NCBI RefSeq assembly: GCF_032854445.1
Contig: NC_088299.1
Span: 411,001-475,000 of the forward strand
Length of the DNA: 64,000 nucleotides
Direction of reading: 5' to 3'
Source: Liolophura sinensis
Taxonomy: Eukaryota; Mollusca; Polyplacophora; Chitonida; Chitonidae
Shown here: piece after piece, positions 1-64,000 of the stretch
Position numbering within the stretch: position 1 is the stretch's first letter
How the letters are laid out: each line of letters opens with the position of its first letter
The notes under the pieces: model-generated
Told to the model about the DNA's origin: nothing
Seen by the model: only the letters and a program-made list of their open reading frames with translations
Database searches by the model: none
Position numbers and translations under genes: made by a program

Positions 1-518
1 ACAGAATATTTCAGATAGTTGGATTCGCAATGAACTTAATGGTAAATACATCGTAGTCTTATACAATTTCACTTAAGTTCAGCTTTTCTCAAGTGACACA
101 TTTTGCATGATGCTGAATTACTCATCAACATTTTGGGGCCACTTAAGATTTTTTGTTTGTCACAATTACTTGAGTTGGCATCAAAAGTATCATTTTAAAG
201 ACAAACACTATGTGATACATGCATTTTCTTGTATGTCAATAGACTCTGTGCACATGTCAATATTAACCTTGAGTTGCACAAATGCCTTTTATTGTTAAAT
301 ACTGCTTAGCTATCCGAAATTTAAATCTTTGTCCTGCGAAGATACAGTCTTCCATGTTGTCATACAACTCTGACTTTTCTGCTTCCTAAGCATACCACTT
401 TTGAGTTTACAAGCGTAAGGAAATTAAATGATGCGGTTCATTGATACCTTCTGCATGTATATGTCAGAAAAGTGAAACAAATTGTAACATTATGTGACTT
501 GTGTCTTTTTGGTGACAG
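1..518 (+). other. intronic sequence of DERL1
   Basis: No coding exon was found before the acceptor at 511-518. The sequence is AT-rich with no long open frame that resembles Derlin, and is presumed to be the intron 5' of the first visible exon. Confidence 0.6.
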
Positions 519-614
519 TTATTGATGGATCCTATGATACTGAGTGTATTATATGTGTGGTGTCAACTCAACAGAGATGAAATCGTGTCATTCTGGTTTG
601 GTACAAGGTTTAAG
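519..614 (+). CDS. DERL1: DERL1 exon a (first exon in window)
   Basis: This 96-nt exon keeps phase 0 at both ends and follows the acceptor ggtgacag. The donor is AAG|gtgagc. It encodes 32 residues starting LLMDPMILSVLYVW, a membrane helix, and ends in SFWFGTRFK, a block that is nearly invariant in Derlin-1. Confidence 0.93.
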
Positions 615-3600
615 GTGAGCTTCTTTCATGTATCTTATCTTAATGCAAGTACTAGCATACATCAAAGATAAAAAGTTTTCTGGATTTGTGCGGAATTCAA
701 GATTTTTTTAACGGAATGAAAGTTCTTTTTCCTGGGAAAAGAATCCATTTTTCCAGAGTCTTAAGAGTTCTCCTCGTTCATCTCTAATACTTTAAACTTT
801 AAATGTATGGCTATACTGTACCTTCTCAGTACTTACACACATTTCAGAAACTGTATACCATTATGCCTTGGGATGGCTATTGTCTTTAGAAGCAAACTCT
901 CTGTGGGCAGTAGGGGATTATCGGTAGTCGATCAGTGACAGTAGTCCACACCTTCATCTTACCTCAGTGAGCCTCACCTGCTTGGTAAGGCAGGATAGAG
1001 ACACACTGCTGGGTTTTTAAAGATTCACTTTTTGTGCCATTGAATGATTGTATTCGGCAGAGATGGACTGAATGGCAACATGTAAAAAAGAAGAAAAAGC
1101 ACACCGAGAGAGAGAATATATCCATGTAGAGAGAGAATAAAAGAAACAAATGCGTCTTCTCAACTTTCTACTAAATTGCGAATGCCTTGTTCTTCTCAAG
1201 GAATGAAGTATAACAGTTTGTCAGTTTAGGGTCTGGCCACTAACTTAAGGGAGGAATTCACAAACTTTTCATTTCATGCAGCTGTGTTTACCCTACTTTG
1301 ACATTTAGCCAGGGGTACATGTTATTACACACAGTAGTGTCCCTGACAACAGAAACAAAGACTTCATATAGTACCGTAGACTTGCAGTCCTGTCGTTATT
1401 TCATTATCATTGGCTATATAACAAGCACACAAATGCTCCATTAAACTACAACAGAACTAGTGCCACATAATAGTTGGATAATTTTTAGTTCCATGTACAT
1501 GCTACATGTATGTCCTATCTAAGTGGTTAAAGAGCGTGGTTTACCAGCTGATAACTTCAGCAAGTTATAACACACTTAAGTGGGTGAAACTACATGTAAC
1601 CACATAAAACATTGCTGTATGTAATAACAGCGAGTTATAACACACTTAAGTGGGTGAAACTACATGTAACCACATAAAACATTGCTGTATGTAATAACAG
1701 CGAGTTATAACACACTTAAGTGGGTGAAACTACATGTAACCACATAAAACATTGCTGTATGTAATAACAGCGAGTTATAACACATTTAAGTGGGTGAAAC
1801 TACATGTAACCACATAAAACATTGTTGTATGTTATAACAGCAAGTTATAACACACTTAAGTGGGTGAAACTACATGTAACCACATAAAACATTGCTGTAT
1901 GTAATAACAGCGAGTTATAACACACTTAAGTGGGTGAAACTACATGTAACCACATGAAACATTGCTGTATGTAATGCTCGAGACATTAAATGAGTACAAT
2001 TAGTAGCATCAAACCCGTAACTCAATAAGGCTCATCGTCAAGCTAACAACTCAGTTGGATATTAACAATGCTAACTGGTATGGGGATTAAAACAGTTTAC
2101 CCCTTACTGCTAATAATACTAACTACTGGTTCATATTACACAAAGTAATACATTTAACAGTACAAAGAAACGCATGAACAGTGATTACTGCATGATACTT
2201 GGGGTAACATAAACACATATACTCTTTCAGTTGTTACTACATACTAACAAAGCCATCCTGACTATCGACAAAAGGCTTGTAGGTTGGCTAACATGTATTA
2301 TAGATTGGCATTACACCGAGTCTCTGTTACTGACAATAACCTAATTCAAGTTACAGAATAAAGCCCTTACAGGCCAAGGCTTCTCATGCCATCTGACACC
2401 ATTCATTGTAAATAGTGTACTCCTCCTATATCATGGCAATAATCAACGTCATTTTCAGTACAAGATGTATTTATTTATTTAGTGTTTTACGCCATACTCA
2501 AGAATATTTCACATACATGACGACGGCCAACATTATGGTGGGAGGAAACCGGAGAGAGCTTGGAACCCCACAACCATAGGCAGGTTCACGAGGGCCACCT
2601 TCAGTACAAGAAGTATTGACATAGTATGGTGTTACAGTGGTGTCACCACCAAAACAATTATTTTTGGCTGTTATTTTTTATCATTGCTTGTTGTATTTTA
2701 TTCCTCAGGCCATGTATCTGCCCTGGGTTTTGCTGGCATTCAATATGATCATTGGACAAGGGTAAGTCCCAATCACAAAATACGAACGCTTTGTGGAGAC
2801 AAAATGCAGGTCCAACATATTCTATAAGGCAATTTATAGATCACTGGACATTTTACTTTCTCCTAGTTAGACAATTTTCTTATTTTCTGGAAATTCCTGA
2901 AAGAGAAGTGTTCCAAAGAACCAAAAAAACAAACATCACCTGACTTGTTCGGATTTTTGTAAAAGTAATATCCTCTATGACATGTGTGACTTCCTATGGA
3001 TGTATCTCGGGATCGGTTATCCTTGTAAACCCTTGGCCATTCTTGGCCTTGGATCTTTTCCACACAATATCAAATCAAACTCCTGTGCATTCATTCAAGA
3101 CCACTTATCTTCCACCAATATGGTTTGCAAGTCCGTTTATCACATGTGGAAAAGTTTGACATAACCTTGCCAAAGATTGTTTGTTTGTCTCAGTTACTTC
3201 GCATTCCTCCAGCCATAAAACTGACTGCCATTCAGGGTTCACATCCTACCCCCATCGAAAAGTTGGAAAAGCCTTGAAAACAAATGAAAAAAATCAAGGC
3301 CTTGGTTAGCCTTGAAAACACAAATACTACCTTGAAAGGGTCTTGATCATTAACTTTTGTGTTGTTTTCATTTGTTTTGTTTTTTTTCAATTCTGTATTT
3401 GAGAAAACAGGAATATGTTTTTTGTTGAAATACATGTTATTATAAAAATAAAACATAATGACATAAGACCGCAAAAGTTGTATGCTGCTGTGTCCGGTAC
3501 AGCTTATAAGTGTCTTGCAAAGTGTCTGGTGTCTTACAAAGTGTCTGGTACATACATGTATGTATCGAGAATTAAAAGATGGTCATGGAGAATTACTGAA

Positions 3601-4949
3601 AAGTGTATCCACGTCTTTTGAGCGACGATCTGAAGTATAAGCCGACTAACTACTGATGCATCAGATTGGTCACATTGTATGCGTTTGCCTGTGAAAGTCT
3701 CAGAAGATGTTCTGATCATACTTTTTTGGTGGTTGTTGAAGTCATGTGTTGTCTGTATAGGCGAACTGGACTACGCCTGGCCTGCTTTGACATAGAGTTG
3801 AATAATGATGTGTTTCGTCAATGACAACTGGCTCAAACATCCAAAGTGTAAAGACTGACTGTGCAAACTTGTTGAAAAAAGTAAAGCAACGTGCAGTGAG
3901 TGTAAAAAAGATTTTTGATATCGCCAAGATGGGTGAGGCAGTACTGTGATCCCATCTTCAGGGTAAAAAACAAACCGAGTCTCAAGTGTTAAAGTGGAAT
4001 CAGTCTGATACATAGGTCTTGAAAAATGTCAAACTAACCTTGAAAAAGGTCTTGAAAAAATTCTGTCCTGGGAGTATGAATCCTGGCCATTGTATAAGTG
4101 CAAAAAATCTACAGCAGTAAACAATTGTCAATCGATCACTCAGAGTAATAGTTATGTATGAAATGTGTTTTACAGTGGGCTGTTTGAGCTGATCGGAATT
4201 CTGGTGGGCCACTTGTACTTCTTCCTCATGTTCAAGTATCCACAAGACTTTGGGGGAACCAGGTTGCTTCATACACCATCATTTCTGTAAGTTTATATTG
4301 TTCATTCACCAACGGGCAGATTATACTGACCACTGATAGTAGGCCACATCTACAAGATAAATTTTGTTAGTCTTGTCTCAGGGTTATAATTTCAACACCA
4401 GTTTTCACCATGCTCTCATGCACAAGAACGGGTAGGCTACAGCGACACAACTGACTGACAGGAGTTTAGTTTTCTGTTCATATTGTAATTTGACATCCAC
4501 AATTGCTTCTTTACGTACGTGTACATACTTGGTCAAAAAGAAACCAGTAGTTTTATTAGCAGCTTCATCTTCATTAAATCCTCCACTTTCAACGGCTGTG
4601 TTAGAGAATGTTTGTCAGACCTCAGGGTAGGCATAATATTTGGCCTAAAATTCATGACAGATTTACGCATTTTGAAATCGCCTCTGATAATGCACTACTT
4701 TGGGCAAAACTTTGGTAAAATACAATACAAACTGAATTCACCATTTTGTAGCTGATGCAATTTGCTGGGCCTTGCATTGGATCCACGTTACACCCTGTCT
4801 TTGTCTCTTGTCGCAGATACAATTGGTTACCGAATCGCCAGGGAGGTGTGTCTGGGTTTGGAATGGCACCATCAAACAGGATGAGACGGGACAATGATGG
4901 TGGGGCGCGTCACCGCTGGGGGCAAGGCAATCAGCTGGGCGGTAACTGA
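519..4949 (+). CDS. DERL1: Derlin-1, C-terminal half (partial, 4 exons; 5' part outside window)
   Basis: Derlin-1 is a multi-pass rhomboid-like pseudoprotease of the ER membrane that moves misfolded proteins to the cytosol for ERAD with p97/VCP. Joining 519-614, 2709-2761, 4176-4286 and 4817-4949 gives one open frame of 130 residues in which all phases agree. It aligns without gaps that I can see to about residue 120 onward of human DERL1 (251 residues). Visible landmarks are LYVWCQLNRDEIVSFWFGTRFK, split here as LYVWCQLNRD and EIVSFWFGTRFK, then YLPWVLLAFNMIIGQ, the GxxxG helix motif in GILVGHLYFFLMFKYP, the conserved GGVSGFG loop, and the tail RWGQGNQLGG. That tail matches the SHP box that binds p97. 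The N-terminal helices are not in the window. It is the only gene here on the DERL1 side, and its 3' end faces that of CHTF8. DERL2 or DERL3 is unlikely because of the GVSGFG/SHP tail. Confidence 0.95.
1561..1976. repeat. 70-bp tandem repeat, 6 copies (DERL1 intron)
   Basis: Unit starts recur at 1561, 1631, 1701, 1771, 1841 and 1911. Each unit carries cacttaagtgggtgaaac and acatgtaaccacat. Copies differ by only a few substitutions, and one copy has gttataacag in place of gtaataacag. Confidence 0.95.
2469..2605 (-). mobile_element. SINE-A, truncated copy
   Basis: On + the order is tail first (tttatttatttagtg), then gtgttttacgcc, aagaatatttcac, attatggtggg and aaaccgg, so the element is on -. 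The tRNA-like head is missing. It lies inside the DERL1 intron 615-2708. Confidence 0.85.
2709..2761 (+). CDS. DERL1: DERL1 exon b
   Basis: This 53-nt exon lies between ttcctcag and gtaagt. It reads AMYLPWVLLAFNMIIGQ plus two bases of a glycine codon that is completed by the next exon. The human counterpart reads CYLPWVILGFNYIIGG. Confidence 0.92.
4176..4286 (+). CDS. DERL1: DERL1 exon c
   Basis: This 111-nt exon follows ttttacag and ends before gtaagt. It encodes the last membrane helix, with LFELIGILVGHLYFF followed by LMFKYPQDFGG. The GxxxG pair in GILVG is the rhomboid-fold helix-packing motif. The exon ends two bases into a Leu codon. Confidence 0.94.
4817..4949 (+). CDS. DERL1: DERL1 terminal coding exon
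   Basis: This exon follows cttgtcgcag and ends with TGA at 4947-4949. It encodes the cytosolic tail of 43 residues: YNWLPNRQGGVSGFG, an Arg/Asn/Gly-rich linker, and the SHP-type p97-binding box HRWGQGNQLGG. Confidence 0.95.
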
Positions 4950-6393
4950 CATGGTTACATATCGAGTAGGAGTGATGGAAGGAAGGAATGATGTTCAATG
5001 ACATACACACAGCCAGCTGCAGTACTCCATCAGCGTTAGAGTGTTGGAGGCATCTTGTCATGCAGTTCTTGTGCGATATAAAGATCATTGTCAATAAGTG
5101 TTTTAATGACTGAATTAATGGCTTAATAAGAAGCATAATCTCTAAAACAGTTTTGAACAACTGGCTTAAGTATGGTGTTACAGCTGTAAGACAGAGCATG
5201 TATTGAAAGACAAATGCTTAAAAATATGTTTCTTGTGCATGAACTGCCCCTTCAAAGAAGGGCCCTACAGTAAACATTTTATTGAACTTTGATGGAATTT
5301 CATGTTTCTTATTTTTCTCTCTATGTTATTTTCTATGAAATCCCTACATGTATCTTAGCTGGCATAAAGAAGAGAAAAACACACCCCATCAGACATCATA
5401 TAACCCTATAATATGTACATGTTATAGCAGGATTATCTGTAGTCTATGAACTGTAATACAGCTACAGCAAAAATTTGCAGCAGCCATTTTCATAACACCA
5501 ATATATGCAACCAGTGAAGAATTTGTGCCCAATATAATCATTATTGTACATGTGCATGTGATACTGTCACGGTCTTTGATTTTAGGAATTTAATTCCTTG
5601 TTTATAGCAGTTCACAAAATTAACAAATCATTAATTTCAGGGTGAGTGTACTGTGATTGAATTATATTTGTAAGTAAATTTCACATATGCATGTTCCATC
5701 ACGTGCATTCAATTTATTTTTGAAACTTCGGGGGCAACAGTTGTATATGGGTTTTTAGCTCGAATTGAAATATACTGTGCAGTACATTATCATCACTCAT
5801 TGCAGGTCTCTGAAAATGAAGAATAATCGAAAGGGTTTTCTGTTCATTTTAGTGTCATTCATTAATTGGGATTGTAATATATTTATTTTGATTAGCTGGA
5901 AGATTTGGAAGATTGTCTCTTATCGGTTCGTGTAACATAAAGATTGTCCTATTTTGTTTGTTACAACGTTTTTCAGTGTATGATATGGTGTATTTATGTA
6001 ACTACATAATTGCCATATATGTTATATCTATATCATTTGTGTTTGCTGCACAGTGTAAATTTCTGTGACCTTACATTATAATACATCATTCTAATACAAA
6101 GTAACAAAATTAAGTGGTTGAGACAGAAGTTTTTGCTGTTGTTGAACTTTAAAATACATGCAGTTTCAAGTATCTTAAGAACCAGTTATATTAGAATGTT
6201 GATTGGTACATGTACTTTCTTTAGTTTAGTAGAAAGGTATGTACCTGTAATTAACAGACAGTGCTGGAGTCTGAGGTTTTGAACAGTTTCATTTTTAGAG
6301 AATAATCAAGATGCAGTGACATAGACTTAAGTTGTTTTGCAGGCTTGCTTATTTGTGATTTTCGAGCCAGAGAATCAGTCTGACAGGTTTAAG
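4950..6393 (+). other. DERL1 3' UTR / intergenic, nothing else recognised
   Basis: The sequence after the DERL1 stop is AT-rich and has no recognisable exon. I see no AATAAA close to the stop. The first one I noticed downstream is at 6976-6981, beyond a SINE. The true cleavage site is therefore unknown. Confidence 0.4.
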
Positions 6394-6394
6394 A

Positions 6395-6656
6395 TTAATT
6401 TATTTATTTGATTGGTGTTTTACGCAGTACTTAAGAATATTTCACTTATATGATGGCGACCAGCATTATGGTGGGTGGAAACCGGGCAGAGCCCAGGAGA
6501 AACCCACGACCATCCACAGGTTGCTGGCAGACCTTCCCACTTACAGGAGGAGAGGAAGCCAGCATGAGCTGGACTTCAACTCACAGTGTCCGCATTGGTG
6601 AGAGACTCGTGGGTCATTACGGTTAGCGCGCTAACCAACTGAGCCATGGAGGCCCC
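6395..6656 (-). mobile_element. SINE-A, full-length copy
   Basis: On - it runs from a tRNA-like head (ggcctccatggctcagttgg, then ttagcgcgct, with Pol III box A character), through ctctcaccaatgcgg and the body (gggcagagccc, accataatgctgg, aagtgaaata), to a (aaat)n tail. This is one of the complete members of the family in this window. Confidence 0.92.
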
Positions 6657-6842
6657 AGGTTTAAGATTCAGGTGCAATCTTGATTCTGGTTATGCTTAAA
6701 CTTGGCAATATTATACTTTCTCACCAGGCTTGATCTAGTCCAGGTCCTGGGGCTGCTTGCACAAAGTGATCGTACCTACAGTGGTGACACTTGTTAAAAG
6801 CATATGTTGTCATGATAGTCATAGTCAACTTGGGCTACAATT

Positions 6843-6945
6843 GATTTGTGCAAAAGGCCCCTGGTAGGGTATAGCGATGGTATACTGTACCTGGATGGGA
6901 TGTCATGTCTGGTGTCTTCAGCATGGTATTTTTACTGATCCAGTG
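6843..6945 (+). mobile_element. SINE-C-like fragment
   Basis: The segment with gtcatgtctggtgtcttcag resembles the internal part of the tRNA-derived element at 37176-37496. It is short and degenerate. Confidence 0.4.
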
Positions 6946-7054
6946 CTATAAATAGATTTCCATTGGAAATTTCCAAATAAACATTGCAAGGAGACACCCT
7001 TGTTATGTGATCAACTTAAACATAAACACCTGTGGTATATTTGATGTTAGTACA

Positions 7055-7112
7055 GTGAGTGAGTGAGTGAGGGTTTGGGGTTTAACGTCGTACTCAACAA
7101 CTATGCTAGGCA
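7055..7112 (-). mobile_element. SINE-B 3' tail fragment
   Basis: The run gtgagtgagtgagtgagggt followed by ttggggtttaacgtcgtact is the reverse complement of the 3' end of the SINE at 29511-29875 (cgacgttaaaccccaagcac then cactcactcactc). Confidence 0.75.
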
Positions 7113-7255
7113 TATCCATGCTTTTATCAGAAAATTCCCAAGTAGAAGGCTACCAACACTGGTGTTATAGGCTTGATTTAGACATGGAGCAGGACAAAAT
7201 TTTTCAATTCATGGAGACATGTGTAACAAACATTATATGAACACTGGCAAATTTT

Positions 7256-8534
7256 TGATCAGGAGGACAGTCTGATACATCCATGCTGGGCCTACCATGG
7301 GTGTGCGATCAAGTCAGGATGGCAGTATGATACACCCATGCTGGGCCTACCATGGGTGTGCGATCAAGTCAGGATGGCAGTATAATACACCAATGCTGGG
7401 CCTACCATGGGTGTGCGATCAAGTCAGGATGGCAGTATAATACACTCATGCTGGGCCTACCATGGGTGTGCGATCAAGTCAGGATGGCAGTATAATACAC
7501 TCATGCTGGGCCTACCATGGGTGTGCGATCAAGTCAGGATGGCAGTATAATACACTCATGCTGGGCCTACCATGGGTGTGCGATCAAGTCAGGATGGCAG
7601 TATAATACACCAATGCTGGGCCTACCATGGGCACGCAATCAAGTCAGGATGGCAGTATAATACACCCATGCTGGGCTTACCATGGGCGTGCGATCAAGTC
7701 AGGATGGCAGTATAATACACCAATGCTGGGCCTACCATGGGCGTGCGATCAAGTCAGGATGGCAGTATAATACACCAATGCTGGGCCTACCATGGGCGTG
7801 CGATCAAGTCAGGATGGCAGTATAATACACCAATGCTGGGCCTACCATGGGCACGCAATCAAGTCAGGATGGCAGTATAATACACCAATGCTGGGCCTAC
7901 CATGGGCGTGCGATCAAGTCAGGATGGCAGTATAATACACCAATGCTGGGCCTACCATGGGCGTGCGATCAAGTCAGGATGGCAGTATAATACACCAATG
8001 CTGGGCCTACCATGGGCACGCAATCAAGTCAGGATGGCAGTATGATACACCAATGCTGGGCCTACCATGGGCGTGCGATCAAGTCAGGATGGCAGTATAA
8101 TACACCAATGCTGGGCCTACCATGGGCGTGCGATCAAGTCAGGATGGTAGTATAATACACCCATGCTGGGCCTACCATGGGCGTGCGATCAAGCCAGGAT
8201 GGCAGTATGATGCACCAATGCTGGGCCTACCATGGGCATGCAATCAAGTCAGGATGGCAGTATGATACACCAATGCTGGGCCTACCATGGGCATGCAATC
8301 AAGTCAGGATGGCAGTATGATACACCAATGCTGGGCCTACCATGGGCGTGCGATCAAGTCAGGGTAGCAGCATGATACACCAATGCTGGGCCTACCATGG
8401 GCACGCAATCAAGTCAGGATGGCAGTATGATACACCAATGGGCACCATGGGCACGCAATCAAGTCAGAATGGCAGTATAATACACCCATGCTGGACCTGT
8501 TACGGGCATGCGATCAAGTCAGGATGGCAGGAGG
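7256..8534. repeat. 55-bp minisatellite, about 23 copies
   Basis: The unit contains atgctgggcctaccatggg, a variable tgtgcgatc/cacgcaatc block, and aagtcaggatggcagtata. The period is 55 (for example 7501 and 7556). One unit near 8440 has an internal deletion. It lies between the DERL1 and CHTF8 3' ends. Short open frames inside it are repeat-driven and not called. Confidence 0.95.
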
Positions 8535-8768
8535 AAGTGGATTGAGACCTTCCACGTTTGGTCCGGCCATGATGGGCATAAGATCCAGATCTACTGTACT
8601 CTCTGACTGGGTGGAGGTATGGTATCTGCCAAGACAGCACAGTCAATGAATATACTAGTGCTAGAATCATTCGACTTTAATAAAGGATGATTCTGTTGTA
8701 ATGTAACACAACATTGACAATATCAAACTGCAAGATAAAAAAACAAATCACTTCTAATAATAACTAGT

Positions 8769-8847
8769 GTTTCCTCCCCCCATAATTCTGGCCACTGTTG
8801 TATACCGATAAGTAAGGCGTAAAACACCAATCAATTACATAAATAGC
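8769..8847 (+). mobile_element. SINE-A 3' tail, degenerate
   Basis: The sequence has the family's end (tttcctccccccataattct, then ggcgtaaaacaccaatcaat) but no head or body. Confidence 0.65.
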
Positions 8848-8994
8848 AACCACCAGGGGACAAAGTCACCAGGATAACCATTCCTGAGGCATCAACATCA
8901 ATTCGCAAACTGAACTGGGCCGCAGGGGAAGACGACAGCAGTGGCCATACATTTCAATCAAACACTAGTGGCAAATTTGCAAATACTTACTCCA

Positions 8995-9108
8995 GTTGAA
9001 TTAAACGCCGAGGTCTGTTTTCAACAATTACTGATATTTACCTGCAGGTAAATTTTAGAAATTGTTGAAAATAAACCTTAGCGTTTCATTTAATTGAATT
9101 AACAGATA
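8995..9108. mobile_element. small fold-back (MITE-like) element
   Basis: The left arm (gttgaattaaacgccgaggt, then ctgttttcaacaatt) is roughly the reverse complement of the right arm (aattgttgaaaataaacctt, then agcgtttcatttaattgaat). A short centre with the palindrome acctgcaggt separates them. It resembles the ends of the candidate element at 16483-17653. Confidence 0.65.
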
Positions 9109-9377
9109 CTGAACTGGTTTTCCTTGTAGGTCTAGGTCAAGAGCAAACCAACCCACCAACCAACCCCTTCTCCACCAATACACTGGCAGGGCATCATTTT
9201 ATGCCTGTTGCGTTTAGTCATAAAATTTCATTTCACAAGGTATTTCATGTCAGTCATTATAGGTTGTGTGTGATACACCATGCAATCAGTCATGACTATG
9301 GCATCTACTAACACGAACCGCAGTCCACCACGTCATTATGCAATGCTCACCTCCTAACTGCCTGCATCACAAGTACA

Positions 9378-9835
9378 TATCATTATGACCGTGAACCGTA
9401 ATGTTCACTTGTACTGTCCCCAAGGGACCGTGGACTGCAGACCACTACAAGTATGTCATTATGTCTGTGAACCGTAATGTTCCCTTGTACTGTCCCCAAG
9501 GGACCGCAGACCACAAGCACGTCATTATGACCATGAACCGTAATGTTCACTTGTATAGTCCCCAAGGGACCGCAGACCACTACAAGCACGTCATTATGAC
9601 AGTGAACCGTAATGTTCACTTGTACTGTTCCCAAGGAACCGCAGACCACTACAAGCACGTCATTATGACCATGAACTGTATTGTCCCCAAGGGACCGCAG
9701 ACCACTACAAGCACGTCATTATGACAGTGAACCGTAATGTTCACTTGTACTGTTCCCAAGGAACCGCAGACCACTACAAGCACGTCATTATGACCATGAA
9801 CTGTAATGTTCACTTGTACTCTCCTCGGGGAACCA
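9378..9835. repeat. about 69-bp minisatellite, about 7 copies
   Basis: Each unit has cattatgacc, gtgaaccgtaatgttcactt, gtactgtccccaagggacc and gcagaccactacaagcacgt. One copy near 9680 has lost about 12 bp. Both strands are open over part of the array, as expected for a short repeat of near-constant phase. Confidence 0.9.
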
Positions 9836-10052
9836 TGAACTGCAGTCCCCTGCATGTCATACTTACAAGGGGGACTGCTGTCCCAATACTGTACAAGGCC
9901 TGCTTTCTTTGCATACCATTATCAGCCATGTGATTACAATAAAGCCTTACAATATGTCAGTCCCAATTTAGGACCTATTAAGATATAAAATAGTTGGATA
10001 AACTTTAACATAAAATAATCAAGTCTTGTTATTTACTTAAAAGCTTGCTTGA

Positions 10053-10058
10053 TTTATT
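10053..10058 (-). terminator. CHTF8 poly(A) signal AATAAA
   Basis: TTTATT on + gives AATAAA on -, about 50 nt past the CHTF8 stop codon. That is a typical position for a short 3' UTR. Confidence 0.7.
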
Positions 10059-10106
10059 AACAACACATAGTTATATATTTACAATAGTATGAATTTGAAA
10101 AATGTG

Positions 10107-10322
10107 TTACACAGTTTTTGGAACATGAGCAATAATGGGTTTTGGTCGAGTTTTGAATAACAGTCTTTTCTTGATAATGGCTTTAACAATGTAACTTGAT
10201 TCTTTAACCTCTGACTGGTCAAGTGACCTAGGTGTGGATTTAGACAAAACAGCAAAGGGCTTCTCCATGTCCACAACTTTGCCATAGAGAATGTGGTGAC
10301 CAATAATGAGAACTGGAACATT
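10107..10322 (-). CDS. CHTF8: CHTF8 terminal coding exon
   Basis: This 216-nt exon follows actgtttcag and ends in TAA (10109-10107). It encodes residues 50-120 with the GHHILYGK motif that defines the family and the basic tail [15 protein letters not shown]. Confidence 0.96.
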
Positions 10323-13035
10323 CTGAAACAGTCATATTAAACATCTCAAAGCATTAGAGAGTAACAGAATAAACACAAAATTAGGAGAATAAGTATAACA
10401 GGTGATATGTCACCTGTTAAAGTGGAATTTCCCTTTAGTTTAGTGCTAGAAGCGTGGACCAGAGATCCAGAGATCACTGGTACAAATCCCCAGATAAAGT
10501 CCTGTCACATAAGTATGACAAAACTTCAAGGAAAAAGAAAATAACTGCAAGAGACAAAAAACTTGCTCAATGAAAATCTGTTGTAGATAAAAGCAGCATC
10601 GTTTATTCTGTAATGTTGTAGTGCATGTGTACTTACATACGTTTCATGAGTGCACATACACCGATATTTGTAATGTAAGATGAGAAGGAGTTTTATGAGT
10701 TTCTCCTTCGTTTAGTCTCACTATTATGTAATGGTCACAGATTTCGTGAACCCTACAAGTTGTACACTTGGCTGAAATTATTTCTGGACTAACAGTGGGA
10801 CTTGGCTATACATGTACATACTTTGATCATTACTAGAATGATTACTATCATTATATGACAAATTAGGGCATTAATAATGACCAATACCTCAACACCACAG
10901 CCACTGAAATGCAGTTTGTTGATGAGCATATATTGTGTCAGGGAAATCATTTTAGTTCAACTTTTGCACCACTGCTTCTTTCTGAGCAAACAATTAACAT
11001 TAGTTACAAGTATGTGAAGCGTATCTGTAGTATGCTGTTCTCAATACTTGTGGCATTGTTCAGAATGACTGTTTAACTGGAATTTTCTTCATTTAGGCTT
11101 CAAAAGTGACAAGAATGGAAGATACAATCACCTGCAGATATACATATACACTTCAACTTAGAATCGGTATGAGATTTTTTAGAGTGAAAACTAGTAATTC
11201 ACAGTTTAAAACTAACTGATTTTTAACTGTGATCTTTACATTCTTCCCTATACATGACTGTCCACGCAGCAGATAAATATTTTATGAAAAAAAGCATAAT
11301 ATTATAATTAGTGACATCAACAAGGCATAAATGTATTCACATTTAACAAATGACACTAAATACACACATCCAAATTATAAGAGTGTCACCATGCATTAGT
11401 TATTAAAAAACACAACAATGCTCCTTGCTTAAAAAAGGCGAGCTAAAAATACTTTCGTAGATTTTTTCAGATTTTCAAACATCTAAAATGGGCTCTTTGA
11501 ACTACACTACCAGTGGACTACAAACAATATTTAGAGATAAGTGCGTGTAAATAACATTTAGAAATGATAAATTTATTTATTTATTTGATTGGTGTTTTAC
11601 GTCCTACTCAAGAATATTTCACTTATACAATGGCGGTCAGCATTATGGTGGGTGGAAACCGGGTAGAGCCCGGGGGAAACGCACGACCATCCGCAGGATA
11701 CTGCCAGACCTTCCCATGTATGGCCGGAGACGAAGCCAGCATGAGCTGGACTTGAACTCACAGCACACAGATCCTGCAACATTTCTCAGTTCTTGTGGAA
11801 AATTAGAACTTTCATCAATGATGTCACAACAGCTGATTTTAATCATACATAAGCAGTACCTTCTGAGTAAAGTGAAGATCACCAATGAACTTGCCACTCA
11901 AGGGTACAGCTTGTCGTGTCTCAAGGTTACCCTGAAGGTCAACTATCACCCATTCTGGACAGCTCTGCTCTGGGGATCCTTGTCTGAAATATACATTTAA
12001 TGTTTAACATTTAATGATGTGGACTTTGTACTGCCCTCCACTTCAATCATTTCAGCCAGAATGGTTGCTAGATAAGGAGTAATACCAATTAATTATAACA
12101 CTTTTAGCATCAGGACTGTTAGTCCATGCAGATGGCCTGAGTGTGATATTTTAAAATGCAAAAATTAGGCCTTGGGACATGCCCTGATAGAGACATGGAA
12201 CTGAACTGTATCAGCCATACCAGTAGTTCTCAGAGTATTGTTCAATGTTGTTCATTTCCCTGTACCTTCCGGCGTTATCTTTCACCTCATCGTCTGTTTG
12301 CCACTGCCTCATCCAAGCGAAATGTCCGAATGTTGTAGCACAATTGCAAAACAGGTGGTAGGGCTAGCCCTAACACACTAGCCATCCCACCTCGGTATCC
12401 TTTAATTAACCTAGCGTGGCATGTGAAATCGCACCGAAGGGTTTTCCTTGAGCAAATGTTCCCATGTCAAAAAGAAACCAAACATGGCAGTGGAGGAAAA
12501 CATCCAGTCTGGTCCCTTCTAAAAAGGTAGGCCACCATCCAAACAATATGTAAGTTTTACTAAGTTAGAACTCGTAGCACGGCTACCAAAGAGCTCCACT
12601 GCAGCAATGCAAAACTTCAGCTCAATGGGTAAAGAACTAAAATCGTGACTTTGGTCATTTACATGCAGTGCTTTTTAAGACACCACCCTTAACACTTTGT
12701 TTAACAATGTCTTCTCTATTATTGGACGCTGACACTCAGGGTACGCCATAAGCTACAGGCGATCTCAAAATACATGTCAAAACACTTAGAGCATAACTTT
12801 AATGGAGTGCTTCAGTGCAATCTTACCAACTGATAGGCTACCGAATAGTGACGTACACACGGAGTCAAAGATTGAATATATACAGACGAGATAAAAAAAA
12901 AAAAGGTCGTACTGGGCCCTGCACACCCACGTGTAGCTCTGCCAGCGAATGTGTCTAGCGTTGTTGAAAACCTCATCAGGACTATAGCGATGTACATTAG
13001 CTTCAAACTTACATTTTCATCGCTATCTGAACCAT
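10107..13035 (-). CDS. CHTF8: chromosome transmission fidelity protein 8 (Ctf18-RFC subunit), 3 exons, complete
   Basis: CTF8 pairs with DCC1 and the Ctf18 C-terminus in the alternative clamp loader that acts on PCNA in sister-chromatid cohesion and replication. Joining 13035-13013, 11983-11860 and 10322-10107 (read on -) gives 363 nt, encoding 120 residues. The human protein has 121. Landmarks are the start MVQIAMK, then [25 protein letters not shown], the core [26 protein letters not shown], and the end [19 protein letters not shown]. All splice sites are GT-AG and phases agree. The start is the only ATG that gives the family's N-terminal MVQI. The gene is divergent from UTP4. Intron 2 holds a SINE-A copy. 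Confidence 0.96.
10440..10540 (+). mobile_element. possible tRNA-derived SINE head fragment
   Basis: The stretch from gtgctagaagcgtggaccag to gtacaaatccccagataaag has a weak box-B-like motif and resembles the start of SINE-B at 29530. It lies in CHTF8 intron 2. Degenerate. Confidence 0.3.
11571..11768 (-). mobile_element. SINE-A, head-truncated copy in CHTF8 intron 2
   Basis: The order on + is tail (tttatttatttgattggtgt), then aagaatatttcactta, tggtgggtggaaaccggg, ccagaccttcccatg, agccagcatgagctggactt. It is in the same orientation as CHTF8. Confidence 0.9.
11860..11983 (-). CDS. CHTF8: CHTF8 coding exon 2
   Basis: This 124-nt exon lies between the acceptor tatatttcag and the donor AAG|gtactg. 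It encodes residues 8-49, including [16 protein letters not shown] and [13 protein letters not shown]. Confidence 0.94.
13013..13035 (-). CDS. CHTF8: CHTF8 coding exon 1
   Basis: Only 23 coding bases: M V Q I A M K plus two bases of Ile8. The donor is AAAAT|gtaagt. The 5' UTR continues upstream on -, towards 13100-13200. Confidence 0.9.
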
Positions 13036-13204
13036 GATTACCACTGTAAGAAGATTCGTTCGCGTAGCATACTTTATAGCAGAATGTTCACACAGCTTCG
13101 TTAAGTGACGTTTGCCCGCAAACGAGCCAACTCTGTTATTACATTACCCGCCAAATCACAGTGAAGAAAGAACAATTCTGATTAGCTCATTGACAAAAAG
13201 CCAA

Positions 13205-13209
13205 CCAAT
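13205..13209 (+). promoter_or_regulatory. CCAAT box (NF-Y type)
   Basis: The context ccaaccaatcagc is a good NF-Y site. It lies 170 bp upstream of the CHTF8 ATG and works in either orientation. It is a candidate core promoter element for CHTF8. Inferred from motif and position only. Confidence 0.45.
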
Positions 13210-13582
13210 CAGCATGGTGCTTGCATTGGGGAACTCCTACAAAAATGTCAGCCACCGGTGTGCACGTGTGTGGAAATATGACTGGTTTGTACATTTTATA
13301 TTTTTCTTTCTTTCAGAAAATAGACAAATCACTGCATTATGTTTTTGAGACTGAGAATGCAAGCAATACTTTTTTGAAAATTTGAAAGAAAGTCATAGTG
13401 TATTTGGACCCGTTTCTTTCAAAAAACACAGCGTCAGGGGAAGTGTATATAACGATTATTGGACACCATGTGTTCCAGTTTTAATACAGCACACAATCGA
13501 CGTTTGCTGCCTTCGTGGGGTTCAACACATCAGGTTTTTTTCTGAGGAGGATATACACACACTGGGGAAGTTGAGGTAGTTA

Positions 13583-13588
13583 CACGTG
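13583..13588. promoter_or_regulatory. E-box CACGTG
   Basis: CACGTG in gttacacgtggtg, 17 bp before a CRE in the CHTF8/UTP4 interval. In animals, Myc-family factors act through CACGTG on ribosome-biogenesis genes, and UTP4 is one. Further CACGTG words occur at 13263 and at 12928, the latter inside CHTF8 intron 1, so chance is not excluded. Confidence 0.35.
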
Positions 13589-13604
13589 GTGAACTACCGC
13601 AAAG

Positions 13605-13612
13605 TGACGTCA
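13605..13612. promoter_or_regulatory. consensus CRE (TGACGTCA)
   Basis: A full 8-bp palindromic CREB/ATF site lies in aaagtgacgtcagtttatc. It is in the divergent interval, 570 bp upstream of the CHTF8 ATG, and could serve either gene. Confidence 0.4.
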
Positions 13613-13917
13613 GTTTATCGACGAACCAACTTTTCACAATAAAAAACTGAGAAGTCGCTCAGCTAGCTGGACGCGATAACGTAGCGTCCACGCGGACAAT
13701 TTCACTAAAAATAACGGGATTTATAAGGCTAGGTTTGATGTCTGGTGTCATTCTGTTACTCTGAGATCTTCCCGCTGTTAGGCTTGGCAACATTTTGTTC
13801 GGCCACAGATGGCCCCAAACGAATGTCATTGCGCTCCACTTAAAAACCTTAGGCACTCGCCGTTGCAGTGTGTCTCCTCGTTTGAGACAAAAATTGCAGG
13901 CTATTGTAAAGGCTAGG

Positions 13918-14052
13918 GTGTTGTTGCTGCGGATGATCGTGGGTTTCCCCAGGGCTCTGCCCGGTTTCCTCCCACCATAATGCTGGCTGCCGTCGTATAA
14001 GTGAAATATTCTTGAGTACGGCGTTAAACACCAATCAAATAAATAAATAAAT
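13918..14052 (+). mobile_element. SINE-A, 5'-truncated copy
   Basis: It starts in the body (gctgcggatgatcgtgggtt) and runs through ggctctgcccggtttcctcc, aagtgaaatattcttgagta and caatcaaat to (aaat)n. Confidence 0.92.
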
Positions 14053-15379
14053 ATATCAATTCATTCATGCCTCCCTGAATGAGGCTGGCAATATGGAAGA
14101 TACCCTTTTCAGATATAATCCACATGACAAAGCATGTGTCACATGCACAAGCCCTTACATTACTCATCTGTCTTAAAAGATGTCTAAATACCACATTCAA
14201 GCACATCAACTTAAGTAGTGTAGTGGTAGAAACAACCGGCTAGTGATCCAATGTTCTGTCAGATTGATAGGGTGGGGCGTCATTTGTGGTACGTACAAAA
14301 TGTGCCAGCTTGGTGAATTACTCATGGTTGCCAGTCATAGTACATGATGTAAATTGTCCGTTGTGATGACAGAGATTGTTGGGGACAGTGGTGATATAAC
14401 TGGAATGCCCTGATCCCAGATAGCCTCTTACCAGTGCGCTATCCTCTGAAACAGGCATCCTTTGGTTTGGTGGTACGAGTCAATTTACGGTGGTAACCAA
14501 CTCACAGACTACACAACTTTATCTCAACATAGCCTACAACATACATCCTGAAGCTACTTCATTGTATATTCGAAACAAGAGATAAGTGCCTTTTCTGCCC
14601 CAGACTTACAGCCAGACAATTGTGTGAGTGCATTTGCTAGGTCTGCAGTATTTGCTTTCCATTTGTGGTTGTCATGAAGCGTCATAAAGTTATCCACAAA
14701 AGGCAAGTAGTTGTGCCTGAAATGCCGACAGAATGAGAAGAGGAGCTGGAATATGATGGCGAAGATTAGCAGACATTAAATCCGTGAGACCAATATCGAT
14801 GGAGAGTCTGTGCCGGTTTTCTGCAATATCTTTAAGGCAGTGGCTTCTCCATGCGAAGCGATGTAAATCAGATTTTTAGTTGCTGCTGTAACACATTCAG
14901 TAGTGATGCTAATTCTAACAATAATTTGTGTCCTTATGACAGTGAGACAAGAGGCCCTGTTATTAAAGACGATTTGCATTGAATGGTTTTCCGTTTTTAT
15001 TTCTCACTGTTAACAGCTGTGTTGGTTGTGGCATCTAGTGCACGCTGCGGTGAGAATACTTTCTGGAGTACAATGTACTTAATATACTTAATTAGCTGAA
15101 TTACTTAAAAGGGTTGAAAAATACACATCAGAGTTGAACTGAAGTCTGGTAGGCCTGTGTACTCAATAGGTGTATGACCTAAAGTCAAGATATTTTGTAC
15201 AAGATGTGTACAGGGGGGAGGAGGGGTCAATAAGCTCGGTATTTGAGTGTACAAACTTTATGGACCACCCCTTACCTGTCAAATATGTCTCTATGGCCTT
15301 AAGTTTGCAGACACTTATCTTCATTATTTTTTCATCAGTCGATTTACCCTGAGCACAATGTCATTCTGTTATTTCCTAG

Positions 15380-15452
15380 GCTGCATGGGATGCTGGATGT
15401 GATACAACTTCACTTCGGTCGACTTGCTGAATCAGTGCAGGCCAAATGTAAG
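15380..15452 (+). CDS. candidate orphan exon, unrecognised
   Basis: A 73-nt segment sits between atttcctag and AAG|gtaagt. It is open in the frame LHGMLDVIQLHFGRLAESVQ and continues AKCK, an amphipathic-looking helix. I do not recognise the family and cannot find partner exons. It could be a stray exon-like segment, a piece of a gene not otherwise visible, or an upstream exon of the UTP4 transcript. Splice sites and composition are the only support. Confidence 0.25.
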
Positions 15453-16182
15453 GTAAGTTATTTGAACTGTTATTTTTATTTTTTAATTTTTAAATTGTCT
15501 GCGTGGAAGCCTTTTCGACTGGAGCTGGGTGCTATCGTACGTAGTGTCAAGCCCCAGATCGCTTTTGGCGTAAAAGTTTTGTTTGGCCAAGGATGACCTC
15601 TAACCAAGGCCTCCTAATTGGAGTGGGCTCCGTTTAAAAACCTGATGCAGTTACCTCCTGTTTTCAACATACGCTGAGGCTGTTACTACTCCCGTTCGCT
15701 TATGTTACAGCATCATGACAGGAACTCGGGCCCACATGGCCTAGGAGATTACCAATTGATGTTGTGCTTGTGATACATTGACAGATGCAAAGATAAGGAA
15801 CACAAGTGTCTGCAAAATTCAGGCCGTGGAGATGTGATTGATGGGTAATTTTTGTCTCCATTGTCGTGACAAACTGCAGTGGCAACTACATCAGTTTTTT
15901 AAATGGAACGTGCTCTAACGTTGGTTTGGATTTTGGCTGGACAAAATTTTGCCAAACCTAACATCAGAGCAGTCTCGGACTACTAATGTCCAGCTAGCTG
16001 ACCTTCTGAGAAAGGGGACTAATTGACTAACAGAAAGTCAATCTAGTCTTAACTGCCATAGAGTGAAACACCTTGGCTACAGTGCTAAAATAAATGTCAG
16101 ATTTGTGATAACATATAATTTCTTTTACTCTTGTATTTGCGCAACACAATGACTCGTCAGCCTCTCACCAATGCGCAACTGG

Positions 16183-16260
16183 CCTCAATAGCTCAGTTGG
16201 TAGAGTGTCTGGTTCGAAAGCTGTAGATCAGCTGCGTCAGGCAGTGGTGTAACTTAATTT
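16183..16260 (+). mobile_element. tRNA-like SINE head fragment
   Basis: caatagctcagttggtagag matches a Pol III box A. The following tctggttcgaaagctgtaga contains a box-B-like ggttcgaa. The two are too close for an intact tRNA, so this is a decayed SINE head and not a tRNA gene. Confidence 0.45.
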
Positions 16261-16482
16261 TTTGGTGCCTGCCATCTGGGCAGCCTGCACCTCAAGTGTG
16301 CCCTCAGTGGAAAGAGCCTGCCGTCAGGGCAGGTAATAGCCTTAATCTACTGCCCACAGCCAATGTTCGACAGAGCGACATATTACCAACTTAAAATGTC
16401 TTCGACCAAATGGATGACACAATGAAGCACGTGCATAACATATATAAATTGATCATTCTCCTGTCTTGGTCATACTAGTCCA

Positions 16483-17653
16483 ATTAAATTAAACGCAGAG
16501 GTCTATAATTTTTGATAATTTCTAATATTTATTTTCCTCAACTTTTAATCGTTGAATTAAAAAGCCCGGTAGGTCCATTCCACAAGGCACTTTGCGTAAC
16601 GAAGTGGGCATTTAAATCCACTTTGAAATGGCTGCATACATCAATTTCTGGTGTGCATAAAAGAGAATAGGACCTTTATTACCACTCCTGTGAGTATAAA
16701 TCCATTCCTGAGTCGAAATGTTGTTGAAATCCACAGAAATATTTCCTTTTCCCTCGTCAAAATAACTTTGCGCTGTCATGGCAAGTTGAGCATAATTAAA
16801 TCTCAGAACAATATTGAAATCAACCTAACAAGACAAGGCAACAAAAACAGTCTTAAATGACAACTAGCGATTTCATTGGTCATCATTGATGAAGAATAGA
16901 AAAGAACAATTTATCGAGTCAGTCAGTTCTAAAGGTTCTTGCGGATATCAGTGTGCATATTTGCTTTGTTATTCATGTTTTCTGTCTGTGGCCTCGGGTA
17001 CAATCTGGATTTGGGAAGCACCAAATGCATCGCGCATGCACACAATGATATTGAAAAGGAAAAAGTCAACACTTTTTCAGGTTTTCTGTATGTAACTAGT
17101 CTGAAATTGATTGAACAGTACTGGAGTAATCAAGAAAACCATTGATGAGTACTTTAAAACACCTGGCAGAGTGACCTGTCACCTTTTGAGCAGTTCAATG
17201 TAAAACATATGAATTCACCACTATCTGCGCCAGTCACTCATTCTTTATCAAGCAACACGGTACGTTTTGCATTGTTTTCGATTTTAATCGTCCTCTGTAG
17301 CAGGTCAGAAACCGCAAACATTGCCGTAGCTGTCAAACGGCCATTGTGTTGTTGTACACACTTCACAGTTTGTTAGAAGCTCGCTCATTGGACCACTGGA
17401 GAGATACAGCCAATGGGACAGTGTGTATCAGAGCAGCATTCATTAGAATGTCAGCCTGGCAAAGATTTCACTTCATTATTACTATTACCTGTAGTATATG
17501 ATTCAAAACTGGATATTTTTTTTGCTGGACTTATTTTTCGTGGTAAATAATTGACCGCCAAATCCGCAAAAATTAGTTCCACGCGAAAATTAAGTACTTC
17601 ACGCTATCAGAAATTGTTAAAAAAACAGAGCTCAAGGTTTAATTTAATTAAAC
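16483..17653. mobile_element. possible non-autonomous DNA transposon with inverted ends
   Basis: The left end has aattaaattaaacgcagagg and then tctataatttttgataattt. The reverse complement of the right end (17610-17653) has aattaaattaaaccttgagc and then tctgttttttt and aacaatttctgata. These look like about 50-bp imperfect terminal inverted repeats around 1.1 kb with no long ORF. The pairing of the two ends is inferred. Confidence 0.35.
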
Positions 17654-18120
17654 ACAGTCATACAACCTATTGTGATCAGATGATAGAGAACCCATAGCTT
17701 TACCTTTGTTTGGATTTTTCGAATAATTTTGCATCTTCTCGTTAGCAATGGATTTGACCTTAAAAATACCAACTAGCCTGTTCTGGGCTTCTCGTACAGG
17801 ATGTATGCATCGTGGTTACCATACTGCAAGGAGCCGAGTCACGGAGAGCACACAAAACTTCCTCACCCAGTGGCGAAACTGTTGTGAGGCATAGGCACAT
17901 TTGTCGAGTTAACAACAACAGAATAGTGAAAGGATAACGCTGGACATCCACTGGACATTGCAAGTTGAATTTATTTGTAGAAAAGAAATTTGTATTTAAA
18001 GGAGAAAATGGGCATCGAGAAACAGTGTCTTCCCGATCAAGCAGTCTACACGAGCATATAACATGCCCTCAGCAATTTTTGTCACCATTTGGCGTGCAGA
18101 CATGTTGAGTTACACCACTG

Positions 18121-18386
18121 TCGGGTCATACCTAAGACCTTTAACAACAAAGTTGTAGCTCCCTTGCTCGGAGTTCATTAAGGGAATAGTGCAACTGGTT
18201 GACCCGTGTCAGTATAATGGCTTACTTGCCTTCGGTAAGTCATCTCAGTGAAGCAGCACTACATAAAAGAGCGGTGGAAATTCTTCCTGCAATATGCACT
18301 TTAAGGACTCTGCGTCATATGTCTGAAAAATTGTTATGTACGATGTCAAACCCCAAGCACTCACTCTCACCAATGTGGTCCTATAC
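18121..18386 (+). mobile_element. SINE-B, 5'-truncated copy
   Basis: It shares tcatacctaagac, agttgtagctccc, caactggttgacccgt, gtcagtataatggct, agtcatctcagtgaagcagc, aagagcggtggaaat and gatgtcaaaccccaagcact with the fuller copy at 29511-29875. Confidence 0.8.
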
Positions 18387-19385
18387 AATATAACGCTTTA
18401 TTTTAAAGTTCTGATTTGATACTAGAGTTATATCTCCATGTCTTTTGTTCCTGTTCAAAGACTGTCTACCTACTTCTCAACGACAGCAGCTTATGAGGAG
18501 AATATCATCCAAACCATGATAAATTGGTAATGGGGTAAAACCAAATAGACAAGGTATCCATGTCAGCTTTGAAAGAAGAGGCTGTAAAAGTATTAATTTA
18601 AGAGGCCTCCCGAGGAACTGAGAGTATGATGTAATTATACATTCTGGAAATATGTATTGATGTTGTAAGCATGTTTTCTATCAAACCATCCAGAATTTTA
18701 TTTGTGTTAGTCTATAAATGTGAACTACACAGCTGTGAAGCTTGCAGTCATATACTTAAGTCCATTTGAGGGCAGTCATATTTACTGTGAAGGATTTTAC
18801 CAGGTTTGGAGACTTTCACGACATTCGTCATTTGTACTCCATTTTCTGAACATAGCACTTTGTGAGCTTGTGTTTTGCCGCTTGCTATTTTTGGAGACAT
18901 TAATTTGGAGCTTGTATTAGTTTATAATAAAGTGGCTCTCAAGTTGAGTCTAGCACTCATTAACTCATGTAAGGGAGATAATTATGGATGGAGGAACCCA
19001 GAGTACCCAGGATAAACCACCAACTTTGGGCAAGTTACTGAAGCACTGAAACCTACAGATATGTACACTAGGCAGTATTGAAACTTTTTGGAGTATTCAC
19101 TGTTGCAGTAAAAAACAACTAAAAATAGCTTGTGAGGGTGTTGGTTTTCTGCTGGCAGCTCCAGTCATTGTTAACCAGGATATGTAGCGGTATTAGTACC
19201 GATACCGAAATGTCGCTCACTGAATAATTAGAAGTTGTTATCCATACATTCGTTTTGTTGTCCAACTCAACTTCTAAATGCCATTGAAACAAGTCAGAAA
19301 CCAGGATATATGTTCATATTTTCAAATAGTCGAATAAACAAATTCTTTTTTTTTTCTTGCTGCATTACAGATGAACTGAATTAGA

Positions 19386-19489
19386 ATGGCAAACTTCCGT
19401 GTTCACCGTGTTAGATTTTTTGAATATCAGCCCAAAGCCATCCACTGCATTGCCTACCAGAAAGACACGAACAGGGTAGCAGTCTCCAG
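19386..19489 (+). CDS. UTP4: UTP4 coding exon 1
   Basis: Residues 1-35. The acceptor cttgctgcattacag ends at 19370, 15 nt before the ATG, implying an upstream UTR exon. It encodes MANFRVHRVRFFEYQPKAI and ends VAVSR, splitting Arg35. The donor is CAG|gtaagt. Confidence 0.95.
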
Positions 19490-22400
19490 GTAAGTGGGAA
19501 GTGTACCGAATTACCTGTGCTATAGATAATCTATGTACCTGACCATGTGCTGTGAATTTCTCAAGTTATAGTGGCCCCTGTGAAATTTTTGAACAGCCAT
19601 GATTCGTATAAGCTTTAAAGGAGAAGAAAACTTAATTATGAAATACCATTGAAAAGAGTATGCATTTCCTCGCAGGTGCATGCCCTAAAAAAATTCTAAT
19701 ATGTACCTTAAGTTCATAAGTTATAAATAAAGTCTGCACCAAATTCCACTGTGGGCGATTCCATTATGCCTAAGAACTAGTGCTGAAATCTTCTGTGTTA
19801 GGAGGAGAATTGCTGTCAGAAACCGCCGAAGTGCAGTTCGTACATTTCATACAGAAGGTAGCGAACAGTACAGTTTGTTTTCCGCTTGACGATCGGGAAA
19901 CCGGAATGTTGGATGTAGGTTCCGAGTTTACAGGAACAATCCGGCAGTTTTAACGACTCTCATTGGCTGTGGGGTAACACACACCCAGCATGAATTACAG
20001 GGTATTAATGATGGAGGACATGATGGACTCATTCTTCATACATGTAAGTCATCAGGTGCTCATAATCACAAGCTGTTTCCTCAGGAGTTGTATCTGTTCT
20101 GCAGTCGTTTGTTCCAACCTTAAAGATGATTCTTTTGAATTCTTTCACATCTGTGCTCACCAATTTTCGCTCTTTAGGGATCAACGATTTAAGTCAAAAT
20201 TTCAGTCATTAAGCTTGGTGTGTTCGTTTCCATTATCTTAGCTGTAATTTGTTGTACAGTAACTTGCCCAGAACTTGTCAAGCGCTAATTTGGCTGTTGA
20301 GTTTTCTTCACCCTATTCCCATTGATCACTGAAGTATTGTGCTGTTGAGTTTTCTTCACCTGTTTTTCTTCACCCTATTCCCATTGATCACTGAAGTATT
20401 GTGCTGTTGTTTTCTTCACCTGTTTTTCTTCACGCTATTCCCAATGATCACTGAAGTATTGTGCTGTTGAGTTTTCTTCACCCTATTCCCATTGATCACT
20501 GAAGTATTGTGCTGTTGAGTTTTCTTCACCTGTTTTTCTTCACCCTATTCCCATTGATCACTGAAGTATTGTGCTGTTGAGTTTTCTTCACCCTATTCCC
20601 AATGATCACTGAAGTATTGTGCTGTTGAGTTTTCTTCACCTGTTTTTCTTCACCCTTTAGTGTCACTTTCTACTTTGTCCAGCTCCGCTTTGATGGCACA
20701 TTCTTTTGTGACTGGCCTGACTTTCTGTAGAGTGTCTTTAAGTTCTGGGACTTGCTTGTTTAGTCTCTGGACCACTTTCTCAAAGAAAGCCTTGCATTCT
20801 AACAGCTCAGTGAAACAGTTTGCACAAGCAATTTTCTTCAGTACACTCACATGTAGCTGAGGATGCGTGCTTGTTGACACATTCATGGGTTGACACAATT
20901 GTTAAGGTACACGAGGCTGGCTGGTTGGACGCTGTGTTTCCTGGAGTACTTAATGTGATCATGACACTGTTGATGTATCTCTGAGTATTTCTTAATGTGG
21001 TAGAACTGTCAGGAGAGAGATTACTCGACATTTGTTTATACTCAGTCTCATGAAGCCCAAGGTCTTCAGGGAGAAATCTCCAGAGGCTTGAATCATGAGA
21101 ATCACTCAAGTTGAAGGAGTAAGTGCTGTATTCCTTTTGTCAAGGGCAGCCATGTTGACAATTTTTGAGCTCAGTAGCAAAACACATTTTAACCAAAAAG
21201 ACAAAACAGCTGATTGGAAGTAATTTGCACCCAGAAATGTCAGAATAGTGACATTTAGGTGTTCATAGATGAGAAGTTGATCTCTTCCAGTAATTTACAG
21301 TACGTTTTAGGACTTTGGGCTCAAGCATGTTTATAGTGCACTTTACACTAACGGCCATTTTGAATGACAGTAAAGAGTACCAGAAATGGAATTTTTACTA
21401 ACAACTGAATTCCTCTGAGCCCTGAGTTATTGTTTTATTTGCAGATAGGTGGAAACTGAATCAAGAAACAAAGTAATAAATGTTCTGACTGCCATGTAAC
21501 AGATATGGGACTTCACCTTTGTTTTCACGTGGTCTGTCCTTGTTTCTGCTGCTCTAATTGCAGGATAAAAACCAAACTATAACTCTAAGTTTAGACCACT
21601 TGTCGTGTTTGTCTGTTTATGTGAACGATTTTTTCAAAATATAAATGCACATGTTTATACTCTGCTTACACTTTGTAATTAAAATTAGATTTGAGGCTTT
21701 GTCCAACTTCCAAAATTTCAACATGGCAGACAAATCACTTAATTGTTGGTAGCATGCAATATCCAGTGCCAAGAACAAAGCCCCAAAGGCCCTTAATAAA
21801 TTGAAAATATCGCTTTTGTTTTCTTTTTATTATACCAAATGAACTATTTCATAATATGATTTAAAAAGAGGTCATAAAGTCATAGAGTAAAAAAATGAAA
21901 CCTGCAGTTCACTAGTATTTTGTAGAACCGGAGCCCACTATTGCGGCTTCATTTAATCAAGCCATGGGATGATCAGTGATTGGCTGAAAATCCCCTGGCA
22001 GAAGTATGCAGGCTACAATGTCATTGTCTTTTGAAATAGTAGGTTTCTGGAGACTTTCACTGTATATGTGCAGTAAAGCAAGGGTGATTACAAAGCCTAC
22101 AGGGCAGTAGGAAGCTGGGCTTTACGCAAATGGTTGTTGTGTGCCTACTATTCCCGACCACAGTCGTCTGGTCACTTCATTCGTAAAAGACCGCAGTAAG
22201 TCGACGAAAGGGTGTAAGATAACATGGGAAGGTATTATAGTGAAATGAATGACGTTCAAAGAAATATGGCTGATAAAAACCTGAAATTGTAGTATGTAAG
22301 ACAACTGAACAATGTGCACAGCATACATACATGTAAATTGTGAATGTCAACAAAATCTGGTTTTGGAAGCAGAGTTTTGTATCATCTCCGCGTTATTTCC

Positions 22401-25400
22401 GCGATGTTTTCAACGTGAGTAAGCGAGTGAACGTATTGGAACAAGTAAAACGAATGTCTGCGGTGTATTGAGGAGGAGCCGTACCACCACATGTCAAATC
22501 AAAGTCGTTAATTATTCACCGTAAAGTAAAATCAACATGTAATACCAAATACTTCCATGAATAAACACACAATACAGTGTGTTCTGAAAATAAGATAAAA
22601 TGTAGGAGGGCTTTCATTTTTGAAAGAGTACTTTATATGTTTATGTTCAGATGCATTCAACAACAGCGTTGTCAAAAACGAGGGACAGATTAACGAATCT
22701 CGCGCTGTAACAAGTCACGTTAATGAAGAAGTGTAAATTAGTTTTGCCCTGGTTAAGCATATGTGAGAGACTTTTGAATAGTTAGAGAACTTTAGTATAG
22801 CCCAGAACAAAAACAATGGATGTTTGTTTATTTATTCATTTGATTGGTGTTTTACGCCGTACTTAAGAATATTTCACTTATACGACGGCGGTCAGCATTA
22901 TGGTGGGTGGAAACCGAGCAGAGCCCGGAAGAAACCAATGACCATCCGCAGGTTGCTGACAGACCTTCCCACGTCCAGCTGGACTTGAACTCACAAAGTC
23001 CGCATTGGTGAGAGACTCCTCAATGGATGCTTAAGCTATGCCTGAAGCCTTAAGAAATCAGCATTTTGCTTTGTGTTATTTATCACTGTCTGCTTCTCGA
23101 GATGAGCTCAGATGCTTGAAACTATGAATTACTAATGCATCTCTTCTTTCTAGGTCAGACGGAACGTTGGAAATATGGAGTATAGAAGACAAATGGTTCC
23201 AGGAGAAGGTTGGTGGAAGTAGAGATACTTTGAATCTTTGGCTTTTGTCATGTTTGGAAGTCAGGAAAATTTCAGGTTGTGCCTCTCAATTATGACAGTT
23301 TTTACTACCTACAATACATACAGTCGTGTACCTGTAGCCTCAAGGCACAGCTTGATAACATTTTCTGCTAAAGCAAAGAACTGACAGATTTGATGATGCT
23401 ATGCATATTCTCACATTTTAGGTAATAACTCTTTGAAGAAGACTAAATGTCTATCTGTCAGACACTGTAGTTTGCTGACCTGTTGATGTGTATATTCTCA
23501 CATTTTAGGTAATAACTCTTTGAAGAAGACTAAATGTGTATCTGTCAGACACTGTAGTTGGTTGACCATGTTGGTGTGTATATTCTCACATGTTAGGTAA
23601 TAAGTCTTTGAACAAGACTAAATGTCTATCTGTCAGACACTGTAGTTGGTTGACCATGTTGATGTGTATATTCTCACATTTTAGGTAATAACTCTTTGAA
23701 GAAGACTAAATGTGTATCTGTCAGACACTGTAGTTGGTTGACCATGTTGATGTGTATATTCTCACGTTTTAGGTAATAACTCTTTGAAGAAGACTAAATG
23801 TGTATCTGTCAGACACTGTAGTTTGCTGACCTGTTGATGTGTATATTCTCACATTTTAGGTAATAACTCTTTGAAGACTAAATGTGTATCTGTCAGACAC
23901 TGTAGTTTGCTGACCTGTTGATATGTATATTCTCACATTTTAGGTAATAACTCTTTGAAGAAGACTAAATGTCTATCTGTCAGACACTGTAGTTTGCTGA
24001 CCTGTTGATGTGTATATTCTCACATTTGGCCTCGGACCCCCATTAATTTTCCATAAGCGACAGTGTTAACGTCTAACGCTGTGGCTCAGTCCCAAACATT
24101 CCGTGGCCAATAAGCTTTGGTGCATACCTGGCCCAACCTGGGAGAAACAAGCCATAAAAATCTTGACATAGGTTGACCGTCAAAATCTGGACCTTTCCAT
24201 GCAGGCAGCTGGGAGGCGTGCCTAGCAACGCCAAGGGGATGTCACTCGCAGCCTCATCACTACCTCACACCTTGTGTCCTCTCACCCAGAATTTCAAACT
24301 TTCATCAATAAAGCTCATACCTCCTCAAAGTTTAGACAGTTTCCAGCATTTTAATACCAAACATGCACCTGTGCACCAAAAATGGACGCCTTGGAGCCAA
24401 AAAAGACTTTATACCCTAAAATTCACAGAACTACAATCGTCCCTACCGAAAAACGGAAGTTGTAATGGGGGTCTGTGTCCATTTTAGGTATTAAGTTTTG
24501 AACAAGACTAAATGTCTATCTGTCAGACACTGTAGTTGGTTGACCATGTTGGTGTGTATATTCTTAAATGTTAGGTAATAAGTCTTTGAAGAAGACTAAA
24601 TGTGTATCTGTCAGACACTGTAGTTGGTTGACCATGTTGATGTGTATATTCTCACATGTTAGGTAATAAGTCTTTGAAGAAGACTAAATGTGTATCTGTC
24701 AGACACTGTAGTTGGTTGACCATGTTGATGTGTATATTCTCACGTTTTAGGTAATAAGTCTTTGAAGAAGACTAAATGTGTATCTGTCAGACACTGTAGT
24801 TGGTTGACCATGTTGATGTGTATATTCTCACATGTTAGGTAATAAGTCTTTGAACAAGACTAAATGTGTATCTGTCAGACACTGTAGTTTGCTGACCATG
24901 TTGATGTGTATATTCTCACGTTTTAGGTAATAACTCTTTGAAGAAGACTAAATGTGTATCTGTCAGACACTGTAGTTTGCTGACCTGTTGATGTGTATAT
25001 TCTCACATTTTAGGTAATAACTCTTTGAAGACTAAATGTGTATCTGTCAGACACTGTAGTTTGCTGACCTGTTGATATGTATATTCTCACATTTTAGGTA
25101 ATAACTCTTTGAAGAAGACTAAATGTCTATCTGTCAGACACTGTAGTTTGCTGACCTGTTGATGTGTATATTCTCACATTTGGCCTCGGACCCCCATTAA
25201 TTTTCCATAAGCGACAGTGTTAACGTCTAACGCTGTGGCTCAGTCCCAAACATTCCGTGGCCAATAAGCTTTGGTGCATACCTGGCCCAACCTGGGAGAA
25301 ACAAGCCATAAAAATCTTGACATAGGTTGACCGTCAAAATCTGGACCTTTCCATGCAGGCAGCTGGGAGGCGTGCCTAGCAACGCCAAGGGGATGTCACT

Positions 25401-28400
25401 CGCAGCCTCATCACTACCTCACACCTTGTGTCCTCTCACCCAGAATTTCAAACTTTCATCAATAAAGCTCATACCTCCTCAAAGTTTAGACAGTTTCCAG
25501 CATTTTAATACCAAACATGCACCTGTGCACCAAAAATGGACGCCTTGGAGCCAAAAAAGACTTTATACCCTAAAATTCACAGAACTACAATCGTCCCTAC
25601 CGAAAAACGGAAGTTGTAATGGGGGTCTGTGTCCATTTTAGGTATTAAGTTTTGAACAAGACTAAATGTCTATCTGTCAGACACTGTAGTTGGTTGACCA
25701 TGTTGGTGTGTATATTCTTAAATGTTAGGTAATAAGTCTTTGAAGAAGACTAAATGTGTATCTGTCAGACACTGTAGTTGGTTGACCATGTTGATGTGTA
25801 TATTCTCACATGTTAGGTAATAAGTCTTTGAAGAAGACTAAATGTGTATCTGTCAGACACTGTAGTTGGTTGACCATGTTGATGTGTATATTCTCACGTT
25901 TTAGGTAATAAGTCTTTGAAGAAGACTAAATGTGTATCTGTCAGACACTGTAGTTGGTTGACCATGTTGATGTGTATATTCTCACATGTTAGGTAATAAG
26001 TCTTTGAACAAGACTAAATGTGTATCTGTCAGACACTGTAGTTTGCTGACCATGTTGATGTGTATATTCTCATGTTTTAGATAATAAGTCTTTGAAGAAG
26101 ACTAAATGTGTATCTGTCAAACACTGTAGTTGGTTGACCATGTTGATGTGTATATTCTCACGTTTTAGGTAATAGTTGGCCATGAAGAGCAGTCAGTGGA
26201 GGCCGTAGTGTGGAGTGGACAGCGACTCTTTACAGCAGGACTCAGTGGAGATGTGGTCGAATATGACTTGTGTAAATTACAATCAAAGGTGAACCAAAGT
26301 CTTAAAAAATTTGCATTTTTGGATTTAAACATGCAAACCCCAACACAAAATCATTGCGGTCATTACTGGAGTTTTATGTCGAAGTGAATTTAACACACAC
26401 AGAATAGTCATGGATGTGAGAAATTTTCAAACAGTTGGAAAGGATGTTTTTAATGACAAGGATGCACAGCTACAAGACAGAAGTGGGTAATGCTTGTATT
26501 ACAGTGTCTAGGAATCACTGCCTTCAGAAATGCCTTTCCACACTATTAATTTTTGACGTGTAACTTAGATTTGATTTAGGAAAATAGGAAATACTGTAAG
26601 GGCCCCAAATAGCATTATAGGAACATTCCATTATTAACCAACTTGTGAAAAATTGGTAATGACCATGGTGGGCGGTCATTTTGCGGACAGGCTTGTGAAC
26701 ACTCTGAAGTAAAGTATTTGATGTTTTGAAAAATGTCTGAAATGCATTGGATTTTAGTATTCATAAAATTGATTTTATTCAGTGATTTAGAGACATGGGC
26801 CATATGGGCCCCAGGTGGATACTATTATAGCCACGAGGGCAACCAATAGCAAACCATACACCGATTCACGCTATCAACGATAAGTTCTTTCTAAACAATG
26901 GATGTGGTCTAAAACTGCTGTTAACTTTGGGGTCTTACCTCTCAGCTCGCCCGCACACATAACATCTCACATATATTCCATTTGGTAAGGACCCACAAGA
27001 CCCAAGCTCACCTCGCAGTCATCGCAAAAGCAGCAGCTATTCTGCTTCGCCACAGTTATGGGACTTAAAAAAGTTATTGTTCCTCGATGGCACATAAGCA
27101 TTAAACCTGTAAAGACAAGCCTAATGGCCGCCTTGAATAAAAATGGTTTGCTGTGTCGTGAGTACGGGTCTAGTGTCCCATTACTGACTGGAATATACCT
27201 GGGATGTTGCATGTGGGGGCAAGCTGAGGAAAGAGAGGTAAAAGTTGACACCACTTTTGGACTGCAGCCATTGTTTAGAAAGAACTTGTCGGACATGGCA
27301 TGAAGTGTATGGGTTACCATTGGTTACCCCTGTGGCTACGATACTCTGCCAGCTCAATGCAAAGAGAGGAGTTGAAGTAGCCACCTGGGGCTAAGGCCAT
27401 GTGTACTTGCATGTTTCGGTTGTAATAAATTGTAGATAATTTTTATGAAGATAATTTGCATTATAGCAGTTATTTATCACTGTATTGCTACACATACAAA
27501 TAAACACTGCAACAAAGATAAGTTACCTCCCCATATAACAGTTTATATTTCCCAAGATATTTGCCAGATATGTGATAAAAAGAATACTTACCATTCAAAA
27601 ATCTGGTTTAATGTGTTTTTTTTTCTAACTTATTTAATGTTCCAAATTTAACGAGGTTCACCGCAATCTCATTAAACTGCTACTACATGTATAGGATAAT
27701 CGTTGATACATCTTGTGGACTCAATTTCAGGAATGATGTGAGAAAATTTTATCCTTATTTGGCTGTTAAAATATATCAAACAGTGTTGGACCTAACTTAT
27801 TTTGGCTGCACCTTTGATTTATCCCCAGTACATGTAATTCACTTGGTTCTATAGTGAAACATTGCAATATGTGTACGATATGTTGGCTTCCTCGCCGGCC
27901 GTAAGTGGGAAGGTCTGCAGCAACCTGCGGATGGTCGTGGGTTTCCTCCGGGCTCTGCCTGGTTTCCTCCCACCATAATGCTGGCCGCCATCGTATCAGT
28001 GAAATATTCTTGAGTACGGCGTAAAACACTGATCAAATAAATAAATAATGATTGCCCATGTTTTGTGTTTGCAGACATTTGTGTCCTCCAATGCTGGAGC
28101 GGTGTGGTGTCTGACCAGAAATTCATCGAACACTAAACTGGCTGTAAGAATTGTCCTCCGCTCATACATTTATTATCAACACTTACCACACAAAACTGGA
28201 TCTTAAAATTCCTACACATATTACTTGTAACATCACTGGATAAAAGTTATGCAGTTTTCCAGAGGTGTTCTAAGAATAATTGAAAAAATTCTTGAAGTGC
28301 TTATCAATGGTATAAATAGCAAATGCCACTCATTTGGTGACGCCATTTTGCCATGTTATAGCCAACTAGCATGACCTCACTAAACTTAAAAGTTCCCTTG

Positions 28401-31400
28401 TACCATCAGTATTAAACAGTGGGGCCATTAGAAAAATACAATCAAAAGCTTAAAATGCTGAACTAAAGAGTTTCAGGCTTGTTCCTTCACAAACATTTCT
28501 TTAAATATGTCAGTCACAGTCAGGGAAATCTCAGCAGGTCTGCGTCTCTCGTCTGCATGGGTGTCAGCATTAGGCCTAGCTGACTGTACTGACATTAGGG
28601 AATATATCAAACATAGCAGGGCCTTCTCATTTGGAACAAACTCTTTCCTGCAGGTGTTGGAAAAGATATTTTCGTAATAAATCTGAATTCACTGAGGAAA
28701 CATAATGCGACGTCACAATGTCGGTATCTTTGTGTTGGTCTCCCGAGATGATTTTCTTGCTGGCTCGCCCTGACAAGTATCGGTCTTCTGCCCACCACAT
28801 AGGCTATGTCACATGAATAACCATTCTGAGTTGCCTGCCGCACAAATGCGTGCACCAAGTGCAAAATGATTCAATTTAACCCTTAAAATAGCTTCAAAAT
28901 CCAGTTTTTTGCATTTATTTTTGTCTACCCACAATGGCCAAGTTTATGAGGTCTTCAACCTGGCTATTCAGAGTGAACTGCTCATCAGTGCCATATCCCG
29001 AACACTGAACTCTATCTTCTTGTCTTTCAAAATAAATGTTTCGAATATTTTTCTGTGATACCTGAGCCCTATTGTCTTCATCCTGTACGTATTTAGTGGC
29101 AGACTTTACGTGACCACATGCTCACTACCTAATCTCCTGGAGACGATTTCTTACGGTTTACAGGTTTATGTGACGATGGTCTGAAATGTTTCAAGCAGTT
29201 TTTACGGCTGTTTGACGTCTGTTTCTGAGGTGTGATAAACCCATTGATCTTGTACAGGCGTCATTACCCATGGACGTCCAGAACACAAACAACCCCTTAT
29301 ACCCTGAGAAATCCTTTGGCGTCGGACAAGCACCACTGTTTCTGTAACAATACATCCACCGCGTGACCTCCTGTTGTACTAATCCTGCGGCGAGCATACC
29401 AGCCGCCTGATTACGTTAGTTTAACAACAGTCTTGGCATAACATTGTAATGCCTTTAACACTGACTGGGTGAACTTTTGCAATAGTTGAAGTGTGATTTT
29501 CCATTGACACACAACCGGCACGGATAGCACAGTTGGTAGAGAGTCCGCTTCGGGACCAGTAGATCCAGGATCAATCCTTGATCGAGTCACACCTAAGACT
29601 CTAAAAGAGGAAGTTGTAACTTCCTCGCTTGGCGTTCAGCATGAAGGGGATAGTGCAACAACTGGTTGACCCGTATCAGTATAATGGCTCGGGCGGGGCG
29701 GCTTACTTGCCTTCAGTAAGTCGTCTCAGTGAAGCAGCACAAAATAAAAGAGCGGTGGAAATCCGTCCTGCAACAAGGAGGCACATTACATGCACCCTAA
29801 GGATTCCTTCATCGTCTTATGACTGAAAAATTGTTGAGTACGACGTTAAACCCCAAGCACTCACTCACTCACTCCATTGACACACAAAACTGGCAAATCA
29901 GAGCATGCAATGCTGTGAAATACTCACCAAGGGGCAAAAGTCACATGGTGCATGTACTTCCTGTAACACTTCATTTATTGTCAGTGCATAATTGGAGGTT
30001 TGCCTATAGCGAATATTAATGTAGGATGTATTTTTATAGTTTTTAATGTTCGTTCAAACGTTTCAAAATTCTGCAAACTTAGATGTACAGTGCCTTTTTT
30101 TTGGAAGTATATTTTATTCACACTCTCGTGATCTGTCTGTGGAAGTCTAAATGGACCTGTGTTTGTATTCATATTAAAGATTTTCTCCTGGTTGTATTTA
30201 AATTTTTGAAATGATCAATTAGGTTGGTTCATTGTTTATTAAAGATGAGAGTCAATTTAAATAAAATGTTGTTGTAGGCTGGCACAGAATATGGCTGTAT
30301 TGTGTTGTTTGATCTGACTGGTGAATTATTGACCTATGAGAAAGCTTTTGACAGACAGGAAGGTAAAAGTTATTTGTAGTGAGTTTCTTATTAAGACCAT
30401 GCTGTTTCTCATAACCTTTTTGAAAAGTTTTGTTACATTGCATTTGTTTATTTATTTGATTGGTGTTTTAAGCCCTACTCAAGAATATTTCTCTTATACA
30501 ACGATGCCCAGCAATATGGTGGGAGGAAACCAGGCAGGGTCCGGGAAAGCCCACAACCATCCTATGAATGCTGACAGACCTTCTCATGTAGGTTGTTACG
30601 TTGTAAGAGATCAATTTCACAGTATAAAAGAAATGGTAAACTTTGTTTTTTTCTAGTTTGGTGCCTGGGTAGCCTTGAAAACAACCATGAAACAGTTTGT
30701 TGTTTCCAACTATTTCCATTGCCATGACTACAGTGGTTGCCATGGTCACATTGTACCTCATACCCGAGTCAGTCATGATGTCAGACATTTGAAGTAAAAC
30801 TTAACTCAGCAGGCCGGGTATAGTGAGTAGCCTATCTGACACACACCCTCCCACCACCACCACTTGAGATTTTGAAAGAAACTGTGTCTCCTTGAGGGAA
30901 TGCTGAAAAGACGAGAAACAAGCATGGCCCCCCATTTTATGTCTCCCATACCTAATAAACGGAATATGCCTCTTGATTCCTTTGATTTAGAAAAGACAAA
31001 ATGCATTAAAGGAGCACATGATGACTTTTTGCAAACTCGATATTTCAGGTCGTATACTGTCATTGTCATGGCACGTGAATGAGGAAGTCATTGTGACAGG
31101 GGGAATTGACAACATCAGGGTGTGGAGCGTGAATTCAGGACACGCCATACAGCGCCTGACTCTACCCAGGCAGGAGAACCACAAGGAGACCATTGTGTGG
31201 AGTGTGGTGATCACAGGGTGAGTGTGGCCTGTGGTGATCATCAGATGAGTGTGGAGTGTGATCACAAGGTGAGTGTGGAGTGTGGTGATCACAGGGTGAG
31301 TGTGGACTGTGGTGATCATCAGATGAGTGTGGTGATCATCAGATGAGTGTGGAGTGTGGTGATCACAAGGTGAGTGTGGCCTGTGGTGATCATCAGATGA

Positions 31401-34400
31401 GTGTGGAGTGTGATCACAAGGTGAGTGTGGAGTGTGGTGATCACAGGGTGAGTGTGGCCTGTGGTGATCATCAGGTCAGTGTGGAATGTGGTGATCACAA
31501 GGTGAGTGTGGAGTTTGGTGATCACAAGGTGAGTGTGTCCTGTGGTGATCATCAGATGAGTGTGGTGATCACAAGGTGACTATGGACTGTGGTGATCATC
31601 AGATGAGTGTGGAGTGTGGTGATCATGAGGTGAGTGTGTCCTGTGGTGATCATCAGATGAGTGTGGACTGTGGTAATCGCAAGGTGAGTGTGGACTGTGG
31701 TGATCATCAGGTGAGTGTGTAGTGTGGTGATCACAAGGTAATTGTGGACTGTGGTGATCACAGGGTGAGTGTGGACTGTGGTGATCACTAGGTGAGTGTG
31801 GACTGTGGTGATCACAGGGTGAGTGTGGACTGTGGTGATCACAAGGTGAGTGTGGACTGTGGTGATCACAGGGTGAATGTGGACTGTGGTGATCATCAGG
31901 TGAGTGTGGAGTGTGGTTTAACTCTGCCATTGCTGTGTTTGTTGTGTAACCCGATTACGCTGAACCTTGTTTCGTACTGAGTCAAATCCAGAGGAATCGA
32001 CTCGGTACGAAACATGGTTCAGTGGTATCAGGTTACACAACAAAGACCAAGATGAAGGTGTTAAAGTCGATTCTACTCCCCAAAAATGAAGAAAACGGGG
32101 CAAAAACGACATATTTCATGCTGCTGCTCTCTTTTCCTCCCTCCACAGAACTCACGCATTATAATCCAATCAACGTCAAGTTTAGGCCATAGCAGTTGAC
32201 CTAGATATTTCAAAGCTGCTTCTGTGTGACGTGTCTATTTGTTGCATAACATAGGAATGCAAAGGTTAACTGTACATGTATTATGACGTAACGCCGAGCT
32301 CAGACTGAAACAAATGTTTCTTTTTCCACATCATAACGCCTGGTTGTAAAACATCACACGGGTGAAAGAACAGGGATATCTATAAACTGTGTAAAATAAC
32401 ACTTTTATCACAGAAGGAAATTTCAGTAGTTAACTTTATATAAATCATGGAAGCAAATCTAACTAGTAAACAATCTCAAATTCTTATATTTGCATACATA
32501 AAGATTTATTTGTTTATTTATTTGATTGGTGTTTTACGCCGTGCTCAAGAATATTTCGCTTATACGGCGGCGGCCAGCATTATGGTGGGTGGAACCCAGG
32601 CGCATACATAAAGAGCATGAAATGATATTACCCAGGGAGGCAAACGTACCCGCCGGTGTTTGTTATGCGTGACACACTGGATATTGTTTGAAATGCCGTC
32701 TCTATTTAGTATGTATTGTATATTTGTACGCAGACCCCAGTGAACATTGGGGTAGAATGATCATAAGATTCACTTTTCAGTTTCTAAGATTCAGAGAAAG
32801 AGATATTTAAAGATAATTTGCATAAGTGCATGTTATTTTGCTGCATAAATTGAACATGAAATGTTCAGAATTTGTGTGTATTCAATGTTAATGGTAGATG
32901 TTAAAGGGGCTTAGCATGCCAACATCGCGCAATGACCCAGGAGCCTCTCTCCGATGCGATCGGTGTGAGTTCAAGTCCAGCTCTCCGGTCGTATGTGGGA
33001 AGGTCTGGTAGCAACTAGCAGGAAGTTACATACTTTTAGATAATGGACTTCTGATAATATTTAAATTTCGTGTAACACTTTCACCACTAAATTTAACTTT
33101 TGGTGAAGGTCACTTGCCTTCCATCTGCCGAGTGTGCATATCTTTATGTTACACATGGGCAATTAAGTTTATCACTAACTTTCTAAAGTTTGGTGGCTTT
33201 CCGGTTTTGTTTACCCATGAAACTCAGTGCCATAGTATTTAAATATTCTTGAGTATTACATTAAACGACAGTCAAATAATGCTTCATCCATTGGTCACAG
33301 AACTTTGTTTTCTATATTTTCCTGTATTTTTAGGAATTTTTATCATATTTTTCCTATATTTTATGAAAACCTCCTACTGTATAGTTTCTCCGATATATTT
33401 GCTGAGAGTCACTCTGAGGGCTGCCAAACCCAGAAAAAGCATGTTACATGCACAGTTGAAATGGTGACTTAGAGAGTCTGTTAACTCAGATGCTAAAGAC
33501 TAGTACCTCTAATTCCGACACAGAGTGTAGTAAAGATTCTTCCATTGTGTCTCTCTCTTATTCAGTTATGTCCAACTTAATGTCAGCAGTGGGCCTGAAC
33601 TAAAAACTTGTCGTCAGAATATATAAACAATTCAGTTTAATGACTTGAGATCGTTATGTTGGTCATGTGACTCATTACAGTCTCTCCTAAATCTTGATTT
33701 CATCTAAGTTGCGCCACAACTTTACAAAGGCTTTAAATATTTTTTGTTTTTTTTTTGGTGGTTAAAACGCCCGTGCAAGTCATCTTAAGATGTTTACTGT
33801 CTTTATTCAAACAAAAAGTATCACAGAAAACCAGTCATTTTAACAGAATTTTGTTTATTTATTTATTTATTTATTTGATTGGTGTTTTACGCCGGACTCA
33901 AGAATATTTCACTTATACGACGACGGCCATCATTATGGTGGGAGGAAACCGGGCAGAGCCCGGGGGAAACCCACGACCATCCGCAGGTTGCTGGCAGACC
34001 TTCCCACATACGGCTGGAGAGGAAGCCAGCATGAGCTGAACTCACAGTGACCACATTAGTGAGAGACTCCTGGGTCATTACGCTGCACTAGGGTGCTAAC
34101 CAACAGAGCCTCGGAGGCCTACAACAGAATTTTAAGGGGTGCAAATGACTCTCTTTTTCGATTTCTTGAGAGCGATTGGTTGCTCCCCTGCCTGTCTCAT
34201 ACAGCAAAGCCTGTTATACATGGTTTATGTTGCCATAGCAACCAACTCCATTTCATACATTGGGTATTGTGCTCTCTGTTGGTAAGGATGCCCTGTTTAC
34301 TTTTGTTTCAGTGACATGACCATCATCAGTGGGGACTCGCGGGGGAAGACTTCATTCTGGAATGGGAAACAAGGAACAGTAATCAGGGTAAATATTAAGC

Positions 34401-37400
34401 AGGAGTTGTTATACATTATTGGTCTGATACTCCAACGGGAGCAATCAGAATAGTGGAGCTCTTATCTCTGGAGGTAAAAGAAGTCCTACTGTACTCTGTG
34501 CCCTGTCAGAATTTTTAAACTACTGTATTTGATTGCATTTACTTTTAGATGGATGTCTGAAAAAATTTTTTTTACAAAATGTTATTTAGGGAAGAGCTCA
34601 TAAGTTGGAACGGCAGATGGGACAAGATGGCGTGCCGATGTAGGATCCGTGCCATTCCTGTCCAATCTCTAGGAACAGCCTGCCGGCTACGTAGGCATAA
34701 CTGGCAGGTCCAAACGATCGGGCACCTGCATGGGATGTGGCTTGATAGGAGACAAGTCAGTCTCAAACAAGCAATCACATAGGAGATAAATCTGAAGCTA
34801 GGACTTTGTTCTTTGAGTCGATGGAGATTAAAGTCCAAGACATTTTGCATGTCCGATGTTCGACCAAGCAGTCAAAAAATTTTTAGGTGAAAGGGAAGCA
34901 TTTGCAGACTGAAACATTCAGACTGCAAGCTTGGGTTGAAATGTGCGAGATTTGTTACACCTGAAGATGGTGTTGGCAGGTGTGGAAATGTATGCACACA
35001 TAGATATACAGCCATCACAAGCTTCAGCTGTACTACTACATTGCAACAAGTACGTTGCAAACAATGCATTACTGTAAATGAGATGCTACCATTTCCTGAG
35101 AGCTCACAGTCACTTGTCTGTAACTGACAGCTTAAAGAATTCAACACTGACCAATTATATTATTTAATTTCAGTGACCCGCCCCTTAGAAAAATCACAAC
35201 TGTATGGTTTTGGCGAGGATAATGGTTGATTGGCAGCTCAGTCTGAATTTATTAGGAAATGTTCACACACAGTTGCCTGCACTGAAGGGGCTTTTTGGGG
35301 GGGGTTAGTGTGGGCTATACCGCAATACTATCATCGCATACGGATATACTACATATTTAAAGATGGGGGTGGAGGAAATAGCTGCAAATTCAGACTACTG
35401 TTTGAAATGTTTTAACGTTGGGATACATGTAAGGAAGAAATTTTCTTCAAGGCTGATGAAACACTTGTAAACCATGCAGGCCCACAGTACATGTGTGGGG
35501 ATTCAATAAAACACCTTCATTTCTTCAAGAATTCAGACTGTACATCCAGCTTGTCGAGCATACACTGAATTAAATCCTGAGTCAGAGTTTTATTTATTCA
35601 CTGTGTGTGACACCTGTGTATGTATGGAAAGAATCACCTTTTTGAGCCTTATTGTCATCTACTGAAGGCAATTAGATTGGGCTAATTGGGACAGAATGTC
35701 TGGTTTGTCCTGAACGGGGAGGGAATTATCCTTTGATGTGACTTGTGATCTTGTTTTCTTCCACTTAAGAGTCTAGCAGAAAGACTTCAATGAATTCACA
35801 TGCACCTCCACAGTGAATTACTTACAACTTTCAGTGACAGATTTAATTAGTTTATACATACACAAACTGATTATATTTATTACCTTGTATTTTAGGCATT
35901 TCAGTGGATTAAACCAACACAAAAAGGGTTAAATTGGGTGTATTAAAGCGATTTTGCCACCATTGGAGATATCATAAACTTCATCTGTGGTCGGATGGGA
36001 TCTACATTTTTTCTTTTGATTTAAATCAGGGAAGAAAAGCAACTGTAAGACATGTTAGGTTAATAAATGGAGTTTATAGAGCAAAGTGGTCAGTTATGTG
36101 AACAGACTGTAACAAAAGTTGTTGTCCTCGCAGCTGAATGAAGTGGCAGCCAGTCTTCATGCTTTAGCGGAGAGGTAACTTGCTGGCCATGGAAAGGGGA
36201 GCAGTTCAGTTGATCGGATCTACAACACAGCAGGCATATCCTGTAGCTCATGGCATATCCTGTAGCTCATGGCATATCCTGTAACTCATGGCATATCCTG
36301 TAGCTCATGGCATATCCTGTAACTCATGTCATATCCTGTAGCTCATGGCATATCCTGTAGCTCATGGCATATCCTGTAACTCATGGCATATCCTGTAACT
36401 CATGGCATATCCTGTAGCTCATGGCATATCCTGTAGCTCATGGCATATCCTGTAGCTCATGGCATATCCTGTAACTCATGGCATATCCTGTAACTCATGA
36501 CATATCCTGTAGCTCATGGCATATCCACACACTGGAGACCACCTGTTCTGGAACAGATGACTGTCCGTCCTGACTTTTGAGCTCTTCCCTTAGAATTTAA
36601 GGACAGGTTTTTCCCCCACAATAATACTGGCTGCTGGTGTAAAAATGACATAATCTTGAGCATGGCGTAGAATGCCAATGCAATAAATAGATAAAAATAA
36701 GTCTGATATTCTGCCCGATTGATTGAAGAATATGTCGTCAAAGTAGTTTGAACAGCCCAGCAGATTGTCAGGAACAAGTGACACAAGTCCTGATAGGTTG
36801 TTCAAAATAAGGTGCTAACAGTTTATTTAACCCATTTATGACTGACCAGAATACCTTGGTGTCTCTGAAAATGTTCTTGACGACTATGAAAACTGCCTAA
36901 TGAAATAAATCTGTCAAGTAACTGTTTGTTATGTGAAGATGTTAGGGTTTGATTAGTAAAGGTGGCCTTTCGTTCTCTTTTTCAGAGTTTCCAGAGTCAC
37001 AAAGCTGATGTCCTCTGTCTAGCTGTCAATGAGGTAAAGACTCCCCCTTCCCCAAAAATCACCCCCTTAAAAAAAGAACTTTTAAAGTGACATCAATAAG
37101 TAACATAACCATTTTTTGCCCAGTTTTATTTATTTATTTATTTTTGAAATTTCATCTTATTAGCTTCATCGTTTTAGGATGGACTGCTTCAGTGGCCGAA
37201 TGGTTAAAGTGCCCGCCTTAAAGTCCCTTGGATCAAACTGACTCACGTGGCACTTAGCACTGAGAGGTTAGAGCAAGGAAACGTGACTGGTTGGCCCGGT
37301 GTCAGTATAATGTGACTGGGTAGGGGTATCATGCCTGGTGTCTTTGGCAAGTTACACGTACTTCATTGGCGGCAGCACTTTGGCGGCATGGACTCGCCCT

Positions 37401-40400
37401 GCCACAAGAAGACACATATATATACGCACAGCTAATGCCTCTTGGTCGTCATATGAATGAAAACTTGTTAAGTACTACGTTAAACCCCAAACATACATAT
37501 ATTTATATTGATACATGCATTTTAAGATGTTGTAAGTGCTAAAAAATATTTCATTTGGGATTGATTGTTAAATTGTGCTGTTATTTTAGACATCTACATA
37601 AAGTTTACTTTCGGATGTCTACTGACATATCTCCAACGTTGAGTGAAGAATCAGTTATTCAGTTTTATCGGGGATTTTCCTTTGACTATCAACTCACTGA
37701 AGTTGCTGTATTTAGAAACTCTGATTTTTTTCCACTTCCCCTGGTTGTATAGACAAAGGGAGCGAACTTGAAATGTCAGGCAAGTTATTGTGTTGTAATT
37801 ATGTGGTCTACCATGTAACTTTAGTTCTGCCAAACAGATCATTGGAAGTTACCACTACTTTGTTGAACATTATGGATAGAAAGGAAGATCGTTTTCATCC
37901 CCAATTCACACATAAACTTTGCATTGTGGGAATCTTTGCCCTGTCTCATTTGCATGTTATCTCGTCGGGCGGAGGGTTTAGACTAGGGGTGGATTTCCCC
38001 TTATAATTCTCTTAATTTGCACTTGCCAGAAAATGTGGGAATGTGGTTAGTTTAGGAGTCAACTTTTTTTGATATGTCCCCTTAAAGGATGTATGAAATG
38101 TAATATTTTGTAATGTGCACTTGTGTACAGTTTAAAATTGATGCAAACAAGTTCCTGTGCTAAACCCTGTTAGTAGACAATGTTTTTTTGTACTTTACTT
38201 TTGTAGTCTGAGAATTCTGTATTGAGCAGTGGTGTAGAACCTACCCTGGCCAGGTTTGAGTACGTTTCCACCAATCCTAACAGTGACTGGAAGACCTGGA
38301 TAAGATCTACAGTGCACTGTCAACACACACACGATGTCCGCAGTCTCGCTTACGCTGGCCACTTTATCATTTCTGGAGGTAAAGTACAATTTGTCTTCTC
38401 ACTTCCTTCTCCACAAGTAACATGTGTCTTTTTGCTCTGTAAAAAGCAATGTCAGATGTGGATGAATTGTTGGTTGTCCAACAGGTAAACATAACAGATC
38501 TATGTAAGAAAACATTGTTCACGTTCAGAAATCTTTGTGTGTAAATTATTTGTAGCTTTCAATGGAAAATCATTTCACCTTATGGCATCAGAAGTGCAGA
38601 CATCATTGTTCCTAAAAACATCTATAAAAAATTTACACTACTACCACTTACCAGGTTAACATTTCCTGTGGATTTGTCATGGAGGATCAGTGGGGGATCA
38701 GCAGGGATTCTGCGGGGGGGCTGTGGGAAATGATGGAAACCCCTGTGGTGATTCCGAGGACATTTCAGATAACCTCTGCAGAGATTCTGCAAAAAATGAA
38801 TCCTCCGTGGAGGGTAATTAATTTGCTCCTTGCATACTCATTGACAACACAGAAAGTAAAACATTTTTTTTCACTCTCACATATTCCACTGAAACAGCGT
38901 GTGTGCATCACCTACATTCTCGATCTGTGGCTTCTGTGGTTCCAGAACTGGGCAGCAAAGCTTCGTTTGTTTCCAGGTGCACATTGACTTTGTAAACATC
39001 TCTAATGTTCAGTAGTTGTTGTCATTTAAATATATTTCGCAAGTACATGCCGTGGGCGTACTCCTTCGCACCTTGAAAACAGACTCTGGCTTGTTTCTGC
39101 ATTAAATGCTGCTTTACCTTGGAAGGCTTATCAGCTACATAGGCCTATAGGTACACGCACAATAATGGGTACTGTAATATGCACACTTGGAGATGTCACA
39201 AAATGCTCCGCGGGAGGTAGGTGTATGCCCCTAGTATTCTCCGTGGGATATTGTATCCCTTGCAGAAGATTAGAACCAACTCCCTGCGGTATGACCTAAA
39301 TTCCTTCTCTTCAGGAGGCACCTGTGGTTAGTGTGCTACTGCATCACAGTGACCCAGGAACCTCTCACCAGTATGATGGGGGGCCTCCGTGGCTCAGTTG
39401 GTTAGCGCGCTAGGGCAGCGTAATGACCCAGGAGTCTCTCACCAGTGCAGTTGCTATGAGCTGAAGTCCATCTCATGTTGGCTTCCTCTCCAGCCATACT
39501 TGGGAAGGTCTGTCAGCAACCTGAGGATGATCATGGGTTTCCACCAGGCTCTGCCCGGTTTCCTTCCACCATAATGCTGGCTGCGGTCGTATAAGTGAAA
39601 TATTCTTGAGTATCAAATCAAATCAAACCAATACAATGGTTTTGAGTTCCAAATCCAGCTCTAGCTGGCTTCCTCTCCGGTTATACGTGGGAACGTCTGC
39701 CAGCACCCTGCAGATGTCCGTGGGTTTCCCCTGGGCTCCCTTTATCAAAATGGTGGCCGCTGTCATATTAAGTGAAATATTCTTGAGTACCCCAAAAAAC
39801 ATTAATCAAATAAATAAATTTGCCTTCAATGATAAATTTTATTGAAATGTGTTGAAATAATATTTGGATTCCCGTTTGAATAGCGGATCAGAAAAAAAGT
39901 CTTCCTATATGAATGATAATTTAGTTTGTGTCCTGATTTATTACAGGTGTCGACACCAACCTTGCATTTACCGATCTGGAAAAACGTAAGCCTGGTTGCA
40001 AATCAAGAAAGATACCAGCCATTCCTCAAGTAAGTGTATGTGTGAATCAGCAAAGTTAGCATTTGTGGAAAGTCTAAATCTGAAACAAACCCTTGTCGAC
40101 CTGTGGGAGATGGGTCTGAGATATGATGTATCAAGGATGTCAAGGCAGAAATGTTTAACCTTTTTGTCTTGTACACCTTTGTCCAGCTTTGACCAATACT
40201 TGTACACCTACATTATATGAAAGCCTGTCAAAAATACTATTTGTCAATCTACACATATTTTAGTTATGTTTTGTCTACTGTCTGTGGTATTTATATATAC
40301 ATGTAGAGTTGGAGATCATCTGGACCAATTTTAGACAGTTTTAGCTTTGACCTACTTTTTCAGGCTAGAATTTGCATTTGCCTGTTAGTGCTATTTTATC

Positions 40401-43400
40401 AAAAGTACAGGCTGATCGATGAGGCAAGGTCAGCTGCATTGATGAGAACAGAAATAGATCTTGATCATTACAGTTGACCTTTCACCTGCGTTGATTTTTA
40501 AGGCTAGAATTTGTATTTGCCTTGTAGTGCTATGTCATCAAAAGTACAGGCTGATCGATGAGGCAAGGTCAGCTGCATTGATGAGAAAAAAATAGATTTT
40601 GATCATTACAGCTGACCTCTCACCTGCCTTTTCAGCAGCCTTTAAGATCGGCACTGAGAGGTAATTAGAGCAAGGAAACTTGACTGTTTGGCCCATGGTC
40701 ATTATAGTATGATTGGTTGTGGTGTCATGTCTAGTGTCTTCAGCATGATACTTCAATGACTTTTGGCAGCATGGACTTACCTTGTCACAAAAAGATACAG
40801 TTTGCATGTATGTACACACACCTAATGTGGCTCCTTATTTTGACACGACTGAAAAGTTAAGTATGACATAAAAATCCAAGCGTATGTATGTACATACTTC
40901 AGTATGGCATAAAGCACTAAGTAAAGGCATATAAGTGTATAAGTAAATATTAGCATTCATAACAAGGGTTTTTTTTGCTTTGACAGAAATCCCTGGTTGC
41001 TGTGGCAACTAATGCCAATCTTGTTGTACTGAATTACAGTACACACCTGGAGGTGTGGAGACTGGGCTGTACAAGGGCTAGCTCAGGTAGGCTGGCTTCT
41101 CTTTAACTTCTTCGCATGTTTGTGAGATGTTTACTTAAGCATACTCTGAAGGCATTATTCTGTCTTGACTGATTAATTTTTTTTTTTGTGAGGCTTTCTG
41201 AATCTAGCCAATGTAGTGTCTCCAAAATCAAATTAAAAATGTGCATAAAATGCACTGTAACTTGCTCTTTCAGATGGTTTGGAAAAGTTTGGGTAACTAG
41301 GGTAGTGGTACACAAACCCTCATAATGTTGATGTCTGAGCATTTTAATGGTATTGTGTGGGCTAGAGTTTCAATTTACATTTTCCTCTAAATGAGTACCC
41401 TGCTGATCATTTCAAATTATTCCTGTGGTCTTGGTGGGAAGGAACTATTGCCAGCACTTATGGGACCGTTGGCACAGTTTTCCAAATTTCACTTGTCTTT
41501 CAGAAATATGAGTTGCAGGTGTGCATGTCACACAATACAAAGTTAGTCAGCGACAAGTTGTTGGTCAGGTTTACTTGGGGTATTCTAGTTTCCCCCACCC
41601 ATGATTCTGGTATAGGATATAGCTTCTTGAGAATGGTGTTGATAACAACAATCAAATAAATAGATGTGCAACCCTTTGGGCGAATTTGTGTATATGAATC
41701 TATGAATTACATACAGGGTCAATAGGGTTAGTCAGTATTTGATCACTACGGGTCGAATGGAATGGGGGCCTCCGTGGCTCAGTTGTTTAGCGCGCTAGTG
41801 CAGCGTAATGACCGGGTGCCTCTCACCAATGCGGTCGCTGTGAGTCCAAGTCCAGCTCATGCTGGCTTCCTCTCCGGCCATATGTGGGAAGGTCTGCCAG
41901 CAACCTGCAGATGGTCGTGGGTTTCCTCCCACCATAATGCTGGCCACCGTCGTATAAGTGAAATATTCTTGAGTACAGTGTAAAACACTAATCAAATAAA
42001 TAAATAAATAAATGAATTGAGTGGAATGGTGCCTTCTCGCTGTTCCGTGGTTAGAGCTATAAAAATAGTACTAGATGCGGCAGCAGCGAGATAACAAGTG
42101 ACATTCGTCGATAATGTGGATGGAGGCCCTCTCCGTTGTTTTACTGTTAAAACAAGCCAAAGTGTTTCTGAAAGTTATGTAATTATAAATTTATACATGT
42201 GTTTATCTAGTTGTAATGAAGTTAAGCCAAAAGTTTTTCATTAAGCGCTGGACAGAGCATATAGACACATATAAATTTGTAGTGAAGTGAAAAAAGCTGG
42301 AAGAGGCGGGAAGAAAAGATGGGAAAAAATTTTGAAATGAAACAAAATATGAAGGAAAGAAAGAAGAAGTGGATGCAAGGTGGTTGGCTGTTGCCCTCCT
42401 CAAATACAAAGTAAAATATGGCTTTTTCTAATGATTCTTGAAGGTTACCTCTGTAAATGAAAATATCTGTAAACTGACTGATTTTTAGAAGTTAAGTTTG
42501 TTAACATATTGTCTGTTTTTGTTTTCAGATAGGCATGGTGAAGTGTTGCCCTTGAGAGAGGGCCCTACTAAGCTTCTTCAGCTTATGACAAAGAATTCCA
42601 ACAGAATCGTCTGCTTTGCGATCTCATCTGACGGAAAATGGCTGGCCTATTCTGATCAAGAGAGAATGCGTCTATATTGCCTCTCACTGGTGGGTACATG
42701 TATACGTAGACTGGTTGTCTTCAAGCAGACAATTGTCATGTAAACATTGCCCCAGTTCTCACTGCTTGTGGGGCCTTGAAGACAATAAGCGGTCTGTGGT
42801 GCTCTTTTGGCCGTTTGCGCCGTTCAGCATTCATTGAATGCTTGTTTTGAATTATTATGGTGGGCCGTTATGGGGGACGGACAAAACCCCCGCAGACAAA
42901 AGCCCTGTGGACAAAACACCGCCAGGCAAAACCCCCAGCAAACATAAGCCCCTTGATCGGTATTAAATGTGTATGGTGAATGACATAAGTTGTTTACTTG
43001 TTCAAGAAAACTTGAAACATTCTCCCTGAAGTGACGTTTCAGATTTCAATACATGTTAGCAGTTACTCGAACCCTTCTCACTCTTTCAGTTTCCATGTAA
43101 TCTAACCATTTTTGACTGCATCGGAAAGAGCAATATATCTCTTAGCCCTATACAGAATGCTCGACCTACATTGGGGGCTTATATTAAAACTGAAGAAGTC
43201 TACAAGTATGGTAAACAATTGCTGTATTGCAGCTTGTGCTAGAATTCCTTTGTATTATTCTGAAAACACAAATACTTGTAGCAGTGATGGTTTCAACCTC
43301 AGAAAACAAAAGAAACAAAACGTGTCTGTTTGCAATCTTTCAGAGTGTAAATGTTCAGTAACATGCAACCAGCATTTCTTTTTTTTACGATTTTGGGGAA

Positions 43401-46400
43401 TATTATATAAATTTTAATTTACACAATTAATATAGAATGCTTTCAGTTTAGGGTTAAGAACACTGATTTGTTTTATTTATCATATACATCCATGTAGGAC
43501 ATATAAAAGAAAAAAAAAATACGAAGTAACACATGAAACAAAAATAATTTTTTATTCTTTTTAAGATTATTAAAAAATAATATTTTCTTGTGGACTATAA
43601 TGTGTTTGGTTTGAATTTCTAAATAATCAAAAGTTTAACATACACATAAAGTTGCAGAAGATGCCTGTAAACCGACTCAAAATGAATACAGCAGCTGCGA
43701 GGTGATACTGTGAATCACAGTAAGCTATAATTTGTATGCCTTGCTGAAATATTTCATCCAAACAAATTAAATATAGTGGTATAATAAACTTATATTTGCT
43801 CGACGAAAAGCATTCAGTAATAATATTAGAGACGTCAGAGAGTCTTTTTTGGTGATATTGTTTTTGAAAACTTACATGTAAATGCCTATGAGAGGAAAGC
43901 TGATTGAAAGACTGGGATATGCTTTGCTGACAAGTTTTTAGATGGAAAACAAAGTCATAGTATATGAATTCCTGTCAAATAATATTTAACATCATGCTTG
44001 TTAGGCTGTCAGATATGTTTTGTGGGTTAATAAGGAAGCTAGGGCTTTTGTCCACTGGGCTTCTGTCCTGAATTTGGCCTTTATAGCTAAATGTACATGT
44101 TGGAAAGTCTGAATTCAGGGAGAACACTGCTGCGCAAAGTCCTAGGTTAGGTAATTATGAAAACAAACAACTTTTAAAGTTGTTTGTTTTAAATTTCATA
44201 GTTTTTGTCATAGTTTTGAAAACTTTTGTGTACATCATTAAACACTGATCAGCTGATTAATTAGATAAAACAGAAGCTTGAGCAGTGACAGTTGAGTGTA
44301 GCCTGAGTGTATTTGTGTAGCTGGTCATTTTAACAAAAAGTAAGGAAAACCAAGACAACCAATGTTAAAGAAAAAGTAATCAAAAGACTAACCAAAAGGT
44401 CATGTCTAAAAACATGAATTACAATATAATACAGTTTATCTATTTGTATGATTTATACAAATTTGAATTTATATTTATTGATTTATATTTGAATTTATAC
44501 TGATGTGATGGTTTTTTGTTTTTTTTTCGTTAATATTTAATTGTATCTTTGCTTTGTCACTTCAGGAAGCTGATGGATCTGTGACTCCAAAAATTTCATT
44601 GACAAGGATCAAGCTGTCCTCAGCTGTGGCCTGTCCCGCCCACAAAATCATGTTTACACCTGATGTCCGTTACTGTGTCATTGCTGCTTGTGATGGAACA
44701 GTAAATGTTTATGAGCTCCACTCAGATTGTGTCAGCATGTACCACTCCTTCCCTTCTCCCTCAGGTAGGATGTCATCTTACATGTGTACCACTCCTTCCC
44801 TTCTCCCTCAGGAAGTATGTCACCATACATGTATACCACTCCTTCCCGTCTCCCTCAGGTAGGATGTCACCTTACATGTATACCACTCCTTCCCTTCTCC
44901 CTCAGGTAGGATGTCACCATACATGTATACCACTCCTTCCCGTCTCCCTCAGGTAGTATGTCACCATACATGTATACCACTCCTTCCCGTCTCCCTCAGG
45001 TAGTATGTCACCATACATGTATACCACTCCTTCCCGTCTCCCTCAGGTAGGACGTCATCATTCATGTATACCACTCATCATGCACGTATACCACTCCTTC
45101 CCTTCTCCCTCAGGTAGTATGTCACCATACATATATACCACTCCTTCCCTTCCCCCTCAGGAAGGATTTCATCACACATGTATACCACTCCATCCCTTCT
45201 CCCTCAGGTAGTATGTCACCATACATGTATACCACTCCATCCCTTCTCCCTCAGGTAGTATGTCACCATACATGTATACCACTCCTTCCCTTCTCCCTCA
45301 GGCAGTATGTCACCATCCATGTGTACCACTCCTTCCCTTCCCCCCACAGGTAGGATGTCACCATACATGTATACCACTCCTTCCCTTCCCCCTCAGGAAG
45401 AATTTCATCACACATGTATACCACTCCATCCCTTCTCCCTCAGGTAGGATGTCACCATACATGTATACCACTCCTTTCCTTCTCCCTCAGGTAGGATGTC
45501 ATCATGCACGTATACCACTCCTTCCCTTCTCCCTCAGGTAGTATGTCACCATACATATATACCACTCCTTCCCTTCCCCCACAGGTAGTATGTCACCATA
45601 CATGTATGCCACTCCTTCCCTTCTCTTTCAGGTAGTATGTCACCATACATGTATACCACTCCACCCCTTCTCCCTCAGGTATTATGTCACCATACATGCA
45701 TACCACTCCATCCCTTCCCCCACAGGTAGCATGTCACCATACAAGTGTACCACTCCTTCTTTTCTCCCTCAGGTAGTATGTCACCATACATGTATACGAC
45801 TCCTTCCCTTCTCCCTCAGGTAGTATGTCACCATCCATGTATACCACTCCTTCCCTTCTCCCTCAGGTAGTATGTCACCATCCATGTATACCACTCCTTC
45901 CCTTCTCCCTCAGGTAGGATGTCACCATACATGTATACGACTCCACCCCTTCTCCCTCAGGTAGTATGTCACCATCCATGTATACCACTCCACCCCTTCT
46001 CCCTCAGGTACATGTAGTGTGTCACCATCCATGTATACCACTCCTTCCCTTCTCCCTCAGGTACATGTAGTGTGTCACCATCCATGTATACCTCCCCTTC
46101 CCTTCTCCCTCAGGTAGTATGTCACCATCCATGTATACCACTCCTTCACTTCTCTCTCAGGTAGTATGTCACCATACATGTGTACCACTCCTTCCCGTCT
46201 CCCTCAGGTAGTATGTCACCATACATGTATACCACTCCTTCCCTTCTCCCTCAGGTAGGACGTCATCATTCATGTATACCACTCCTTCCCTTCTCCCTCA
46301 GGTAGGATGTCATCATTCATGTATACCACTCCTTCCCGTCTCCCTCAGGTAGTATGTCACCATACATGTATACCACTCCTTCCCTTCTCCCTCAGGTAGT

Positions 46401-49400
46401 ATGTCACCATCCATGTATACCACTCCTTCCCTTCTCCCTCAGGTAGGATGTCATCATTCATGTATACCACTCCTTCCCGTCTCCCTCAGTTAGTATGTCA
46501 CCATACATGTATACCACTCCTTCCCTTCTCCCTCAGGTAGTATGTCACCATATATGTATACCACTCCTTCCCTTCTCCCTCAGGTAGTATGTCACCATAC
46601 ATGTATACCACTCCTTCCCTTCTCCCTCAGGTAGGATGTCATCATGCATGTATACCACTCTTTTCCTTCTCCCTCAGGTAGTATGTCACCATACATGTAT
46701 ACTACTCCTTTCCTTCTCCCTCAGGTAGGATGTCATCATGCATGTATACCACTCCTTCCCTTCTCTCTCAGGTAGTATGTCACCATCCATGTATACCACT
46801 CCTTCCCTTCTCCCTCAGGCAGTATGTCACCATCCATGTATACCACTCCTTCCCTTCTCCCTCAGGTAGTATGTCACCATATATGTATACCACTCCTTCC
46901 CTTCTCCCTCAGGTAGTATGTCACCATACATGTATACCACTCCACCCCTTCTCCCTCAGGTAGTATGTCACCATACATGTATACCACTCCACCCCTTCTC
47001 CCTCAGGTAGTATGTCACCATACATGTATACCACTCCTTTCCTTCTCCCTCAGGTAGTATGTCACCATACATGTATACCACTCCTTCCCTTCTCCCTCAG
47101 GCAGTATGTCACCATCCATGTGTACCACTCCTTCCCTTCTCCCTCAGGTAGTATGTCACCATACATGTATACCACTCCTTCCCTTCTCCCTCAGGTAGTA
47201 TGTCACCATCCATGTATACCACTCCTTCCCTTCTCCCTCAGGTACATGTAGTGTGTCACCATCCATGTATACCTCCCCTTCCCTTCTCCCTTAGGTAGTA
47301 TGTCACCATCCATGTATACCACTCCTTCCCTTCTCCCTCAGGTAGTATGTCACCATCCATGTATACCACTCCTTCCCTTCTCCCTCAGGTAGTATGTCAC
47401 CATCCATGTATACCACTCCTTCCCTTCTCCCTCAGGTACATGTAGTGTGTCACCATACATGTATACCTCCCCTTCCCTTCTCCCTCAGGTAGGATGTCAC
47501 CATACATGTATACCACTCCTTTCCTTCTCTCTCAGGTAGTATGTCACCATCCATGTATACCACTCCTTCCCTTCTCCCTCAGGTAGGATGTCACCATCCA
47601 TGTATACGACTCCTTCCCTTCTCCCTCAGGTAGTATGTCACCATCCATGTGTACCACTCCTTCCCTTCTCCCTCAGGTAGTATGTCACCATACATATATA
47701 CCACTCCTTCCCTTCTCCCTCAGGTAGGATGTCACCATCCATGTATACCACTCCACCCCTTCTCCCTCAGGTACATGTAGTATGTCACCATCCATGTATA
47801 CCACTCCTTCCCTTCTCCCTCAGGTAGGATGTCACCATCCATGTATACGACTCCTTCCCTTCTCCCTCAGGTAGTATGTCACCATCCATGTGTACCACTC
47901 CTTCCCTTCTCCCTCAGGTAGTATGTCACCATACATATATACCACTCCTTCCCATCTCCCTCAGGTAGTATGTCACCATACATATATACCACTCTTTCCC
48001 TTCTTTTTTAGGTAGGATGTCATTATCATTTCAGTAAAGCCGTCATATATACATAGAGTAACGCAAATGTAGTGCAGTCATGTTCATGTCACATTTAATC
48101 AATACCGCAGGAAGAATTGAAAGCAATTACACAAAACAACATGTGATCTGATCTGGAATCTGCTGTCGTTGACAGGTCCCACAAAGAATATTGAAACTAC
48201 AAAGGCCATACCCAGAGTCATGCGACATTGTGATTTGCATGTCATCGGCTGTTTATATTTGAATGCACTCTGTCATTTATAGACTCACATCTCCTGACCG
48301 AAATTTCCACTTAATGAATGCTATTCGTAGGTCATCAGAGCCCATATTTGTAAGGTGTGAAGATGTATGTATGTTCTGATGCAAACAAATTGGGTGAAAA
48401 TGGATTTTCTAATGACAGCCGACCTGTAATGTCGAGCCTATAATTTTGGTAATTCAGAGCAGTACAGTGTTCATGTTAGACAATGTTTGTTCAACCTACA
48501 GAAAGGTATCCCCTCTTCCTTCCCACCCGATTACCCTCTTACAAAGCTCTGCTCAGGTGCACCCAGCTGTGTTTTAGGCAACACATTTTTTATGAGCCAG
48601 AAAATAAGACAAACTAGTCGATCAATAGATATTTAGACAAGAGGAAAACGTTTTGGTGTGATTCAAACAAAATAAAATTTTTTATTGGTTTTGGCGGCAT
48701 GTTCATGTCTCATACAAGTGAGCTCTTTGGTAGCCTTGCCACCAATTCTAAGTCTTATTCTTGTAAATTGCAAAGAATCTCTCTTGTCTTTTCAGAACCA
48801 GCATCTCCTGTTCAGCTACTCAGCATCAGTCCACATAGCAAATTGTTAGCTGTGTATCATCATAATCACCCAATCCAGATATATGATATCAAAAGCAAAG
48901 AGGTAATTGTTCACATACTTGTTTTTTTTTTTTTGTTGGTTTTTTTTTTCTATAGTATACAATATGGAAGCTAAAGACAAATCTGCCCAATGAAAAACTC
49001 AAAAATAAGGAACATGAATTTTAACCAATTGGAATCAAGTTCAATTAGTCCAATGAAAAACTCAAGAATAAGGAACATGAATTTTAACCAGTTGGAATCA
49101 AGTTCAGTCAGTCCAATGAAAAACTCAAGAATAAGGAACATGAATTTTAACCAGTTGGAATCAAGTTCAATCAGTCCAATGAAAAACTTAAGAATAAGGA
49201 ACATGAATTTTAACCAATTGGAATCAAGTATTTAAGAATTAATGCCAAAAGCCCTGTTTATGTGCATGGCTAGTGTATTGAATGAATATTTTCTCTCGCC
49301 ATCAGATGATATCCAAATCAACTTTAGAAAAATAAGTGAAATATGTGTATTCTTGACTAAACATAAAACTCCAAAAAGTTCAGCAGAAGTTTCATTTTGT

Positions 49401-52400
49401 TTTACTCTTCAAGCAAATGGCAGTTGTGAATCCTTTGTCATACTGCTACTGTTGTGATATGGCTTATATTTATTACACTGGATCGAGTTTGCAGAGATTT
49501 CAAATTTCAGTTGAGTTTGTGGTAAAGTAACTTTTGTACTGTTTCTGGCTGTAAAGGCAAACTACTGTCACGGCTGATTGTTTAGTATTAGCATTTGGGG
49601 ATCACTTGGTTAAAGTAGATGTCTCAGCTGCATTCTAAAAAATTAAATTAAATTATTTTTGTGGACAGTTTAATGGTCTTTTATCTGACATATACTGTGC
49701 TTTCTTTGCCTTTAACAAAATCAACTCTCCGGCTGTACGTGGGAAGGTCTGACAGCAAGCTGCGGATGGTCATGGGTTTCCCCTTGGCTCTGCCCAGTTT
49801 CCACACACCATAATGCTGGCCGCCGTCGTATAAGTGAAATATTCTTGAGTGCAGCGTAAAACACCAATCAAATAAATAAATAAACAAAATTAAGCTGGGC
49901 TGAGTCTTAAGCTTAACCGTCATAGTTGTAGCATTGGTGTATATCATCACCAGTTGCTTTTCTTTGTCCCTCATATGACCTGTTCAGGGCATATTTCTCA
50001 CAGTAGCAGTTTCAATGGGTGTTGAACAATGACGCACTTTAACCAGACCACTGGTTTAAATTAAATTATGAATCATTCTTATAACTGCATTAACAATACC
50101 ATTCATAAAAATATATATATTGTGTTTTAGTTTGCTGCATAATAAATAGGTTATTGAATATAAAATATAGGTTGGTGTGGACTCACAGGCTTGTTTACAC
50201 TTCAGCGCCACATCAACTTCTATTTATTCAAAAACCTATTTATTACGCACCAAACATAAGTTAATTCTAATGAATTAATTTTAACAGAATAAAAGAGTAT
50301 ATATTTTTACAAATGGCGCAAGAAGAGATAAAATGTGGTGTCCTTAAATGACACGATGGCATGATCACCAGAAGATCTGCAAACGTGGGAGGTATACAAT
50401 AATAATTATAATAATATTAATAATAAATTTATCATTAATACATGAAAGATTCTTGAGTATTGTATGCAGACCCAGTCACTTGTAATTGAACAAAGCAATT
50501 GAATAGTTTTACCATTCTGCATATTGAACGCATGTAGTGCAGCTGGTTGCTTACCACAGCTGATGCGTGGAAAGTGCAGCTGGTTGCTTACCACAGCTGA
50601 TGCATGGAAAGTGCAGCTGGGTGGCAGATGCAGATATTGACCATGTTCCCATTAACCTTACAGACTGTGTGTAACCTGCCCCTGTATTCATGCCAGCCCA
50701 CAGCCCTAGCGTTCACCCCAGACTCAGATAATCTTGTCCTTGCCTATGCAGACCAGATGGTAAGTTATAAGTGATGTTTGGAAAAGTATTTGTGATTTTT
50801 GAAGGTGCTACCCTAAAGCCAAGGACAGACCATAAGCCATATAGTGTAACTTTGTGTAATCCCCCAAAAGCACTTGTGACTGTCTAAAAGCTGGACAATA
50901 AACTCTGGTTAAGGGCGCATCAGTCTTCCAAAGGGCACAAGCTGTCTGCTGAGAATAGCATCCAGAAAGTTTTCCAGCCTGTGGACAAGAGTTTGCATTA
51001 GCACGGAATTTTAAATTATTTTGATTGAAAAGTCACGAAAGGCATCACTGGGCCTCGTTTGTGAAATAAACGTTCTGTAGAAAAAATCGTGGTGGCCAGG
51101 TGCAAGCAGTCACTGTCAGATGATGTCTGGGCAAAAATGTTTACAGGGAATGATAAAACATTTTGTTTATAAAGCCATTGACTGTGTTGTGTGAGCCTCT
51201 AATGTGATAACTATTCAAACAAATCCTGTCCTCTGATATACCGGACTAACGTGGAGTATGTGACAGTGTCTCGGTTGAATGAAAATTTCCAATATGAAAA
51301 CGCGTGAAAAGGAAAGTTATTCCTCAAGTTGATAAATTATAAATAAAGTCAGCGCCAAAATCTGCTGTGGGCAACTCCATTTTGCTTAAGAACTAGTCCT
51401 GAAGTCTTCTGTGTTAGGAGGAGAATTGTCGTCGGAAACCGCCTAAGTACAGTTCGTACATTTCTGATGGAGAACTCTTCCCAGAAGGTAGCGAACAGTA
51501 CAGTTTGTTTTCCGCCTAATGATAGGGACACCGGAATGTTGGACGTAGGTTCCGAGTTTACACAAACAAGCCGGCAGTCTTAACGACTCTCATTGGCTGA
51601 GAGACAACACACCCCCAGCATAACTTACAGAGTGTTAAGGATGGAGGACCCAGTGTACTCGGCGATCTATGCCAGCTTTGTTGTTTTCAGACTTTACGTG
51701 TGTTGTGAGGAAAAATCGCAAAATTATGCAGCAGGCACCACCAGATAAAAAAAATGTGTTCTTTGCAGCCTAAAGTGTCATTTTTAAAGTTTTCTTCTCA
51801 TGTAATACTTTTTTCGATTTCATGTAGGGCCTGTACATGTAGGCTTACTAGTTGAGAGATCTGCACATCTCATTGTCAGTGATTGACCCCACATTAGAAG
51901 GATTACCAAGCAGAGCTGCTAAGTGCCATGCAGGGTAATGAAATAGGCAGGTGGCTAATCATTCTCTTCTGTAATTTTCCCGCCAACTCAGATCGTGGGA
52001 ATAAGACAACGATAAACCACGTGCGAAACTTACGAAGGCTGTTACATACATGTACAGCTGAAAGCTTATGTTCTACAAAAAAAATACTTAGTCTGAGAGG
52101 TACTACCTGTATATATTTACTTATCTGATTAACCAGTACTCCTGTGATAGAAGCCAGTACTGTACTGCCACAATAATCTGGATCAGGCCAAGTACTAACT
52201 AGCCTTTCACGGAGCATCATGTCTGGTGTCTTAAGCATGTGATTCCAGTGAAGCAGCACCATAATAGTGTTGACACTGGGACTGGTCTTCCACAAGGTGA
52301 CTGAGAATAAGATTGAAAGTGATGACAAACAAACCATCAAGTTGTACACTCATGCACCTGTAATGAATGTGGTCATTATTTCTGCCGGTTTGGTTGTGGA

Positions 52401-55400
52401 TCTGCCAGGGTTTAAGCTGAGTGGGATCTCACTGGATAATCAGTAAACAGCCAATTTGTGCTGTTTTACATTTGTTGGAAAACCACTTGTCTTCCGAAAG
52501 TTTTTCTGTAATTTACAAAAGGTTGCTTGTTTATCCCAGGGACTACAGTCTCCTGCAAGCATAGAACTGACCCCCATCGTATATCTGAAAAATTCTTAAA
52601 TATTGGGGGCCTCCGTGGCTAATCAAATAATAATAAATCAGAAATCTTAAATATTGTTTTTAAGAGCACAAAGCAGCAGTCAATATATCACGGTAAAATA
52701 ATCATATTATTGAATGCAGCAGGTGCCGATTTTCATGTGACTGTTTTACAGGTGCTGGAGTACTGTGTGGCTGAGGAGGAATACACTGCCTGGTGCAGGG
52801 AACATCTGAGGAAAGCCCACCCACAGTGGATGAGGCGTACCAGCAAGATCTACTGGATAGACTTCAACCCACAAGCCCCCCACCAGATCCTGTTGCATGA
52901 TGAACAGATGCTCTGTGTCCTTGACAAGTCACAGGTTAGAAAAGTATAAGAGAAATAGGATAGATCGAAATCAAGAGTTCAATACACAACAGTCTGGCTG
53001 TCTCTGTTCATTTGGACAGAAATCTGAAATAGTTGCTCAGTCAAGTGTTCAATCCACAACAGTTTGGTTGTATCTATCTGTTCATTTCGATACATCTATT
53101 CCCAGCTGTAGACACGGAATTCTCCCATTTTCACACATTGTGAGACCATGGTGAATACAAGCTGATGGCAGTGCTTGTGGAGCCATTGCCTCCGTCATCT
53201 ATGAATATGGTGCGCATGCCTGTATGCCAGATGAAGGAAAGTTTGTCAATAACTTACCTAAGGTATCAGGTTTAACCTGGGCTCTTTGGTTTCCTCCATA
53301 TTTAATTACATCATATAGTAAAAATCCCTATTATGGTGTCAAGTGACTACCAAATTTATGAATAAATGAGTAAATTGAAGGGAAATCTGAAATTATTTTT
53401 GGCAGTTAAGAACTTGGCGAGATAGTGCAATGTTTGTATAGGGGCGAAGTGGTGGTGGTCAAGATGTCGAGTAAAACACGTGATAAAACTAAAACATTTT
53501 GCCAAACAAAGTTGTCCCCCCTAGTTCATGAAACACGGAATCCATCTGTGTTAGGCTCTGTTTATGTTCTGCTTCAGCCATTCCCAGACAGTAGCATCAA
53601 CATATACAGCAAATCCGCTTCGGAGAAGCATTCAGGGTGCGGCACATCGTCTGAGCATGCCTTCCACATATGCATGAAATACAAGGTAAGCGGATAGTCC
53701 AGATATGAGAAAGGCAGATACCTGTGGTATTGGGCTCCCAGTAAAACATCTGGTAGGGTATGGCAGAGAATCGGCCCCAGAGAGGTACATAAGAAAGCGC
53801 AAATTTCAAAATCCCAAGACAATTCTGTACATGTCCCAATCGGAGGTATAAACCTAAGCACCCCTATACATGTTATGGCAACAGAAGACACGAGTGCATA
53901 GGAATAAACCGCTAAATATGCACTATTGATCAAGAATGCCAACTTTTGGTGGATTTGATGCGCTGTGTTTTTAGTTTACCGTATGAAGATCAACATTAAC
54001 CAGAAAAATATTTTTACTGGAACTTTCATGCATAATTTCCTGCATGCTGTCAAAATTTCGTTTTGGTTAACTTTTATCTTCATATGTAAAATAAATTTTA
54101 TGTTATAAGTTTTGTCATTTCCTGCAGGCTGTCAAAATTTCGTTTTGGTTAACTTTTATCTTCATATGTAAAATAAATTTTATGTTATAAGTTTTGTCAT
54201 TTCCTGCAGGCTGTCAAAATTTCGTTTTGGTTAACTTTTATCTTCATATGTAAAATAAATTTTATGTTATAAGTTTTGTCATTTCCTGCAGGCTGTCAAA
54301 ATTTCGTTTTGGTTAACTTTTATCTTCATATGTAAAATAAATTTTATGTTATAAGTTTTGTCATTTCCTGCAGGCTGTCAAAATTTCGTTTTGGTTAACT
54401 TTTATCTTCATATGTAAAATAAATTTTATGTTATAAGTTTTGTCATTTCCTGCAGGCTGTCAAAATTTCGTTTTGGTTAACTTTTATCTTCATATGTAAA
54501 ATAAATTTTATGTTATAAGTTTTGTCATTTCCTGCAGGCTGTCAAAATTTCGTTTTGGTTAACTTTTATCTTCATATGTAAAATAAATTTTATGTTATAA
54601 GTTTTGTCATTTCCTGCAGGCTGTCAAAATTTCGTTTTGGTTAACTTTTATCTTCATATGTAAAATAAATTTTATGTTATAAGTTTTGTCATTTCCTGCA
54701 GGCTGTCAAAATTTCGTTTTGGTTAACTTTTATCTTCATATGTAAAATAAATTTTATGTTATAAGTTTTGTCATTTCCTGCAGGCTGTCAAAATTTCGTT
54801 TTGGTTAACTTTTATCTTCATATGTAAAATAAATTTTATGTTATAAGTTTTGTCATTTCCTGCAGGCTGTCAAAATTTCGTTTTGGTTAACTTTTATCTT
54901 CATATGTAAAATAAATTTTATGTTATAAGTTTTGTCATTTCCTGCAGGCTGTCAAAATTTCGTTTTGGTTAACTTTTATCTTCATATGTAAAATAAATTT
55001 TATGTTATAAGTTTTGTCATTTCCTGCAGGCTGTCAAAATTTCGTTTTGGTTAACATTTATCTTCATATGTAAAATAAATTTTATGTTATAAGTTTTGTC
55101 ATTTCCTGCAGGCTGTCAAAATTTCGTTTTGGTTAACTTTTATCTTCATATGTAAAATAAATTTTATGTTATAAGTTTTGTCATTTCCTGCAGGCTGTCA
55201 AAATTTCGTTTTGGTTAACTTTTATCTTCATATGTAAAATAAATTTTATGTTATAAGTTTTGTCATTTCCTGCAGGCTGTCAAAATTTCGTTTTGGTTAA
55301 CTTTTATCTTCATATGTAAAATAAATTTTATGTTATAAGTTTTGTCATTTCCTGCAGGCTGTCAAAATTTCGTTGTGGTTAACATTTATCTTCATATGTA

Positions 55401-56309
55401 AAATAAATTTTATGTTATAAGTTTTGTCATTTCCTGCAGGCTGTCAAAATTTCGTTTTGGTTAACTTTTATCTTCATATGTAAAATAAATTTTATGTTAT
55501 AAGTTTTGTCATTTCCTGCAGGCTGTCAAAATTTCGTTTTGGTTAACTTTTATCTTCATATGTAAAATAAATTTTATGTTATAAGTTTTGTCATTTCCTG
55601 CAGGCTGTCAAAATTTCGTTTTGGTTAACTTTTATCTTCATATGTAAAATAAATTTTATGTTATAAGTTTTGTCATTTCCTGCAGGCTGTCAAAATTTCG
55701 TTGTGGTTAACATTTATCTTCATATGTAAAATAAATTTTATGTTATAAGTTTTGTCATATTTTGCCAACGTTTAAACTCCATATCTCTGCTGATGTACGC
55801 AATGCATCCTTCATAGCATGTGAGTTAGTGAAGTCACGTGGGAGAAGAGCAACTTTTGAGAAAGAGTTCGAAACTTAGTGTTTCTAATTTTTTTCCATCG
55901 GAAACATACTATTGTGAGTTAAGATATAGGTCTTCTTGTATTATATACATATACATTACACATAGTTGTGTGATCAGGGCTGTTGGATCGATATGGGGCC
56001 TTGTTGGGTCAATATGGGGGCCTGTTGGATCGATATGGTGGCCTGTTGGATCGATATGGGGGCCTCTTTGGCAACATGAAAGTGTCAATGTGTTTTTCTG
56101 TGAGGGTTACCAATGCAGCTGAATAACTTGGGGAGAAAGGAATTCTGTTTAAGTATTAAGTTTACATAAATTTCTTTTTTATTTTTTTCCAGTTTTTGCT
56201 TCATGTTGAAGCTCTGAAAGATGATTGGTTAGTGGTTGTTGAGCGACCGCCAATCACAATCTTTGATGCATTGCCACCAACACTAAAACAGAAGAAGTTT
56301 GGAACGTGA
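19386..56309 (+). CDS. UTP4: UTP4 / cirhin, small-subunit processome WD-repeat protein, 18 coding exons, complete
   Basis: UTP4 is a nucleolar t-UTP (UtpA) subunit needed for pre-18S rRNA synthesis and processing. Joining the 18 exons listed separately gives 2052 nt, encoding 683 residues (human cirhin 686), with every phase consistent. Landmarks are the N-terminus MANFRVHRVRFFEYQPKAI, WD-type strands such as SDGTLEIWSIED, QRLFTAGLSGDVVEYDL, RILSLSWH, HTHDVRSLAYAGHFIISGG and HLEVWRLGCT, then LAFTPDSDNLVLAYADQ and HQILLHDEQMLCVLDKS, and the family's exact C-terminal signature ending KQKKFGT. It should form two beta-propellers. The ATG lies 15 nt after a strong acceptor, so a 5' non-coding exon upstream is likely but was not found. 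Introns are full of minisatellites, three of which copy UTP4's own splice sites. The gene is head to head with CHTF8. Confidence 0.97.
19700..20025 (+). mobile_element. dispersed repeat D, copy 1 (UTP4 intron 1)
   Basis: About 320 bp are shared in the same orientation with 51318-51655: ttctgtgttaggaggagaat, cagttcgtacattt, agaaggtagcgaacagtaca, gtttgttttccgc, ggttccgagtttac, aacgactctcattggctg. No ORF and no obvious SINE head. Class unknown. Confidence 0.75.
20283..20656. repeat. compound tandem repeat (about 49 and about 63 bp units), UTP4 intron 1
   Basis: The core cattgatcactgaagtattg plus tgctgttgagttttcttcac is repeated six times. Some units carry an extra ctgtttttcttcacc insert, giving two unit lengths. 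Confidence 0.9.
22820..23015 (-). mobile_element. SINE-A copy (UTP4 intron 1)
   Basis: From tttatttattcatttgattg through tacttaagaatatttcac, atggtgggtggaaaccg and ccttcccacgtccagctgga to cgcattggtgagagactcct. The tRNA head is missing. Confidence 0.88.
23154..23208 (+). CDS. UTP4: UTP4 coding exon 2
   Basis: 55 nt, residues 35-53: SDGTLEIWSIEDKWFQEK, the first WD blade. The acceptor is ctttctag and the donor AAG|gttggt. Confidence 0.94.
24028..24480. mobile_element. 453-bp MITE-like insertion, copy 1
   Basis: It interrupts one minisatellite unit. The left end ggcctcggacccccatta and the reverse complement of the right end, ggacacagacccccatta, form about 18-bp imperfect inverted repeats. ATTT flanks both sides (24024-24027 and 24481-24484), consistent with a 4-bp target duplication. 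It encodes no recognisable transposase. A 104-codon open frame inside it resembles nothing I know. Confidence 0.65.
25182..25634. mobile_element. 453-bp MITE-like insertion, copy 2 (by segmental duplication)
   Basis: It appears identical to 24028-24480 at an offset of exactly 1154 bp, and flanking minisatellite units match too. It was therefore copied with its surroundings and not inserted a second time. Confidence 0.75.
26169..26288 (+). CDS. UTP4: UTP4 coding exon 3
   Basis: 120 nt, residues 54-93: VIVGHEEQSVEAVVW, then SGQRLFTAGLSGDVVEYDL. The splice acceptor and the first six bases come from the last minisatellite unit. Alignment to human (EKFFPGHES) needs no gap, so this acceptor is the right one. 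The donor is AAG|gtgaac. Confidence 0.95.
27888..28048 (+). mobile_element. SINE-A, 5'-truncated, next to exon 4
   Basis: From ttggcttcctcgccggccgt through aacctgcggatggtcgtggg and accataatgctgg to aaataaataatg. Only 26 bp separate it from exon 4, so the branch point may be inside or right after the SINE tail. Confidence 0.9.
28075..28143 (+). CDS. UTP4: UTP4 coding exon 4
   Basis: 69 nt, residues 94-116: TFVSSNAGAVWCLTRNSSNT and KLA. The acceptor is ttgtgtttgcag and the donor GCT|gtaaga. Phase 0 at both ends. Confidence 0.9.
29511..29875 (+). mobile_element. SINE-B, near full length (UTP4 intron 4)
   Basis: The tRNA-like head has box A (tagcacagttggtagagag) and a box-B-like ggatcaatccttgatcgag, then a body with ggttgacccgtatcagtata and cagtaagtcgtctcagtgaa, and an end with acgttaaaccccaagcactc repeated as cactcactc. 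Confidence 0.85.
30278..30362 (+). CDS. UTP4: UTP4 coding exon 5
   Basis: 85 nt, residues 117-145: AGTEYGCIVLFDLTGELL, then TYEKAFDRQE. The acceptor is gttgttgtag and the donor AAG|gtaaaa. Ends one base into Gly145. Confidence 0.93.
30446..30592 (-). mobile_element. SINE-A, truncated (UTP4 intron 5)
   Basis: From tttgtttatttatttgattg through actcaagaatatttctctta, atatggtgggaggaaaccag and aaagcccacaaccatcc to gacagaccttctcatgta. Confidence 0.85.
31049..31217 (+). CDS. UTP4: UTP4 coding exon 6
   Basis: 169 nt, residues 145-201: RILSLSWHVNEEVIVTGG, then IDNIRVWSVNSGHAIQRL and ENHKETIVWSVVITG. RILSLSWH matches human exactly. The donor is ACAGG|gtgagt. The last 23 coding bases and the donor are the first unit of the 27-bp array. 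Confidence 0.95.
31192..31917. repeat. 27-bp minisatellite carrying the exon 6 donor, about 27 units
   Basis: The unit is gtgagtgtggactgtggtga plus tcacagg, with atcatcag and atcacaag variants. Unit 1 is the end of exon 6. Most units hold a gtgagt donor, and many hold the 8-bp palindrome gtgatcac. The period is a multiple of three, giving long repeat-driven open frames on both strands. In the UTP4 frame each unit reads TGA. Confidence 0.95.
31937..32045. mobile_element. fold-back element with about 50-bp arms
   Basis: tttgttgtgtaacccgatta with ctgaaccttgtttcgtactg pairs with ctcggtacgaaacatggttc and ggttacacaacaaag. The loop is only a few bases, and there is no ORF. It lies right after the 27-bp array in UTP4 intron 6. 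Confidence 0.75.
32508..32597 (-). mobile_element. SINE-A 3' end fragment (UTP4 intron 6)
   Basis: tttgtttatttatttgattg, gtgttttacgccgtgctcaa, cggcggcggccagcattatg, gtgggtggaaccc, then it stops abruptly. Confidence 0.85.
32915..33282 (+). mobile_element. SINE-A, interrupted or diverged copy (UTP4 intron 6)
   Basis: The head-side body (cgcaatgacccaggagcctc, gtgtgagttcaagtccagct, tgtgggaaggtctggtagca) is followed by unrelated sequence and then a tail (aaatattcttgagtattaca, ttaaacgacagtcaaataat). Confidence 0.65.
33851..34118 (-). mobile_element. SINE-A, near full-length copy (UTP4 intron 6)
   Basis: The (ttta)n tail, gattggtgttttacgccg, gcagagcccgggggaaaccc, ggcagaccttcccacatacg and ggagaggaagccagcatgag are followed by the head complement (gggtgctaaccaacagagcc, tcggaggcc). 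Confidence 0.92.
34312..34387 (+). CDS. UTP4: UTP4 coding exon 7
   Basis: 76 nt, residues 201-226: DMTIISGDSRGKTSFW, then NGKQGTVIR. The acceptor is tttgtttcag and the donor AGG|gtaaat. Confidence 0.94.
36232..36528. repeat. 19-bp tandem repeat, about 15 copies
   Basis: The unit is catatcctgtagctcatgg, with gta(g/a)ctcat alternating irregularly and one catgtcat variant. Confidence 0.95.
36600..36695 (+). mobile_element. SINE-A, decayed 3' part
   Basis: acaataatactggctgctgg, taatcttgagcatggcgtag and caataaatagataaa follow the family order with many substitutions. Confidence 0.6.
36986..37033 (+). CDS. UTP4: UTP4 coding exon 8
   Basis: 48 nt, residues 227-242: SFQSHKADVLCLAVNE. The acceptor is cgttctctttttcag and the donor GAG|gtaaag. 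It corresponds to the human HLIANADVQSIAV segment. Confidence 0.9.
37176..37496 (+). mobile_element. SINE-C, near full length (UTP4 intron 8)
   Basis: The tRNA-like head (tcagtggccgaatggttaaa, gtgcccgcc) is a Leu/Ser-type box A. The body has tgagaggttagagcaaggaa, ggttggcccggtgtcagtat and gcatggactcgccctgccac, and the end acgttaaaccccaaacatac resembles SINE-B. Confidence 0.8.
38207..38378 (+). CDS. UTP4: UTP4 coding exon 9
   Basis: 172 nt, residues 243-300: SENSVLSSGVEPTLARFEYV, a linker with DWKTWIR, then HTHDVRSLAYAGHFIISG. HTHDVR is identical in human. The acceptor is ttttgtag and the donor GAG|gtaaag. Confidence 0.95.
39318..39378 (+). mobile_element. SINE-A head fragment
   Basis: ctgtggttagtgtgctactg, cagtgacccaggaacctctc and accagtatgatgg match the head region. 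It is immediately followed by a fuller copy, so the insertions are adjacent or nested. Confidence 0.6.
39378..39640 (+). mobile_element. SINE-A, full-length copy (UTP4 intron 9)
   Basis: ggggggcctccgtggctcag and ttggttagcgcgctagggca form the Pol III head, followed by caccagtgcagttgctatga, the body, aagtgaaatattcttgagta and tcaaatcaaatc. Confidence 0.92.
39650..39822 (+). mobile_element. SINE-A, 5'-truncated copy in tandem with the previous one
   Basis: atccagctctagctggcttc, acgtgggaacgtctgccagc, atgtccgtgggtttcccctg, agtgaaatattcttgagtac and atcaaataaataaatt. About 20 bp of the body near atcaaaatggtggcc are replaced or lost. Confidence 0.88.
39947..40029 (+). CDS. UTP4: UTP4 coding exon 10
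   Basis: 83 nt, residues 300-327: GVDTNLAFTDLEKRKPGC, then KSRKIPAIPQ. The acceptor is gatttattacag and the donor CAA|gtaagt. Confidence 0.92.
40362..40634. repeat. 139-bp tandem duplication (UTP4 intron 10)
   Basis: Two copies of ggctagaatttg(c/t)atttgc, aaaagtacaggctgatcgat and gaggcaaggtcagctgcatt at an offset of 139 bp, with several substitutions between them. Confidence 0.9.
40640..40895 (+). mobile_element. SINE-C, 5'-truncated copy
   Basis: It shares cactgagaggtaattagagc, aaggaaacttgactgtttgg, ggtgtcatgtctagtgtctt and agcatggacttaccttgtca with 37176-37496. Confidence 0.75.
40987..41086 (+). CDS. UTP4: UTP4 coding exon 11
   Basis: 100 nt, residues 328-361: KSLVAVATNANLVVLNY, then STHLEVWRLGCTRASS. 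HLEVWRLG parallels human HLELWRLG. The acceptor is gctttgacag and the donor CAG|gtaggc. Confidence 0.95.
41581..41665 (+). mobile_element. SINE-A tail, decayed
   Basis: tcccccacccatgattctgg, tagcttcttgagaatggtgt and caatcaaataaatag, heavily mutated. Confidence 0.5.
41764..42014 (+). mobile_element. SINE-A, full-length copy (UTP4 intron 11)
   Basis: The head gggggcctccgtggctcagt and tgtttagcgcgctagtgcag (box A) with gtgagtccaagtccagc (box B) are intact. The body has lost the gggctctgcccggt segment. The tail is (aaat)4. This is a useful reference copy for the family. Confidence 0.93.
42529..42689 (+). CDS. UTP4: UTP4 coding exon 12
   Basis: 161 nt, residues 361-414: RHGEVLPLREGPTKLLQL, NRIVCFAISSDGKWLAYSD, RMRLYCLSL. 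The SDGKWLAYS blade matches human PCGSWIAYS. The acceptor is tttgttttcag and the donor CTG|gtgggt. Confidence 0.95.
42690..44565 (+). other. UTP4 intron 12, no recognised element
   Basis: About 1.9 kb, AT-rich, with a short degenerate run of acaaaaccccc-type words near 42880-42950. No exon, SINE or array is seen beyond that. Confidence 0.55.
44566..44764 (+). CDS. UTP4: UTP4 coding exon 13
   Basis: 199 nt, residues 415-481: EADGSVTPKISLTRIKLSS, HKIMFTPDVRYCVIAACDG, TVNVYELHSDCVSMYHSF and PSPS. The acceptor is gtcacttcag and the donor CAG|gtagga. The last 25-29 coding bases are the first unit of the 47-bp array that fills the next intron. Confidence 0.95.
44736..48020. repeat. 47-bp minisatellite carrying the exon 13 donor, about 70 units
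   Basis: The unit is taccactccttcccttctcc, then ctcaggtagtatgtcaccat and acatgta. Variants have gtacatgtag inserts (53 bp) or tcatcatgc. It starts inside exon 13 and fills 3.25 kb of the 4.03-kb intron 13. Each unit contains a polypyrimidine tract, CAG|GTAG and, in many copies, the palindrome atacatgtat. Its open frames are repeat artefacts. Confidence 0.97.
48796..48902 (+). CDS. UTP4: UTP4 coding exon 14
   Basis: 107 nt, residues 481-516: EPASPVQLLSISPHSKLLAV, then YHHNHPIQIYDIKSKE. The acceptor is cttgtcttttcag and the donor GAG|gtaatt. Confidence 0.94.
48987..49230. repeat. 63-bp tandem repeat, 4 copies (UTP4 intron 14)
   Basis: Copies start at 48987, 49050, 49113 and 49176. Each has ccaatgaaaaactcaagaat, aaggaacatgaattttaacc and agttggaatcaagttca. 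The period is a multiple of three and leaves both strands open. Confidence 0.95.
49726..49886 (+). mobile_element. SINE-A, 5'-truncated (UTP4 intron 14)
   Basis: tctccggctgtacgtgggaa, gctgcggatggtcatgggtt, accataatgctggccgccgt, aagtgaaatattcttgagtg and caatcaaataaataaataaa. Confidence 0.92.
50535..50620. repeat. 37-bp tandem repeat, about 2.3 copies
   Basis: gtgcagctggttgcttacca and cagctgatgcgtggaaa repeat twice, followed by a partial third, directly before exon 15. Confidence 0.85.
50664..50759 (+). CDS. UTP4: UTP4 coding exon 15
   Basis: 96 nt, residues 517-548: TVCNLPLYSCQPTALAF, then TPDSDNLVLAYADQM. The acceptor is ccattaaccttacag and the donor ATG|gtaagt. Confidence 0.94.
51318..51655 (+). 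mobile_element. dispersed repeat D, copy 2 (UTP4 intron 15)
   Basis: It matches 19700-20025 in the same orientation with an extra gatggagaactcttccc segment that copy 1 lacks. Class unknown. Confidence 0.75.
52175..52340 (+). mobile_element. SINE-B/C-like internal fragment
   Basis: catgtctggtgtcttaagca and ccagtgaagcagcaccataa resemble internal parts of the two smaller SINE families. No head or tail. Confidence 0.4.
52606..52640 (+). mobile_element. SINE-A with the whole body deleted
   Basis: The head start tgggggcctccgtggct is joined directly to the tail aatcaaataataataaat, so only about 35 bp of the family remain. Confidence 0.7.
52752..52934 (+). CDS. UTP4: UTP4 coding exon 16
   Basis: 183 nt, residues 549-609: VLEYCVAEEEYTAWCREHLR, WMRRTSKIYWIDFNP, HQILLHDEQMLCVLDKSQ. 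ILLHD is identical in human. Arg564 (in AWCRE) aligns with human Arg565. The acceptor is gactgttttacag and the donor CAG|gttaga. Confidence 0.95.
53578..53685 (+). CDS. UTP4: UTP4 coding exon 17
   Basis: 108 nt, residues 610-645: PFPDSSINIYSKSASEKHSG, then EHAFHICMKYK. HAFHICMKYK parallels human HAFKISKIYK. The acceptor is tatgttctgcttcag and the donor AAG|gtaagc. Confidence 0.92.
54030..55760. repeat. 82-bp minisatellite, 21 near-identical copies (UTP4 intron 17)
   Basis: The unit is ttttgtcatttcctgcaggc, tgtcaaaatttcgttttggt, taacttttatcttcatatgt, aaaataaattttatgttata, ag. Only a few units differ (cgttgtgg, taacattt). Each has an acceptor-like catttcctgcag, the palindrome cctgcagg and AATAAA with T-rich sequence after it. 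Confidence 0.97.
55978..56072. repeat. about 27-bp tandem repeat, about 4 copies
   Basis: ttggatcgatatgggggcct recurs with small changes (gggtcaatatgg, gatatggtgg). It lies about 120 bp before the last UTP4 exon. Confidence 0.85.
56193..56309 (+). CDS. UTP4: UTP4 terminal coding exon 18
   Basis: 117 nt including TGA, residues 646-683: FLLHVEALKDDWLVVVERPP, ITIFDALPPTLKQKKFGT. The VERP motif and the C-terminal KKFGT match the human end KKKKFGT. The acceptor is attttttttccag. Confidence 0.97.
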   Translation, partial: FLLHVEALKDDWLVVVERPPITIFDALPPTLKQKKFGT

Positions 56310-56696
56310 TGATTGGTCGAGAGCTGTCCAGTACATGATGTATCCTATACCAATCTGAAGACTTCAGTCACAGATGTTGTTGACATACAAACGACTTACA
56401 ATGTATCTCCGCCCATGGACCAGCTAACCAGCTTGTGCACTTTTCTTTTCTCCTATGGGATTTTGGGAGTGCAGTTTTTCAAATGTTTCAACCATGAGCA
56501 GTGTCAGTGATACAGGGTCTCCAGCAGCAGTGTTGGACATGGCTTAGCTGCTTTTATCACAGATCCTGATGGGCTAAAAAAAAAGGATGAGGAGAAATGA
56601 TTAACAAGACTCCTGTGGATGTATGTGTTTGCGAGGCAGGTTTGACAGCAACATGCATATGGACAGGTTTATGTAAAATGGTGATATTTTACAATG

Positions 56697-56702
56697 AATA
56701 AA
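56697..56702 (+). terminator. UTP4 poly(A) signal AATAAA
   Basis: It is in caatgaataaaatag, 388 nt after the stop, and is followed by tgttgccgtgtattattggt, a plausible GU-rich downstream element. Confidence 0.75.
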
Positions 56703-56719
56703 ATAGTCTATGAAAACAT

Positions 56720-57839
56720 GTTGCCGTGTATTATTGGTTTTGTTAATATAGGCATATATTTGCAGGTCAAGATACAGAGGTTAGTCCGTGTAGGCAGATT
56801 TTTGACAGTTGAAGTACTAAGGTTTGTCGTTTGAGGTAGACTATATAAAGCACAGAGTGTTCTTAGTTAAAGTGCATAGATTTGTTCCAGTAATTGGCCT
56901 AAAGTTTCACTTGTGAGTTACAGTCGTTTACTTTCGCACAATCTGGGTTGGCAGTAAGATAACAGAAGAGAGTGATTAGACCCCATTCACTGGTAGGCCT
57001 GCATGTACATTTCTAAATATCCCCATGGATGAAATCGAAGAACGTATAAACAGGCGATGTCTATTACAAACCTTTAAATCCCAAATACTGTCTCAAGGCA
57101 TGACTAAGAAATGTACTTGCACAATGTACACTACAAACAAACCGATTATTCGGGTTAGGCCTACAGTCACCTCACACAGTTATCAGGCGAATGGTTGTCT
57201 GCTGAGAGCCCTCATTATGCAATGGATCTGTGTACAAGTGCATTACAGCTAAAAACGAATTTCGCTGAGAAATTTCTGTCACCAGCTTCCCGTGTCCATG
57301 TAATTCCAATATGGTATGTCAGTCTACATTCACATTTTGTTTCTTAACAGTCGGAACTGTTCTCCTATTGCAGGAGAGTTCTTTTCCCCGTGCTATTATG
57401 TTGGGAACCACAATTTAAATACAGAAAGCATACTCCATTCGAGGTTTCCGAAAACTACCATGATTTACTTTTACCTCTTTTCGGAAGCACTATGTAGGAG
57501 TCTGTCTTATCGGGAGACAGGATTTGTCACATTAGTTCGCGTAACACCCTGACTGGCTTTATATCAAAATAAAATGCATGTTTCATGATTTCCTATTTCG
57601 TGATTTCCCAGACCTGATTTATGTGTTCCCAACGACTCATAAGATTATTATTTTGTCTTTCGCTAGCAAAAATCACATGATCGATGGGTACACACATGAA
57701 ATTTCCTGTCCTTTAATTGCAAGTGGCTTGTAGCTGCATGTAGATAACACCAGTGAATCCCGGAATACACTTTCCGAGTCCTAGGATGAAACCTAAGGTC
57801 ATTTACCGTAATAGTGGCACAATTTTGGCAGTGAGGGTT
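56720..57839. other. intergenic, nothing recognised
   Basis: No exon with convincing splice sites and no known repeat seen between the UTP4 3' end and the 42-bp array. Confidence 0.5.
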
Positions 57840-58480
57840 CACAGGTTTGTCAGTGTAGGCATTGTTTTGCCAGCCTAGGTAGAGATTTGTTAGTATAGGC
57901 ATAGTTTTGCCAGCGATTTGTCAGTATAGGCACAGTTTGGCAAGCCTACGGAGAGAGATTTGTCGGTATAGGCATAGTTTGGCAAGCCTAGGTACAGAGA
58001 TTTGTCAGTACAGGCACAGTTTGGCAAGCCTTGATACAGAGATTTGTCGGTATAAGCACAGTTTGGGAAGCCTAGGTACAGAGATTTGTCAGTATAGGCA
58101 CATTTTGGCAAGCCTAGGTATAGAGATTTGTCAGTATAGGCACATTTTGGCAAGCCTAGGTACATAGATTTGTCGGTATAGGCACAGTTTGGCAAGCCTA
58201 GGTACAGAGATTTGTCGGTATAGGCACAGTTTGGCAAGCCTAGATACAGAGATTCATCTGTATAGGCACAGTTTGGCAAGCCCAGGTACAGAGATTTGTC
58301 GGTATAGGCACAGTTTATCAAGCCTAGATACAGAGATTCGTCTGTATAGGCACAGTTTGGCAAGCCCAGGTACAGAGATTCGTTGGTATAGGCACAGTTT
58401 ATCAAGCCCAGGTACAGAGATTTATCGGTATAGGCACAGTTTGGCAAGCCTAGGTACAGAGATTTGTCAGTATCTGCACA
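57840..58480. repeat. 42-bp minisatellite, about 14 copies
   Basis: The unit is ggtacagagatttgtcagta plus taggcacagtttggcaagcc and ta. Because 42 is 14 codons, an uninterrupted 185-codon frame runs on - (repeating AYTDKSLYLGLPNC) and long frames also run on +. There is no sign that either is translated. Confidence 0.95.
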
Positions 58481-58489
58481 ATTTTGATA

Positions 58490-60175
58490 ATCAGATTAAG
58501 AGGTTTGTCACCATGGATGCAGATGTGTTAGTATATATGTTGATGTAGATTTGACAGTCTTGGCTCATTTCTGGTTATTCTGCAGTTTTAAGATAAAATG
58601 ATTATGAGCAGATTATTATGGCAAAGGTTGGTACGTTTAAGACGTTGCAGTTTAGATGTCGCTTAATGTACTCCATTTATTAACCTTTGCAGCACCTAAC
58701 AGAATTCACATGACCAGCAGCATATGGCTGAGTGCTTAATTAACTGACACATAATGTGTATGTTCAATACATCACAACCATAGGAAGGGAACGTCATGAT
58801 TCCTCTGGTTGCTGAACCTTTTGGATGCAAATTGATTGATGGCACATGGGTATGCTGTTTGTGTTCTCAGTTGAAGACCAAATGCCTTATTTCACCTATA
58901 TGGTATGCTACATCAGTATAAACTTGCCAATCGACAATATTTACACTGGGCACTCTGGTTGCTTAAAAGAATCAAAACAGCATCAAGCGACATTTTCATA
59001 AATAATGTTATTGATAATGTGAGGCAAAATGTGAGGATTTCCTGCATTGATAAAAGTGTTATTTCACTCAGATATCACTTTTGTTATTATATTTTGATAT
59101 TTCACACCCAGAAGCTATGGCATCGAAGAAACAACATTTTGTTTCATAACGTTTCAATCTGAACTCTGCATTTTTATGTCGTGCAACAACGACACTTAAT
59201 GTTGTACGCTACATCATGTACAATGTCACACTGTATACATATACAATATAGCCTGAACTGTTATACAGCTAAATAAACATTGCTTAAACTTGTATGAATA
59301 CAAAAAATCATGATATTTTCAAAATATGAATACAGTGTTGCACAATGAAGGGGGAATTTCATAAATATTGCTCTGGTGAAAAGGGGAAATGATAACCATT
59401 GACGCCTTCACTGTGCAGATGTCTTCTCTACAAGGCTTAGCTTGTATGGCCATTCGGGTGGTCTTGCATGGAGTTTATTGAAGAATAATTACCTTCCACC
59501 TATAAGTACAAGTAGGCCTCACGTGAACGGGTGAACATAGGATCTCCAACCATAAATCGAACACTGCCACTATGTGGAATAATAAATATTGCTACATATA
59601 CATTTTTTCAAACCCAGCCTTGGAAAGGGAATTGTATATTCCACCCACTCACCATGTACATTCATAAAGTTCCTCATTAACTTGCTGAATGTTGGTGGGT
59701 CACCCTGGACTCTCCCGTTTGTATACTATTTAACAACAACCAAGTAAAGTTTGTTCTGGATGATTAAATGCAGTATCTCAAGATGTAATCATGTCTCCCC
59801 TCTTAATGAGTGGAGACACATGGCCATTGCTTTTCCTGTCCATCTGCCTGTCTGTTCGTCTCGCTCAAATTGGTGAGAAACACCTCATAGGAATTACTTG
59901 GCAAAGGATTCTCAAACTCACACAAAATGTGCAAAATGACCAAAGTTGTGCACCGTCAAGTTATTTTACATTTCGTTGTGTTGTAGTTGTCTGCCTTGTG
60001 CATATTTTCTATATTTTGACAATTGTATGGAGCTGATGCATGTACAAATATGATTTTAAGTAGACTGTACGGTGCCTACGTTAAATGTGTAGGATTCTTG
60101 AACTCACACAAGGAGTGATCGGAAGTGATGAATGTGTACGAGTATATGGCATCTCTTGCCATGCATTTGTCTGTG
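58490..60175. other. intergenic, nothing recognised
   Basis: AT-rich sequence without an identifiable exon, RNA gene or repeat. Confidence 0.5.
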
Positions 60176-60360
60176 TTATTTATTTAATTTAGTTCAGAAT
60201 ATTTCACTTCTGCGACAGTAGCTAGCTATATGGTGGAAGGAAAACGGGTAGAGCCCAGGGGAATCCCACAACCATCTGCTGGTTGCTACCAGACATTCTC
60301 ACATACGGCCTGAAAGGAATCCAGTATGGGCTGGACTTGAACTTGCTGTGACCGCTTCGG
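60176..60360 (-). mobile_element. SINE-A, diverged copy
   Basis: tgttatttatttaatttagt, cagaatatttcacttctgcg, atatggtggaaggaaaacgg, gtagagcccaggggaatccc and ccagtatgggctggacttga. Confidence 0.85.
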
Positions 60361-60769
60361 GAGACAAGCTATAATTTAGCCTTAATAAATTTTTCAGTTA
60401 AGCTCATTGAATATCTGGAACACTGCAAACAGAAAAGATGTTCCAATCTTTTCTTTGAGGGGAAAAAAGATTTGTAGTTGTCATGTCTGGAGGCGTTGCT
60501 GTTCTACAAAAGAGGGTTTAACATTGCGTAACAAGGTGGTTGGAACAGCGTATGTCATGGTAACCATAGCGATAAATTGAGGAAAAACCCCTAGGGTTTG
60601 CTCTTCCTACTCCAAGAGCATTTGTCTGTAATAACAACACAAGGCTGCAGTTGACATGGCATTTTCATTTTTTATTTAAAATGGCCTGCAAAAGACACTT
60701 AGAGTGGCAGATGTTGTGAGACTGGTCATTGTATGACCTATAGTGATAATTTAGCCAGGGCTAGGGGGG

Positions 60770-60965
60770 GCCATGCCCTCCCAACACCTACCCTTCTCCC
60801 CAACAGCTCCTACCTTTTTCATCCACTCCTCTCTCCACTCTATACTCCCCTTAACATCTATCTGCCCCATGCCCCCTTCCCTCATCTACTTGATTCACCC
60901 CGTATGTCAATCTTCACTTCCTGCCCTTCCGACTCCACCCCCTACTTTTTCCACTCATCTCCCCA
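60770..60965 (+). repeat. C/T-rich low-complexity tract
   Basis: Strong strand bias (cctacccttctccccaacag, ccactcctctctccactcta and similar). Two overlapping open frames arise only because the tract lacks stop-forming A/G words. Confidence 0.7.
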
Positions 60966-61157
60966 GGTCAACAACAAAACATGTTGGTGTAATAATATTG
61001 TTCTCCTTTCTTCAGTAATTTCTCAGTCAAGCTGGCTTTGCCAGTAAACATGTCAACCATGTACAACTTAAAATACATGTACATCAAACCTTTTTATCTG
61101 GAAAATTCCCTCCCTTTCCTTTGTTTTGGATTTAGTCTGCTCCAAGGCATAACTCGC

Positions 61158-61177
61158 GAGAGAGAGAGAGAGAGAGA
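61158..61177 (+). repeat. (GA)n microsatellite
   Basis: About ten GA dinucleotides followed by a short A run. Confidence 0.9.
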
Positions 61178-63672
61178 AAAAAGCAAAGCTAATAAAGCTG
61201 GAATTTTCTGAAACTGTACTCGAATATATTTAAGAACTTATCCTGACTAATGTGAGACAGCGTGAATATTTAAAGCATTTTGAATGCTCTCAGAACATAT
61301 ACAAACGTAGTCAAGTCCAAAGTTTTCTGGGTCAGCCAATTTAGCTGTTACATGTCACACAGGACAAACAGTCACAACTAAGGCAACGATAAACACAACT
61401 GACAGTATTGTCTGTCATTACAATGACATCAGTACAAATGAATCACTAGTGAGATGCCCCGCCAAATCACTCTCTCCAAGCTGAACACTCTACTTAAAAC
61501 TGTCCCATGTCACAATGTTCTCCAGATGCTAAAGTGTCAAGTTTGGTGCCTCCTGTTCGCAATCACAAGCCATATCTTTTCCTCTTTTTTTTTTTCCTGG
61601 GACATAACCAGCGTTGAAATGAGTGGTTCCTGGTCAGACTATTCAACAAATGTGACACTTAAAATTTTCTTTTGATGTGCAGCAGGCACTCCACTCACTT
61701 AACTCTGCTGGTCACTTAGTCTGAGGGTGTACATGTTCAGCATACTGTGTTATCTTCAGTAATCACTTTAGTTCAGGAAATATGAATAAACTGTTGCACA
61801 ATATCTTCAGGCCAGCCACATATGTAGCGTTAAGCCCGCAGGCCATGTTGGAGAACTGCATACCCTGCAGCTGCCAGCTGGCCAGGTGAAGTCCAAAGAG
61901 GTGTGAGGAATGCACTGTATTGAACAGATATAGGCACACATATTCTAACATTGATCACAGTCTACTTGTTTATATGGTACATTAAGACAACAAACTGCCT
62001 AAGCTTTTTCTCTTACAGCAAATCTGTATCACTTCATATATTTCTTATGACAAAAGAAAAACTTTAGGATGCGCATCTTTGCAAGAATTTATAGCCAGAT
62101 AAGGAATAGATGAGCTGGACAAAACAAACTTTGAAGAACACCAGAAACGATGTTTTTCAATCCATCTGTATTAACTGTGCCTCGTACCAAAAGTATAATA
62201 AGTGTAAAACGTCTTCACCAGTAATGACAAGAAACCAGGGGCTGATTTCACAAAGCCAGTTTTGACTTACGTCAAAATTTAAAACCTCCGCACAATGCTG
62301 AGGTTTTGGTACTGGAAGTTGAAATTTGGATATTAGTTTTAACACATGGATAAGGTGGATACAATTTTAATTTCTGAAGCTGAAAAATAAGCTTTAAGAT
62401 GGCTTTTTTAAATTTTGACTTTAAATTTTGGCCAGAAATGGCCAATCATGACCTGGCCTCAGAACAGCAGTCCCTGTGACCCTGACCTGACAAGAAAACA
62501 GCAGTTGTTGTCCAGTCTTGGCACTGACACAACAGAATTTGTGCAAGACAGGGTATTGTTGGATTGCCTATGCTGACAGCACCCTCTGAGTTAACAAACA
62601 CATGTACATGTACCTTGGCAAAGACAGGGAAAATCACATGGCTGACAGAGTAATCTGATTGGCTGGGTGGCCTAATACTAAGAACACTGCAGCTGAGGAA
62701 CATGCATTTAGATGGATAACACTACATGCATTCACTGGGCAGCCTGCAAGGAGAGCATCATACATATGCTTGTCAGAAACGAGACCACTCTGCTGGGTTG
62801 CCTTACAAAACCCGCATATAAGAAACAAATTGCATGTACATGTATTTTTACGTAGTGAACAGTTGTTCTCTATTAACAACAACACAGTAAACTATTTTCA
62901 GACGATTAAATCACAGAGCACTTGTTTGTATCAGGTCTTCATCCAGATCTTGAATGAGGAAAAAAACAATATTTAACAAATTGAAACTGAAATAAAATAA
63001 AGTAAATATCCAATTCAAACCGGTCATTGTGTGCACATGACGGCTTCAGTGGTTATTTGAAACTCTCCCATTCTCTCCCTCACTTTACTTCAATAACAAT
63101 GCGTGTCCGTGACAATGTGTCAACCGGACTGATGTTTATGCTAGATGAGTCTTTGTCAACACATTACTTTTTAAGTATGTATCATTCTCATAGGACCATT
63201 TTTCCTCATCAGCTGCATGCAATCAAGAAGAAAAAAAAACAGGCTAGCATATAAAAATAGGATTCATTTTTCAGGCCTCTGATTTATATGGCATAGCAAC
63301 AGTGTCAACAAGGGTTTTAGAGACCTACCAAGATCCAACACACACTGCAGCACAACAATTATAGAGGCACTGCTTATTATCTTGCCTTTTTGAGCTACAA
63401 CCTCTCACCCCTATTAAAATAAGTATATGAATTGTCCCACATAATTAGCTTTTCAAGCCATCTACCTGTATGAAGAGGAAAAAGTACATGTATGCTGGGC
63501 CTTAGGCTTGTTGGGGTGAAAATAAGGTTATCAAAAAGCACAACTCTCTCACTCACATAGCTGGCATACATACTATATTTGAAGTCCACGCTAAATTCGC
63601 TATCAAACATGCATTCACACAACCTTGTACCCATATCACGCAAAAGTCACATCGCCATGGTCACATCTTTGC

Positions 63673-63673
<1 letters not shown>

Positions 63674-63713
<40 letters not shown>
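63674..63713. repeat. (TA)n microsatellite
   Basis: About 19-20 uninterrupted TA dinucleotides. Confidence 0.95.
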
Positions 63714-63714
<1 letters not shown>

Positions 63715-63777
63715 TTATGGTTCTTGCACAGTTGAGCACATTTATAAAGCATTCCAATGGCAATATATTCAAGTATA

Positions 63778-63999
63778 TTATAACAACAATACCGCGACCA
63801 ATGGAACACTGACAGCTAAAGCACTGGCAGTACTTGCAATAATTCGCTTGCATTTACGAATCAAATCTTGAGTTTGTTGTAGTGAATGCAGCTCTTCGTC
63901 TCCTGAGTCAGCTACACTATCATAAGTGACCGTCTGTCCGTCTGTGTGCAGACTGCAGGTCAACACTATGGGGCGCCATCTCTTCACTAGCCATGACAA
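63778..63999 (-). CDS. candidate 3' end of an unrecognised gene (partial, low confidence)
   Basis: A minus-strand frame open to the window edge ends at 63778. Its last 45 or so residues look protein-like: an acidic patch VADSGDEELHSLQQTQDLIR, a basic KCKR, and a hydrophobic C-terminus ASTASALAVSVPLVAVLLL directly before the stop, as in a tail-anchored membrane protein. The upstream half reads less like protein and may be intron or UTR. I do not recognise the family. The exon boundary, if any, cannot be set. Confidence 0.3.
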   Translation of the reverse strand: MSWLVKRWRPIVLTCSLHTDGQTVTYDSVADSGDEELHSLQQTQDLIRKCKRIIASTASALAVSVPLVAVLLL

Positions 64000-64000
64000 C

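Follow-up and report, generated by a model that had tools for sequence, protein, structure and literature searches.

The UTP4 gene and the array in intron 13

The window, a stretch of 64,000 nucleotides from the chiton Liolophura sinensis (NC_088299.1, positions 411,001 to 475,000), carries the housekeeping gene UTP4/cirhin, whose coding part lies at 19386..56309 on the forward strand, as do all features of the gene described below. Its 18 exons can be joined without an internal stop to a protein of 683 aa, which is 38% identical to human UTP4 over its length. Exon 13 (44566..44764) and exon 14 (48796..48902) are separated by an intron of 4.0 kb. The 683-aa protein is obtained when the donor at the end of exon 13 is joined to the acceptor preceding 48796, and the alignment with human UTP4 is ungapped at this junction. 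In addition, 154 aa spanning the exon 13/14 junction match the solved UTP4 homolog PDB 7mq8_LN (E=4e-17). Reading frame and ungapped protein alignment indicate that CAG/GTAGGA at 44765..44770 is the functional donor of exon 13. In a crude score it reaches 8.4 and ranks 7 among the 17 donors of UTP4.

This donor is the first junction of array C (44740..48022), which consists of 69 units in tandem, each about 47 bp long with 25 exon-derived and 22 intron-derived bases. TRF reports the array as two rows (44740-45076 and 45075-48022). The 68 spacings between junctions are 47 bp in 61 cases, 53 bp in five, and 67 and 48 bp in one each. Unit 1 begins with 25 bases that are at the same time the end of exon 13, and farther 5' in exon 13 an ungapped comparison detected no similarity to the unit. 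As in the so-called mirage minisatellites, the unit spans the exon-intron boundary, the authentic exon end is unit 1, and AG/GT signals are present in the units. The original prediction, that the true end of exon 13 is the first copy and that the array grew from there, was therefore correct; of its further details the exon-boundary unit of 47 bp and the inclusion of the donor hold, but the copy number is 69 instead of about 70 and the coding bases per unit are 25 instead of 25-29.

Every unit is closed by AG (69/69), whereas the GT, predicted to follow it as gtag(t/g)a, is present in 62 units and lost in seven (GA in units 2, 9 and 14, GC in 12, 44 and 50, and TT in 37). The hexamers at the junctions with GT are GTAGTA (37), GTAGGA (18), GTACAT (5), GTATTA (1) and GTAGCA (1). 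Many of the units differ from one another. The exact string CTCCTTCCCTTCTCCCTCAGGTAG has 27 matches in the genome, all within array C, and none when reversed. Exon 14 has an acceptor of its own and does not repeat the unit.

Other boundary arrays in UTP4

Array C is not special to intron 13, as UTP4 has two more arrays at exon-intron boundaries. Array A (23405..26174) is made of 88-bp units and ends at the acceptor of exon 3 (26169..26288), which starts with GTAATAGTTGGCC inside the last copy of the array; its unit contains TTTTAG/GTAATA, in which the six bases after the junction are exon bases. The 27-bp units of array B (31195..31917) start on the donor of exon 6 (31049..31217), with the final bases of the exon forming the first copy and CACAAG/GTGAGT within the unit. 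Arrays B and C are thus located at donors and array A at an acceptor, so that, as in mirages, both ends of introns are affected.

Boundary arrays in other conserved genes

The sample for comparison comprised 233,345 bp, namely UTP4 and 9 chaperonin, 8 MCM and 4 class-I tRNA-synthetase regions, of families chosen by us. Of the family matches, the regions covered 46 of 50 for the chaperonins, 26 of 26 for MCM and 22 of 24 for the synthetases. The remainder consists of a chaperonin pair on contig C5 that appears to lack introns, one chaperonin match on contig C6, one just beyond L024 and two weak synthetase matches. TRF arrays of at least 3 copies and at least 100 bp were counted, giving 40, or 39 if array A, which TRF splits in two, is taken once. 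To be called anchored, an array had to include the splice dinucleotide together with 3 or more exon bases in its unit. With anchoring called by eye and splice sites inferred from reading frames, 13 of the 39 arrays include a splice junction or originate from one, nine of them at donors and four at acceptors. By family these are 3 of 7 arrays in UTP4, 5 of 17 in the chaperonins, 1 of 6 in the MCM genes and 4 of 9 in the synthetases, where the latter served as a replicate for which at least 20% had been predicted beforehand.

Random placement, with 1.3 times the known splice sites and a tolerance of 58 nt, leads to an expectation of 2.8 junction arrays among 39 (P=2e-6), and under the same null the synthetase count alone gives P=2.6e-3. 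When UTP4, the gene in which the boundary idea arose, was left out, 10 of 32 arrays remained against 2.3 expected (P=6e-5). One of these, the L040 array (694-1031), starts 58 nt past a donor and was included on account of the similarity of its unit to the exon end; without it and UTP4 the count is 9 of 32 (P=3e-4). Under the most generous null (2 times the known sites, tolerance of 110 nt) the excess is marginal or absent, with P=0.05 for 13/39, P=0.10 for 4/9 and P=0.12 for 10/32. The null is slightly too strict, as it included 47 chaperonin matches where 46 would have been right.

Several arrays close to splice sites were not counted. Those at L023 (2089-2340) and L025 (7894-8001) start directly at what appears to be an exon donor, those at L022 (7174-8344) and L036/L037 (5807-6117) about 12 nt past a donor, and the one at L024 (7098-7554) lies about 30 nt ahead of an acceptor. 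The unit of the L038/L039 array (13601-13763) shares 10 nt with an exon start, and the L029 array (1349-1642) ends at a possible acceptor. Arrays at the edge of a piece (L033, 1-1547 and 7855-8501; L025) or partly read were taken as not anchored by default.

At the level of the genome, a search with three copies of AGGTAAGT gave 554 matches and the reversed motif 395. Among the first 100 matches listed per motif on contig C1 these correspond to 16 and 17 loci, respectively, and these counts do not show a genome-wide enrichment of donor-motif arrays as a class. Two of the 16 listed loci start on a family-confirmed exon (L005, Branch, 2e-6; L009, GH31, 8.5e-13). At L003, L006, L008 and L011-L014 an open frame of 45 aa or more runs up to the first donor; a family search gave no meaningful match for these frames and those of L011 and L013 have no PDB match, and the seven loci were left uncounted as exon-anchored. 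Molluscan haemocyanin domains are encoded in the genome, with 8 hits on a single contig, and amphioxus was rejected as the source; a search for the GFP family had no hit, which says little by itself because no control gave a signal.

Reading frame and splice signals of the decoy copies

Use of a splice site within array C would break the reading frame in nearly all cases, as had been foreseen. Of the 61 downstream donors, 60 place a stop inside the extended exon and one yields a later stop, none gives a full-length protein, and for 60 of the 61 units inclusion as a single micro-exon would end translation prematurely. Such numbers would suit a poison function, in which splicing to the units or from later donors sends transcripts into nonsense-mediated decay and thereby tunes the dose of UTP4. 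However, the same is expected of most frame-breaking decoys anyway, no column conservation in array C points to selection of this kind, and the two other arrays of UTP4 differ in kind. We regard a poison function as unlikely, even if it survives best among the alternatives.

The original prediction raised recursive splicing as one option. The units would then be ratchet points at which exon 13 is joined to a unit, the donor is regenerated and splicing proceeds onward through the intron. The units indeed look like an acceptor abutting a donor: AG/GT follows a pyrimidine tract in 62 of 69, the spacing is mostly a constant 47 nt, and the layout resembles a ratchet point with a cryptic exon of about 50 nt, as described in excerpts of PMC8605326. 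However, the pyrimidine tract is the coding sequence for SFPSPS, and the units have the look of acceptors because this part of exon 13 was copied. A branch-site-like YTNAY at -45..-18 is found in 8 of 68 units and in 11 of 17 real acceptors (Fisher P=2e-5), in a rough motif test that 6 of the 17 real acceptors fail as well; for YTRAY the counts are 0 of 68 and 6 of 17. By these motif counts the units do not provide the complete 3' splice site with branch site that is typical of ratchet points.

The donors of the copies are mostly weak, as the prediction had also stated for gtag. In the same crude score GTAGTA, the commonest hexamer, reaches 4.4, so that all but one of the 17 real UTP4 donors score higher, and most decoy donors score under the real exon 13 donor. 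Counting against silence of the decoys, 17 of them carry GTAGGA, the hexamer of the real exon 13 donor, and the decoy acceptors have pyrimidine tracts that score at least as well as that of exon 14 (median 10.4 compared to 7.9, again in the crude score).

Conservation within the array does not single out the splice motif either. In the 62-copy TRF row the junction GT is retained at 0.903, compared to 0.904 for the mean dinucleotide; the AG is invariant, but so are three other columns, and within the array the motif is no better conserved than its surroundings, in contrast to ratchet points. Over all 13 boundary arrays (arrays A and C being represented by their largest TRF row) there is no consistent sign of selection in favour of the decoys or against them. 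Retention of the splice dinucleotide exceeds the array mean in nine arrays and falls short of it in four (CCT6, CCT3 donor 2, array B and, by 0.001, array C). Moreover, intron 13 is only 4.0 kb long, and the juxtaposed layout is missing, as judged by eye, in 11 of the 12 other sampled boundary arrays. The exception is array A, in which a tract and AG are followed by GT, and locus L009 outside the sample is built in the same way. Taken together, recursive splicing appears improbable.

Slightly less probable still is that the array itself created intron 13 from an exon segment bearing AGGT, as in the Rogers model of intron gain, for which vertebrate and fission-yeast cases are cited in excerpts of PMC4974935. 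The units of array C do carry AG/GT, but the unit sequence does not recur at the start of exon 14, so that copies do not form both ends of the intron, and the exon 14 acceptor lies 784 nt past the last unit junction. That array C is a collapsed, inflated or chimeric piece of assembly is very hard to believe, as many units are mutually different, its 3.3 kb are shorter than the mean read and UTP4 has two further boundary arrays, although the HiFi coverage of only 14x with a mean read of 8.3 kb (PMC11068029) means that the copy number may be off.

Discussion

Array C has the anatomy of a boundary minisatellite, it originated at the end of exon 13, and other arrays lie at splice junctions in UTP4 and further genes. 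From the sequence we consider it highly probable that array C is a mirage-type minisatellite that grew from the exon 13 donor and whose decoy copies are silent. A 47-bp segment over the donor (25 exon bases, the GT and 20 intron bases) would have been duplicated in tandem and then expanded into the intron to 69 copies, presumably via unequal exchange or slippage. Selection at the protein level would hold only the outermost copy, still part of the exon, while the remaining copies may drift and homogenise together. Splicing would then join the donor of unit 1 to the regular exon 14 acceptor. The decoys are probably silent because most of their donors are weaker and most of their acceptors lack a branch-site motif, the latter because they are copies of coding sequence. 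The same process would also have acted at the two further splice sites in UTP4 and at another ten in the remaining genes of the sample. A mirage minisatellite would thus account for array C without recursive splicing.

That boundary-seeded arrays appear to be abundant in a mollusc is of greater interest than recursive splicing. We think it somewhat likely that exon-intron boundaries are preferred birthplaces of minisatellites in the chiton, giving rise to about one third of the arrays in conserved genes, and that many introns carry tens of decoys which the splicing machinery ignores. If true, such a habit would extend over a whole genome outside amphioxus, and new introns and exons could draw on a permanent stock of ready-made sites. 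Provided that the copies are silent, genes like UTP4 would be natural experiments on how the spliceosome chooses among dozens of near-identical sites, with distinguishing features that can be read from the sequence, i.e., the branch-site motif, a G at +5 and the position next to the exon. A genome-wide boundary bias would also raise the question why splice boundaries are prone to tandem duplication, and would supply many possible intermediates for the duplication model of intron gain in another phylum.

In the open-access literature boundary minisatellites are described for amphioxus and for human duplicated genes, and none were found for molluscs. Intronic minisatellites are known from abalone (PMC6905558) and earthworm (PMC12783039), where the excerpts contain no claim about boundaries. 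Going by the excerpts of PMC8605326, array C shares with the ratchet points of Drosophila the acceptor directly followed by a donor and a second donor about 50 nt on, but differs in its few branch-site-like motifs, the 4-kb intron, the dozens of copies and a motif that is conserved no more than its neighbours within the array. As in the intron gain of PMC4974935, a segment carrying AGGT was duplicated; in array C, however, a pre-existing boundary was duplicated and the intron keeps its own acceptor. In human duplicated genes minisatellites (internal tandem repeats) also occur at exon-intron boundaries and reportedly give rise to new introns in recent duplicates, frequently alternative ones (PMC2812944), whereas chiton UTP4 is a conserved gene with a frame that is intact when the authentic sites are used. 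The closest match is with the mirage minisatellites of amphioxus in Adh3 and the globins BflGb6 and BflGb9, in which, according to PMC3087553, many units contain AG/GT, the unit length ranges from 10 to about 160 bp and the authentic junction lies at the array edge. Regular splicing is reportedly undisturbed there, and the arrays are said to be unstable in length between haplotypes and somatic cells (PMC3087553). In contrast to 3 and 6 copies in two BflGb6 haplotypes (PMC3087553), array C has 69 and belongs to Mollusca, and, unlike in the amphioxus case, boundary arrays in the chiton make up about one third of those sampled.

An array grown from the end of UTP4 exon 13

The window (C5:411001-475000 of a 609 Mb genome assembly) carries the coding part of a UTP4/cirhin gene on the forward strand (19386-56309, 18 coding exons). 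The joined exons encode a 683-aa protein without interruption, which is 38% identical over its length to human UTP4. A section of this protein also aligns with a UTP4 homolog of solved structure. Intron 13 is 4,031 nt long and starts with array C (44740-48022), in which a unit of ~47 bp is repeated in 69 tandem copies. The final 25 exon 13 bases and the donor CAG/GTAGGA belong to unit 1, confirming the original prediction that the first copy is the real exon end; in an ungapped comparison the likeness of the exon to the units ends 25 bases inside the exon. About 70 copies had been proposed, each with AG followed by GT. The AG is indeed kept in 69/69 units, but AG/GT in only 62. Genome-wide, the exact 24-mer of the unit has 27 matches, every one inside array C. 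The acceptor of exon 14 is a separate one, 784 nt beyond the final unit junction, and the exon itself, compared with the array unit, is not a copy of it.

Decoy splice sites in array C

As predicted, most uses of the copied splice sites (decoys) would shift the frame: 60 of the 61 downstream GT donors lead to a stop within the extension and one to a later stop, and inclusion of one micro-exon would introduce a premature stop in 60/61 cases. In line with the proposed weakness of the donors, the commonest one, GTAGTA (37/69 units), has a crude score of 4.4 vs. 8.4 for the real GTAGGA, a hexamer found in 17 decoys. The decoy acceptors carry a complete pyrimidine tract because they are copies of codons for SFPSPS, and their median crude score is 10.4, compared with 7.9 for the exon 14 acceptor. 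At the branch-site position YTNAY is found in 8/68 decoy acceptors vs. 11/17 real acceptors (P=2e-5). Across 13 arrays there is no consistent sign that splice dinucleotides have been purged or favoured, as expected if selection is blind to the copies. Nothing in the sequence suggests that decoys are used; given the strong acceptor tracts and the 17 decoys with the real hexamer, mis-splicing at a low level would not be surprising.

Arrays at other splice junctions

Two further forward-strand arrays in UTP4 adjoin exons: array A (23405-26174, 88-bp units) ends at the exon 3 acceptor and array B (31195-31917, 27-bp units) starts at the exon 6 donor. Array A is broken by two apparently identical blocks of ~460 bp (24027-24485 and 25181-25639), so part of it seems duplicated as a larger piece. 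The units of array B equal nine codons, with strong AAG/GTGAGT donors and long open stretches, so that, unlike in array C, splicing from a later donor might lengthen the protein by in-frame repeats of 9 aa. An 82-bp array in intron 17 (54035-55758, 21 copies, 99% matches), with the acceptor-like TTTCCTGCAG in most units, adjoins no exon.

UTP4 was combined with chaperonin, MCM and class-I tRNA synthetase genes, families of our choice found by protein-family search, into a sample of 233,345 bp; arrays make up 13% of it. The synthetases served as replicate, with the prediction written down before fetching. A splice junction, as judged by eye, is contained in or ancestral to 13 of the 39 arrays (UTP4 3/7, chaperonins 5/17, MCM 1/6, synthetases 4/9), array A, two rows in TRF, being entered once. 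Seven more at or near a junction fall short of the anchoring rule (at least three exon bases plus the splice dinucleotide) and were left out. Exon homology was taken from whole-protein alignment for UTP4, from Pfam for seven other arrays (one below the curated cut-off), from PDB matches for the exons of isoleucyl-tRNA synthetase and CCT zeta, and for the last from likeness to one of these exons. Random placement gives ~3/39 (P=2e-6); the replicate alone reaches P=2.6e-3, and the sample without UTP4, where the idea arose, P=6e-5 (10/32). Under the most generous null (twice the known splice sites, 110-nt tolerance) these values become 0.05, 0.10 and 0.12.

In locus L033 an MCM exon has its acceptor at the end of a 2.8 kb array (1779-4568, 64-bp unit, 44 copies). 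A chaperonin exon of ~100 bp, in a gene which we take to be CCT3-like, is flanked by two minisatellites (L022, 7174-8995), 13 copies ending at its acceptor and 43 starting ~12 nt past its donor. Two more chaperonin arrays (L023, 2089-2340; L025, 7894-8001) start at an apparent exon donor and, with at most one exon base each, were not scored as anchored.

Genome-wide, arrays with a strong donor motif gave 554 matches vs. 395 for the reversed motif, and 16 vs. 17 loci among the matches listed on contig C1. No clear surplus was found in either comparison, so the boundary effect, if real, concerns array location rather than a surplus of donor-like units. A known exon at the array start was shown for 2 of the 16 fetched strong-donor loci. 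In a GH31 alpha-glucosidase-like gene a 39-bp array starts on an exon end (L009, 1410-2166); here too the layout is ratchet-like, the end of the unit being TACTACTCCATTCCAG/GTAAGT. Elsewhere, eight molluscan haemocyanin beta-sandwich domains lie in a row (C8, 37880506-37891931), consistent with one haemocyanin gene.

Origin and comparison with known systems

Judged from sequence, array C most likely arose by a tandem duplication spanning the donor, which would be harmless while the outermost junction serves in splicing, and would then have expanded into the intron.

Amphioxus mirages are tandem repeats across exon-intron boundaries at either intron end, many with AG/GT, which reportedly leave splicing undisturbed and are proposed as a source of new introns (PMC3087553). 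Array C shows every feature of that definition open to a sequence test. Intron gain by duplication, as outlined in PMC4974935, does not fit intron 13, because exon 14 is not a copy. The proposed use of the units as ratchet points was not supported: only the layout is shared with recursive splicing as described in PMC8605326, and both the branch-site and the conservation test failed. Together this argues that array C is of the mirage kind known from amphioxus and, as far as literature searches show, Mollusca would be a new phylum for mirages. Boundary arrays could still feed the duplication model of intron gain (PMC4974935), and their abundance in this genome is the part worth following.
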